Source: Desulfobacterales bacterium
GTDB taxonomy: Bacteria; Desulfobacterota; Desulfobacteria; Desulfobacterales; C00003060
DNA length: 54,267 bases
Direction: 5' to 3'
Assembly: GCA_030616475.1 (NCBI GenBank)
Contig: JAUWXF010000007.1
Span: 1 to 54,267 of the forward strand
Positions 1 to 54,267 of the stretch are shown in pieces (position 1 is the stretch's first letter; each line of letters opens with the position of its first letter). Below the pieces are notes generated by a model. The model did no database searches and was not told the origin of the DNA. It saw only the letters and a list, made by a program, of their open reading frames with translations. The position numbers and the translations under genes are program-made.

Positions 1-127
1 CGAAACAAATCCAAATATTAAATGCTCAAATGTTCAAAACTGTAAGAGCGGTCTCAAGGGCGATTGAAAATGTCAGAATTGCTTATCGTTTTTTAATTTT
101 GAATTTTTGTCATTCGATATTGTTTCG
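1..127. repeat. Long direct repeat, copy 1 (runs into window start)
   Basis: Matches 10179-10305 with 2 mismatches by eye; homology resumes after the 66-bp insertion to about 268. Confidence 0.9.
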
Positions 128-129
128 GA

Positions 130-195
130 CCCGCCTGCCATCGCCACGTACTTCGTGCAGCTTACATGTTAGCATCTCTGGCAATGGCGGGCAGG
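130..195 (+). mobile_element. 66-bp inverted-repeat element (CCCGCCTGCC...GGCAATGGCGGGCAGG)
   Basis: 16-bp imperfect terminal inverted repeat; absent at the paralogous site near 10306. Confidence 0.75.
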
Positions 196-289
196 TTTCG
201 ATATTCGGATTTGCGGCGTGCGCCTTGAAAACAGTACGGATTTATTTTCTGCCAGAAAAAACACGAATTGCAGAACTAAGGAGCCGACC

Positions 290-1237
290 ATGGAGCCGAA
301 TCACCCCATTACCAGAAGACAATCCCTGAAAAGAATCGCCCGGATATCGGCAAGCCTCGCAGGGGCCGCTCTTGGCGTGTGTCCTTTGCTCTCTCAAAGC
401 CCAGGCCAGGCCGCAACAGAGGGTAAGGGATTTGTCATTGAAGGGATTGGCTCCGAGAAGGGTTACAAGATCAAGGACTTGACTGGAAAGGTCTTTGAGG
501 CCGCCGGAGGCATGGGTCAATTTGTTTCAAAGGGGGATGTGGTGGTTATAAAACCGAATATCTCATGGGCCAGGCGTCCCGAACTGGCAGCAACCACAAA
601 CCCTGAGGTCCTAAAAGCAGTTATTGAGCTCTGCTTTGATGCAGGGGCCAAAAAGGTCAGGATCGCCGACCACACCATCCATGAGGCCAGGCGTTGTTTT
701 GCCCTGACCGGGGCGGGCATCGTGGCCAAAAGGACGGGTGCAGACCTTGTTTTCCCAAGATCCTCCCTGATGAAGCGGATGAAGCTTCACGGGCACCGCC
801 TCGACGTCTGGCCCGTCTTTGTTCCATTCGTAGAAGCGGACAAGGTCATAAACCTGCCGGTGGCCAAGGTCCACGGGCTGAGCACCCTGACTCTGGGCAT
901 CAAGAACTGGATCGGGGCTGTGGGAGGAAGAAGGAGCGCCCTTCACCAGGACATTCACCAGAGCATTGTAGATCTGGCCCAATTTTTCAAGCCTACCCTG
1001 ACTCTCATAGACGCCGTCCGGATCATGATAAAAAACGGTCCTTCCGGCGGAAGCCCCTCAGATGTGGCCGTCAAGAACACCCTGATCTTGAGCAACGACC
1101 AGGTTGCCGCGGATGCAAAGGCGGCCGGGCTCTTTGACCATGATCCCGGCGAGATCGGCTTTATCCGCCTTGGACAGAAGTGGGGCCTCGGAACCTATGA
1201 TTCGCAAAGACTAATCCAACAAAGGGTCATCCTGTGA
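290..1237 (+). CDS. DUF362 domain protein with twin-arginine-like signal (start moved to ATG 290)
   Basis: ORF 218-1237; N-terminus TRRQSLKRIARISASLAGAALG Tat-like; DUF362-like body (VVIKPNISWARRPELAATTNPEV, KVINLPVAKVHGLSTLTLGIKNWIGAV). Confidence 0.8.
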   Translation: MEPNHPITRRQSLKRIARISASLAGAALGVCPLLSQSPGQAATEGKGFVIEGIGSEKGYKIKDLTGKVFEAAGGMGQFVSKGDVVVIKPNISWARRPELAATTNPEVLKAVIELCFDAGAKKVRIADHTIHEARRCFALTGAGIVAKRTGADLVFPRSSLMKRMKLHGHRLDVWPVFVPFVEADKVINLPVAKVHGLSTLTLGIKNWIGAVGGRRSALHQDIHQSIVDLAQFFKPTLTLIDAVRIMIKNGPSGGSPSDVAVKNTLILSNDQVAADAKAAGLFDHDPGEIGFIRLGQKWGLGTYDSQRLIQQRVIL

Positions 1238-2871
1238 GGGCCAAGCACCTGGTCTGGATAAGGAGAATCTGTCAGGCCTTTTTCCTCGGCTTGTTCCTTT
1301 TCCTCCTTGTGGAGAGCCGTCTCCCGGAGGATGTCTACCTGCAATATTCGTTGGTCTTTTCCTCTGATCCGGATCTCAGACTAAGTCAGCCGATCACATT
1401 TTTCTTTCAGCTTGACCCCCTAATTTGGCTCTCCAGCCTGCTATCCGGTCACCGTCTCATCCATGGGTTCTGGTGGGCCCTCGGCCTGCTTCTGGTGACC
1501 CTTTTTCTTGGCAGGATCTTCTGCGGTTTTATCTGCCCCCTGGGCACCATCCACCACTTCATAAGTTGGGTCAAGCCCTCCCTCAAGGGGGATCGCATGA
1601 CCAGGGCCAATCAAAAGACCCCGGGGCACAGGATCAAGTATTTTCTCTTCATAATGCTGCTTATGGGAGCAGTCATGGGTCTTAATCTGGCGGGATTAAT
1701 CGATCCCATATCTTTGCTCTTTCGCTCCCTGGCCCTGGCGATATTGCCGGCCATCGGCGTAGGCCTCAAGGAGCTTTTCGATGTGATGGCCGCAAGCGAC
1801 ATCAAGGCCCTGAATTATCTGAGCTATGGTGGTGAGGCCCTTGTATCGCCAGTCTTTGGTTACGGCTATCCAGCATACAAGACAGCCTGGTTTATCGGGT
1901 TGATCTTTCTTGTGATCCTGTTTCTAAACAGGATCAGGCCCCGTTTCTGGTGCCGCATCTTATGTCCCCTTGGGGCACTTCTGGGAATATTTTCAAGGTT
2001 CAGTATCCTCGGGCTGGAAAAGGATCACGCAAAATGCACAGACTGCAAATTGTGCTCCACAAGCTGCCAGGGCGCTGCTTCTCCCATGCCGGGCCAGACC
2101 TGGGAAAGTGCTGAGTGCCTCTTATGTTTTAATTGCTTTGATGCCTGCCCTGAGGGTGCCCTGTCATTTCGATTCAGGTGGACGCCCAAATCGAACAGGG
2201 GACCGGATATGGGCCGGCGGGCCGTGCTCGTGGGATTGGCGGCCGGCATATCCCTGCCCCTCCTGGCAAAACTCGACGGCTCTGCGCACCATGTTTCAGA
2301 CCCCCGCTTGATCAGGCCGCCAGGGGCCTTACCCGAAAACGATTTCCTAAGGGTGTGCCAGAGGTGCGGTCTTTGCATGAAGGCCTGTCCCACAAATGTC
2401 ATCAACCCAACCCTTGCAGAGGCGGGCATGGCAGGCTTCTGGACGCCTCACCTTATCATGACCAGGGGCTACTGCGAATATACCTGCACCCTCTGTGGCA
2501 GTGTTTGCCCAACAGGGGCCATCAGAGAAATTTCTGTCAGGGAAAAGATCGAACGTCCCATCAAAATCGGGGCTGCCTATGTAGACAGGGGCCGGTGCCT
2601 ACCATGGTCCGGCAATGGGCCCTGCATTGTGTGCCAGGAACTTTGCCCCACTTCGCCCAAGGCGATTTATCTAAGGAAAGAGGTTGTGCCCGGCCCCGGT
2701 CAGTCCCCTATGTTGGTTGATGTTCCCTACGTGGACCTGAAAAGGTGCAACGGGTGCGGCATCTGCGAAAACAAATGCCCGGTCAGAGGCCGGCCGGCCA
2801 TCAGGGTGATTGCCGCAGGCGAATCCCGGTCTCTCAAAAATCAGATCCTGCTCACAGACTCAGTGTCTTGA
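1234..2871 (+). CDS. NapH/MauN-like membrane polyferredoxin (several 4Fe-4S motifs)
   Basis: N-terminal TM helices, [14 protein letters not shown] and [12 protein letters not shown] motifs, multiple CxxCxxCxxxC clusters; 4-nt overlap with upstream gene. Confidence 0.85.
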
Positions 2872-3044
2872 TGCACACCTTCAACTGTAGACTGTGCAAG
2901 GGGAAGGGCGTCGACAATGTCACCACAAACACATTTTGCATCCGTGGGCCTGTTTGCAAGGATACGGACAATCTCCACACGGGCAGGATGAGCAATCCCT
3001 TTGGAGAGTTCAGCCAATCCTTTTCTGCACGTCTCAGCAGACAT
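2841..3044 (-). pseudogene. Truncated ArsR-family regulator N-terminus (HTH cut off)
   Basis: [42 protein letters not shown] is ArsR wHTH-like, then unrelated [13 protein letters not shown] and stop; 3' end overlaps antisense the end of the polyferredoxin gene. Confidence 0.65.
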
Positions 3045-3579
3045 TTTACGAAGCTCCTTGGTGTCCGCTGAATTACGCCTGCAGACGTTTTTTTCTAGTC
3101 ATGAACAACTCCCTTCATATAGCCAAGCTTTTGACCCAAATCGAACATTTGCACACGGCTTGATGAACCACCGCAACAGCGCGGAACACCAAGAATCAGG
3201 CGACTCGGCTACCTTGGCATAACTTCCCCTGACCATGTTCCGAGTGTAAATCACGGCTGTTGGCAATGAGAAAATCCGTGTCCGTCTGCTGCGTATTTAG
3301 TTTTGGGGAAAAGGTGTCAGGTTTCGGGTTTCAGGATTGAGAAACTTAAAGAGCTGAAACCTGAACACTGACACCTGACTATTGAACTCAATAACCAACA
3401 ATCTTGATTTACACCCCCATGTTCCTGATTTCATCCTTTGATGATGGACCTCAAGGTGCTGCTCACAACTTTTGGAATGATATTGCTTGCCGAATTAGGC
3501 GACAAGAAGCATCATAAGAATCAGACCGCCCGTCTGGAATAGTATCGCAACCCCTAATTTTTGTGCAGTGCTTGATTTA

Positions 3580-3660
3580 TTGTTTGACAAGACTATCTTG
3601 TCAGCCTATAATAAAAAATTGTTTGACAAGACTATCTTGTCAGCCTATAATAAAAAATTG
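3580..3660 (+). promoter_or_regulatory. Tandem 39-bp duplication, each copy TTGACA-N17-TATAAT with a TGACAAGA-CTA-TCTTGTCA palindrome
   Basis: -35 at 3584-3589 and 3623-3628; -10 at 3607-3612 and 3646-3651; palindrome overlaps the -35 and spacer. Confidence 0.8.
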
Positions 3661-3668
3661 TATAAGGG

Positions 3669-3702
3669 AAAGGCATTATGTCGCATAGAACATAATGCCT
3701 TT
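3669..3702 (+). promoter_or_regulatory. Leader hairpin in fdhA 5' UTR
   Basis: AAAGGCATTATGT-CGCATAGA-ACATAATGCCTTT, 13-bp perfect stem about 10 nt after the predicted start of transcription. Confidence 0.6.
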
Positions 3703-3918
3703 GCTAATCAGTCTAACGTTAAAGCAGCTTCTACATCCCCAGCAAAAAGGATCATGGATAGCAAAGCTGATTCCAGGTTCTCGCTTATTACCTGCCCAAG
3801 AACCATTCTATTTACTATTACCCATATACTCATGACACCAACACTACAACTATCCATCGAGAGGGGGTGAGCTTGAAGTCTCAAAACAATCTTTTTTCTA
3901 AGAAAGGAGAGGACCCGC

Positions 3919-6900
3919 ATGAAAGTGACACGCAGAAAATTTATGCAGATCTCTGGTGCATCGGCTGCCGGGCTTGCTGTAAGCGGTCTGGGTTTTGACC
4001 TCTCTCCGGTCAGGTCACACGCCCAAATGCTCAAGACCAAGCATGCCAAGGAGACCACCACCATCTGCTGCTACTGTGCAGTAGGGTGTGGGGCCATCGT
4101 GCAGACCGACATGAAGGGCGACGGCCGTGTCATCAACATCGAGGGAGACCCGGACCATGTGATCAACCGGGGTTCGCTCTGCAGTAAAGGTGCTGCGCTG
4201 TTTCAATTGGGCGAAAATGAGAATCGGCTCCTTGAACCTATGTACCGGGCGCCTAAGGCCAAAAAGTGGAAGCAGGTTTCATGGGATTGGGCGCTTACCC
4301 AGATCGCCAAGCGCGTGAAGAAGACCCGCGATGCCACCTTTGCCCGCAAGAATGACAAAGGGCAGGTGGTGAACCGGACGACAGGTATCGTCTCGGTCGG
4401 AAGCGCCGCTTTGGACAACGAAGAGTGCTGGATCTACCAGGCACTCATGCGGGCCTTGGGCCTTGTATACATCGAACATCAGGCCCGTATCTGACACAGC
4501 GCCACGGTCGCGGCTCTGGCAGAGTCGTTCGGGCGAGGCGCTATGACCAATCACTGGATCGACATCGGCAACAGCGATTGCATCCTGATCATGGGAAGCA
4601 ATGCGGCAGAAAACCATCCGATATCGTTCAAGTATGTCGTTAAAGCGATGGAAAATGGGGCCACGCTCATCAGTGTAGACCCCAGATTCACCAGGACATC
4701 TTCTATGGCGGACATTTATGCCCCCCTGCGATCAGGTACTGACATCGCCTTCTTGGGCGGCATGATCAAGTACATCCTTGACAACAATCTTTACAACAAG
4801 GACTACGTCCGTGCCTATACCAATGCCCCGTTCATTGTGGGCAACGCTTACGGCTTCAAGGACGGTCTCTTTTCCGGCTATAACAGGAGCGCCCGCAAGT
4901 ATGACAAGTCAAAATGGGCCTTTGAGATGGACAAAAAGGGTGTCCCGAAAATGGACCGGGACCTGGAGAATCCCGGGTCTGTGTTTCAGTTGTTGAAGAA
5001 ACATTATAGCCGGTATGACACCAGGCTCGTCTCCCAGATCACGGGTACACCGGAAGCAGACCTTGTAAAGGTGTATAAGACCTATGCAGCTACCGGAGCG
5101 ACCGGTAAGGCCGCCACCATCATGTATGCCATGGGCTGGACCCAGCATACCGTGGGGACCCAGAATATCCGAACTATGGCCATCATCCAGCTCCTCCTTG
5201 GGAACATTGGTATGGCGGGCGGCGGGGTGAACGCCCTGCGCGGCGAGTCGAATGTCCAGGGTTCCACGGACCACTGCCTGCTGTGGCACATATGGCCCGG
5301 ATATCTCAAGACCCCAAGGGCGTCCAATGTGTCATTGGCAGCTTATAACAGGAAGTGGACGCCCCAGAGCAAAGATCCCATAAGCGCGAACTGGTGGCAA
5401 AACTACCCGAAGTATTCGGTCAGCATGTTAAAGTCGTTCTTTGGTGAAAATGCCGGCAAGAGGAACGATTTCGGCTACGACTGGCTCCCCAAGGTGGACG
5501 ACGGCAAGGCGTACTCCTGGCTGGACCTCTTTGATGAAATGTACAAAGGGACGATTAAGGGCTTCTTTGCCTGGGGCCAGAACCCAGCGTGCAGTGGTGC
5601 CAATGCCGGCAAGAACCGTAAGGCCATGGCCAACCTCGACTGGATGGTCAATGTTAATCTCTTTGACAACGAGACCGGATCTTTCTGGCGCGGGCCCGGG
5701 ATGAACCCGTCCGCTATCAAGACGGAGGTCTTCATGCTCCCGGCCTGCGTGTCCTTTGAAAAGGAAGGGAGCATCACCAACAGTGGTCGCTGGATGCAGT
5801 GGCGATACGAGGGGCCGAAACCCCTTGGCAACAGCAAGTCCGACGGCGACATCATTATGGAGCTCGGCTCTAAGCTTAAAGAGGTTTATAAAAATAAAGG
5901 TAGCGTCTTCCGCGAGCCGATTTTGAACCTGAAGTGGGACTACACGACAAACGGTATGTATGATGCCCACAAGGTGGCCAAGGAGATCAACGGCTACTTC
6001 CTGAAAGACGTTGATTTCCCGAAGAAGAAAAAGAGTTTCAAGAAAGGTCAACTTGTGCCCAGCTTTGCCTACCTCAGGGCCGACGGCTCCACCTCTTCAG
6101 GGAACTGGCTCTACTGCAACAGTTACACGGAGAAGGGGAACATGGCAGCCCGGCGAAGCCAGAAAGATGCCGTCAATAAGATCGGGCTCTATCCGAAGTT
6201 CTCCTGGTGCTGGCCGGTAAACCGCAGGATCATTTACAACCGTGCCTCGGTGGACCTCAAGGGCCAGCCTTTGGATAAGAACCATTGGGTCATTAAGTGG
6301 GACGGTAAGAAGTGGATCGGCGATGTGCCCGACGGTGGCTGGCCGCCGCTTGGAAGCCTTGAAAAGCCCAACCCCAAGAGCAAGTGGGCCTTTATCATGA
6401 GGAAACACGGGCATGCCCAGATATTTGGACCGGGCCGGGCAGACGGTCCGTTTCCGGAACACTACGAACCGCAGGAATGTCCCATTGAGAAAAATCCCAT
6501 GAACAAGGAGAGGATGAATCCCACGGCAGCAGTATACGGAACGGATGCAGATGCTTACGCGACCTGTGATCCAAGATACCCCCTCGTGGGCACCACTTAC
6601 CGGGTGGTGGAACACTGGCAGACGGGCCTCATGACCCGGCCGCAGCCCTGGCTCCTTGAGATGCAGCCACAGGTATTCGTGGAGATGAGCGAGGAACTGG
6701 CACGGCTCAAACGGATCAAGAACGGCGAGCGTGTTTTTGCCACGTCCGCACGGGGTTCTCTGGAATGCACCGCCATCGTGACCAAGCGATTCAAACCATT
6801 TAAGATCGGAGGGAATATTGTTCACCAGGTGGGGTTCCCATGGTGTTTTGGCTGGCGCTGGCCTGAGAGCGGTAAAGAAGAGAGCGCCAACCTGCTGACG

Positions 6901-6972
6901 CCCTCAGTGGGTGACCCCAATACGCGAATCCCTGAAACCAAGGCCTTTATGTGCAATGTATCCAAACTATAG
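3919..6972 (+). CDS. fdhA: Selenocysteine-containing periplasmic formate dehydrogenase catalytic subunit (UGA=Sec at 4492-4494)
   Basis: Tat signal TRRKFMQISG, 4Fe-4S CCYCAVGCG, ...EHQARI-(TGA)-HSATVAALAESFGRGAMTNHW matching FdnG-type Sec context; both ORF halves in the same frame. Confidence 0.95.
4492..4535 (+). promoter_or_regulatory. UGA selenocysteine codon and expected bacterial SECIS position
   Basis: TGA followed by CAC AGC GCC ACG GTC GCG GCT CTG GCA GAG TCG; position follows FdnG-family genes, fold not computed. Confidence 0.65.
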
Positions 6973-6987
6973 AAGGAGGTGATCTGA

Positions 6988-7707
6988 ATGCCAGGTAAAT
7001 CGTTTTTCATTGACACGAGTCTTTGTATGGCCTGCAGGGGTTGTCAGGTCGCCTGCAAGCAGTGGAACGGCCTGCCTGCAGAGAAAACAGTGAACCGTGG
7101 AACCTACCAGAACCCGGCGGATCTCTCCTTCAAGACTTACAAGCTTGTGAGGTTCGAAGAGGTGGTAGTGGACGGAAAGCTCAAGTGGCTCTTCTTTCCG
7201 GATCAGTGCCGCCACTGCATTGACGCGCCTTGCGAAATGGCGGCCGATGATCCCAGGGCCATTTACCAGGATCGTGCAACCGGTGCAGTGATTTATACGG
7301 GGAATACCAAGAAGCTGGACACGGAAGACGTCATCGACTCCTGCCCATATAACATCCCGCGAGCCGCCAAGGATGGGTCCCTGGCCAAGTGCAACATGTG
7401 CATTGGCAGGGTAAAAAACGGGCTTTCGCCGGCCTGTGTAAAGACCTGCCCCACGGGTGCCATGAACTTTGGTAGCCGACAAGAGATGCTTGAGATGGCC
7501 AAGAAGCGTCTGGGCAAAGTCAAGAAGACCCACAGGAAGGCAAAACTCTTGAATCCTGATGACGTTCGGGTTATCTATCTGGTCACAGAGGACCCGGACC
7601 TCTATCACAAGTTTGCAGTGGCCTCAAATTCGGCCTTTGACATATCGAGGGCCGTGGCCTTGAAGAGGCTTATTAGGCCATTGACCAGATTGACGGCTAG
7701 TATGTAA
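6988..7707 (+). CDS. fdhB: Formate dehydrogenase 4Fe-4S subunit
   Basis: CMACRGCQVACKQWN, CRHCIDAPC, CNMCIGRVKNGLSPACVKTCPTGAM; SD gaaggaggt. Confidence 0.9.
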   Translation: MPGKSFFIDTSLCMACRGCQVACKQWNGLPAEKTVNRGTYQNPADLSFKTYKLVRFEEVVVDGKLKWLFFPDQCRHCIDAPCEMAADDPRAIYQDRATGAVIYTGNTKKLDTEDVIDSCPYNIPRAAKDGSLAKCNMCIGRVKNGLSPACVKTCPTGAMNFGSRQEMLEMAKKRLGKVKKTHRKAKLLNPDDVRVIYLVTEDPDLYHKFAVASNSAFDISRAVALKRLIRPLTRLTASM

Positions 7708-7756
7708 CAAGCAACTGATCGCAAAATACAAGTCCGAGTGATCGGCACTTTAACAC

Positions 7757-7790
7757 AAGAAAGGGAAGATCTATTGATCTTCCCTTTCTT
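7757..7790. terminator. Bidirectional intrinsic-type terminator after fdhB
   Basis: AAGAAAGGGAAGATC-TATT-GATCTTCCCTTTCTT perfect dyad with T-rich side. Confidence 0.75.
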
Positions 7791-8153
7791 ATTACTCCGT
7801 ATCATTCTAGCCTTACTCCTTCACCTTCCTGAAAGAGTTGTCACCCACGCCTGGCAGACTGATTTCAATGGTGTCGCCAACAATCCTACCTACAATGACC
7901 CCCCCGGAATCTGTGTGTCAAGATTCGATTTTATTATAAACACTTTTCTTGCGGTTATGCAAGAACGCTTTAATGTTCTTCGAGTTGAATCTCTTGTAAA
8001 TCCCTTGCGTTAAGCAAAGTCCAACGCCATCCATAGAATGGCCTGCAAAGGTGAAGCTCCTCGCCTTAAGGGCCGGTGGCTCGCTTCAGAGAAGAAGGTT
8101 GATTGATCCTCCCCTTTTTTTGTGCTATGTTGAATTAAGAATAAGGAGGAGAA

Positions 8154-9044
8154 ATGGTTATGGGTGAAAAGGAAATCGCAACTGTCGTACAAATTAAAAA
8201 AGCCGTAGCCGCGGTTAAGGCCGAAAGGCCCGCCTACGAAGAGATCCTTGATTTCTACGAAAAACTTTTTTTGGCCCAGGAGGAGGCAAAGGGGCGGGTG
8301 CAGATTGAGCCGATCCAAATCCCGGAAAAACTCCTTTCGGTCAAGCGAGAAGAGAATTTCCCTCTGATAGACAAGGCCGACTTTACGGTAGACATAAGCG
8401 CATCCGAGGCCCTGCTGAGAAAGATTTGCCGGCTTGCCATTGAGGCAAACGAGGTGCTGGCCGAGGCCGTCCCAAAGATTGTGGATGCCCTGGACAAGGG
8501 AACGCTGGGGGCCTCGGCCCTGTTTTCAAAAATCCTGGGCGAGGATGACGCCTATTTTGACGAAGCGGCAAGAAATCTGGAAACTGACAAGAAGATCCTT
8601 GCCTTTGTGGCTTACTTCAGTATGAAACCCTCCATTTCTCTTTGTGCCGAACAGTTGGCCACCTATCTGGACAAGGAGACGCCATGGGAAAAGGGGTATT
8701 GTCCTATTTGCGGCAGCCCGCCTGCCCTGTCAATACTCCGGGATGAAGGGGCGCGATTCCTGCTTTGCAGCTTTTGTGGCCGCGAGTGGCAGACAACGAG
8801 AATATACTGCCCGTTCTGCGACAATAACGATCAAAACACGTTGCACTATTTCTTCAGCGAAGAAGAAAAGGACTATCGGGTGAATGTGTGTGATGAGTGC
8901 AAGAAGTACATCAAGACCGTTGATACCAGGAAAATGAAACGCCCTGTGGACCCTTTTGTGGAGCAGATCTCGACCTTGCACCTCGATCTGTTAGCACAAG
9001 AGCAAGGCCTTGAAAGCGGCATTCCCATATGGCTCCAAATGTAG
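8154..9044 (+). CDS. fdhE: Formate dehydrogenase accessory protein FdhE
   Basis: CPICGSPPALSILRDEGARFLLCSFCGREWQTTRIYCPFCDNND is FdhE-like. Confidence 0.88.
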   Translation: MVMGEKEIATVVQIKKAVAAVKAERPAYEEILDFYEKLFLAQEEAKGRVQIEPIQIPEKLLSVKREENFPLIDKADFTVDISASEALLRKICRLAIEANEVLAEAVPKIVDALDKGTLGASALFSKILGEDDAYFDEAARNLETDKKILAFVAYFSMKPSISLCAEQLATYLDKETPWEKGYCPICGSPPALSILRDEGARFLLCSFCGREWQTTRIYCPFCDNNDQNTLHYFFSEEEKDYRVNVCDECKKYIKTVDTRKMKRPVDPFVEQISTLHLDLLAQEQGLESGIPIWLQM

Positions 9045-9606
9045 ATCCCTACAACCGCGAGATAACGTACCTTAGGGTTTCTGTAACTGACCGCTGCAAC
9101 CTGCGATGCCTTTACTGCAAGCCGGTGCAGGATCTCAAGCTTCTGGATCATGCCAGTATTTTGAGCTATGAAGAAATCCTCAAGATAATCCGGGCAGCGA
9201 CTGGCCTTGGCATGAAAAAGGTCCGCCTGACGGGTGGGGAACCCCTGCTCCGCAGAAATTTCGTGCATCTGGCTGAGTCTGTGTGCAGCATCCCCGAGGT
9301 CGAGGATGTAAGCGTCACCACCAATGGTTTGCTCTTGGAGAAGATGGCCCGCCCGCTCTTTGAGGCGGGTATTCGTCGCATCAACATAAGCCTGGACACC
9401 CTGAACCCGTTGAAGTATGCGAAGATCACCCGTCGCGAAGGCTTTGATGCTGTGTGGACATCAAAACCCCCCTTAGAAACGGATGCAGCCAGAAAGATTT
9501 GAGAGAGGTATCTCAACAAGCCATTGCCAGCAAACCGAGGCGGCATCATGCTGAAATCCTGGAAAAAGGAGAGGGCCTTCGCTCCACGTCAACTATCGGT
9601 GGGTAG
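9029..9606 (+). pseudogene. moaA: moaA with internal frameshifting deletion
   Basis: N-terminal radical SAM half (RVSVTDRCNLRCLYC ... KITRREGFDAVW) then, in another frame, DIKTPLRNGCSQKDLREVSQQAIASKPRRHHAEILEKGEGLRSTSTIGG* = MoaA C-terminus. Confidence 0.85.
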
Positions 9607-9858
9607 AAATAGGCGCTTAACGACACAACATCGACAAAATATTGTCTATGTGACGTAACCTTTTGTACTTATTGATTAATGGTGAGCTAAAGTTTGAAGT
9701 GCCTAAAGTGAGCTAAAGTTAATGTGCACGCCTTCGGCGTGGTCTATCTAAAAACAAGTTGCGCTGAAAGCGCATTCCTTAACTTTAGGCACTTTAGGCA
9801 CTTCAAACTTTAGGCACTTTTGGTTCCGGCTTGTCCGGGTTAGGAATTGAGGTATTAA

Positions 9859-10119
9859 ATGATGAAGTGTCCTCATTGCAATGCTGATCTCCCATCGCGG
9901 GAGTGCCCTGAATGCCATGAAATAATCCCCGTTGAGGGAACATTCTGCGCCCACTGCGGGGCAGAGATACCTCGCCGGGATACAGCAGCAGAATCGAGTG
10001 AAGATGGGATTGATTTTTCAAAGCGGGTTCTATGCAGTGACGGCACCTGCATCGGGATCATCAACAAAGACGGCTTTTGCAGTGAATGCGGAAAGCGATA
10101 CACTGGGGAGCCTGAATAA
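9859..10119 (+). CDS. Small double zinc-ribbon protein
   Basis: CPHCNADLPSRECPECHE, CAHCGAEI, CSECGKRY. Confidence 0.6.
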   Translation: MMKCPHCNADLPSRECPECHEIIPVEGTFCAHCGAEIPRRDTAAESSEDGIDFSKRVLCSDGTCIGIINKDGFCSECGKRYTGEPE

Positions 10120-10178
10120 CATAGATGCAAGTGCCTAACCCGGATAAACCGGAAATACGAAGCACTAAATCCGAAATC

Positions 10179-10305
10179 CGAAACAAATCCAAATATTAAA
10201 TGCTCAAATGTTCAAAACTGTAAGAGCGGTCTCAAGGGCGATTGAAAATGTCAGAATGGCTTATCGTTTCTTAATTTTGAATTTTTGTCATTCGATATTG
10301 TTTCG
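10179..10305. repeat. Long direct repeat, copy 2
   Basis: Matches 1-127; lacks the 66-bp element present after copy 1. Confidence 0.9.
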
Positions 10306-10463
10306 TATTTCGATATTCGTATTTCGAATTTATTTTCTGCCCAAAAAAACACCAATTCTATTATTAACGGACTAAAGTGAACTACAGACAGGAAACATGA
10401 TTGTCAACTCATCAACTTTAGCTCACTTTAGGCACTTTAGCTCACTTTAGGCACTCAAATCGC

Positions 10464-10835
10464 ATGTATGAATTGAAAGTCATAACAAACTTCTCTGCTG
10501 CCCATCAGCTCAAGAACTTCGATGGGGCATGTGAAGGCCTACATGGACACAACTGGAGAATTGAGGTCTGTGTCACTTCAGACGTCCTAAACGAGACGGA
10601 GATAGTAGTCGATTTTAGAGTTCTGAAACAACATGTGAATGCCGTCATGGCGAATTTGGACCATAAGTTCCTGAACGATCTGGAGGCATTCAAGGACCAG
10701 AACCCCTCTTCAGAAAACATTGCAAGGTATGTGGCGGAACAACTATCGCTGTTGCTGCAAGCCCCGGAAATCAAGGTAAGCCGTGTAACCGCCTGGGAGT
10801 CTGAAACCGCCTGCGCAACATACTACCCATCATAG
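10464..10835 (+). CDS. queD: 6-pyruvoyltetrahydropterin synthase / QueD family
   Basis: FSAAHQLKNFDGACEGLHGHNWRIEV and terminal WESETACATY typical of the PTPS/QueD family. Confidence 0.85.
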   Translation: MYELKVITNFSAAHQLKNFDGACEGLHGHNWRIEVCVTSDVLNETEIVVDFRVLKQHVNAVMANLDHKFLNDLEAFKDQNPSSENIARYVAEQLSLLLQAPEIKVSRVTAWESETACATYYPS

Positions 10836-10840
10836 CTGAT

Positions 10841-12847
10841 CTATTTCTTTTCCAGAATATTCCTTATTCTTCCGGACAGCTCTTTCATGCTGAACGGCTT
10901 CTGAATAAATCCATTACAGCCTCGTTCCAGTATCTCGCTGGCTTCACCATCAATACTGAAACCACTTGAAAGCAAGGCTTTTATATCCGGGTTGATCTCC
11001 TTCATGCGGTCATAGGCTTCACCACCACCCATATTGGGCATAACCATGTCCAAAAGGACGATGTCTATCTCATCACGATTTTTCTTGTAAGCTTCAACAG
11101 CCTCTTTTCCGTCTTTGGCTGTGAGTACCCGGTAGCCCATCCCCTCCAACAACTCCTTGCCTACTTCCAGGATGACCTCTTCATCATCCACCAGGAGCAC
11201 AGTTCCGGTTCCCTTAATCAATTGGTCAGCAGTTTTGACAGCTTTCTGCACCTTTTTTCCCGACGCAGGCAGATAAATCCTGAAGGTCGCGCCTTGCCCT
11301 TTCTTGGAATCGACCTCAATATATCCGCCATGGCCCTTTATGATACCGTAAGCAGAAGCCAAACCAAGACCTGTGCCCCGGCCCATCTCCTTGGTGGTAA
11401 AGAATGGATCAAATATGCGCTCCATGGTTTCTTTATCCATACCTATGCCTGTGTCGGTAACCGTTAACAGCACATAGTCGCCCGGCTTTGGATCATACAG
11501 CTCGCCCTTCATATCATCGTGGGTGGTATTCATGGTTTTCAAGATAAGATCCCCACCGCCAGACATGGCATCTCCAGCATTTACAAACAGATTCAAAAGC
11601 ACCTGCTCTATCTGTGCTCGGTCTGCCTCTATTGCAAATAAGTCTTCGGCAAGCTCTTGATGAATCGTAATCTCCTTTCTCGTTCTACCAAATGTCTCAG
11701 AGGTCTCTCCCACTAATTGGTTCAGGTCAACGGGCTTGACCTCATATTTTCCCTTCCTGGCGTACCCCAGAAGGAGCCTGGTTAGTTTAGCCCCGCTTTG
11801 AATCTGCCTTTCAATGCTCTTTAGCCGTTCATAATGTGGATGCGAAGAATCGATGTCCAAAAGCATCAAGGAGATATTTCCTTGAGTTCCCATGAGTAGG
11901 TTGTTGAAGTCGTGAGCTATACCACCAGCAAGGGTACCGATGGCTTCCATCTTCTGGGCTTGCTGAAATTGGGCTTCAAGACGCTTCCATTTGGTAATGT
12001 TCTTTAGGGTATGAGTATAACCTGTCAGTTTCCCTTGACGATCCAGTATGGGGGAAGTAGAGCATATAAAGATCCCACCTAAATGAGGTTCGGTTATCTC
12101 TGTGGTGTGGGGCTCCAACGTTTTCATGGTGAGCACCAACGGGCATCTCCTTATTGGATGGCTTTGCCCGTGTACCGCCTCATAACATTTTTTGCCCAGT
12201 AATCTTTCTTTGGTGGTGTTCAAAGCTTCTGCTGCAGCCCTGTTCACGCGAAAAACCTGGTGCTCATTGTCCAGGAGCATAACCATGTCGGTTATAGCAT
12301 CAAATGTGTTCTCCCAGTCTTCCTTCGCTCGAGCCAGCGCCTCCGCTGTCCGCTTGCGTTCCGCCATTTCTTCATTGAGTTGCTGTGCATAGATGATCGA
12401 TTGTTCATAAGCAACTTGCAGCCTGCGAGAACTTTCTCGTAGCGCCTCCTCCGCCCGTTTGCGCTCGCCACTCAATCTTTTTTGCTCAAGGGCATTTTCT
12501 ACCGTCTTTAACAATTCCTCATGCTCGAACGGCTTTCTCAGATAATCGTAGGCCTTATTCCTCAGCGCCGCTACGGCTGATTCTACAGAAGCATGGCCAG
12601 TAATAACGACGATCAAGGTCTCCGGACTTTGACCTTTTATATGATCCATGACCTGGCGGCCATCCATGTCCGGCATAACCATGTCCAAAAGGACAAGGTC
12701 AAAGTTGTTCTTGGACAGATATTCTACAGCTTCCTTACCACTATTGCTTGTATGTATTTCATAGCCATAGTGGCTTAACAACATTTTCAGACTGGTACAC
12801 ATACGGGGTTCATCATCAACTATGAGAATTTTGGGTGTGTAGGACAT
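10841..12847 (-). CDS. Hybrid sensor histidine kinase (REC-PAS-HisKA-HATPase-REC)
   Basis: [44 protein letters not shown], second receiver [17 protein letters not shown]. Confidence 0.9.
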
Positions 12848-12862
12848 GACTATCTTCTTGCT

Positions 12863-13138
12863 CTATCCCAAGCTGTCCTTGAAGGCGTTCCAGTTAATCA
12901 GCATGTCAGCCATGCCGTGGTAAATCAAGCGGGTTTGCGGACTCACGCACCCGAGTCTTTTCATGGCTTCCTTTGCCCGTTTTTCAAGCCCCTCTATTTT
13001 CTTGTCAGCCTCTCCGATCTCATGACTCACATCTGACCCGCTGTCGAGCTCCAGTTTGAACCGTGCCGGCCAGGCTTTGGCATCTGAAAGTTCTTGTAGC
13101 AGCCGGGTTGTGGTATCATCCGCAGACATCATGATCAT
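12863..13138 (-). CDS. Conserved-looking small helical protein of unknown function
   Basis: 91-aa ORF directly upstream of and co-oriented with the hybrid kinase. Confidence 0.5.
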   Translation of the reverse strand: MIMMSADDTTTRLLQELSDAKAWPARFKLELDSGSDVSHEIGEADKKIEGLEKRAKEAMKRLGCVSPQTRLIYHGMADMLINWNAFKDSLG

Positions 13139-13292
13139 TCACCTCCGTAACCCGTCTCCCATAAAACCAGTCTGTCAAATCGTGTGCATCCTGTCAAGCA
13201 ATCCATGTGGTCAGCCACGGTAACGTCAAAGTAGATTCTAATTTGCTCAGATTAAAGGTGTTTGCAAGACGTTTAAACCCAAAATCCGAATA

Positions 13293-13434
13293 CCCGCCTG
13301 CCAACGCCTGAGACAGCATTCAGCTTATGTGCCGGCATGTCTGGCAATGGCGGGCGGGGCGCCACGGTCGCCGGACATCTGCAATGCCTGCACACACGGC
13401 AATGGCGGGCAGGTCTCTGGCAATGGCGGGCAGG
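13293..13434 (+). mobile_element. 66-bp element (13293-13358) plus overlapping/partial tandem copies
   Basis: CCCGCCTGCCAACGCC...GGCAATGGCGGGCGGG exactly 66 bp, then two further GGCAATGGCGGGCAGG ends. Confidence 0.7.
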
Positions 13435-13466
13435 TCGAAACTCGAAACAAATTCAAATGATCGAAA

Positions 13467-13532
13467 CCCGCCTGCCAACGCCTGGCTCGCACGCCAGATA
13501 CAATGCAGGCACGCGTGGCAATGGCGGGCAGG
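13467..13532 (+). mobile_element. 66-bp inverted-repeat element
   Basis: CCCGCCTGCCAACGCC...GGCAATGGCGGGCAGG, 66 bp. Confidence 0.75.
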
Positions 13533-13677
13533 TACCAATGACTAAAACAGAAGACTGCAGGACTGGAACCGTTTTTGTTTTGAATTTTGCACATTCGGAT
13601 TTTGATATTGTTTCGGATTTCGGATTTTGATATTCGGATTTTTTTAATCGAAAAGCTTATGAACACCTCTTAAAACT

Positions 13678-14802
13678 ATGGCCAACGAGATAATCACCCC
13701 TTTGCTCTCACCCTCCAGGCTCATACTCCAGGGCAAGTCCGGCCAGGGCAAGATCCTACCATTTACTAAAGATGAGGTTGTTCAGGGAAGGGTCATAAGA
13801 CTCATCCCTCCGAATCATGCCTTACTTCTCTTTGGAGAGGAGCAGGTCACAGCTCGGACATCAGTGCCTCTGCGGGAAGGTCGGATTGCCTTTTTCAAAG
13901 TTGAACAGGTTTCACCGCAGTGTGTCCTGAGACTGGTCCAACCACGAATTAGTGATCTAGATGGGGTAGACGGACTGTTGACAAGGAACGCTTTGTGCGA
14001 ATCTCCCTACAAGGGCTTAATCAAAATATTGGCTCCGTTCATGCGGTCTGTGAAAGGATCGGCTGTGTCTAAGGTGCCTGACATGCTGGTGCGATGGTGG
14101 GGTTTGCTCAGCCGCATTTCATTTCCGTCCGAACACGGAGTGCATTATGGGCAATTTCTTAAGTCATTCATAGACGGGTCCGGAATGACTTGGGAGCATA
14201 AACTCAGGACCTTCCTGCTTTCTGAGTTTCAATCCACAAACAACCTGAATACCCTCATAGGACACGACTTAAAGGGCCTGGCCTTAAAGTCTTTGGCAGA
14301 TGGTGCGGCAAATAAGTTTGTTTCTGCTGAAGCTATTAGCAGATTTGTTGATAGCCTTGAACAGTTTCAATTGTTGAACGTGTCCAGATTGGAAGGGCAA
14401 AGGCAGCTTTTTTTTACGATTCCCTTGCAATTCCAGGATCAGTTTGGTTTTGGAGAACTCTTGATCCGCCTTCCCCAAAAGGGAGAAGATCAAGAGGCTG
14501 ACAGAGAAGGGGACAAGGTCCTTAGAGTTTCCCTTTTGTTGCAGATGTCCTGCCTTGGGCCAGTCCGTGCAGATGTTTCAGTCTTTCAAAAAGCTATCAG
14601 GGTTGGTTTTTTGGTGTGCGAAGAGGAGATCCAATCTCTTTTTAATAACTACGCGGGCTTACTGAAACACCAACTTGAAAGACACGGTTTTCATCTGAAG
14701 GAAGTCACATGCCGCTTGCAGGAGGCCAATGTTTTGACTCAGACCTCTTTGGTTGAAGATCTCCTTGATTCCGAAGAACACCAGATCAATCTGATTGTAT
14801 GA
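13678..14802 (+). CDS. FliK-like hook-length control protein (C-terminal domain resemblance)
   Basis: First gene of flagellar block; C-terminal IPLQFQDQFGFGELLIRLP ... LGPVRADVSVFQKAIRVGFLVCEEEIQSLFNNYAGLLKHQLERHGF resembles FliK C-domain. Confidence 0.55.
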   Translation: MANEIITPLLSPSRLILQGKSGQGKILPFTKDEVVQGRVIRLIPPNHALLLFGEEQVTARTSVPLREGRIAFFKVEQVSPQCVLRLVQPRISDLDGVDGLLTRNALCESPYKGLIKILAPFMRSVKGSAVSKVPDMLVRWWGLLSRISFPSEHGVHYGQFLKSFIDGSGMTWEHKLRTFLLSEFQSTNNLNTLIGHDLKGLALKSLADGAANKFVSAEAISRFVDSLEQFQLLNVSRLEGQRQLFFTIPLQFQDQFGFGELLIRLPQKGEDQEADREGDKVLRVSLLLQMSCLGPVRADVSVFQKAIRVGFLVCEEEIQSLFNNYAGLLKHQLERHGFHLKEVTCRLQEANVLTQTSLVEDLLDSEEHQINLIV

Positions 14803-15024
14803 AGGTTTAGCCGGTTGAGCCCGTAAGGCGCCTATGGCACCGTTGGAGGCTTAAGGTTGGAGGTAGAAAATGTTTTTGCCTCAAACCTCAAGCGAAGCGG
14901 TCCTCAAACCCTGGCCCAGACCTGGATTATCGGCATCGTTGCTCCTCAGTGGGACGACGCGCCAGGGCAGGCCTTGAACGGAGCGAAGTGACTTCCGGCC
15001 AAACGGGCTCAACGGAACCTGGAA

Positions 15025-15318
15025 ATGTCCCCAAATCCGAAATCCGAAATCCGAAATCCGAAAAAAGCTGTCGCTCTCAAATACAAACCACCACAGGACA
15101 GTGCCCCAAAGATCACCGCAAAGGGCACCGGACTGGTTGCCGAGAAGATCATTGATATCGCACGCAAACAAGGCATCCCTGTTAAGGATGATCCGGACCT
15201 TGTTGAGGTGTTATCGAGGCTTGATCTTGATGAAGAAATACCCCCCGAGCTCTATGTGATCGTGGCGGAACTACTTGCCTTCGTCTATAGCCTGAACCGG
15301 AAAAAAGGCTCAAACTAG
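15025..15318 (+). CDS. FlhB C-terminal-domain-like protein (no NPTH cleavage site seen)
   Basis: [74 protein letters not shown]. Confidence 0.75.
15034..15063. repeat. Heptanucleotide array (ccgaaat)n overlapping 5' end of the FlhB-like ORF
   Basis: atccgaaatccgaaatccgaaatccgaaaa. Confidence 0.85.
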
Positions 15319-15379
15319 GAAGATTTTTCCCTCATCCAGCCAGCCGGACCTATCATTAGAAATTTGGAAACTGGAGAAA

Positions 15380-15490
15380 TCCCCCCTAACCCCCCTTTAG
15401 CAAAGGGGGGAATAACTTTAAGTCCCCCTTTAGCTGAAGGGGGTAATAGCTTTAAGTCCCCCTTTTTAAAGGGGGATTTAGGGGGATTTT
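15380..15490. repeat. CCCCCCTTTAG/AAAGGGGGG dispersed palindromic repeat cluster
   Basis: Repeated cccctttagcaaaggggg / ccccctttagctgaaggggg / ccccctttttaaaggggg units. Confidence 0.8.
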
Positions 15491-15599
15491 ACAGACTCAA
15501 TCCCAAATCCCCAATCCCAAATCCCCAATCCCAATCCCCCAACCGGCCTTGGCATCTTCGTTGCACTGGTACGTAGTCAACAAAGGAGGGCTGAGTAGA

Positions 15600-16280
15600 T
15601 TGGATATAGGCTTTTATCAGGCTATCAGAGGCAGTCGCGTTCAAGGACGCAGATTTGATATCATTACCAACAATCTTGCCAACGTGGGTACCACCGGGTT
15701 CAAAAAGGACACGCTCACTTTTGACCGTGCCCTTCAAGAATACGTCAAAACCGACCTCAGTCAAGGTAGTCTGAGGCTTACGGGCAACCGGCTCGATCTT
15801 GCGTTGGAAGGGGACGGGTTCTTTGAGATCGAAACTCCCCGTGGCATTCGATATACACGAAACGGAAGCTTTTCCCTGAATGGCGAGGGTGTGCTTGTCA
15901 CAAAAAACGGCGATCCGGTGTTAGGCGAAAACGGGACCATTCTCATAGGGGACGGCGATATCACTATCGATACCCAGGGGCAAATAACGGTAGATGAAAC
16001 AGTGGTGGATACCCTCTCGGTTGCCAAATTTGCCCGACCTGAGCGACTCCAGAAAGAAGGCCTATCGAATTGCATCTACAACGGTGATGAAAAAGAAATT
16101 GTGAGGCCGGAAAATGTCCTTGTCAAGCAGGGATTCCTTGAGGAGTCGAATGTGATGGTTGTGGAGGAGATGACGAAGATGATCGAAACCCTCCGGACTT
16201 ATGAATGTTACCAAAAAATGATTCAGATATTTGACGAGACGAGCCACAAAGCGATCAATGAGGTGGGGAGGGTACAATAA
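15600..16280 (+). CDS. flgF: Flagellar basal-body rod protein FlgF (TTG start)
   Basis: GFYQAIRGSRVQGRRFDIITNNLANVGTTGFKKD; SD aaaggaggg at 15581. Confidence 0.85.
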   Translation: MDIGFYQAIRGSRVQGRRFDIITNNLANVGTTGFKKDTLTFDRALQEYVKTDLSQGSLRLTGNRLDLALEGDGFFEIETPRGIRYTRNGSFSLNGEGVLVTKNGDPVLGENGTILIGDGDITIDTQGQITVDETVVDTLSVAKFARPERLQKEGLSNCIYNGDEKEIVRPENVLVKQGFLEESNVMVVEEMTKMIETLRTYECYQKMIQIFDETSHKAINEVGRVQ

Positions 16281-16417
16281 GTAAAAAAAGTGCCTAAAGT
16301 GAACTAAGGTGCCTAAAGTTATGGAACAATAGCTGGATCATATAGAGATTTTCTCTTTTGAGCGGCGAAGCCGCGTTATATAAAATCGCGCAGCGATTTT
16401 ATTAGGGAGGTAAAAAG

Positions 16418-17203
16418 ATGTTAAGAGGATTATGGACAGCCGCTACGGGCATGGCCGCCCAGCAATTAAACGTTGATATTATTGCAAACAACCTGGCCAA
16501 TGTGAATACGGCGGGTTTTAAGAAAAGTCGTGCAGATTTTCAGGACCTTATGTACCACACCCTCCGTATGCCAGGCGCCATGACCGCAGCAGGCACCCAG
16601 CTTCCAACAGGCATCCAGGTCGGCATGGGCTCAAAACCGATGGGCGTGCAGAAGATATTCTCCCAGGGTGATTACAACCAGACACAAAATGAGCTTGACC
16701 TGGCAATTGAAGGGAAAGGTTTTTTCATGGTGGTGAGCAATGATGAAGAAGTCTATACCCGGGCTGGTAGTTTCAAGATAGACAGTGAGGGCTATATTTG
16801 TACCTCCGCAGGCGACAGACTCCAGCCCGAGATCACCATTGACCCCACTGCCGTTTCTATTTCTATCGATTCCGGGGGGAGGCTTGTGGTCTGGGGCCCG
16901 GACGCAGAAACGCCTCTGGCTGAGGAGGATATCAAATTGTATTCATTTCCAAACCCTGCCGGCCTTTACAGCATGGGACGAAACCTTTATCGGCCTAGCC
17001 AAGCCTCCGGGGAAGCTACCGAAGGCACACCGGGTTTGGACGGCTTTGGCACCATTGCACAGGGCTATTTGGAAATGTCCAATGTGAATGTAGTGGAAGA
17101 GATGGTCGGAATGATTATTGCCCAGCGGGCCTATGAAGTAAACTCCAAGGCCATTCAGACGGCAGATAACATGCTCCAGATGGCCAACAATATCAAGAGG
17201 TAG
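16418..17203 (+). CDS. flgG: Flagellar distal rod protein FlgG
   Basis: [46 protein letters not shown]. Confidence 0.95.
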
Positions 17204-17212
17204 GCGGATAAG

Positions 17213-17317
17213 GATTGACGATTGACGATTGACGATTGATGATTGGATAATGACAGAGGACAGAGCGCAGAGGACAGAGCGCAGAGGGCAGAGGGCAGAG
17301 GGCAGTAGGCAGTAAGC
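17213..17317. repeat. Heptanucleotide arrays (gacgatt)n and degenerate (NNcagag)n
   Basis: gacgatt repeats then gacagag gacagag cgcagag gacagag cgcagag ggcagag ggcagag ggcagta ggcagta. Confidence 0.9.
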
Positions 17318-17340
17318 AGCGATTTTCGATTTCGGAAATG

Positions 17341-17449
17341 TTCTCAAGCCGACAGGCGCTATGCGGAATTGAGGGTTTTTTTAAAAATTGGTTTTATTCC
17401 TTTAACTTTAGGCACTTTAGTTCACTCTAGGCACTCCGTTATTGACGAA
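17341..17449. repeat. Modular intergenic block, copy 1 (before flgA)
   Basis: TTCTCAAGCCGACAGGCGCTATGCGGAAT ... TTTAGGCACT array ... GGCACTCCGTTATTGACGAATGAC. Confidence 0.85.
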
Positions 17450-17476
17450 TGACCAATAACCAACGATAGAGGTAAA

Positions 17477-18454
17477 ATGAGAAATTGCAATACGATACTA
17501 GTGGCTTCAATCATTGTCATAGCGACAGCACTTGGCTTCTGTGAGGCATGGGCTGATGTCCGTACCAGTATCAGGATAATGGAAGAGGCCTGGATCAAAG
17601 GCGAAAAGGTCTATTTAAAGGATATCGCCGGCATACAGAGCACGCCTCGCCTGAAGGAACGACTCGGGGCAATTTATCTGGGCTACGCCCCGGGGCCGGC
17701 CAGGCACAAGACCTTGAAAGGTTCATGGATTGAATCCAAGATCCGTTCAAGAAGGTGGCTGCCGGCAGATACCGTCGTGAGTGTACCGGAATCTGTCATG
17801 ATCAGCCGGACATGGCAATCTATCCAGGAGAAAAGGTTTTCAGACCTTTTTAATGGCTATATCGCCAGGCAGCTCAAGGCTTGTGACGTAGATTTCAGGG
17901 TCACCCGCTTTAAAGTGATTGGTAACGGTTCACTTCCCGAAGGGAAGATAAGGGTTGAGCTTGTGCGCCAGGCTGACGCAAGGCTGCTTGGGTATGTGAG
18001 CCTGACCGCTATCGTCCGGGTGGACGGCAAGATCGAGCGGCGGGTTGTGCTGTCAGGGTGGGTGGACAGATTCGAGAATGTTGTGTGCACAAGCCGTCCG
18101 CTCAGGCGCAGCAGCATTATAACCGAAGATGATGTCAGCACAAAGAGGAGAAATATTTCTAAACTGCCATACAATGTCCTGACAAGCATGCAGTATGTTA
18201 TTGGCAAGAGGGTCAAACACGCCCTGAAAGCCGATACAGTGCTATTGGCGAATATGGTGGAGGACCCACCACTGATAAAAAAGGGTGACAGGGTTACCAT
18301 AGTGGCAGAATCATCTACCATTCTGGTAACTGCCCTGGGTATCGCCCAAACAAAGGGGGGTCCTGGGGATCAAATCCGTGTCAAGAACTGTATGAACCGA
18401 AAAGAAATCATTGCACGCATAGTTAACGCTTCAACCGTAAAGGTCGAATTCTAG
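17477..18454 (+). CDS. flgA: Flagella P-ring formation chaperone FlgA
   Basis: SAF-like C-terminus TSRPLRRSSIITEDDVSTKRR ... KGDRVTIVAESSTILVTALGIAQTKGGPGDQIRVKN; signal peptide. Confidence 0.9.
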   Translation: MRNCNTILVASIIVIATALGFCEAWADVRTSIRIMEEAWIKGEKVYLKDIAGIQSTPRLKERLGAIYLGYAPGPARHKTLKGSWIESKIRSRRWLPADTVVSVPESVMISRTWQSIQEKRFSDLFNGYIARQLKACDVDFRVTRFKVIGNGSLPEGKIRVELVRQADARLLGYVSLTAIVRVDGKIERRVVLSGWVDRFENVVCTSRPLRRSSIITEDDVSTKRRNISKLPYNVLTSMQYVIGKRVKHALKADTVLLANMVEDPPLIKKGDRVTIVAESSTILVTALGIAQTKGGPGDQIRVKNCMNRKEIIARIVNASTVKVEF

Positions 18455-18530
18455 GCAGCAGGGGTGAATCCCCAATCTGTCATGTGCTATAGATCTTCAC
18501 ATATTTGGTTTCAAAAAAAATCCCCCTCAA

Positions 18531-18596
18531 CCTGCCCGCCATTGCCGTGTGTGTGGGCATTGCAGTTCCCTTGCGAGCGAGGCGCTGGCAGGCGGG
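18531..18596 (-). mobile_element. 66-bp inverted-repeat element, nested in a TCCCCCTTT-type repeat
   Basis: Reverse complement CCCGCCTGCCAGCGCC...GGCAATGGCGGGCAGG; 66 bp; flanked by TCCCCCT on both sides. Confidence 0.75.
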
Positions 18597-18703
18597 TCCC
18601 CCTTTACAAAGGGGGGAAGTTTTGGGTTCCCACCTTTTTAAAAAAAAGGGGGGGGTAGGGGGGATTTCATAGGAAACCATTCCAAGGAGCGTGAAAACTA
18701 GTT

Positions 18704-19417
18704 ATGAGATCCAACATCTTTAGCATAGTTTGTTTTGCGGTTATATGGATGGTCACCTTGTCGGGATGTGCCACCATGCCGGGTAAAGCCTCGGTTCCGC
18801 CTCCGGCTGGCGATATTCAGGGCACCCAGTTGGAGGTCTACCCCCTCCCTGAACCCAGCGAGGGCTCATTGTGGGCAGATAGTGGTAGCACCAGGCTCTT
18901 TGTGGATATGAGGGCCAGAGAGGTTGGTGATCTGGTGACTGTAGAGATTTCGGAAACTCCAAGCGCAAAGCTGGACGCAAATACCAAAACCAGTCGCGAT
19001 TCGAGTATTGAGGCGGGTCTTACAGACCTCCTGGGCTACATGAGGGCCCTGGAGGAAAAGAACAAGAGACTTGACCGGACTAGCTTATTCAAAGCAAATT
19101 TTAAACCGAGCTTTGACGGTAAAGGGTCCAGTGATCGAAGTGGAACCGTGATCGCCTCGATTACAGCACGAGTTGTTCAGGTATTGCCCAACGGAAATCT
19201 TCGCATATCGGGCAAACGTGAGGTCAGGGTAAATAACGAGACCCAGTACATTACTATTTCCGGAATCATACGGCCGGAAGATATCCAGCAAAACAATGTG
19301 ATTCAGTCAACCTATATCGCTGATGCCAGGGTAGAATATGCGGGCAAGGGCGTGATTGCAGACAAACAGAGGCCGGGTTGGCTTATGCGAATCCTTGACC
19401 ATGTATGGCCGTTCTAG
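18704..19417 (+). CDS. flgH: Flagellar L-ring lipoprotein FlgH
   Basis: Lipobox LSGCAT; SLWADSGSTRLFVDMRAREVGDLVTVEISE; NNETQYITISGIIRPEDI. Confidence 0.95.
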   Translation: MRSNIFSIVCFAVIWMVTLSGCATMPGKASVPPPAGDIQGTQLEVYPLPEPSEGSLWADSGSTRLFVDMRAREVGDLVTVEISETPSAKLDANTKTSRDSSIEAGLTDLLGYMRALEEKNKRLDRTSLFKANFKPSFDGKGSSDRSGTVIASITARVVQVLPNGNLRISGKREVRVNNETQYITISGIIRPEDIQQNNVIQSTYIADARVEYAGKGVIADKQRPGWLMRILDHVWPF

Positions 19418-19640
19418 TTAGTGGTTATTAGTTATTAGTTATGGTTCATCGTGGATTTTTGGGATAATTTGCTTTGATCTTAAATATCCCTTGTTTTTGG
19501 TTTTAGGTGTCAGGTTTCAGGTGTCAGTGATTAAGTTTCAGATCTTGCATTTCTCAGTCATGAAACCTGACACCTGAAACCTGAAACCTGGGGTGGTGAT
19601 AATTGAAATTATTTCCCACTAATCCGCGAAGAACCCAAAG

Positions 19641-20831
19641 GTGAGAATGATGAAAATGATATATAGGCGGTCCGAAATAACTTTCCTTGCCATAATTTTG
19701 TTGATCGGTTTTTCCGCTGAGGCATCTGCCGTCAGAATCAAGGATTTGGCCTCCATTAAAGGTATAAGGCATAACCAGCTTATCGGATACGGCCTTGTCG
19801 TGGGACTGGACGGCAGCGGAGACAAGCAGGGGACCGCTTTTACCGTTCAGTCGCTAGTTAATATGATTGAACGGATGGGCATTCATGTGGATGAAAACGA
19901 TGTAACGATCAAAAATGTTGCGGCTGTCATGGTGACGGCCAAGATACCTCCATTTGCAAGGACAGGAAACAAGATCGATGTGGTGGTATCTTCCATTGGA
20001 GATGCCAAGAGCCTACAGGGAGGGACTCTTCTTTTGACACCCTTGCGCGGTGTGGACCGAAAGGTTTATGCCCTGGCCCAGGGTCCGATCTCTGTGGGCG
20101 GGTTTACCGCCGGTGGGGCCGCAGGTGGCGGTGTGACCAAGAACCATCCAACTGTGGGCAGAATCTCAAGGGGTGCGACCATTGAGCGGGAAATCCGGGT
20201 TTCCATGCAAGATAAAGAGGAGCTGATTATTACTTTGAATAATCCTGATTTTACAACGGCCATCAGGGTCTGCAATGCAATCAATGAAAAGCTGGGCCGG
20301 GTGCTCGCGAGCACGACTGACTCCGGGACCCTTAAGCTTCACATACCGGAAAATTTTCGGGATCGTGTTGTGCAGATGGTTGCGACCATTGAAAATCTTG
20401 AGGTCACACCGGATACCATTGCCAGGGTCATCTTGAACGAGAAGACAGGCACAGTGGTCATCGGTGAAAACGTGAGGATTTCTACGGTGGCGGTGGCCCA
20501 CGGGAATTTGAGTATTCAGATCAAAGAGCGCACCACGGTGTCTCAACCTCTGCCCTTTGCCCCTGCTCCACCTGATGATACCACCACGCAGCAATTTCAA
20601 CTTGAAGACGGTGCTGTTGTGGCCCCAGGCGGACAGACCGTTGTATCGCCGGATTCTGAGGTAGCTGTCCAGGAAGAAAAGAACAGGCTCCTCCTGGTCC
20701 CCGCTGGTACGACTATTGGTGAATTGGTACGTGCCCTGAATGCCATCGGAGTGACACCAAGAGACCTCATCACCATTTTCCAATGTATCAAGGCTGCCGG
20801 CGCTCTTCAGGCGGAGTTGGAGATAATTTAA
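19641..20831 (+). CDS. flgI: Flagellar P-ring protein FlgI
   Basis: [46 protein letters not shown]-like. Confidence 0.95.
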   Translation: [396 protein letters not shown]

Positions 20832-20833
20832 GA

Positions 20834-20888
20834 TCAGTGGTCAGTGGTCAGTGGTCAGTGGTCAGTGGTCAGTAAGCAGTAAGCAGTA
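20834..20888. repeat. Heptanucleotide array (gtcagtg)n then (aagcagt)n
   Basis: Period 7 throughout. Confidence 0.9.
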
Positions 20889-20905
20889 GGCGGATTTCGG
20901 GACTC

Positions 20906-21028
20906 TTCTCAAGCCGACAGGCGCTATGCGGAATGAGACGAATGCGGAATGCGGAATTGGGGTTTTCAACTTTAGCTCACTTTAGGCACTTTAGCTCACT
21001 TTAGGCACTCCGTTATTGACCAATGACT
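20906..21028. repeat. Modular intergenic block, copy 2 (before flgJ)
   Basis: Same module order as 17341-17449, ending GGCACTCCGTTATTGACCAATGAC. Confidence 0.85.
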
Positions 21029-21304
21029 AACATAATAACAGAGACACATTTAAAACCGACTGTGGCTTCAGCACAGACGGCCGTGAAAGATGCCAGACTC
21101 AAGAAGGCCTGTGCTGATTTTGAATCGATTTTTATCTATTACATTTTCAAATCGATGCGTAAGTCCCTTCCCCAAAATGGCCTTTTTGACAACAGCCAGG
21201 AGCAGAAAGTTTATAAGTCGATGGCAGACCAGGCAATGTCCGAGAATATTGCAAGGGGGAGAGGGATGGGACTTGGGAAATTGCTGTACAATCAGTTGAA
21301 ATAG
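21023..21304 (+). CDS. flgJ: FlgJ-type rod-binding protein (no muramidase domain)
   Basis: LKKACADFESIFIYYIFKSMRKSLPQNGLFDNSQEQKVYKSMADQAMSENIARGRGMGLGKLLYNQL. Confidence 0.85.
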   Translation: MTNIITETHLKPTVASAQTAVKDARLKKACADFESIFIYYIFKSMRKSLPQNGLFDNSQEQKVYKSMADQAMSENIARGRGMGLGKLLYNQLK

Positions 21305-21307
21305 AAG

Positions 21308-21348
21308 AGTGCCTAAAGTGAGCTAAAGTGAGCTAAAGTGCCTAAAGT
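21308..21348. repeat. GTGCCTAAA / GTGAGCTAAA alternating-unit array
   Basis: gtgcctaaa gtgagctaaa gtgagctaaa gtgcctaaa gtta; related arrays at 9690-9820, 10410-10456, 16288-16322, 17400-17438, 20968-21012, 27549-27574, 35611-35640. Confidence 0.85.
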
Positions 21349-21548
21349 TATGGATCAGATCACAAAATCTGTAGCGTGGGGGCTCTGTCCCCCACAACAT
21401 GTGCCCCACAGAGGGGGCACGCTACGTGGTATGGATGTGCGGGGCATGCTAAACCGGCTAAACCGGCCAAACGGGCATAACCGGCTAAACGGGCTAAACC
21501 AAATCATCATTTCATCCGATAAGAAATGTATAGGACAGGAGAATTTGT

Positions 21549-22049
21549 ATGAAAACAGCCATTGAGACTCTTGAAAACCTCTTCTACGAAAAAATCTTGC
21601 TATACCAGGACCTTCTGGAATGCTTGAAGCGGGAACGGGACTGCCTGGCTAAAACTGATATTGACGGGCTATGGGAGATCGCGGAGCAAAAACAGTCGGT
21701 TGTATCTCGCATCGAAAGCGTGCGGGGAAAGATCCTGTCTGACCTTTCCGAAGCCGCCATAGATCACCGGATGGATGCTGTTTCATTTGACCTTGCCTGT
21801 GTATACTCCCTTATTCCTGGTATGCACGCCGAGCGGATCAAAACGGCTTATCTGTCTCTGGTGGCCTTGAAGGGGGAAATCCGGCAACGCAGCCAGGAAA
21901 ACAAGGTTTTTATTAAAGAAAGCCTTGATTTTCTGGATGAACTTATTGGGATCATAACGGGCGCCAACAAACCAAAGCCCCTTTACGATAATGGTCGATC
22001 TTTGACCAGTAAATGTCACACAAACCTGGTACTCCATAGAGAAGTGTAA
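21549..22049 (+). CDS. flgN: FlgN-family flagellar chaperone
   Basis: Helical ~166-aa protein with KTDIDGLWEIAEQKQSVVSRIESVR, directly before flgK. Confidence 0.7.
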   Translation: MKTAIETLENLFYEKILLYQDLLECLKRERDCLAKTDIDGLWEIAEQKQSVVSRIESVRGKILSDLSEAAIDHRMDAVSFDLACVYSLIPGMHAERIKTAYLSLVALKGEIRQRSQENKVFIKESLDFLDELIGIITGANKPKPLYDNGRSLTSKCHTNLVLHREV

Positions 22050-22288
22050 CAAGGGGCTTCGCCCCAATTGGAGTATCGGAGTGATGGAGTGATGGAGTGA
22101 TAGGTCCAATACACGTTGCGTGTTGCGTGTTACACGTTGAAAGTTAAAAAATTCTGACTCGAAACTCGTAACCCGAAACTCGTAACGGATTCCACATATT
22201 CCAATACTCCATGACTCCATGTGGAAGGCAGAAAGATGGTCCTCATAAAAGGCGTATAATTACAAGAAGTTGTAGAAGTTAGGAGGCG

Positions 22289-24382
22289 TTGACTATGTCC
22301 AGTCTCGGATTGGTATTGAGTATCGCTAAAGACGCTCTGGCAGCTCAACAGTATGGCATTAACGTTACCGCCCACAACATTGCCAATGTGAACACACCAG
22401 GCTTTTCCAGACAGACTGCTGTGTTCGAGGCGAAAGAGCCGGCACCTTATGGTGGGATTCTACTCGGTCGAGGTGTGGATACAACGTATGTCCTACGAGC
22501 CAGTGACCAGTTTATTGAAAACCGGCTCATGCAGCAAAAATCGACCATGTTTTCCTCCAAAGAGATGGAGAACTACATGCAGGTTTTGGAGGGTTTGTTT
22601 AGCGAAGACTCAGAAATGAGTATTAGTACGATGCTATCAGACTTTTGGAACTCATGGCACGATATTGCAAACAATCCCTCCGGAGCCCCTGAGCGGATTG
22701 CCCTCTACGAGCACAGCATCTTGCTCTCGGGGCAATTCAATAACCTGGACGCTGATTTGAGGCAGCTTGAAAGGGATTTAACCGGTGCTCTGAGTGCCGG
22801 GACAGAGAGAATCAATCAGATAACAAGTGAGATTGCGCAGCTCAATGATAAAATTGCGGGGATGGAAACAAACAGCATTGCCAATGACTTGAGGGATAAG
22901 CGCAACACACTAGTTTCGGAACTCTCTGAATACTTAGATGTGAAGTCCTTTGAGCAAAGCAATGGTTCTCTCACAGTAATTACGGCTAAGGGTTGTGTCC
23001 TGGTTCACGGCAATGACAGCTATGAACTGGAGATGGGTGGAGATTACGGAGATAGGGTACTGTGGGAGGGCTCCGGCAGCGCCAGGGTTGACATAACCGA
23101 CTATATAAGCAACGGAAAGCTGGGCGGCTGGCTTGATATGCGGGACGAGGTCATTGCAAAGTACAAGCTGGACCTCGATGCCTTAGCCAAAGAATTCATC
23201 TGGGCTGTAAACCAGCAGCACAGCCAGGGGGTGGGGCTAGAGGCTTTCAGTTCTGTCACGGGGACATACGCTGTGACAGATGCTAACGCTGCAATCACCG
23301 CAAGTGGATTATCCTATCAGGATAAAGTTGATGACACCAACAAGACCTTCAAGATATGGTTGTTTGACACCAATGGTGATCCGTACGACTCTGATCCCGG
23401 TACTCCAGGCCTTCAGGGGAACTCGATTAGTATCATCGTTGAGCCTGACATGACCGTCAATGAACTCGTGGCCGCTATTGACAATGAAACGGGACTCCAA
23501 GCATCCCTTGACAGCCAAAACCGAGTGAACATCGGCATAAATACGGGGGAAATAGCAACTCTGGGCTCCCTTGCATTCTCTGACGACGACTCGAATGTCC
23601 TCGCAGCCCTTGGGATCAACACCTTTTTCACGGGTGCAAGTGCCGGGGGGATTGGCGTAAACGATAAGATAGGCTCTGACAAGAACTGCATTGCTGCGGC
23701 CCAGGTATATAATAATGTGGGGCCTGCTGTAGCAGCAAGCGGGAACACCTCGACAGGTACTATCACAACCACGGGTCCGTATACGGGCACGACGGATGCA
23801 ACCTACAATATTGAAATTCTCTCAGATGGGACTCAGGCCAATGCCACATTTCAATGGAACAAAGACGGAGGCGGTTGGACGTCCGTTGATTTGAATGTTA
23901 CTGGTCCTACGGTTACCCTAAGTGACGGGGTCGCCGTTACCTTTAACGCTGGTGACTACTATGATGATGACACCTTTACAATATCTGTAACAAAATCCTC
24001 TGGCACATACGGGGACTTTGCCTCCGGCGACAACACCAACGCCCTGGCGATTACTGATCTGCAATACGCATCCATGGGTATCTCACAGTGGACCTGCGAC
24101 AGGATCAACGGAGATACTGAGGGGAGCGTTACTTCAACCATTGAAAACTACTATCATTCCATGGTCGGCTCCATAGGGATCAAAGCGTCGAGTATTGAAA
24201 GGAGCAATGCGTTCAATGAGGCTATGGTTGAGAAACTGAGCGGGATACGTGACAGTATTTCGGCCGTCTCCCTTGACGAGGAGATGACAAACCTCATCAA
24301 ATTTCAGTATGCCTATCAAGCAGCAGCCAAGCTTATCAGCGTTTCAGATGAGTTGCTGAACACATTGCTCAGTGTGAAGTAG
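22289..24382 (+). CDS. flgK: Flagellar hook-associated protein FlgK (HAP1)
   Basis: GINVTAHNIANVNTPGFSRQTAVFEA; C-terminus SAVSLDEEMTNLIKFQYAYQAAAKLISVSDELLNTLL. Confidence 0.95.
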   Translation: MTMSSLGLVLSIAKDALAAQQYGINVTAHNIANVNTPGFSRQTAVFEAKEPAPYGGILLGRGVDTTYVLRASDQFIENRLMQQKSTMFSSKEMENYMQVLEGLFSEDSEMSISTMLSDFWNSWHDIANNPSGAPERIALYEHSILLSGQFNNLDADLRQLERDLTGALSAGTERINQITSEIAQLNDKIAGMETNSIANDLRDKRNTLVSELSEYLDVKSFEQSNGSLTVITAKGCVLVHGNDSYELEMGGDYGDRVLWEGSGSARVDITDYISNGKLGGWLDMRDEVIAKYKLDLDALAKEFIWAVNQQHSQGVGLEAFSSVTGTYAVTDANAAITASGLSYQDKVDDTNKTFKIWLFDTNGDPYDSDPGTPGLQGNSISIIVEPDMTVNELVAAIDNETGLQASLDSQNRVNIGINTGEIATLGSLAFSDDDSNVLAALGINTFFTGASAGGIGVNDKIGSDKNCIAAAQVYNNVGPAVAASGNTSTGTITTTGPYTGTTDATYNIEILSDGTQANATFQWNKDGGGWTSVDLNVTGPTVTLSDGVAVTFNAGDYYDDDTFTISVTKSSGTYGDFASGDNTNALAITDLQYASMGISQWTCDRINGDTEGSVTSTIENYYHSMVGSIGIKASSIERSNAFNEAMVEKLSGIRDSISAVSLDEEMTNLIKFQYAYQAAAKLISVSDELLNTLLSVK

Positions 24383-24389
24383 CAAGTTA

Positions 24390-24506
24390 GTGTCCATCCA
24401 GAAATACCCTAAATCCCCTCCCCCTTGACGGGGGAGGGTTAGGGTGGGGGTTCCCCCTCCCCCCAACCCCCTCCCGCGAGGGGAGGGGGAGTTTCTGGAT
24501 GGGCAC
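24390..24506. mobile_element. MITE-like element, TIR GTGTCCATCCAGAAA, TSD AAGTTA
   Basis: Left GTGTCCATCCAGAAA, right TTTCTGGATGGGCAC; AAGTTA at 24384-24389 and 24507-24512. Confidence 0.8.
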
Positions 24507-24592
24507 AAGTTAAGAAATAGTTGAGTAGTCAAATCAACGACTCAACCACTTAACGACTTAACCGTAAAATGCTGTACAAGGAGTAGACTACC

Positions 24593-26197
24593 ATGAGAGT
24601 AGCCAACAAGACCATATATGATATGATAAAGTTCAGGTTAGGCAATGTTACCGAGGAGTTGCAAAAGGCCAATGAGGTGATTGCGACCGGAAAACGTATC
24701 AACAGCCTCTCGGATGATCCTGTCGGACTCACCCAGGTGCTCAACATAAAATCTTCTCTATCCAACATTGAGCAGCTAGGTCGTAATATAGATTTGGGAA
24801 AGTCCTGGCTCACCGCCTCTGAAAGCACCCTGGCCCAGGTGCAGAACCTCATTTCCGATACCAAGACCTTGTGTGTCCAGATGGCCGACGCAGCGATGAG
24901 CGCTGACGAACGGGAGACTGCCGCAGAGATCGTTCAAAATACCTTAGAGGAGATGGTCTCTTTGGCCAATAGCGACGTCGGCGGGCGGTATATTTTTGCG
25001 GGATCCAAAACAGATGCAGCAGCGTTCACTCTATCAGGCAGTAACGTTACATACAACGGGGATAACAATCCGTTTACGGTTAAGGTAGGTAGAAATTCCA
25101 CCGTCCAGGTAGGACAGGACGGGGGGGATGTTTTCTGGGAGCAATCTATCACTATTGACTCTTCAAATAACAAGATCGACTTTATTGAGTACTCGGGAGC
25201 TTCTCCAACTGGTGAACTGACTGCTACGATTGAAAGTGGAACCTACACTCATAGCCAACTGGCGATAGCCATCAAGAACGCAATGGAAAAGGCTTCAAGC
25301 GAATCAGGCAACAGTATCAACTACCTGGTTACTTACGATACTGCAACAAAGAATTTTACCATCCAGGATGACGGCGCTACCCCCGGTGCTCATGTGGAGC
25401 TTCTGTGGACAACCGGTACAAATGCGGATACCAGCATCGCGCCTGATATAGGTTTTGATGCAGTTGATGTCAGGGATGCTATAGTAAGTGATAATGCTGT
25501 TGTTGCGACTGTTACAATTGATGCGGCAAATGACACAATAGATTTTCGTGAAGATATTGGGAATGGGCTGAGCGCCACATTAACCGCAACTATTCCGCCT
25601 GGCGATTATGGAGATTATACTACGGAGGCAGAGCTTCAAGGCCTTGCAGATATCATTGAAACCCAAATGGAAGCAGTTACGGTAAATGCTATTGATTATG
25701 AGGTTACTTACGACACTACAAATCAAAAGTTTGTCATACAGGAAGAGACCGGAACAAATCTTAAGGAACTGCGGGTACTGTGGACCAGCAGCACGCTAGG
25801 TGATGAGTTAGGGTTCAATAATTCCGATGATGTCTTAATCCCGCCAACCAGCAACAACGAAGTCGAATGGGGAATTTTTGAGACCTTAAAGGATTTAAAA
25901 AACTACCTTGAGACGAACAATGTTGCCGGGGTAGCCCGATCTATCGCCAGACTGGATGTGCATTTTGACCATATTTCCACCAAGATCTCCGACATAGGCT
26001 CAAAGATGCTCCGTATGGAGATCAAGGAGAATATTTTTCAGGACGTATACTTCACCAATACCGAAAGGCTTTCGAATATTGAGGATGCGGATTTCACAGA
26101 GGCGATCATGGAGCTGAAGGCCAAAGAGGTTGCATATCAGGCGGCGTTGGCCGCTTCCGCCAGGGTCATGCAATTGAGCCTGGTGGATTATTTATAA
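24593..26197 (+). CDS. flgL: Flagellar hook-associated protein FlgL (HAP3) with internal domain duplication
   Basis: MRVANKTIYDMIKFRLGNVTEELQKANEVIATGKRINSLSDDPVG; C-terminal flagellin-like helix. Confidence 0.92.
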   Translation: MRVANKTIYDMIKFRLGNVTEELQKANEVIATGKRINSLSDDPVGLTQVLNIKSSLSNIEQLGRNIDLGKSWLTASESTLAQVQNLISDTKTLCVQMADAAMSADERETAAEIVQNTLEEMVSLANSDVGGRYIFAGSKTDAAAFTLSGSNVTYNGDNNPFTVKVGRNSTVQVGQDGGDVFWEQSITIDSSNNKIDFIEYSGASPTGELTATIESGTYTHSQLAIAIKNAMEKASSESGNSINYLVTYDTATKNFTIQDDGATPGAHVELLWTTGTNADTSIAPDIGFDAVDVRDAIVSDNAVVATVTIDAANDTIDFREDIGNGLSATLTATIPPGDYGDYTTEAELQGLADIIETQMEAVTVNAIDYEVTYDTTNQKFVIQEETGTNLKELRVLWTSSTLGDELGFNNSDDVLIPPTSNNEVEWGIFETLKDLKNYLETNNVAGVARSIARLDVHFDHISTKISDIGSKMLRMEIKENIFQDVYFTNTERLSNIEDADFTEAIMELKAKEVAYQAALAASARVMQLSLVDYL

Positions 26198-26245
26198 ACC
26201 AATTGGGGCGAAGCCCCTAAGTTCGGTTTGTGCCATGGAGGGCAT

Positions 26246-26482
26246 GTGCTTGTACTGACAAGGAAGGTCGATGAGAAGATCAACATCGGGGATGATGTTA
26301 TCCTCACCGTTCTTGAGATTGGCAGGACAAGTGTGAAGCTGGGCATTGATGCCCCGAAAAGGGTCGGAATTTTTCGCGAAGAGCTCTATGAAAGAATCAA
26401 GGAAGAGAACCTCAGGTCATCGCAGGGGAGACCCGCTGATGTTGCAAGGGCATCTCGTCTCTTGCGAAAAAAAGGCCCTTAG
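26246..26482 (+). CDS. csrA: Carbon storage regulator CsrA (GTG start)
   Basis: VLVLTRKVDEKINIGDDVILTVLEIGRTSVKLGIDAPKRVGIFREELYERI. Confidence 0.95.
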   Translation: MLVLTRKVDEKINIGDDVILTVLEIGRTSVKLGIDAPKRVGIFREELYERIKEENLRSSQGRPADVARASRLLRKKGP

Positions 26483-26521
26483 GCGATAAAATCGCGCAGC
26501 GATTTTATTAGGAGTAGAGCA

Positions 26522-26968
26522 TTGAAAATCGAAACCTCACAGTTTGGCACGATGGAGATTCCGGAAGACAAAATCATCACCATGCCTGCGGGCATGCCCG
26601 GGTTTCCGGGAGCCGGTCGCTTTATTATCCTGGAGCGTAAGGAAATGTGGCCCTTTTTCTGGTATCAATGCGTGGACGAGTCCGGCCTGTCTCTGGTGAT
26701 CATGGATCCCCACGTGTTTAAGCCTGATTATTCGGTCGATCTGAAACATGTTCTCAGGGGAATGTCGTGGGAGGCTGACGGAGATAGTTTAGAGTTATAT
26801 GTCATAGTAAATGCCTCTGAAGGGGCACCGGAAAAGATAACAGCCAACCTGATCGCGCCGCTTGTAATCAACACGCGAAAACGTGAAGCCGCCCAGATTG
26901 TGCTCAATGACAGCCCCTATTCCCTCCGACACTCCATCTTTGGTCAAAATCCAACTTTGACGGCATAG
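26522..26968 (+). CDS. fliW: Flagellar assembly factor FliW (TTG start)
   Basis: TSQFGTMEIPEDKIITMPAGMPGFPGAGRFIIL; next to csrA. Confidence 0.93.
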   Translation: MKIETSQFGTMEIPEDKIITMPAGMPGFPGAGRFIILERKEMWPFFWYQCVDESGLSLVIMDPHVFKPDYSVDLKHVLRGMSWEADGDSLELYVIVNASEGAPEKITANLIAPLVINTRKREAAQIVLNDSPYSLRHSIFGQNPTLTA

Positions 26969-27117
26969 TGCAAAGCCTATTCCTCTGGGGTAGGTAGGCA
27001 CTATCGTACCGGGGCCTGCCCCGCCTGCCCTGTAAGGAGGTACGACTGTATCGGGGTAGGTCAGAATGATCGTACCGGGGTGGAAAACGAAGCTACTCAA
27101 CTGGGGTGTGCTCCTGG

Positions 27118-27339
27118 TTACCGTCCCATAGTTGCTACTTTGGCCTCAAGCGTGGCCAGCCTTTCCCTGATCTGTATAGCGATATCTATCTTTTCGTCGA
27201 GCCGTCTGATCTTCGTGCCTATTTCGCTTCTGATAGAGTCTATTTTGTCATCTAGCCTTCTGATTTCAACCTGAATACTTCTTAGCTCCGGTGCTACTAT
27301 ATCCTGGAGCGCTTGTTTTACCTCTTCATATACCCCCAT
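27118..27339 (-). CDS. Small coiled-coil protein
   Basis: 73-aa ORF rich in RRLDDKIDSIRSEIGTKIRRLDEKID heptads. Confidence 0.45.
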   Translation of the reverse strand: MGVYEEVKQALQDIVAPELRSIQVEIRRLDDKIDSIRSEIGTKIRRLDEKIDIAIQIRERLATLEAKVATMGR

Positions 27340-27759
27340 GGCTTCCTCCTAAATGATTGATTTAGAACTGTCAATGGCAAAACCTATTCTTCTCTGGTGC
27401 CCTCAGCGTCTGCGGTGTCCGCCCTAGTTCGTAGGTTGGGTTGAGCCCTGCGAAACCCAACCTACCTCTCTATTGGCACAAATTACCGAGAATCCAATTG
27501 GGCCAGAAGCAGGGCAGAGTTCAAGAATAAGGATAGAGTTTCACCTTTTAAAACTTTAGGCATTTTAGGCACTTGTCCCAACCCCAGGGTACCTTTCAGG
27601 ACCAATAAGCCAAGCCACCACCTCTGGTGGTGGTAATTTGACTGTGGCTATCCGCCTGAAAATATTACATTCCATCATTCCCTGATCGAACTTGTAATAG
27701 CGCCAACAAATATCTATAACTTCAATAGGTTGTAGAAATTCCGAAACGTTAATAATCGT

Positions 27760-27790
27760 CACCTAAAGTTTAGGTGCAATTGTGACGATA
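27760..27790 (+). promoter_or_regulatory. Candidate sigma28-like promoter of fliC inside nested dyads
   Basis: TAAAGTTT-N12-GACGATAC vs consensus TAAAGTTT-N11-GCCGATAA; dyads ATCGTCAC...GTGACGAT and CACCTAAA-G-TTTAGGTG. Confidence 0.45.
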
Positions 27791-27922
27791 CAAGAAATAA
27801 CTGCTGATGGCAACGGTCCTGTCCTGAAAGGAGGTGAAAAGACCGAAAAGGATCTGAAGCCGTTGACAGAAGGACAGCAGGAGGCTGTCCAAAAAAGTTA
27901 TAGAATTCAAGGAGGTAAAAAA

Positions 27923-29782
27923 ATGGCTCTAATAGTAAACACAAACATAGCAGCCCTGAATTCACAAAGGAATTTAGGAATTAATCACAGCAGGCTGGGT
28001 AGATCTATTGAAAGGCTCTCCTCAGGTCTCAGGATTAACAAGGCAGCCGACGACCCGGCCGGTATCGCAATCGCAGCGAAATTTGCCACCCAGGTGAGGG
28101 GTCTGAACCAGGCGGTAAGGAACGTGAACAACGCCATTGCCCTTGCACAGACCGCTGAAGGTGGAATCAACACCGTAACAGACATCCTTCACAGGCTGAG
28201 GGAGCTGGCAGTTCAGTCATCCTCGGATGACAATACCCCTGCTGACCGTCAAAACCTGGCATCAGAAGCGGATCAGCTCGTAGCAGAGCTTACAAGGACG
28301 GTAAATACGACAGAGTATAACACCATGCCCCTTCTGGATGGTGGTTTTGTCAGTAAATACTTCCAGATAGGCTCTAACTACGGTCAGAACATCTCCTTTA
28401 CGATCAATGATAGCAGGGGTAGGGCTCTTGGCGGCAGGGCAGAGTATAGTGCCGACATAGCAGATGGTGTCGCAAACGCAGTCAATGCCAATTTCGGTGC
28501 TGGTGAGTTCAAGATAAACACCTACGGTGTGGCTACCACTAATGCCTCTGATGATCAGTATTCGGTGCTTGATATGTCCAGTGCGCAGTTAGGTAATCTC
28601 CTATCAACTAATGTATCCAACGCCGTTAATTTGAAATTCACCATAAACGGCACAGCTGTTAGTGTGGATTTGGTCGCGTCCACAGCTATCGGTGGATCTG
28701 CAATAGCAGCCAGTATTGTAGCTGCGATTACGGATGCAGGTATTACAAATGTTACCGCAAGGCTCGTGAATGGGTCGGGATGGGTTTTAGAAGCCACTGA
28801 AGGTGCGAATCTTGCCTTGTTATTTTCTGCGACAACAACTGCCACAGTTAGCGGCGGCTTCTCTATTGGTGGGACTGCTGTTGGTATGAACGCTCTGTCG
28901 ACAATGTTTGGAGGTGCTGCAACTGTAACCAACTACAATGGGGAGAGCAGCGCTATTGCAAAGGCTGTTGCCATTAACTCCGTTAAATCCAACAGCGGCG
29001 TTCAGGCAACTGCAAAGGCAAATGTGGTAACAGGTTCTGCTGCTGTAGGCGCCGGCACCATTAGTTCCGGTGATATCTACATCAATGGTGTAAATATTGG
29101 TGCAGTGACCGTTCTGGCCAGTGACAGCACAGGCGCTCTTGTTACTGCAATAAACAACCAGAGCTCAAGTACGGGTGTTACGGCAACCACCGATTCGGAC
29201 AGCCAGCTCGTTTTGACTGCTGCCGATGGGCGGAATATCTCCGTCACCGTTAATGAGTCTACAGACGCCACGACCATTATGGGTCTGTCCAGCACCTACT
29301 TTACAAGCACCAGTGCCGTATTCAGGTCAACGGTTCAATTGAATGATGATGAGTCCTTTGACCTGACAGGAACCCTGTCAGACCTTTATGATGGAGGTGC
29401 CACGGCTGCACTAAACATGACAAAAACAACAGATTCCAGCAAATCCCAAGCCGCTGACGTCTCCACGTACAATATGGCAGGCATAAGCATCGACACGCAA
29501 GATGGTGCGCAGGCAGCGATTCTGACCATTGATGCGGCAATGGACGATGTCAATGCCATCAGGGGTGATCTCGGTGCTATGCAGAACAGGCTTCAGTTTG
29601 CAGTAGCAAACCTCGAAGTGGCATCTGAGAACATGAGTGCATCTGAGAGCCGGATCAGGGATGCGGACTTCGCTTTTGAGGTTTCACAGTTCACGAGGAA
29701 CCAGATATTGGTCCAGGCCGGTACCGCGATGCTGGCACAGGCAAATACAATTCCTCAGATAGCATTACAGCTTCTCGGATAG
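27923..29782 (+). CDS. fliC: Flagellin (ATG 27923)
   Basis: MALIVNTNIAALNSQRNLGINHSRLGRSIERLSSGLRINKAADDPAG; C-terminus ANTIPQIALQLLG; SD ggaggt. Confidence 0.95.
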   Translation: MALIVNTNIAALNSQRNLGINHSRLGRSIERLSSGLRINKAADDPAGIAIAAKFATQVRGLNQAVRNVNNAIALAQTAEGGINTVTDILHRLRELAVQSSSDDNTPADRQNLASEADQLVAELTRTVNTTEYNTMPLLDGGFVSKYFQIGSNYGQNISFTINDSRGRALGGRAEYSADIADGVANAVNANFGAGEFKINTYGVATTNASDDQYSVLDMSSAQLGNLLSTNVSNAVNLKFTINGTAVSVDLVASTAIGGSAIAASIVAAITDAGITNVTARLVNGSGWVLEATEGANLALLFSATTTATVSGGFSIGGTAVGMNALSTMFGGAATVTNYNGESSAIAKAVAINSVKSNSGVQATAKANVVTGSAAVGAGTISSGDIYINGVNIGAVTVLASDSTGALVTAINNQSSSTGVTATTDSDSQLVLTAADGRNISVTVNESTDATTIMGLSSTYFTSTSAVFRSTVQLNDDESFDLTGTLSDLYDGGATAALNMTKTTDSSKSQAADVSTYNMAGISIDTQDGAQAAILTIDAAMDDVNAIRGDLGAMQNRLQFAVANLEVASENMSASESRIRDADFAFEVSQFTRNQILVQAGTAMLAQANTIPQIALQLLG

Positions 29783-29801
29783 AACCCTAACGTTCTCCAA
29801 T

Positions 29802-29833
29802 TGAGGGGGTGGAGGGCTAAGCCTCCACCCCTT
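29802..29833 (+). terminator. Intrinsic-type terminator after fliC
   Basis: GGGGGTGGAGGGCTAAGCCTCCACCCCTTT dyad after stop. Confidence 0.65.
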
Positions 29834-29911
29834 TCCCCTGATTAGAGATTTTGAATTTAGCCACAGACACACACAGACCTGCACAGACATTTTTTACAGA
29901 CAGGAGGGACA

Positions 29912-32236
29912 ATGGCCATTTCATCGTCGACAGGCATTAGCTCCGGGATTGATTATGCACAACTCATAACGGAGATGATGAAATTCGAAAGGATACCCAT
30001 TAACCTACTCGAATCCAGGCAGGCTGACTATACGGTAAAGATCAGCGCCGTCGTCAATCTCATAACAAAGCTCTCATCTTACAAGTCCTCCCTGGAGGAG
30101 CTTGACAGCCTTGAAAAATTCAATACAAAGACCTCCTCTGTCACAAAGACCTCAGACGGCACGAATCTCCTTTCCGCATCTGCATCCAGCACGGCAGCAG
30201 TGGGAAGCTATGATATCGAGGTTAACCAGCTTGCAGCAGCCGACAAAAAGGCGTCTCAAGGATGGGTTGACCAGAACACAACCGCTATTGCCAGTGGAAG
30301 CGGAACTTTTAAATTCAAGGTGGGAACCGGAGGAGCTGAAACCACTATAAGTATTAATGATAGTATGACCCTTCAGGGGCTAAGGGATGCAATAAACTCT
30401 GCCGGGGCAGATGTGACGGCATCCATAATCAATGACGGTACAGGTTCAAATCCGTATCGGCTTATTCTGACTGCCGACAATACCGGTTCATCCAACACCA
30501 TTGAAATCACACAGAACAATACCGACCTTGATTTTTCAAACAAGAAGGTAGAGGCTGCGTACGCCTATACTACCAATACCTATTCAGGCACGGCTGCATC
30601 AAACGAAGGTAATAACTATACCGGCACAACAAATAAGACATTTCTCATGGAGATCGTCACAGGGGACACACCGGCATCGGGAAGTGCAGAATACAAATAC
30701 TCTATTGATGGCGGAATAACGTGGCTCGGTTCGGGAGGCGTTGCCTACACCGGATCCAACGGCGTAGCCGTCGGCGCTGATGATACCCTTCAAAATATCG
30801 ACGGCCTGGCAGACGGCGAAACAACTACAGAGGGAGCAAAGATCAAATTTACCGGCGGCACCCTTGCCGTAGATGACAAATTCAGCATAGACGTCTTCAA
30901 CCCCGAGATGCAGCAAGCCAAAGATGCTGTTATAGAGATTGATAATGCCACTATCGTAAAAAGCACGAACACCATAACTGACGCTATTCAGGGTGTAACC
31001 TTGAATCTCCTGAAGGTAGACGCATCCGAAGCGGTGACATTGACAATCTCTCTAAGCACCTCATCAGCAAAGAGCAACATTAAAAGTTTCGTTGACTCTT
31101 ATAATACCGTTTATGAATTCATAAACGACCAGTTGGTTTATGACCCTGACACGGAAGCATCAGCAGATCCTTTGATGGGAGACTCTACCCTGCTGGGGAT
31201 AAGGAGAAAGCTGGGAGCGATTAGCGGCACTATTCCGGGACTCTCGAATGCAAGCTACACAAATCTGTCCCAGATAGGGATCACTTCAAACTATAAGACA
31301 GGGCAATTGTCCATAGATGAGACAAAGCTTGATAATGCATTAGATACAGACCCCGATGCAGTTGCAAAACTCTTTATCGGAACCGCTGTCCCGACCAATC
31401 AGGCAATCAGTTTTGTAAGCAAGACCTCTGATACTCAGGCAGGCACCTATAGCATAAACATATCCACAGCCCCTGAAAAGGCAACCCTCACCGGTGATAA
31501 CGTTCTTTCATCTACCGCCCTGGGGAGTGCCGAGACCCTGACGTTCTTGTATTCAACGAACAAGACCTCGAGCACCTGGTCCTATACAACATGTTCAGTG
31601 ACCCTTGCTGCCGGTTCCACGATAAATTCGATCGTGAACTCCCTGAACAGCGCATTTGCCACAGACAATATAGGGCTGTCTGCATCCAATGATAGCGGAA
31701 AGTTGAAGATTGAGTCCGTCGGTTATGGGGAAGACATCTGGTTTCAGGTATCCACTGATCAGGGTGATCCAGACAATCACAATCAGATCTGGGACACGAT
31801 CGGGACAAGAAAGGATGAAGGTGTGGACATAGCGGGAAGCATAAATAACCATGTAGCTACCGGGGTTGGAAATGTTCTTACCGCAGCATCCGGTTTTGCC
31901 GAGGACGGTCTCAAGATAAGCTCCACGTCAAACCAGACAGGTATGTTCGGGACCATAGCGGTGTCCCTGGGGATTGCAGACAGGCTCCCGGCAATGCTTG
32001 ATTCCTATGTAGACCCGGATTCAGGTGTGCTGAAATCAAAAGAGTCTTCCATGCAGGATACGGTTGATTATCTGCAAGACCGGATTTCGACTATCGGAGC
32101 AAGGCTTGAAGTCAAAGCAAAGCGGTATACAGCACAGTTTCAAAGGCTTGAGGTCCTTCTTGCCAAATATAGTGTGGTGAGTGATAATCTGACAAACCTG
32201 ATGACAAATTTGCCGAAAATATGGACGAAAGCTTAA
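29912..32236 (+). CDS. fliD: Flagellar filament cap protein FliD (HAP2)
   Basis: SSGIDYAQLITEMMKFERIPINLLESRQADYTVKISAVVNL; FliD-type C-terminus. Confidence 0.93.
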   Translation: MAISSSTGISSGIDYAQLITEMMKFERIPINLLESRQADYTVKISAVVNLITKLSSYKSSLEELDSLEKFNTKTSSVTKTSDGTNLLSASASSTAAVGSYDIEVNQLAAADKKASQGWVDQNTTAIASGSGTFKFKVGTGGAETTISINDSMTLQGLRDAINSAGADVTASIINDGTGSNPYRLILTADNTGSSNTIEITQNNTDLDFSNKKVEAAYAYTTNTYSGTAASNEGNNYTGTTNKTFLMEIVTGDTPASGSAEYKYSIDGGITWLGSGGVAYTGSNGVAVGADDTLQNIDGLADGETTTEGAKIKFTGGTLAVDDKFSIDVFNPEMQQAKDAVIEIDNATIVKSTNTITDAIQGVTLNLLKVDASEAVTLTISLSTSSAKSNIKSFVDSYNTVYEFINDQLVYDPDTEASADPLMGDSTLLGIRRKLGAISGTIPGLSNASYTNLSQIGITSNYKTGQLSIDETKLDNALDTDPDAVAKLFIGTAVPTNQAISFVSKTSDTQAGTYSINISTAPEKATLTGDNVLSSTALGSAETLTFLYSTNKTSSTWSYTTCSVTLAAGSTINSIVNSLNSAFATDNIGLSASNDSGKLKIESVGYGEDIWFQVSTDQGDPDNHNQIWDTIGTRKDEGVDIAGSINNHVATGVGNVLTAASGFAEDGLKISSTSNQTGMFGTIAVSLGIADRLPAMLDSYVDPDSGVLKSKESSMQDTVDYLQDRISTIGARLEVKAKRYTAQFQRLEVLLAKYSVVSDNLTNLMTNLPKIWTKA

Positions 32237-32263
32237 TTGAGCGAAAGCGCTCAATTGAAAGAG

Positions 32264-32333
32264 GACAGAGGGCAGAGGACAGAGAACAGAGGACAGAGAA
32301 CAGAGGGCTGAAAACAGTGGTCAGTGGTCAGTG
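32264..32333. repeat. Ten consecutive degenerate heptamers
   Basis: gacagag ggcagag gacagag aacagag gacagag aacagag ggctgaa aacagtg gtcagtg gtcagtg. Confidence 0.9.
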
Positions 32334-32348
32334 AACACTACGTAATTA

Positions 32349-32480
32349 GTGCCTGTCCGAAAAAGGTTTGTTTATGTCATTTCGACCGAAGGGAGAAATC
32401 TAAAACTCGCGTGTTTTCAATATCATAAGATTTCTCGCTTCGCTCGAAATGACAACTTTGGTGAATTTTCGGACGGACAC
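32349..32480. mobile_element. MITE-like element, TIR GTGYCYGTCCGAAAA, TSD TAATTA
   Basis: Left GTGCCTGTCCGAAAA, right TTTTCGGACGGACAC; TAATTA at 32343-32348 and 32481-32486. Confidence 0.8.
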
Positions 32481-32520
32481 TAATTAACACAATTAGGGTA
32501 AAAGAGAGGAAAATCATACA

Positions 32521-33000
32521 ATGGCGAATATGCAGGCGGTAAACAATTACAGACAAAACCAGATCTTGCTTTCTACACCGGCCGAAACGGTCCTGATGCT
32601 GTATGGGGGGGCAATCAGATTCCTAAGGCAAGCCATAAAGGAATTGGTTGAGAAAAGAAATATGGGAGAGAAGGCAAAACTAATAGAAAAGGCAGTAAAT
32701 ATTATTGACTACTTACAGTCATGTCTTGACAACGACAACGGCGGAGAGATAGCAGACAATCTTGACAGGGTATACGAGTATATGCTCGTGCAATTAACAG
32801 AGGCAAACCTGGAGGATGATGAAAATAAAATAGAAGAGGTAGTGAAGCTGTTGCTCCCATTGACGGAAGCATGGGCTGAAATATGTAGAAAACCAAACGG
32901 CATGAATGATTATCAATCAGATTTAGGGGATAATACCTCCTCGTTTGTTACTGCGCCGGAAGGACAACAGACAGCACGAAAGTTTCACGCACACGTATGA
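32521..33000 (+). CDS. fliS: Flagellar export chaperone FliS
   Basis: NYRQNQILLSTPAETVLMLYGGAIRFLRQAIKELVEK; follows fliD. Confidence 0.93.
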   Translation: MANMQAVNNYRQNQILLSTPAETVLMLYGGAIRFLRQAIKELVEKRNMGEKAKLIEKAVNIIDYLQSCLDNDNGGEIADNLDRVYEYMLVQLTEANLEDDENKIEEVVKLLLPLTEAWAEICRKPNGMNDYQSDLGDNTSSFVTAPEGQQTARKFHAHV

Positions 33001-33582
33001 GGTAACCGGTTACAAAGATGGTTCATGCCATGCCTTATTTGGCCAAGATCCTCCTTCCATCCGCTCAAAGCGCTTGTCCGTCCGCTCAAAGCGCCTATTG
33101 GTATCCTGTCTCAGCGCCTTGATTTCATCCAGAATGCTGATCAACACATCTAACGTGATATCTGATACCTTTTCGTTCGCTATTAATTCCGCCGCAAGGC
33201 GGATTGTTTACCCCGTGGAATGCCCTTCATGTTCATGATTCCACTGGGGCCTTTTCTGCCTTTCTTCTGGAAAGGCGGAAACCTAAAAAATCCTGTGAAT
33301 TCTGTAAATCCTGTCTAAGCCAGTTCGTAGGTTGGGTTGAGCCACGCGAAACCCAACAAAACGGGATATGTTCCTCCTTCGTTCCTGCTCTGTGCTATCG
33401 CATAATCCCTATGCTGCCGGCTTGAAAACATTACACTTCGTGTCGTGACTCAACCCAACCTACTCAACTGTTCCGCCCGAGCCGGAGGCTGGCAATGACA
33501 GCAACCCGAGTTTATTGAGAAGTTACAAGAACAACCCTTGACAAATTGTTATCATAAATGATACATAGAAAACATAGAAATC

Positions 33583-33780
33583 ATGGGGAAAAAGAGATAT
33601 CGGAATCATCTTTTTGTCGACTGTGTTGGAGACAATGCCCCACGCCATGTTCACATATTCAAGGATAAGAGGTTGGTCGAAAAATGGGATATTGAAAATC
33701 AGCAAATGATGGGCAATTTCAAAATGACGTCCGCCATAAAGAAGGGCTTAGAATTCTTAGGATACAAGAAAGAGGTGTGA
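33583..33780 (+). CDS. DUF4160-like small protein (putative TA partner)
   Basis: APRHVHIFKDKRLVEKWDIENQQMMGNFKM; 6-bp gap to HTH partner. Confidence 0.5.
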   Translation: MGKKRYRNHLFVDCVGDNAPRHVHIFKDKRLVEKWDIENQQMMGNFKMTSAIKKGLEFLGYKKEV

Positions 33781-33786
33781 AAAATC

Positions 33787-34392
33787 ATGGGACATGTCAT
33801 TACAATAACCGATCAAGATAACAGAAAGCTTTTTAAGAGGCAGATTCCTTCCGGTGCATATCCACGTGTTGTTGAGGCCGTGAAGAGAACTCTTTTGGAA
33901 CAAGACGAACGTTTGAAAAAGGTTACATATGTGGAGGAGGAAAAGGCATTCAGAGTAGTTTTCAACAACGGAAACAAATACCTATTCCCCAGGAGATACT
34001 TAAAAGAACAGGATGACGGTTCAAAAGTAGTAAACGTGAGGATTGTATTATATGGCTTTGGGTTCAATGCTAAACTTGCATCCGGGAAAAAAATGGATGT
34101 TATGTCAGATTTAATACTGCATCACTGTGAACCCAAGTATGAATTTTATGAAAAAAGTCGTAACTACAAGGAGATAGAACAAAAATCCCGGGAAAAAGGG
34201 AAGATGGCAGGTAAAAGGGTTAAAGCAATGCGCATATCAAAAGGGATAACTCAGGCACACCTTTCAGAAATGACAGGAATTCAAAGGCCAAATCTGTCCA
34301 GATTGGAGAATGCAAAAACAAATCCCAATATTGAAACTCTTTCCAAAATTGCACTTGCCCTTGACACAACTATAGCAGAATTTCTCGCATAG
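33787..34392 (+). CDS. DUF2442-like domain fused to XRE-family HTH (antitoxin-like)
   Basis: DERLKKVTYVEEEKAFRVVFNNGNKYLFPRRYL then KAMRISKGITQAHLSEMTGIQRPNLSRLENAKTNPNIETLSKIALAL. Confidence 0.65.
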   Translation: MGHVITITDQDNRKLFKRQIPSGAYPRVVEAVKRTLLEQDERLKKVTYVEEEKAFRVVFNNGNKYLFPRRYLKEQDDGSKVVNVRIVLYGFGFNAKLASGKKMDVMSDLILHHCEPKYEFYEKSRNYKEIEQKSREKGKMAGKRVKAMRISKGITQAHLSEMTGIQRPNLSRLENAKTNPNIETLSKIALALDTTIAEFLA

Positions 34393-34832
34393 GTTTATCA
34401 TCCCTTCGATCCTGCCTGCCCCGCCCGCCCCGTTAAATGCCTGCCCTGTAGCGAAGAATGACCGTATCGGGGCGCAGCCTATTTAACTGGGGTAGGTGGG
34501 GACCATCGTACTGGGGTCTAACATAAACAGGCTTGTAACTACTCAGGTTGTCAGGTTCACGGTTAGCTACTTTACGCTTTTGTAACTGCTCGGGTTCACG
34601 GTTCACCGTTGACAGGTTAATCTCTATCAGAAAATTCATTGGGCCTACAGTTTTTGGGGGAACTTAGTTCTAAATGCCCTTCTTCTCCCTTTGAAGAACG
34701 CCTTTTAGATTGACCTGTCGCAATTACCCGTTGACATCACGTATTATCGGTGCTATACGTAATTTACGTGACAATGAATAATGCCGCCGTAGCGAACGGA
34801 GTATTGAAAATCATAATAAATACAAAGGAGAA

Positions 34833-35072
34833 ATGCAGGTGAAACAGAATATTACACTTAGCCTTGATAGGGCTTTGATCAGAAAGGCCAAGATTATTGC
34901 AGCCCAAAGAGACACTTCTGTCAGCAAAATGTTAAGGGATGAGCTTAAGAGGTTGATTAAACAGTTTGGGCAATATGAATTGTCAAAAAAAAGGGCATAC
35001 GCCAACTTGAAGGTAGGGTTCCATTTTGGCGGCAAGATTACGGCTACAAGAGAGGAACTTCATGAAAGGTAG
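34833..35072 (+). CDS. VapB-like antitoxin (ribbon-helix-helix type)
   Basis: QNITLSLDRALIRKAKIIAAQRDTSVSKMLRDEL; overlaps PIN gene. Confidence 0.7.
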   Translation: MQVKQNITLSLDRALIRKAKIIAAQRDTSVSKMLRDELKRLIKQFGQYELSKKRAYANLKVGFHFGGKITATREELHER

Positions 35073-35481
35073 GGTGTTTGTCGATACTAATATCTTGATT
35101 TACGCTCACGATCTTGATGCAGGCTCAAAGCACGATTTGGCTGCTTCTATCATAAAGAGAATATGGGACGAGAAAACGGGTGTTATTAGCACTCAAGTTA
35201 TTCAAGAATTTTATGTAAACGTTACACGGAAGATCGAGAATCCCATCTCTGCCTCAACTGCGCGAGGCATCATCAATAACTATTTTGACTGGCAGGTCGA
35301 GGTTAACGGATCCGAGACCATACTCGTGGCCTCGGAAATCGAAGAAAGACACCACTTGTCATTTTGGGATTCCCTAATTATTGCAGCAGCCTATCAGGCC
35401 CGAGTTGAGAAAATCCTGACAGAAGACCTTAACCCCGGTCAGATTATAGAGGGCTTGGTCATCGAGAATCCTTTCCTTTGA
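35062..35481 (+). CDS. PIN-domain VapC-family toxin
   Basis: MKGRVFVDTNILIYAHDLDAGSKHDLA ... SFWDSLIIAAAYQARVEKILTEDLN. Confidence 0.88.
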   Translation: MKGRVFVDTNILIYAHDLDAGSKHDLAASIIKRIWDEKTGVISTQVIQEFYVNVTRKIENPISASTARGIINNYFDWQVEVNGSETILVASEIEERHHLSFWDSLIIAAAYQARVEKILTEDLNPGQIIEGLVIENPFL

Positions 35482-35643
35482 CCACCTGATCCAGCCCCTC
35501 CTTTAACCCTGGCCCAGACCTGTGTTTTGAACTGCTGAAAACCACAAAGCCCCGATGTTGAAATATTAAACTCCTGCACTGTATTGCATACATGTCGCTC
35601 CAGGGCGGGCTTTAGGCACTTTAGCTCACTTTAGGCACTCTTC

Positions 35644-38529
35644 TTAATGTACCGTCTCCTCCCTTACTGTTTCTTCAATCATCTTGTTATAAAGAATCGC
35701 AAGGTTTCTCTGGATAGTCGCATCGTCCGGATTCACGGCAAGAGCATTCTCATAAAGGGAGATTGCTTTTTGTATTTCCCCTATATTCACCCAAAGGTTG
35801 GCCAATGGTTCATAAACCTCCGGTACGTTGGGGGCCAATTCTATAGCCTTTGTAAAGAATATCTCTGCATTTGCGAAATCGTTGTTCTGAAGCGCAATGA
35901 AGCCTATGTCCCGATAAAGGATTGGGTTTGTGTCGTCAACCTCTATGGCTTTTTCAAACACATCGACCGCCTTCTCAGGATCATCTACTGCAAGATAAGT
36001 GTGGGCAAGGCCGTAGTAAGCCTCGACAAGGTGCTTTCCTGTCTCTTGCGCCTCTTCCACAGCCCCTAAATATGCCTTCTCTGCCCTTTCATAATCTTTT
36101 ATCCTGAAATAGAAATATCCTGATTCAAGGTGAGAGCCGTAGTTTGCCTCAGCCTCTTCAAGGAGCTTTTCCATCCTTCCTTTTCTCTCTTCCCATTCCT
36201 GTATCTTCTCATCACAAACCTTGAGCAACTCTTCAATTCTGGCCTTCTGATTCTTACCCTTTACCCCTCGCCTCTCAATTTTTTCTAATACCTCTTTTGC
36301 CTCATAAAATCTGAATTGTTGCAAATACGCCTCAGCAAGGGCAAGATATAGATTGGTACCGGCCGTTGTCCGTTGTCCGTTGTCCGTTGCCTGCCCGCCA
36401 TCGCTCTCGCTCAGGCGAGGCGGGCGGGTCCGTTGACTCGCGACTCCTGACTCCTGCCCTCTGTCCTCTGCCCACTGCCCACTGCCCACTGCCCACTGAC
36501 CACTGTCTTCTCCCTTCTGCCCTCTGTCCTCTGCCCACTGACCACTGACTAAAGGCTCCAAATACCTTACCGCCTGAGTCGCCATCCCGGCTCTCTTATA
36601 AATCATCCCAACCCTGAAGGACCTGTCATATTCTGGTAGGGAGTCATCCATCAATATCCCGTTTACCTTTGCCTCTCGATTAAGTCCTGTTATAAGTTTA
36701 TCCAGTGGTTTGATAAAAAGGGTTATCGCCTCCAGCAGTTCGCCATAGTAGTTCAATCCTCTGATCAACTGTGCCTCTAACTTCTCCCATTTATCCTCTA
36801 TCTCGTCTATCTCCTTGATATCCTGCTTCATTAGATAAAGCTCCAGCTTATAATGATATGCGGCAATAATGTTGAGAATGGGGTGTGCCACCTTTTCTCT
36901 AATCTTCTCTAATTTATCAAGGATGTTATGTAATTGAGGATTTTCTTCCTGCTTCTTTTCCTTTAGTTTTTTTGCCTTATGAATGTATTTCAAGGTCCTT
37001 TCAGCATTTTTCTTTATGTCCGTAAATATTGCCCTTGCATCCTTAACTTGAGAGATAAGCCCATCAAGATTGTAGCTGACTTCACTTTTCATAAGTTCCA
37101 ATAAAATAGAATGAGTATCTATGGGAGCCAAATCACAGTACTCTCCAATAAAATCCGAAAGCCTCATTATCTTTGCGCCCTCTATCGGGAGTCCGCATTC
37201 TGTGGCATTGATGACCTTACCGGAAAATGCTTTTATCTTTTTTTCAAACGAGGTCTTAAAAGAAAGCAGTGTAATTAGAGTATATCTTTTCTCTCCAAAT
37301 ATATCATCTGCCATCTCAGCGCCCTTTCTGTAGTCAGGGACTTGCTTATTCTGGAAGGTACGGAGAAGTTCAGTAGCGTCACCAGCGTGGAATTTTTCCT
37401 CAAATGATAGATCCTGCCCAATAAGGGCTACTGCATTGGCCCCTATATACTCAGCAGCAGCAAAGCCAAGGTGGGCAACAGAGCCTCCAAAACATTCAAT
37501 ATAACCCTTATCCTCCCAAAAACTGCTAAGCCATTGAAAAATGGGATTGCCGGCCACAGTGTTCAAAAACATTGGACCAGGATAGATGTTTACTGTCTCG
37601 GGGGTATACTGGGCAAGGCAAATGAAGGGCACATCCTTAAGGAGGGGGTTGTCCTTGAATACAGCAATATTTTGCGGCAATGGGTCTATTGCCACAAGTA
37701 TATCAGGCACGATGCCGGCAGGTAAAAGTGTTGGCAGGACCACATCTACAGCAATAATTATTGCCCTGCCTTTAGCCTTCTTGAGCAGATGGAAATTCTT
37801 TTCAAGGGATGGGCCACCAGAGACTACTATTGCAGGCCGGCCTTCAAATAGCCCCTTTAATTTAGATACACCGGGTTTCCTTATCAGGCTTGGTACGTTC
37901 GCCATAAATGTATTCATAAACTCTTTGCCCAGTCCGATAGCTGTACCCACACCAGTATCAGACAGTCGTTTTTCTTCTAAAAGCCTTTTATGGAATCTGT
38001 CGTACGCCTCTTCGTTCAGCTTAACTGAAGGATGGTGCTTCACTATCCAGAATTTGCCGTTAATTATCAGATGATGATGGCTGTGAAGCATTGAGAAGTC
38101 ATCTGCATCCTGACCAAGAATTACCTTGACCTTCTCGGACTCCAACAGGTCGGAGAGGTCTCTTGTTTCAAGGGCAGCTCTAAACAATGCCGGGGTGGCC
38201 TCGTATACGAGCAACAAGTGGCCTTTTTCAAACTTCTTGAGGACCTCGTCGGCAAAATATCCGAGGCCAAAGCCAAAGAGAACGGCAACACCCTCTTTTT
38301 CCATTTTACCCAGCAAATCAATCGCCTGATCAGCGCATTTTGTGGGGTCATCGGCGCTGTGGATATAGATTTCTTCTCCATTATCCTTCTTATACAATAT
38401 CCTTGGTTCGCCACTATCGGCATGGAGTACCTTGATCTTATCTTCGTCTATTGCAACTGACTCAATGAGTTCCACCAGATCAGGATGGTGCTTTCCAAGA
38501 GCTTTGATATTCCTTTCATAGAGATTCAT
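35644..38529 (-). CDS. Motility accessory factor (DUF115/MAF) with C-terminal TPRs
   Basis: [64 protein letters not shown] tail; repeat insertion in frame at 36361-36552. Confidence 0.88.
36361..36552. repeat. Heptanucleotide arrays inside the MAF/TPR gene
   Basis: (ccgttgt)n, then gactcct gactcct gccctct gtcctct gcccact x4 gaccact gtcttct cccttct gccctct gtcctct gcccact gaccact. Confidence 0.9.
36390..36428 (-). mobile_element. Short (39-bp) derivative of the 66-bp element inside a CDS
   Basis: CCTGCCCGCCATCGCTCTCGCTCAGGCGAGGCGGGCGGG, flanked by TCCGTTG on both sides. Confidence 0.65.
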
Positions 38530-38722
38530 TATGGTCCTCCTTTAAAAGACCCTAATCCGGGTAAACCGGAAATCCGAAACACAAAAATGGAATGCTGAGT
38601 ACAAAATCGGATTTTCCAGTTTTTCGATCCAATACAGACTGCATGGCTGAGGATGCTAAGAATTCGGAAATGTTCCCATGTCTTTCTCAGAATATCTCCG
38701 TTTCCCGCCATTGGTCCTTATC

Positions 38723-39679
38723 TCAAGAAGCCTTATGCTCCGGGCGCAGCCATATGCCTTTTGGGTCATCACTCGGCTCGTATGTCACAGGGTCATAAAT
38801 GCCTCTGCGAATACGGTGCTGTTTCGCCAATTCAGCCTCTGTTGGAACCTTCTCGCCGGTCCCCAATGTCTGCTCCAGCAGTCGCACCTGTCTAACCATA
38901 TCTGAAAACTCGGCCATAGTCACAGAAAACGGATGATCAGGCCCTGGCAATGATCGGTCAAAGGTTATGTGTTTCTCTATGACAGTTGCTCCCAGCGCTA
39001 CGGCAGCTATGGGTATGAGATTCTCCCGTGAATGATCTGAAATACCTACTGGTAAGTCGAATGTCTCCTTCAATGTGACGATGGCTCGCAAGTTTATTTC
39101 ATCCCATCTTGGTGGATAGTTGGTGACACAATGAAGCAATACAATATCTGTGGAGCCTGCTTGAGCCAACACATCAAGTGCATTTTCGACATCTTGCAGG
39201 GAGCTGGCGCCAGTCGATAGAATCACCCGTTTGCCAGTACGGCCTATTTTTTCTAACAGTGGAAAGAAGGTAATGTCTCCTGAGGCAATTTTATAGGCTT
39301 TAACACCGACCTCTTCTAGCAAATCAACTGCCTCTAAATAAAATGGAGTCGAAATAAACTCAATTCCGTTTTCATCTGATATTCTTTTTAAGGTGTAATG
39401 CCAGGCGTCAGGAAGCTCCAAATTACTGAAGTTGATATAGGCACTGTTGTCCACCCATTTCCCGTCTGACCAGATGCGGGGAGCGACTAACTTGTGTCTA
39501 CGCAAAGTCTGAAACTTCACAGCATCTGCGCCGACTGCTCGGGTCGCACGAATATACTCTTTGGCAGTTTCGAGGTTATCATTATGGTTTGATCCTATTT
39601 CAGCAATCACAATCGTCCTATGTATATTTTGGAGCTTCACAACTTTTATTTCTTCACTCTCAAATGAATTGGCACCCAA
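38723..39679 (-). CDS. NeuB/PseI-like nonulosonate synthase lacking a full SAF (antifreeze-like) domain
   Basis: VIAEIGSNHNDNLETAKEYIRATRAVGADAVKFQT ... PVGISDHSRENLIPIAAVALGATVIEKHITFDRSLPGPDHPFS; ends ~30 aa after RRGIYDP. Confidence 0.85.
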   Translation of the reverse strand: MGANSFESEEIKVVKLQNIHRTIVIAEIGSNHNDNLETAKEYIRATRAVGADAVKFQTLRRHKLVAPRIWSDGKWVDNSAYINFSNLELPDAWHYTLKRISDENGIEFISTPFYLEAVDLLEEVGVKAYKIASGDITFFPLLEKIGRTGKRVILSTGASSLQDVENALDVLAQAGSTDIVLLHCVTNYPPRWDEINLRAIVTLKETFDLPVGISDHSRENLIPIAAVALGATVIEKHITFDRSLPGPDHPFSVTMAEFSDMVRQVRLLEQTLGTGEKVPTEAELAKQHRIRRGIYDPVTYEPSDDPKGIWLRPEHKAS

Positions 39680-39711
39680 GACCGACTTGCATCAATAGGT
39701 TAACGGTTTCA

Positions 39712-41109
39712 TTATAAGCCATGAAAAGATCTCAAAACTATGTCAATGCTTTTTGGGCCATATCTGGACCAGGCCACATGTTTCTTATTGTTGTCAGCAT
39801 GGACGATCTTACTGGGACGATTATTGTCAAAATCTATATCTGGATTTACTCTTTTTGTGAAGATACATTTTCCCTTGTCCAAACAAGATATAAAGACAGA
39901 GTCCGGTGTGACATGTGGCTGCTCTACATACAAGATATCACCATTCAAATGGAAAAGTGTGCCTGGCGTAGAAGCTATCCACGAGCAGTAGGTTATTTTA
40001 ATCTCGTATTCTCCTTCTGCAAGATCAATCAGAAACTTCGTGGGTTCCTCGCCATAAAATAATGTTCTAGTTATGTTGTTGCCAATTTCACGCAACATGG
40101 AATGTACGGGCCGGTCAAAGCCATACATTTTCTCGGGAGTGTAGAGACAATGTTGCTCGGTAACTTTGACCACGGGAGATGCAAAGGAAAACATGTCCGG
40201 CCCAAAAGTGAATAGTTTTACCGCTCCTGTTCTCTTGTAAACAACTTCAACTGCATTCAACGTCCAGCAAGAATTCCCGGGGGTTTTGTTTGAACTGACC
40301 TCAAGCTCCAACCGTGGGGTGGAAAGTCTCAGTCGGTAGCGTACTGTGTAACTGCCCCATGCATCGCTGTGGCATGCCACCCAGACTTTGCCTTTTTCGT
40401 CGACGCTGATTTTTGGCTTCGTCAACCGCACATTGTCAGAAGGGGAAATGGGCTGCGGCGGCGACCACGTCGTCCAGTCCTCCGATGCGGTGAGCCAAAG
40501 CGATTCTTTTTCCTGCTCCATGACGAAAGCAAGATAAAGTGTCTTGTCTGGTCCTACTGCGACATCGGGATATCTTACCTCCGATGTTAAACCGGCAAGC
40601 TCCTCCGGCTCACCCGATTGAACCCCATCCTTTATTTTTGAAATGTAGAGCTTTTTAGAATCTCTGTGAAGAAAAAAAAGCCTCAAAAGGCCGTCAGGCC
40701 CTAGAACCAACCTTGGGTATTCGGTGTTTGACATTCGTTGGAGGACCATCGTGGGCTCACTCCACGAGCGGTAGTCAGTGGATTGGGCTATGAAGATGTT
40801 GCAGATATCTCCATCAGGTGTAAAAGGCGCTTTTCGCGGCTTACGCCACGAATGCCAAGCAAGAAGATAATAGTCCTTCCTGTAGCTCAATATACTAGGC
40901 CCATTGTTATAGCTGTCTTCTCCAGAGACATTCACCGGTTCGGTCCAGTTCACTCCACTTTTTGAAAGAGAGCACCAGACATCCGAACGGGCGGGCATGT
41001 CAGGTGAGCTATATTCATACCATGCGCAAACCAATTCTCTGTCCTTGCCCAATGCTAATGCTGGGTATAAGGAGATATTCACGGACCGGGATACGACGCT
41101 CTGCGTCAT
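39712..41109 (-). CDS. Asp-box (BNR/sialidase-like) beta-propeller protein
   Basis: Repeated SKSGVNWTEP / STDYRSWSEP / SEDWTTWSPP motifs; C-terminal extra domain. Confidence 0.65.
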   Translation of the reverse strand: MTQSVVSRSVNISLYPALALGKDRELVCAWYEYSSPDMPARSDVWCSLSKSGVNWTEPVNVSGEDSYNNGPSILSYRKDYYLLAWHSWRKPRKAPFTPDGDICNIFIAQSTDYRSWSEPTMVLQRMSNTEYPRLVLGPDGLLRLFFLHRDSKKLYISKIKDGVQSGEPEELAGLTSEVRYPDVAVGPDKTLYLAFVMEQEKESLWLTASEDWTTWSPPQPISPSDNVRLTKPKISVDEKGKVWVACHSDAWGSYTVRYRLRLSTPRLELEVSSNKTPGNSCWTLNAVEVVYKRTGAVKLFTFGPDMFSFASPVVKVTEQHCLYTPEKMYGFDRPVHSMLREIGNNITRTLFYGEEPTKFLIDLAEGEYEIKITYCSWIASTPGTLFHLNGDILYVEQPHVTPDSVFISCLDKGKCIFTKRVNPDIDFDNNRPSKIVHADNNKKHVAWSRYGPKSIDIVLRSFHGL

Positions 41110-42674
41110 ATAGCTTGCACCCTTTTTGTGCTAGTGATTTGTGACTGCCGCGTTCGACCTGAAAACCAAGTTGATTGTTCTATGTCATCTTCAAGTCGCC
41201 TCTCACGCTCATCCAAAAGGCGTTGATGTCGGCTTTTGATGGCCTCTTTTCGTTTCTTCAGCCGTTGGTCCTCCTCTTCCTTGTTGGCACTTAGGACATA
41301 GCCAATCGGATTGTACTTCACGATATCGTCGACCTCGGCGTATCGGGCGACGGTGATCGCCTTACCATTGGCGATGCATGTTTCGAGGTCTCTATGGACG
41401 TCATTTTCATTGATAATCGACCCGTTGTGCAGATACGCGATAATTGGCTTTCCAATAACGGTGTTATGTCGCACAAATGATGTGATTAGCCGTAATGAAT
41501 AATTTTCGCCGTAACCTACCTCCTCGAATATGAGAGGGTTAATAAGCAGGTTAGATAAAACGTAATCTCCACGCCTAAGGTAACGAGTCCTTTCTAAAAA
41601 GACTTGATAATTCGTAATTAATTTCTCAGTGTCCTTTACAGAAAGCATTACAGGAACGATCACATCAGCGGATAACAATATTGTGTGAAGCCCTCTAAAA
41701 TCGTCAGAAGAGATGACACAGCGGTAAACTTCATCCTTGTCGATGAAACTTGGGCAAAAATCGCAGGCCAGGCAGCGACGAATATTCTTTTTCGTGATAT
41801 CGATAACCGTGGGCTCTATTTCGCCTTCAAAACATCTAAACATGTCTTCCGTTCGTCTCAGTGCCTCGTTATTGCGGTCTTGTAAGATGAGAAAAAGTAC
41901 CTTTAGAGAATCGTTCAATCTCTTGCCGGAATTTAGTTTACAGATCAGGTCTCCTATACGGCGGCCAGTTCCCATGGATGTTTCAAGCCCATAGCTGTCC
42001 TTGTACATGCTCCCGACATCGCCGGCATGCCCCGTGCCTCCGTACTGCGATGTGGTGTCAGTATCATTGCCCACCCCGAGAAGATCGCAGCGCAAATAAT
42101 CCAGCATTTGGTAAATAAGAGTAGTTTCCTGGCCGCCGTTTCTCTTGGCACCAACTGAAATGCCTGCGTATACCTTCCCCTTAAGATGTGCACGCAGTTC
42201 AGCGTCTCGTGAGATAAAATTCAAAAGAGACTGTGCCACACTACTTCTGTCGCCGAAGTATACAGGACTTGAGACAAGAATGCCTTGAGAGGCAAGCATT
42301 CTGTTTTTGAGTTCATCTAGTTTTCTGGGTTTCCTAGACGCTGGGAAATATTCGCACAAGGAAACATGCCCTATGTCTATATTGTAGTTATGGTATGCTG
42401 CCCAAAGAGCAGCGGCTAGTGCGACCTCTGAGTTGCTGAGTCCCTTTTTTCCCGTGTTCCTTTTTAACTTCTTGTAAATTTCGAGGAACGACTCGCCAGA
42501 CTTACGTCCCGCCTTGAGAAAGTTCTCTAGATGAAGCTCGGATTCCGTCTTTAAGAAGGAAAAGAGCTCTTCTTTAGACGAAAGAGTTCTCAGCGAATCG
42601 GGCAAATCTTGGCTGCCCCACCGCGCGTTTCTTAAGCTTGCTGATATTGCTAGCAATTTGGGTCTGTTTCCCAT
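41106..42674 (-). CDS. Tandem flavodoxin-fold NADPH-FMN reductase-like / Fe-S flavoprotein-like protein
   Basis: Module 1 LAISASLRNARWG, GILVSSPVYFGDRSS; module 2 CLACDFCPSFIDKDEVYRCVISSDDFRGLHTILLSADVIV; 4-nt overlap with downstream propeller gene. Confidence 0.7.
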   Translation of the reverse strand: MGNRPKLLAISASLRNARWGSQDLPDSLRTLSSKEELFSFLKTESELHLENFLKAGRKSGESFLEIYKKLKRNTGKKGLSNSEVALAAALWAAYHNYNIDIGHVSLCEYFPASRKPRKLDELKNRMLASQGILVSSPVYFGDRSSVAQSLLNFISRDAELRAHLKGKVYAGISVGAKRNGGQETTLIYQMLDYLRCDLLGVGNDTDTTSQYGGTGHAGDVGSMYKDSYGLETSMGTGRRIGDLICKLNSGKRLNDSLKVLFLILQDRNNEALRRTEDMFRCFEGEIEPTVIDITKKNIRRCLACDFCPSFIDKDEVYRCVISSDDFRGLHTILLSADVIVPVMLSVKDTEKLITNYQVFLERTRYLRRGDYVLSNLLINPLIFEEVGYGENYSLRLITSFVRHNTVIGKPIIAYLHNGSIINENDVHRDLETCIANGKAITVARYAEVDDIVKYNPIGYVLSANKEEEDQRLKKRKEAIKSRHQRLLDERERRLEDDIEQSTWFSGRTRQSQITSTKRVQAI

Positions 42675-42717
42675 TGTTTTTACTCTATGCCTCCATATGT
42701 TATACGTGTAATGACTT

Positions 42718-43788
42718 TTACAATTGCACCCTCAAAATGGTTTCTGCACCCAGATCAGAAATGATCTTGTCTATGACTTCAGGACCCGACGCAGGCACAA
42801 AGGCACAGCCTTCTTGGAACTGAATCAGGTCAGCACCAATGTTATCCTGTAGCTTGAGAAATCCGTTCATTTCACCTGCCATGTGAAAATCCTGAAGATG
42901 CCTAAGCCAAAATATTGCCTCCTGACGATTGTTCAGGCAACTAGCAACCCCATTTCCAAATACGACTTTTAGCCTTAATTGCCTGGCCTTATCCACCATT
43001 TCCCGCAATGCTGCACAGCTTCCCTGTTTCATCAATTTGAGTTTCACTGCATCGGCGGCCTTCTCCTCAACAGCCCGTTCAAGGGACTCTACATCAGTTA
43101 TCACTTCGTCAAGCATTATAGCCACTGGTGAATTTTTTCTGAGCTCAGCAGTTTGCTTCCAGTTTGAAATCGGGTATGGTTGTTCAAGCACTTCAACCTT
43201 TTCCGGTTCACACGCTTCAGCCAAAGTAAAGCCATCTCTGAATGTAAGGGATTGGTTTGCGTCTATCCGGAGTCTCTCGCCTGGCAACAGGCTTTCCTGA
43301 AATTGCAGGACTCTTGCCTTATCTTTGCTTATGTCGTGAAATCCCACTTTCACTTTAAACACTTGGTATCCTTGCGTGCGCATCCGCTCAAGCGTCTCGG
43401 CTGGACTTTCTCCCGAATCCTCCTGCGCCAAGGCCGCCAGCGGCACACAACCTTCTGCCCGTGGGATCTCGCCAAGCCCCTCTTCTAAGGCGGTCACCAA
43501 AGCCGTATATAGAAATCCATCGATGCCTCTAGGTAAGGCTGACAATGTCTCTGCTACTTCACTCCCTATCCATTGCTGTGCCAAACTATTCCCGGTTTTC
43601 GCAACGGCTTCGAGTGTTGAATCCGAATACCCCGGAAGAGGCGTGCTTTCCCCCCAGCCAGACTGCCCCCCCGCAAGTTCGATGCGTGCCCAGAGGGATT
43701 GCAGAGCCGAAACAGGGCCGTATGACAGCGAGTAAGGACGAAGAAGAGGTAATGTCACCCTGTAAAGTGCTATCTGCTGAATCTTCAT
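42718..43788 (-). CDS. Enolase-superfamily enzyme, MLE/dipeptide-epimerase-like subgroup
   Basis: FKVKVG, RIDANQSLTF, LEQPY, MLDEVIT, VKLKLMKQG catalytic pattern (KxK, D-E-D, K). Confidence 0.82.
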   Translation of the reverse strand: MKIQQIALYRVTLPLLRPYSLSYGPVSALQSLWARIELAGGQSGWGESTPLPGYSDSTLEAVAKTGNSLAQQWIGSEVAETLSALPRGIDGFLYTALVTALEEGLGEIPRAEGCVPLAALAQEDSGESPAETLERMRTQGYQVFKVKVGFHDISKDKARVLQFQESLLPGERLRIDANQSLTFRDGFTLAEACEPEKVEVLEQPYPISNWKQTAELRKNSPVAIMLDEVITDVESLERAVEEKAADAVKLKLMKQGSCAALREMVDKARQLRLKVVFGNGVASCLNNRQEAIFWLRHLQDFHMAGEMNGFLKLQDNIGADLIQFQEGCAFVPASGPEVIDKIISDLGAETILRVQL

Positions 43789-43797
43789 ATCAGAATC

Positions 43798-44757
43798 CTA
43801 TGGCACAAGATGCGAAATGATACGGTTCACACCCAGACCATCCACAATTCTCCTACCAGCCTCTGAAAGCTGTCCGCGTCTTTCAGGGCTTTGTACGCTG
43901 AAAATGAGAGCGGGTATTTCAGCAAGGCGGCCAAGGACAACAACCGAGCCGATTTTCTCCCAGGCTGAGGCATGTTCTTGTTGTTTTTCCGTTTGGGGCC
44001 ATGAAATGATCGGCATACCTATAGCTGCGAACTGGTGGAGCATGCTCCCTCCGGCCAGCACGGCAAGATCATAGTCAATCGTCCTACGCGCAAGATCTTC
44101 CTGCCGCAGCCACCCAACCGCCCGTACGCCGCTTGCTGCATTGCGTGGCAATTCGGCCCCCAGTACATCCACCCCGACATTTTTGCCTGCGGTCCGAGCC
44201 ACTTCAGGAACAAGCCTGTCAAGTTTGTTTGTGGCGTCATCTCCACCTAAGGCAACTAATATATTTTGAATGACGGGCCTTACCCGATAGCCTCTGCGGG
44301 CGTCCAGAAACGCAGGAGCGATGGGAGAAAAGCGCGGACCGAACAAAAATGTCTTAGCTACGCTCTGTCTGTACCTGGACCCGTCAGCTGCAGGCGAGGT
44401 ATTGATTACTACATCCACATCCTCTTCCAGCATGTAGTGATCGTCGAATACTACCACCTTACATCCCGTCCTTTGGCGAAGAAAGCAGCTGAACCGGTTT
44501 GTGTACCTATAGGAGTCCAGGATGCCGATACTCGGCTGAAGCCTGGTAAATTCCTTTTCCACCGGATCCGGCCCGCCCAAGGCTTCTCTGACTCCCACAA
44601 GCCCAAGCTCGTGTAAACGGTTTTCGGGCAGGGGAACCAGCATTTCGGCCTCTGTTTGCAAGGCCTTCATCCTCTGAAACAAAGGATAAAGACGCAATAC
44701 ATGACCCAGCCCGAGCCCGGGGCCTGCATCGGCATACAGTAATGTGGTGTCTTTCAT
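43798..44757 (-). CDS. PseG-like UDP-sugar hydrolase / GT-B fold protein
   Basis: LLYADAGPGLGLGHVLRLYPLFQRMK, VVFDDHYMLEEDVDVVINTSP, LAVLAGGSMLHQFAAIGMPIISWPQTEKQQEHA; start MKDTT at 44757. Confidence 0.75.
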   Translation of the reverse strand: MKDTTLLYADAGPGLGLGHVLRLYPLFQRMKALQTEAEMLVPLPENRLHELGLVGVREALGGPDPVEKEFTRLQPSIGILDSYRYTNRFSCFLRQRTGCKVVVFDDHYMLEEDVDVVINTSPAADGSRYRQSVAKTFLFGPRFSPIAPAFLDARRGYRVRPVIQNILVALGGDDATNKLDRLVPEVARTAGKNVGVDVLGAELPRNAASGVRAVGWLRQEDLARRTIDYDLAVLAGGSMLHQFAAIGMPIISWPQTEKQQEHASAWEKIGSVVVLGRLAEIPALIFSVQSPERRGQLSEAGRRIVDGLGVNRIISHLVP

Positions 44758-46589
44758 ATGTTTAGGTCGAAAGGACATGTTTGGAATAGCACGTCGTGTG
44801 TTGTCCGCATCATGACGACCCCTTCCCTAAAGCCAGGGTCGTGTACCGGGCCGTTTCCAAGGGTCAAGTCGGCCAACCATTCATGAAAGCGGGAGCCAGC
44901 GCACACAGCGAGAGAACTATACCCCCATAGCCTGGCATTGATTTCAATATACTTGAATCGACCATCCCTCGGATCCAACATCCACTCCACCGCGGCTGGG
45001 CCTTTCCAGCTCCCTATGCAACTCAAAAGCCGCTCGGTCTGGGTGATAAGTTCAGGTAAATGTATGCTAATCCCGGCGGTGGCTGGGCCGCCCGTCGGGT
45101 ACAGGGTGCGGAAACTCCGCGACGAAAAACGGCATACAACTCGACCGTCCCAATCATACAATAGGCCAACGAGATGCATACTCCCGACCTTGCCTGGAAT
45201 GTATTCCTGTACGAACAGTTCTGTCTCGGCAGACTCACAAGCTTGGCATGCCTTGTCCAGTGTGGCGGCTTCCGTGATCCCGATCATGCCGTGGCCGTAT
45301 ACCGGTTTTACGATCCACGGCAATGAACAGGTTTTGGCGAACGACTCAAGAATTTTGCTGACTTCCCAGGTGTCACATTGTTTCGGTATGATCACGCCTT
45401 TCGGGCAAGGTATATCATTTTTCCCTGCCACCTGTGTGCTCAATGCCTTGTTGCTAGCAACGCGAAGAACCTCGTAGTTGGGCAAAAGGACGTTTGCCCC
45501 TGAGGCTTTGATCTTTTCACAATTTTGGGCGAGGACCAGAATCTCTTCCTCTATACAAGGTATAATGGCCGATATGTTATGTTCCTCAATAAGCCCACAC
45601 ACTGCTTTGAGGTACTCGTCACTGTTGGATGCCTTTGGCAACACGGCACATGTCACCCCAAATCCGGCAAATTGATACAGGCCAGTGCATAGCGGATCAG
45701 CGTCGGCCGCAACGAGGCGGTATTTGCCTGATTCATGTAGAAAGCGCAGGGTGTTTAGTCCAGGAGGAGCGCCGACAGCGGTCACCAAGACAACTGGTTT
45801 TTTTCCATCTGTATGCAACACAACCGGATTCCTTCTTGTATCTGCCTTCAATGATTTCAAAAGCCCCTCGTTTCTGATGATATGGGCATTGAGCTCATAG
45901 ATAATCGGATGGGTGTCTAAAAATCTTTTAATATCATCGACCGTAAAGTAATTATCTTGACCTATATATAGGTTTTCTATAGTTGCCTTTACGACAAGGA
46001 AATCTTCTTTTTCATCAACGGCAAGTCTATACTGGCTATCATCTGCCTTGTTTTCAACACGGATGATTTGAAACATATCAGGATGATTGCGAATGTATAG
46101 TGTGACATGCTCCCGCTCTGATTTCATCCGCGCTTCTTTCCAGGCCCTTTCAAGTGTGGAAAAATTAAATATCTCGCAACCTAGACCCTCAGCAAAGCGC
46201 CGCGACATATATGCATAATCCACATCAGACTTAATATAGGTTCTCGCGACCTGATCACAGATATCAGGCTGAATCAGCGGACAATCAGCCGTAATTCGTA
46301 CGATATGCTCTGACTGGTATTGCCTTGCGGCCTGGTAATACCTGTCAAGCACATCATTTTCTGAACCTCGATATACTCTGATATTTTCTTGCTGGGCAAA
46401 ATTTTCAATAGGATCATCTTCCTTGTTCACGGTCGTAGCAATGATAATCTTGTCGATCTCCCGGCTAAGCCGTAAGCGCTCTATCTGGTAGCTCAATAAT
46501 GGTCTCCCTAGAACTTCCATAAGTACTTTTCCCGGAAGACGGGTGGAGGTCATCCTGGCCTGAATTATTGCTGTAAATTCGGTTTGCAC
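44754..46589 (-). CDS. SpsF-like cytidylyltransferase fused to an ATP-grasp ligase
   Basis: N-terminus TAIIQARMTSTRLPGKVLMEVLGRPLLSYQIERL; C-terminus LPWIVKPVYGHGMIGITEAATL ... FVQEYIPGKVG ... AAVEWMLDPRDGRFKYIEINARLWG. Confidence 0.85.
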   Translation of the reverse strand: MQTEFTAIIQARMTSTRLPGKVLMEVLGRPLLSYQIERLRLSREIDKIIIATTVNKEDDPIENFAQQENIRVYRGSENDVLDRYYQAARQYQSEHIVRITADCPLIQPDICDQVARTYIKSDVDYAYMSRRFAEGLGCEIFNFSTLERAWKEARMKSEREHVTLYIRNHPDMFQIIRVENKADDSQYRLAVDEKEDFLVVKATIENLYIGQDNYFTVDDIKRFLDTHPIIYELNAHIIRNEGLLKSLKADTRRNPVVLHTDGKKPVVLVTAVGAPPGLNTLRFLHESGKYRLVAADADPLCTGLYQFAGFGVTCAVLPKASNSDEYLKAVCGLIEEHNISAIIPCIEEEILVLAQNCEKIKASGANVLLPNYEVLRVASNKALSTQVAGKNDIPCPKGVIIPKQCDTWEVSKILESFAKTCSLPWIVKPVYGHGMIGITEAATLDKACQACESAETELFVQEYIPGKVGSMHLVGLLYDWDGRVVCRFSSRSFRTLYPTGGPATAGISIHLPELITQTERLLSCIGSWKGPAAVEWMLDPRDGRFKYIEINARLWGYSSLAVCAGSRFHEWLADLTLGNGPVHDPGFREGVVMMRTTHDVLFQTCPFDLNI

Positions 46590-47908
46590 TACGTAATCCT
46601 CTTGAAACCAACAATTGAAGGTGCTCCGACCAATCTATCCTCAATGTCATTTTGATCAAGTGATCGAGCTATTTCCTCAAAAGATTTATCAACCGCTGCT
46701 AAATACTTTTGAACATGATTATCGTTATGTACATACATCGCATAAAACAGATTGGATGCCAAGAAGCCCTGTTCCAGCATGAGTTGGATGAAATAGGCTT
46801 TCATGGCTTGAGCCTTTTCATGTTCAAAGTTGAAATGGCTCATGGGCTTCATCCCGCGAACATTAATTGGACGATTATGCTTCTTGGCCGCATCAGCCCA
46901 ACCTTTCTGGATCTTTTCGCCTATTGAAATCAAATGCTCCGCAGCAGCTAACTTCTTATGTTTCTTTATGGTGGCAATGGCGGCAACAGGACCAATGCGA
47001 TCGGTCCAGTATGTGGAACTGATAAAGGTTTTCTGCACGGACTGCATGATATCCTCTTTCCCGATAATGGCTGCAATGGGATAGCCGTTGCCAAGACCTT
47101 TAGAAAAGACAGCCATGTCCGGAGATACCGTATGCTTCACAAGATGTGCGCCCCCTGTCGTGAATCTAAAACCGGCGGAAATTTCGTCCATAATGAGCAC
47201 CGCTCCTGTTTCATCAGCGATTTCCCTTATGCTTTCAACAAAGCCTGGCTCTGGCTCAAAATTACGAAGGGGCTCCATGACAATGGCAGCCAACGATTTG
47301 CCATGTCTGGAAACAATGCTTTGAAGTTCATCCAAATGATTATATCTGAAGGGAAAAGCCGTGCCTGTAAGCCCCTTAGGTACTCCCGCCGGATTCAAGC
47401 CGGAGATCAGGTGTTCACCAAGGGCGTTTTCTGTTCCTAAATTTGCGGATAGATACCAGTCATGCCAGCCGTGGTAGCCGCAGAATGCAATTTTATCTTT
47501 GCCCGTGTGTGCTCTGGCAATGCGCACAGCAATGGCCATGGCCTCGCCCCCGGTTCGAGCGTAACGAACCATATCTGCCCAGGGATGGAGTTCGCAAAGC
47601 AGTTCAGCCAGTTCAACTTCTTCAGGACAATTCAGAGAACAGCTTGTGCCGTTGGCAACAGCTTCCAAAACAGCAGCGTCTACATCCGGGTCAGCATATC
47701 CCAAAACATTTGCACCTATGCCAGCAATACTCATATCTACGTACTTATTCCCATCCAAATCCCAAACTTCTGCACCTTTGGCCTTGCTGAAATATCCGGG
47801 CCAAACCCCCAGTGAGAACATGTCCGGCCGCTTGGAGAGAAGTTGGGTCATACCCGGAATGCGCTTCCTGGCCCGATCCTGCATATGTAGACTTTTTCTA
47901 AGGTTCAC
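46589..47908 (-). CDS. GSAM-like class III aminotransferase
   Basis: YARTGGEAMAIAVRIARAHTGKDKIAFCGYHGWHDWY, LIMDEISAGFRFTTGG, VFSKGLGNGYPIAAIIG. Confidence 0.88.
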   Translation of the reverse strand: MNLRKSLHMQDRARKRIPGMTQLLSKRPDMFSLGVWPGYFSKAKGAEVWDLDGNKYVDMSIAGIGANVLGYADPDVDAAVLEAVANGTSCSLNCPEEVELAELLCELHPWADMVRYARTGGEAMAIAVRIARAHTGKDKIAFCGYHGWHDWYLSANLGTENALGEHLISGLNPAGVPKGLTGTAFPFRYNHLDELQSIVSRHGKSLAAIVMEPLRNFEPEPGFVESIREIADETGAVLIMDEISAGFRFTTGGAHLVKHTVSPDMAVFSKGLGNGYPIAAIIGKEDIMQSVQKTFISSTYWTDRIGPVAAIATIKKHKKLAAAEHLISIGEKIQKGWADAAKKHNRPINVRGMKPMSHFNFEHEKAQAMKAYFIQLMLEQGFLASNLFYAMYVHNDNHVQKYLAAVDKSFEEIARSLDQNDIEDRLVGAPSIVGFKRIT

Positions 47909-47909
47909 T

Positions 47910-48830
47910 TTAGTGTGCTTTCTTGTCTAGTAGTTTTGGCCATAAAACAGGGTCTAGAATTGTTCTGTCAACTGATTCAAATGCTTGGTGCAAACGCTCT
48001 ATAACGGTTTGGGGTAGATTGGAATTCCAAAAACCCGCATTCTCTTTGACTTGGCCTACTGTTTCCGCTCCAAAAATAATTTTTGCCTCCGGAAATTGCG
48101 TTTTTACGTATCCCAAAGCCAATTCCTGCCTGGTCAGATTGAATTCCTTAATAACAAATTCCAATTTCTCTAAGACTGGTCGTGCAATATTATTCATTTC
48201 AACTGGAAGTTGCTCGCGATCCATTAACAGTAGCCCTTGCAAAAAAACACTTCTGATATACAATTCTTTGCCCTTTTTTCTTGCGAGGTCAAAAACACCG
48301 GCATCGACAAATCTCCTGTCCAATATGTTTGTGGGGAATTGAACCATATCAATTCCAGCGGTCTCCAAGGCTTGCAGGGCCTTTTTGGGAGAATAGACTG
48401 AAACTCCAACCCTATCTACCCTTCCTTCTTTAACAAAACCGAGGATAATTTCTTTTAGCCCTTTCTCCCATAGGTCCAAATGTTCTTCTCTGTGGAGCAT
48501 GATGCCTGCAAGTTTTGAAATGTGAAGGAGGGCTAAGCTTTCATCCAACGCATTTGAAAGTTCTTTCCGGCTCAAATGGTTCAGGCTCGGATCAAACTTA
48601 CTGGTAACCAGAGCGTCTTTGCTTCTCTCCAATTGTGACAGGCAATATCCCAGAATTTCTATACTTCTTCCATAACCCTGTGCCGTATCAAATTCGCGGA
48701 TCCCATGTTTCCAGGCCTCTCGAATAATGGCTTGGCTGGTTGAGAGATCAGGCTGTCCGGTTTCATTGGCAATGCCATAAGGCATGCCAAGCTGGACTGT
48801 GCCCAAAACTAAACGGATCGCATTTTGCAT
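47910..48830 (-). CDS. Aldo/keto reductase family oxidoreductase
   Basis: LVLGTVQLGMPYGIANETGQ, FDTAQGYGRSIEILGYCL, DRVGVSVYSPKKALQAL. Confidence 0.85.
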   Translation of the reverse strand: MQNAIRLVLGTVQLGMPYGIANETGQPDLSTSQAIIREAWKHGIREFDTAQGYGRSIEILGYCLSQLERSKDALVTSKFDPSLNHLSRKELSNALDESLALLHISKLAGIMLHREEHLDLWEKGLKEIILGFVKEGRVDRVGVSVYSPKKALQALETAGIDMVQFPTNILDRRFVDAGVFDLARKKGKELYIRSVFLQGLLLMDREQLPVEMNNIARPVLEKLEFVIKEFNLTRQELALGYVKTQFPEAKIIFGAETVGQVKENAGFWNSNLPQTVIERLHQAFESVDRTILDPVLWPKLLDKKAH

Positions 48831-48926
48831 TAAAAAACTCTTTGATTTTCTCTATTGATGAGAATATTATCTCAGTTTTCAGTGAACCGTGAACCGTCAA
48901 CGGATAACGATCATTCACGTTGCCGC

Positions 48927-49973
48927 CTACCTGCTCATGACCCTGAGAGTCTTGTTTTCCAATGGAAGGCCAACAACTCTGCCTTCATTTTGATGGGACT
49001 CGTGTATTGCAAGGGCTATTTCAAGGGCGGCCATACCGTCAGACGGACCGCTTATGTTCTCTGCCTTTCCTTCCATACACGCTACAAGGTGCTCGACAGC
49101 CTCAATCCACAAGTTATTCTCCTTCAAGTCCGTCTCCTTCCTGTACAGTTCAACAAGCCCTGTCTCTGTCCTGCTTTCTTCCGCGAGACATAGCTCAAAG
49201 AGCCAGTTACCTATCCTTATCCTGCCGTTAGTACCCATTATGTCAAATTCGAATATGAAGTATCCCTTGCTATCAGCGTGCACCGTAGCGTATACGCCAC
49301 TGTCAAAACAGATTAGCGCATAGCCCCCGGTATCCTGAGAAATAAGATTCTTTGTGGAGTCAAATGCCTCCAAACTCCCTTGAACCCAGCTTGCATCTCC
49401 GAAAAGGAATCTCAGGACATCAAAGGCATGCGTGCCCGTATGGATCATGTTACCGCTAAAATGGGTCACTACCGAGACGGGCTCTCCAATTACGCCGTCT
49501 GATATCAATTCCCTGGCAAGCTTGTAGGCTGAACTCCAGCGCCTCATATGAGATATGATAAGTATCGCCCCGTGATCTTCAGACAACCTCACCATCTCGT
49601 CAGCTTCAGACAAAGATGTTGCAAATGCCTTTTCACACCATATCCCCTTTACCCCCGCATGTATGGCGTCTGATACCATATTGAAACGCTGTGGTGCATA
49701 GGCACATATGCTTATGATATCAGGAGACTCCTTTTCTAGCATTTCACGATAGTCAAGATAGACATTGTCGATCCTATACTCTTTGGAAAAGTCATGAATT
49801 CTATCAGCCCTTATATCAGCGGCTGCCACGATCTCTGTTCTATCAACAGCCTGATAAGCCCCTGCATGCGTACACGGCTTATTCGGAATAAGAGGGTCCT
49901 TATCCAGCAACCACGCCACCCTTCCACAGCCTATTATTGCAGCTTTATATGTTTTGTCAGTCATCGTACTCAC
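48927..49973 (-). CDS. Gfo/Idh/MocA-family oxidoreductase
   Basis: KAAIIGCGRVAWLLDKD, EIVAAADIRADRIHDFSKEYRIDNVYLDYREML, GVKGIWCEKAFATSLSEADEM. Confidence 0.88.
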   Translation of the reverse strand: MSTMTDKTYKAAIIGCGRVAWLLDKDPLIPNKPCTHAGAYQAVDRTEIVAAADIRADRIHDFSKEYRIDNVYLDYREMLEKESPDIISICAYAPQRFNMVSDAIHAGVKGIWCEKAFATSLSEADEMVRLSEDHGAILIISHMRRWSSAYKLARELISDGVIGEPVSVVTHFSGNMIHTGTHAFDVLRFLFGDASWVQGSLEAFDSTKNLISQDTGGYALICFDSGVYATVHADSKGYFIFEFDIMGTNGRIRIGNWLFELCLAEESRTETGLVELYRKETDLKENNLWIEAVEHLVACMEGKAENISGPSDGMAALEIALAIHESHQNEGRVVGLPLENKTLRVMSR

Positions 49974-51147
49974 GCAATATCCCGCAGACCTTTTCTACTA
50001 CCCGTTCCATATCACTTGTCTTCATTGCCGGATAGAGAGGGAGGGTAATCGCCCTGGCAAAATATTCCTCTGAATGAGGACAGATCCCTTTTTCATATCC
50101 CAGTCCCTGGTAATACGGCTGCAAGTAGACAGGTATATAATGAACATTGACTCCTATCCCATTTTCCCTGAGCTTTCTAAATACCGAGTCCCTGTTTCCC
50201 CTTTTGAGTTGAATGACATACAAATGCCAGGCATGTTCTTCATTGTCACCAGGAGGAAGGGTTATATGATCCTCAAGACCTTTGAATGCCTGGTTGTAGT
50301 AATTCGCAATTTCTCTCCTTTTTCGTATGAACATGTCTATTTTCTTCAACTGGCTCATACCGAGTGCGGACTGAAGGTCTGTCATTCGGTAATTGAATCC
50401 CAGATCAAGCATCTCGTAATAAAAGGGCATGGAGCATGGAGCATGGAGCATGGGGTTCTGAATTTTTCCATTTATCCTCGCAAATTTTGACTGGTCGCGG
50501 GTGATACCATGGTTGCGAAACAAGCGCATTCGCTCAGCCAATTCGGCATCATCTGTGGTTATCATTCCCCCTTCACCGGTTGTGATGTGTTTTACCGGAT
50601 GAAAGCTGAAGACAGTGAGGTCCGCCAGCGTGCCCACTCTTTTTCCCTTATATTCGGCCCCAAGGGCATGGCAGGCATCTGCAATCAGGATCAGACCATG
50701 CTTTCTAGCAATGGCCTGAAGTGAATCATAGTCGCAGGGCTGTCCGGCATAATCTACTGCTACGATTGCTTTGGTTCGGGGTGTGATTTTTGCCTCTACC
50801 TCATTGGGGTCAACAAGCAGAGTATCCGGCTCAACGTCTGCAAAGACAGGTGTTCCTTCCTGAAAAACCACGCTATTCGCTGTAGCCACAAATGTCATGG
50901 GCGGCACAATGACTTCATCCCCTGGACCAATGCCTGCGGCATACATGGCTGCATGCAGGGCTGCGGTGCCGCTGGTTACGGCCACGGCGAATTTGGCCCC
51001 CACATAACCGGCAAAAGCCTGTTCAAATTCTCTCACCTTGGGACCCTGGGTAAGCCAGTCTGACCGAAGGACCTCAACGACCGCCTGGATGTCGTCCTCA
51101 TCAATCCATTGACGAGCGTAAGGAATATACGATTGTTCACAGTTCAC
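49957..51147 (-). CDS. pseC: PseC-like aminotransferase (DegT/DnrJ/EryC1); ORF open to 51285, likely GTG start near 51147
   Basis: YIPYARQWIDEDDIQAVVEVLRSDWLTQGPKVREFEQAFAGYVGAKFAVAVTSGTAALH; FSFHPVKHITTGEGG; LGFNYRMTDLQSALG. Confidence 0.88.
   Translation of the reverse strand: MNCEQSYIPYARQWIDEDDIQAVVEVLRSDWLTQGPKVREFEQAFAGYVGAKFAVAVTSGTAALHAAMYAAGIGPGDEVIVPPMTFVATANSVVFQEGTPVFADVEPDTLLVDPNEVEAKITPRTKAIVAVDYAGQPCDYDSLQAIARKHGLILIADACHALGAEYKGKRVGTLADLTVFSFHPVKHITTGEGGMITTDDAELAERMRLFRNHGITRDQSKFARINGKIQNPMLHAPCSMPFYYEMLDLGFNYRMTDLQSALGMSQLKKIDMFIRKRREIANYYNQAFKGLEDHITLPPGDNEEHAWHLYVIQLKRGNRDSVFRKLRENGIGVNVHYIPVYLQPYYQGLGYEKGICPHSEEYFARAITLPLYPAMKTSDMERVVEKVCGILREYDD
50427..50454. repeat. 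Heptanucleotide array (gcatgga)3+gcatggg inside pseC
   Basis: gcatggagcatggagcatggagcatggg. Confidence 0.9.
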
Positions 51148-51476
51148 TGTTTTCCGTTTTTGTCCCTTCTTCACCACAGAGGCACGGAGGACAAAGAGTT
51201 TATTATCTTTTTTATCCAATCGGGAGACGGCGATTGGATAAAAGATCCCATCCGCCTGCGGCGGAATGTTCTCAAGATCGAACAAGGTCGTTTATGTTCA
51301 TGTAACCGTGACCATAGAAGTAAAAGCGCCTTGTCCGCCTCGGGCGGACTGATGGTTTTGATTTGCCGGTATCTCCCGGCAAATCAAAAAGCCTATATCC
51401 TCTGTGTCCTCTGTGTCTCTGTGGTGAAAATCAATCTCTTTTTTACGTTTCCGCTTGTTTTCTTGTTGATGACCAG

Positions 51477-52829
51477 CTACCGGTCCGCAGCGAGTCGCCC
51501 TCCGCTTTCCGGTATACCCTCCTCAGAATTAAGCATGTTCAGAATAACCTTTTCATTTAACTTGTGAATGGTCGATAGCAATTTGTAAGCGGAATCCTCT
51601 TCCCACAACGAAGAACTATGTATGATTTCCCTCAAGTCCTCTACCCTCAGCCACTCGTCATTGTTATCGCTGGTATAGACAAAGCCCTCGGGTAACCTTT
51701 CGCAGTCTTTGTAATTCTGTCTTTTCCACCATGAATGGTTGGGCATAATCACATACATGCCGTTGTACATTACTGTATTTCTCCCTTCCTCTTCCGTGAT
51801 CAGAGCCTCGTGGAGCTTTTCCCCCGGTCTGATCCCGATAACCTCAATCTCACATTCAGGCGCTATTGCTTGGGCCAGGTCCATGATCTTCATACTCGGA
51901 ATCTTGGGAACGAAGATTTCTCCTCCCTGCATGTGGCAAAGGGTATTGATAACCAGCTCAACCGCCTGATCGAGCGTTAGCCAGAATCTGGTCATTCGTT
52001 TGTCGGTTATGGTTATCTTACCCGTTTTTTTCTGCTCCTTAAACAGGGGGATAACGCTTCCACGGCTCCCAATAACATTTCCATAGCGCACACAGCTAAA
52101 TCGCGTACCTCTTGGCCCTGAATAAGAATTGCCATGAATAAATATTTTGTCGGCACAAAGCTTTGTGGCACCGTACAGATTGACAGGGCTCACCGCTTTG
52201 TCCGAACTTAGGGCAACTACTTTTTTGGCACCCGTGTCAATGGCTGCATCAATGACATTCCTTGCTCCGTGAATGTTCGTTTTGACTGCCTCGAAAGGGT
52301 TGTATTCGCATGCCGGCACCTGTTTGAGCGCTGCGGCATGGATAACAATATCCACACCTTCCATGGCCCTTTTCAGACGATCAGCGTCTCGCACATCCCC
52401 GATGAAGTAGCGCATGGGTGAATCATCGGCATCCGTGAAGTGCTGACGCATCTCGTGCTGCTTTAATTCATCCCTACTGTATATTCTAATTGCCTTGGGA
52501 TGATATTTTTCCAGCATGATCTTTGTAAAATGTTTGCCAAATGAGCCTGTCCCCCCGGTTAATAGAATAGACTGCTTTTCCCAGTTTATCTTTCCGATGT
52601 CCGCATTTCCCTTTCTGAGAATATTCCTGGCTTCAGCGATGGTTCTGTTTTTTCGGTAAAGTATGTTCTTGATTTGTCTTAGTTTATCAATGTCTTCATT
52701 AGAATATCTCCGTTGCCCGCCATTGGTCCGTTTGGGCCTTACCAGGTCAGAAAACTCCGTTTCCCAATACCGGATCGTCGATTTAGGCACCTGTAATTTT
52801 TCGCTTACTTCTTGGATTCTGTATTTCAT
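51477..52829 (-). CDS. pseB: MerR-type HTH fused to PseB-like UDP-GlcNAc 4,6-dehydratase (ATG 52829)
   Basis: MKYRIQEVSEKLQVPKSTIRYWETEFSDLVRPKRTNGGQRRYSNEDIDKLRQIK then KQSILLTGGTGSFGKHFTKIMLEKYHPKAIRIYSRDELKQHEMRQHF. Confidence 0.88.
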   Translation of the reverse strand: MKYRIQEVSEKLQVPKSTIRYWETEFSDLVRPKRTNGGQRRYSNEDIDKLRQIKNILYRKNRTIAEARNILRKGNADIGKINWEKQSILLTGGTGSFGKHFTKIMLEKYHPKAIRIYSRDELKQHEMRQHFTDADDSPMRYFIGDVRDADRLKRAMEGVDIVIHAAALKQVPACEYNPFEAVKTNIHGARNVIDAAIDTGAKKVVALSSDKAVSPVNLYGATKLCADKIFIHGNSYSGPRGTRFSCVRYGNVIGSRGSVIPLFKEQKKTGKITITDKRMTRFWLTLDQAVELVINTLCHMQGGEIFVPKIPSMKIMDLAQAIAPECEIEVIGIRPGEKLHEALITEEEGRNTVMYNGMYVIMPNHSWWKRQNYKDCERLPEGFVYTSDNNDEWLRVEDLREIIHSSSLWEEDSAYKLLSTIHKLNEKVILNMLNSEEGIPESGGRLAADR

Positions 52830-52869
52830 TTCGTTTCGCTCCCCATTTTCCATTTTCCGTTGACCGTTG

Positions 52870-52911
52870 CCTGCCCGCCATCGCTCTCGCTCAGGCGAGG
52901 CGGGGGGGGGG
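52870..52911 (-). mobile_element. Short derivative of the 66-bp element with G-run, upstream of pseB
   Basis: CCTGCCCGCCATCGCTCTCGCTCAGGCGAGGCGGGGGGGGG between ccgttg repeats. Confidence 0.65.
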
Positions 52912-53339
52912 TCCGTTGTCTGTCGGTGAACGGAAAACATTCTCGTTGTTATTTCCTTTTTCGGCTAAGAATTGACAAAACTTTAATTTAACTTTTAGGT
53001 TCACTTTAAGGCCTGCAACCCTTATGCCATGATTATTGATGCCTGTTTTCGCTGGAAAACCACTTGGTTAAGATGGGCAATACCTGGTGGGCAGAAATGA
53101 TGGCAGGCAAATCCTGCCTGGCCCCGGGCAGAAAAGTCAATCTTGTGACGTTAGAAGTTGAAGAATTTGCCGGTCACATAGCATAGCGCAGAGTGCAGAG
53201 GGCAGAGTGGATAGCGTAGAAGGAAGAATCATAGGGTCATTGGGTCCATTGGAATGTGAAATTGATTCGATCCCTCTTGCTTTTTGGGTTTTGAGATGGT
53301 AAATTGATACCTGAACGAAGCTGCCAAGGAGGTTAATTT

Positions 53340-53771
53340 ATGAAATATTTTCTTATTAGTGCTATCTTGTTTTTGTTAGTATTTGCCGGTGCCCCCACAT
53401 TTGCAGAAGGTGGATTTACCCGGAAGGACAGAGAGCTTCTCATTGAACTTAAAGTAAAAATGGTAGAAATTGATAAAAGGTTTGATCAGGTTGATAAAAG
53501 AATCGTCGAGCTTCGTGAAGATATGAATAACAGGTTTGAGGATATGTTCAATTTTTTCTATATCCTTTCAGCTATATTCACGGCTTTAATCGTCGTGGTT
53601 ATCGGGTTTGGTTACTGGGACAGGAGGACCATGATTCGGGAAGCAAGGCGAGAGGCCATTGAATTCATGGAAAAAGAGGGAATCTTGAGGAGATTAATGG
53701 ATGCTTTAAAGGAACTTGCCAAGGATGACCATAAAATGGCTGAGGCTTTTAGAAAATATAACCTGTTATAA
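53340..53771 (+). CDS. Signal-peptide coiled-coil membrane protein of unknown function
   Basis: Signal LISAILFLLVFAGAPTFA, coiled coil KMVEIDKRFDQVDKRIVEL, TM helix FYILSAIFTALIVVVIGFGYW; SD aaggagg. Confidence 0.55.
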   Translation: MKYFLISAILFLLVFAGAPTFAEGGFTRKDRELLIELKVKMVEIDKRFDQVDKRIVELREDMNNRFEDMFNFFYILSAIFTALIVVVIGFGYWDRRTMIREARREAIEFMEKEGILRRLMDALKELAKDDHKMAEAFRKYNLL

Positions 53772-53823
53772 AATCGCTTCGCGATTTTATCGGACTCGTC
53801 GGACTCGGGGTCAAATCTTTCCG

Positions 53824-54162
53824 CTATGCCCAGCTGTCAAAGAGGATACCCATCATTTCATCAATCTTTGCCATCAGGTCTAAAACCTGTTGGGGCGGAA
53901 CCTCACGGATCACTTCGCCCGTCTCCTTGTCGAGCACTATCACCTTGATGCGGCCAGTCGGTTCATGAACCGAGAACTCGAGTCCGATGCCCCGGACCTG
54001 GAAGTGCTCCTGTGCAATTTCCAACACCTGTTGAAGGAGCTTGTGGTCTGGTTTCTCCTCTTCTTTTTTCTTGGAAGATGGTTCCGCAGCTTTTGGCTTC
54101 GCTTCAACAAGAGGCTGAATGGCCACCTGGAGCCTTTGTCCAGAAACCGATTCAATTAACAT
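53824..54162 (-). CDS. flaG: FlaG family flagellar protein
   Basis: GLEFSVHEPTGRIKVIVLDKETGEVIREVPPQQVLDLMAKIDEMMGILFD. Confidence 0.88.
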   Translation of the reverse strand: MLIESVSGQRLQVAIQPLVEAKPKAAEPSSKKKEEEKPDHKLLQQVLEIAQEHFQVRGIGLEFSVHEPTGRIKVIVLDKETGEVIREVPPQQVLDLMAKIDEMMGILFDSWA

Positions 54163-54267
54163 GGTATTATCCCACCGCCTTTTTTAACGTCCTGAAATTT
54201 CTATCCGCCTGCGCCTGTCCGCCTCTGGCGGAGCGTAAGATCATAAGTCTCTTATTCTCCTGCCTGC

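Follow-up and report, generated by a model that had tools for sequence, protein, structure and literature searches.

Among the closest described counterparts of the locus studied here is the pseudaminic acid (Pse) pathway, PseB-PseC-PseH-PseG-PseI-PseF together with Maf. Two other flagellin modification systems include an ATP-grasp gene: sfm mutants of Shewanella oneidensis have an altered flagellin mass (PMC3765264), and in C. difficile type B an ATP-grasp mutant loses the terminal peptidylamido sugar of its flagellin (PMC5207246). In the open-access literature the Shewanella paper was the sole find linking nonulosonic acid with ATP-grasp, and no paper joining nonulosonic acid with the enolase superfamily was found.

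The window, a 54,267-nucleotide stretch of DNA from a Desulfobacterales bacterium, carries a run of 12 minus-strand genes (35644-52940) adjoining the plus-strand genes for flagellin, FliD and FliS (27782-33000), a context shared with a sister species. Intergenic distances within the run are between -25 and +96 bp, with two exceptions of ~190 bp (NeuB/Maf and PseC/PseB). All of the genes that the initial annotation had named in this tight run were found and assigned to families by HMM search. Besides the core pathway genes, the run has a Gfo/Idh/MocA oxidoreductase (48927-49973), an aldo/keto reductase (AKR; 47910-48830), a GSAM-like class III aminotransferase that reaches no equivalog cut-off (46589-47908), and a flagellin glycosyltransferase of the Maf (MptE-like) type (35644-38529; Maf_flag10_N, MptE-like and TPR matches), which contains TPRs and an insert of 7-bp repeats.

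The first two enzymes of the Pse pathway are present and score above curated cut-offs. PseB (UDP-GlcNAc 4,6-dehydratase/5-epimerase; TIGR03589, 510 bits vs. a cut-off of 408) is fused to a MerR HTH domain (MerR_1), as it is in the sister species; its open reading frame extends over 51477-52940, with the likely start at a downstream ATG at 52829 (MKYRIQ...), where the initial annotation had ended the run. PseC (UDP-4-amino-4,6-dideoxy-AltNAc transaminase; 49957-51285) scores 499 bits vs. a TIGR03588 cut-off of 424. The later enzymes are more divergent. The PseG-like nucleotide-sugar hydrolase (43798-44778) retains the G-x-GH motif (GLGLGHVLR) and reaches 80 bits with TIGR03590, under the equivalog cut-off of 154, and the NeuB-family synthase (38723-39679) reaches 253 bits against a cut-off of 340 for the PseI model. 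In place of the full-length NeuB/PseI with a SAF domain that is expected in a canonical Pse5Ac7Ac pathway, this synthase has a truncated SAF domain, with 28 residues after the RR motif as compared with 54-63 in its relatives; because the sister species has the identical truncation, it is not an assembly error. Additionally, the absence of a canonical PseH, first noted for the locus itself, extends to the whole genome (a 360-contig MAG, about 92% complete), where the best match scored 23.6 bits vs. a cut-off of 93.1.

Comparison with a same-genus genome (G005, the only sister genome in which the swap was seen) showed that both flanks of the locus are kept at 88-94% DNA identity, whereas positions 39137-45838, which encode the ATP-grasp half of a fusion protein, the PseG-like protein, the enolase (ENO), the flavoprotein (FLAV), the propeller (PROP) and the N-terminal half of NeuB, are replaced by 7.3 kb carrying PseG', methyltransferase, LuxE, LuxC and hexapeptide genes. 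One breakpoint falls where spsF ends and the other within neuB, and the two cassettes share no DNA homology other than a weak 145-bp match within neuB. The acylation genes are therefore exchanged together with PseG and half of NeuB, and the set sits in a slot that is filled by an alternative acylation gene set in the sister species.

A scan of genomes with FLAV as the query gave 77 loci in more than ten phyla (counts of 78 include the window). FLAV, ENO and ATP-grasp genes occurred together in 31 of the 78 loci, and of the 37 loci with ENO, 33 had it <300 bp from FLAV and 36 had the two genes on one strand. Conserved neighborhoods in many phyla thus bear out the proposal that ATP-grasp, enolase, flavoprotein and propeller form a recurrent set. 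A further 26 of the 78 loci (type II) have an acyl-adenylating enzyme in place of ENO and ATP-grasp, with a carrier protein beside it in 15 and, in many, an MBOAT or AAC(3)-like N-acyltransferase, so that FLAV stays in place whichever of the two routes for carboxylate activation accompanies it; 13 loci lack both partner sets. On the FLAV tree the loci group by context, and four changes between the two contexts are needed. The module was also seen without NeuB (e.g., L036) and is therefore not a nonulosonate-specific system. Likewise, the link to flagellin glycosylation drawn in the initial annotation holds for this genome, but elsewhere the module is not flagellin-specific. A rival explanation, in which ENO, FLAV and PROP are passengers with no tie to an otherwise standard pseudaminic acid locus, is consistent with the absence of FLAV from all 21 same-genus genomes searched, which makes these genes dispensable for the core pathway. 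The co-occurrence and gene order repeated in many phyla nevertheless largely refute this explanation, and together with the sister-species swap and the missing PseH they leave it very improbable.

FLAV (41106-42674) has an invariant cysteine motif, C-x2-C-x2-C-P-x(10-11)-C, and its AlphaFold model (pLDDT 92) contains two flavodoxin-like domains, with the FMN_red match confined to the first half. The flavodoxin fold and a GGQET loop agree with WrbA/FMN_red proteins, from which FLAV differs by its tandem halves and Cys motif. Foldseek matches were single-domain WrbA-type proteins, which indicate the fold and not the substrate, and no PDB chain spanning both halves was among the matches listed.

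ENO (42718-43788; MR_MLE_C) belongs to a distinct clade of the MLE subgroup, with the motifs KxK, DAN, EQP, LDE, KxK, GNGV and E-x-N-G; KxK, the D/E/D metal ligands and the second catalytic Lys were all invariant in the alignment. A profile search of the PDB matched many MLE-subgroup enzymes, and the nearest function was not clear. Some relatives of ENO (E about 1e-94) occur without FLAV and adjoin methylaspartate mutase genes, and a canonical methylaspartate ammonia-lyase was not found in the genomes searched for this link. We do not propose a methylaspartate role for the window, because a mutase of this kind is missing from the module genomes G000, G418, and G424.

The initial annotation had suggested that the decoration might be aminoacyl or an epimerised amino-acid group. 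The addition of an amino acid or epimerised dipeptide by the ATP-grasp enzyme has precedents in the C. difficile type B peptidylamido-sugar, which depends on an ATP-grasp protein (PMC5207246), and in the N-methyl-glutamyl legionaminic acid of C. botulinum Langeland-type flagellin (PMC2674064, PMC13317340), and the presence of ENO clade members in methylaspartate mutase operons would agree with it. Against this, the dipeptide-epimerase DxD motif at the eighth strand was found in none of 33 ENOs, which have E-x-N-G in its place, and the Asp at the alpha-amino-binding position was found in none of 20 aligned adenylating enzymes of the type II loci, which points to a non-alpha-amino acid. The aminoacyl and dipeptide-epimerase form of the idea is accordingly not supported, and an amino acid substituent appears improbable. 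The broader suggestion of an unusual decoration stands: an N-acyl group is the best reading, because the set is recurrent, its slot holds alternative acylation genes in the sister species and PseH is missing.

The putative ligase forms the C-terminal ~345 residues of a fusion protein (44754-46589; CTP_transf_3 plus PylC-like/ATP-grasp), of which the N-terminal ~250 residues are an SpsF-type cytidylyltransferase. SpsF stands alone in the sister species, and three different fusions to it were seen: with ATP-grasp (the window), PROP (L035/L090) and GSAM (L101). The ATP-grasp fold has a catalytic Lys and acidic/Asn metal ligands, with K114, K161, and N284 invariant and E282 nearly so; it is a putative carboxylate-amine ligase, with amide ligation as its predicted activity. 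The fusion could instead mean that the ATP-grasp enzyme acts late, on a free or CMP-activated nonulosonic acid (7-amino-Pse-like), with the final sugar still acylated by the acid made by ENO and FLAV. Such an order would fit the fusion of PROP to SpsF in two loci (L035/L090) and the 274-Da mono-N-acetyl nonulosonic acid plus further moiety on Shewanella flagellin, whose locus includes the ATP-grasp protein SfmE (PMC3765264). However, in the other NeuB loci ATP-grasp has a gene of its own, and the fusion may be incidental since its junction coincides with a recombination breakpoint. Furthermore, PseG and half of NeuB are swapped along with the acylation genes, which suggests that the sugar already carries the substituent when PseG and NeuB act on it. 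We therefore consider late action possible but unlikely.

PROP (39712-41109) is an Asp-box beta-propeller with an inserted beta-rich region (model pLDDT 79.5); the BNR_2 match was weak and under its cut-off, and a signal peptide was not seen. Residues R89, R340, and R431, candidates for the Arg triad of sialidases (BNR), are invariant in six aligned rows, one of them a fragment. We give PROP no activity because a sequence search of the PDB gave no match and Foldseek gave mixed five-bladed hydrolases, sialidases and CylK, all at low TM. Seven loci from about five lineages carry PROP, and every one of them has NeuB, ATP-grasp, ENO and FLAV; across 395 genomes of the phylum there were only two full-length copies, both in FLAV genomes. 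PROP is probably a cytoplasmic propeller that belongs to the nonulosonate version of the module, and it may have an auxiliary binding or processing role.

Taken together, these results modestly favor a locus that makes a CMP-nonulosonic acid for Maf-dependent flagellin glycosylation, in which 39137-45838 is an exchangeable N-acylation cassette and an acid shaped by ENO and FLAV is amide-linked by the ATP-grasp enzyme. We infer every enzymatic step after PseC, as well as which position is acylated and which acid is used. PseB and PseC would give UDP-4-amino-4,6-dideoxy-AltNAc, and attachment of another carboxylic acid would replace PseH-type acetylation. ENO would shape this acid by proton abstraction alpha to the carboxylate (epimerisation or beta-elimination), FLAV, as an FMN/Fe-S-type redox enzyme, would make or tailor the same acid, and the ligase would activate it and link it to the free amine of the amino sugar. 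The acylated sugar would then be converted to the CMP-nonulosonate by its cognate PseG-like hydrolase, the NeuB with the truncated SAF domain and SpsF. More tentatively, and at somewhat less than even confidence, FLAV may mark a widespread acid-making system for surface glycans, in which the acid is attached either via ATP-grasp and a new enolase clade or via an adenylating enzyme, carrier protein and acyltransferase, and in the nonulosonate version of which a sialidase-fold propeller acts in the cytoplasm.

Within one genus, genes for decorating a nonulosonic acid are thus swappable as a block with a hydrolase and half of a synthase, and this suggests a route by which flagellar sugars diversify. 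This work also flags an enzyme trio, uncharacterised so far, with two alternative activation routes; as the trio occurs in dozens of named genomes, Fundidesulfovibrio agrisoli SG106 and Roseivirga sp. E12 among the carriers of the module, the acid should be findable by glycoproteomics in any of them.

With regard to known systems, the type II FLAV loci are built from the same three parts as Dlt-type systems (an adenylating enzyme, a carrier protein and an MBOAT protein), but their adenylating enzymes are without the amino-acid Asp and FLAV is added; the window has no such genes. The C. difficile locus (CDR20291_0244-0247; PMC5207246) likewise has an ATP-grasp (carbamoyl-phosphate-synthetase-like) gene, without which the terminal peptidylamido sugar is lost, but nonulosonate genes are not described there, and the partners are ornithine cyclodeaminase and FemAB-like proteins as opposed to ENO and FLAV. 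Shewanella sfmABCDE (PMC3765264) is also a nonulosonate flagellin-modification locus in which an ATP-grasp gene accompanies a short NeuB (290 aa), but it has a TPP enzyme, a further gene and a methyltransferase where the window has ENO, FLAV and PROP, and its operon is without PseG and SpsF. With the Pse pathway the window shares PseB, PseC, a PseG-like protein, a NeuB-family synthase, a cytidylyltransferase and Maf beside flagellin; it differs in having no PseH, an SpsF-type enzyme for PseF and a truncated NeuB SAF domain, and it has in addition the Gfo/AKR/GSAM set and the ATP-grasp/ENO/FLAV/PROP cassette.

All twelve genes of the almost gap-free nonulosonate run described in the initial annotation are present, tightly packed on the minus strand at 35644-52940 and adjoining the flagellin, FliD and FliS genes. 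HMM searches placed PseB and PseC above curated cut-offs and PseG and NeuB within their families at scores under those cut-offs; a curated family is nearly lacking for the tandem flavodoxin-fold Fe-S-type protein (FLAV) and the Asp-box propeller (PROP). A sister genome of the same genus (G005) carries the same locus, bounded by MerR-PseB and Maf/FliS/FliD, with flanks 88-94% identical to the window in DNA on both sides. Identity ends at 45839, four codons short of the G005 spsF stop, and restarts at 39136, within neuB. The 6.7 kb exchanged in the window comprises the ATP-grasp, PseG-like, MLE-type enolase (ENO), FLAV and PROP genes and the first half of NeuB; its 7.3 kb counterpart in G005 encodes another PseG-like protein, a 224-aa ORF, a methyltransferase, LuxE (Pfam PF04443), a LuxC-like protein (assigned by eye) and a hexapeptide-repeat protein. 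The parts expected to recognise the substituent change together, and the common sugar core and Maf stay. PseH, which the initial annotation had not recognised either, was absent when both genomes were searched. This swap pattern, known from one sister genome and a window that belongs to a metagenome-assembled genome (3.79 Mb, 360 contigs, ~92% complete), is together with the absence of PseH our main argument that the cassette would encode an alternative N-acylation, setting the N-acyl group of the flagellin nonulosonic acid.

At 51477-52940, PseB dehydratase is fused to a MerR-type DNA-binding domain, a fusion kept in G005 and possibly a self-regulating biosynthetic enzyme. Short repeats built of 7-bp units (CAGTGGG/CAGAGGA/ACAACGG/ATGCTCC types) occur in frame inside genes or where their coding sequence begins, as does a 66-bp element whose two copies (36363-36428 and 52843-52908) are 91% identical. 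The sites are 36363-36547 in maf, 50427-50500 in pseC and 52843-52908 at the 5' end of the merR-pseB ORF; a further one lies in a pseC elsewhere (L124, 2302-3723). Since slippage by one unit in maf would shift the frame, phase variation is conceivable.

FLAV was not found in 21 same-genus genomes searched. In a 395-genome phylum sample, strong relatives with E below 1e-60 came from two genomes only: G424, and G418, which is of the same order as the window's genome and corresponds to Desulfobacteraceae record L092. Both have ATP-grasp, ENO and FLAV side by side in that order, accompanied in G424 by PseB, PseC, NeuB and a cytidylyltransferase-PROP fusion. A single scan of about 85,000 genomes with an alignment of these three FLAVs yielded 77 loci from more than ten phyla; being seeded with FLAV peptides, it gives frequencies valid for FLAV carriers only. 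With the window counted, the 78 loci divide into 31 with ENO and ATP-grasp but no acyl-adenylating enzyme (ANL), 26 with ANL alone, 4 with both sets, 4 with just one of the ENO/ATP-grasp pair, and 13 with none of the three. Of the 37 loci that contain ENO, 33 have it within 300 bp of FLAV, yet ENO-like genes (E<=1e-40) occur in just 21 of the 395 phylum genomes, which excludes chance adjacency. Conserved neighbourhoods thus reveal recurrent linkage rather than the unrelated passengers that the enolase, flavoprotein and propeller genes might have been. PROP occurs in seven FLAV loci from about five lineages (the window; L038, Spirochaetia; L090, Desulfobulbaceae; L108, Desulfocapsa; L094, Omnitrophota; L100 and L102, Parcubacteria-group). 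It belongs with the nonulosonate version of the module, since NeuB, ATP-grasp, ENO and FLAV accompany it in all seven and, among the 395 phylum genomes, only two (G424 and that of the window) have it in full length; its structural model, at pLDDT 79.5, is of medium quality.

Three sequence features are shared by all 72 FLAVs in the alignment: CxxCxxCP...C, KRNGGQET and, at the C-terminus, an ER-R--R block. The model (pLDDT 92) has two flavodoxin-like domains, the first WrbA-like. Cys motifs of this sort typically indicate an Fe-S cluster, so FLAV likely carries one.

The ENOs retain both catalytic lysine motifs and the three metal ligands, and have E-x-N-G where dipeptide epimerases have DxD, which speaks against the dipeptide epimerase first suggested. 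Catabolic relatives that lack FLAV fall in the same clade (support 100); several of them belong to operons for methylaspartate (glutamate) mutase, with GlmS, GlmL and GlmE (L151, L152, L153, L154, L155). Canonical methylaspartate ammonia-lyase was not found in twelve genomes searched, those of L151-L155 among them, and the clade members in those operons are candidates for a non-canonical methylaspartate enzyme. Because these relatives lie in mutase operons of genomes in which the canonical lyase did not turn up, amino- or hydroxy-diacid chemistry is suggested for the clade; no methylaspartate mutase was found in the module genomes tested.

FLAV is the common partner of two routes that would activate a carboxylate and transfer it to a sugar, as ANL loci often add a carrier protein with a DSL-type motif between FLAV and ANL (15 loci), an MBOAT (17) or an AAC(3)-family N-acyltransferase (Pfam PF02522; 7). 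In alignment, the ANLs have no Asp where enzymes that activate amino acids bind the alpha-amino group. A glyoxalase/VOC-family gene lies beside FLAV and ANL in three loci (L103, L105, L077), too few to build on; its product may be an epimerase that takes the place of ENO. In L082 and L084, the neighbours of FLAV and ANL are an aldehyde-dehydrogenase-like gene and one of ~220 aa, which Pfam classes as PNPOx-like in L082; with no glycan genes recognised in the vicinity, these loci may represent a third context unrelated to glycans. In L101, a Nitrospirae record, SpsF cytidylyltransferase is fused to a GSAM-like aminotransferase (4760-6790).

The SAF domain is shortened to ~28 residues in the NeuBs of the window, G005 and L038 and is nearly gone in L113; other relatives retain 54-63. 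The short form is probably functional, as a 290-aa NeuB is required for flagellin modification in Shewanella (PMC3765264).

We infer all of the module's reactions. The literature searched held no mention of FLAV partnered with ENO, of an alternative ANL route, of PROP in this association or of breakpoints lying inside genes; ATP-grasp flagellin loci and varying glycosylation islands were already known. Shewanella has the ATP-grasp gene SfmE in a flagellin locus (PMC3765264), and in Clostridium difficile type B mutation of the ATP-grasp gene of the flagellin locus abolished the terminal peptidylamido sugar (PMC5207246). In C. botulinum, a flagellar glycosylation island differs from strain to strain, and nonulosonate masses change with it (PMC2674064).
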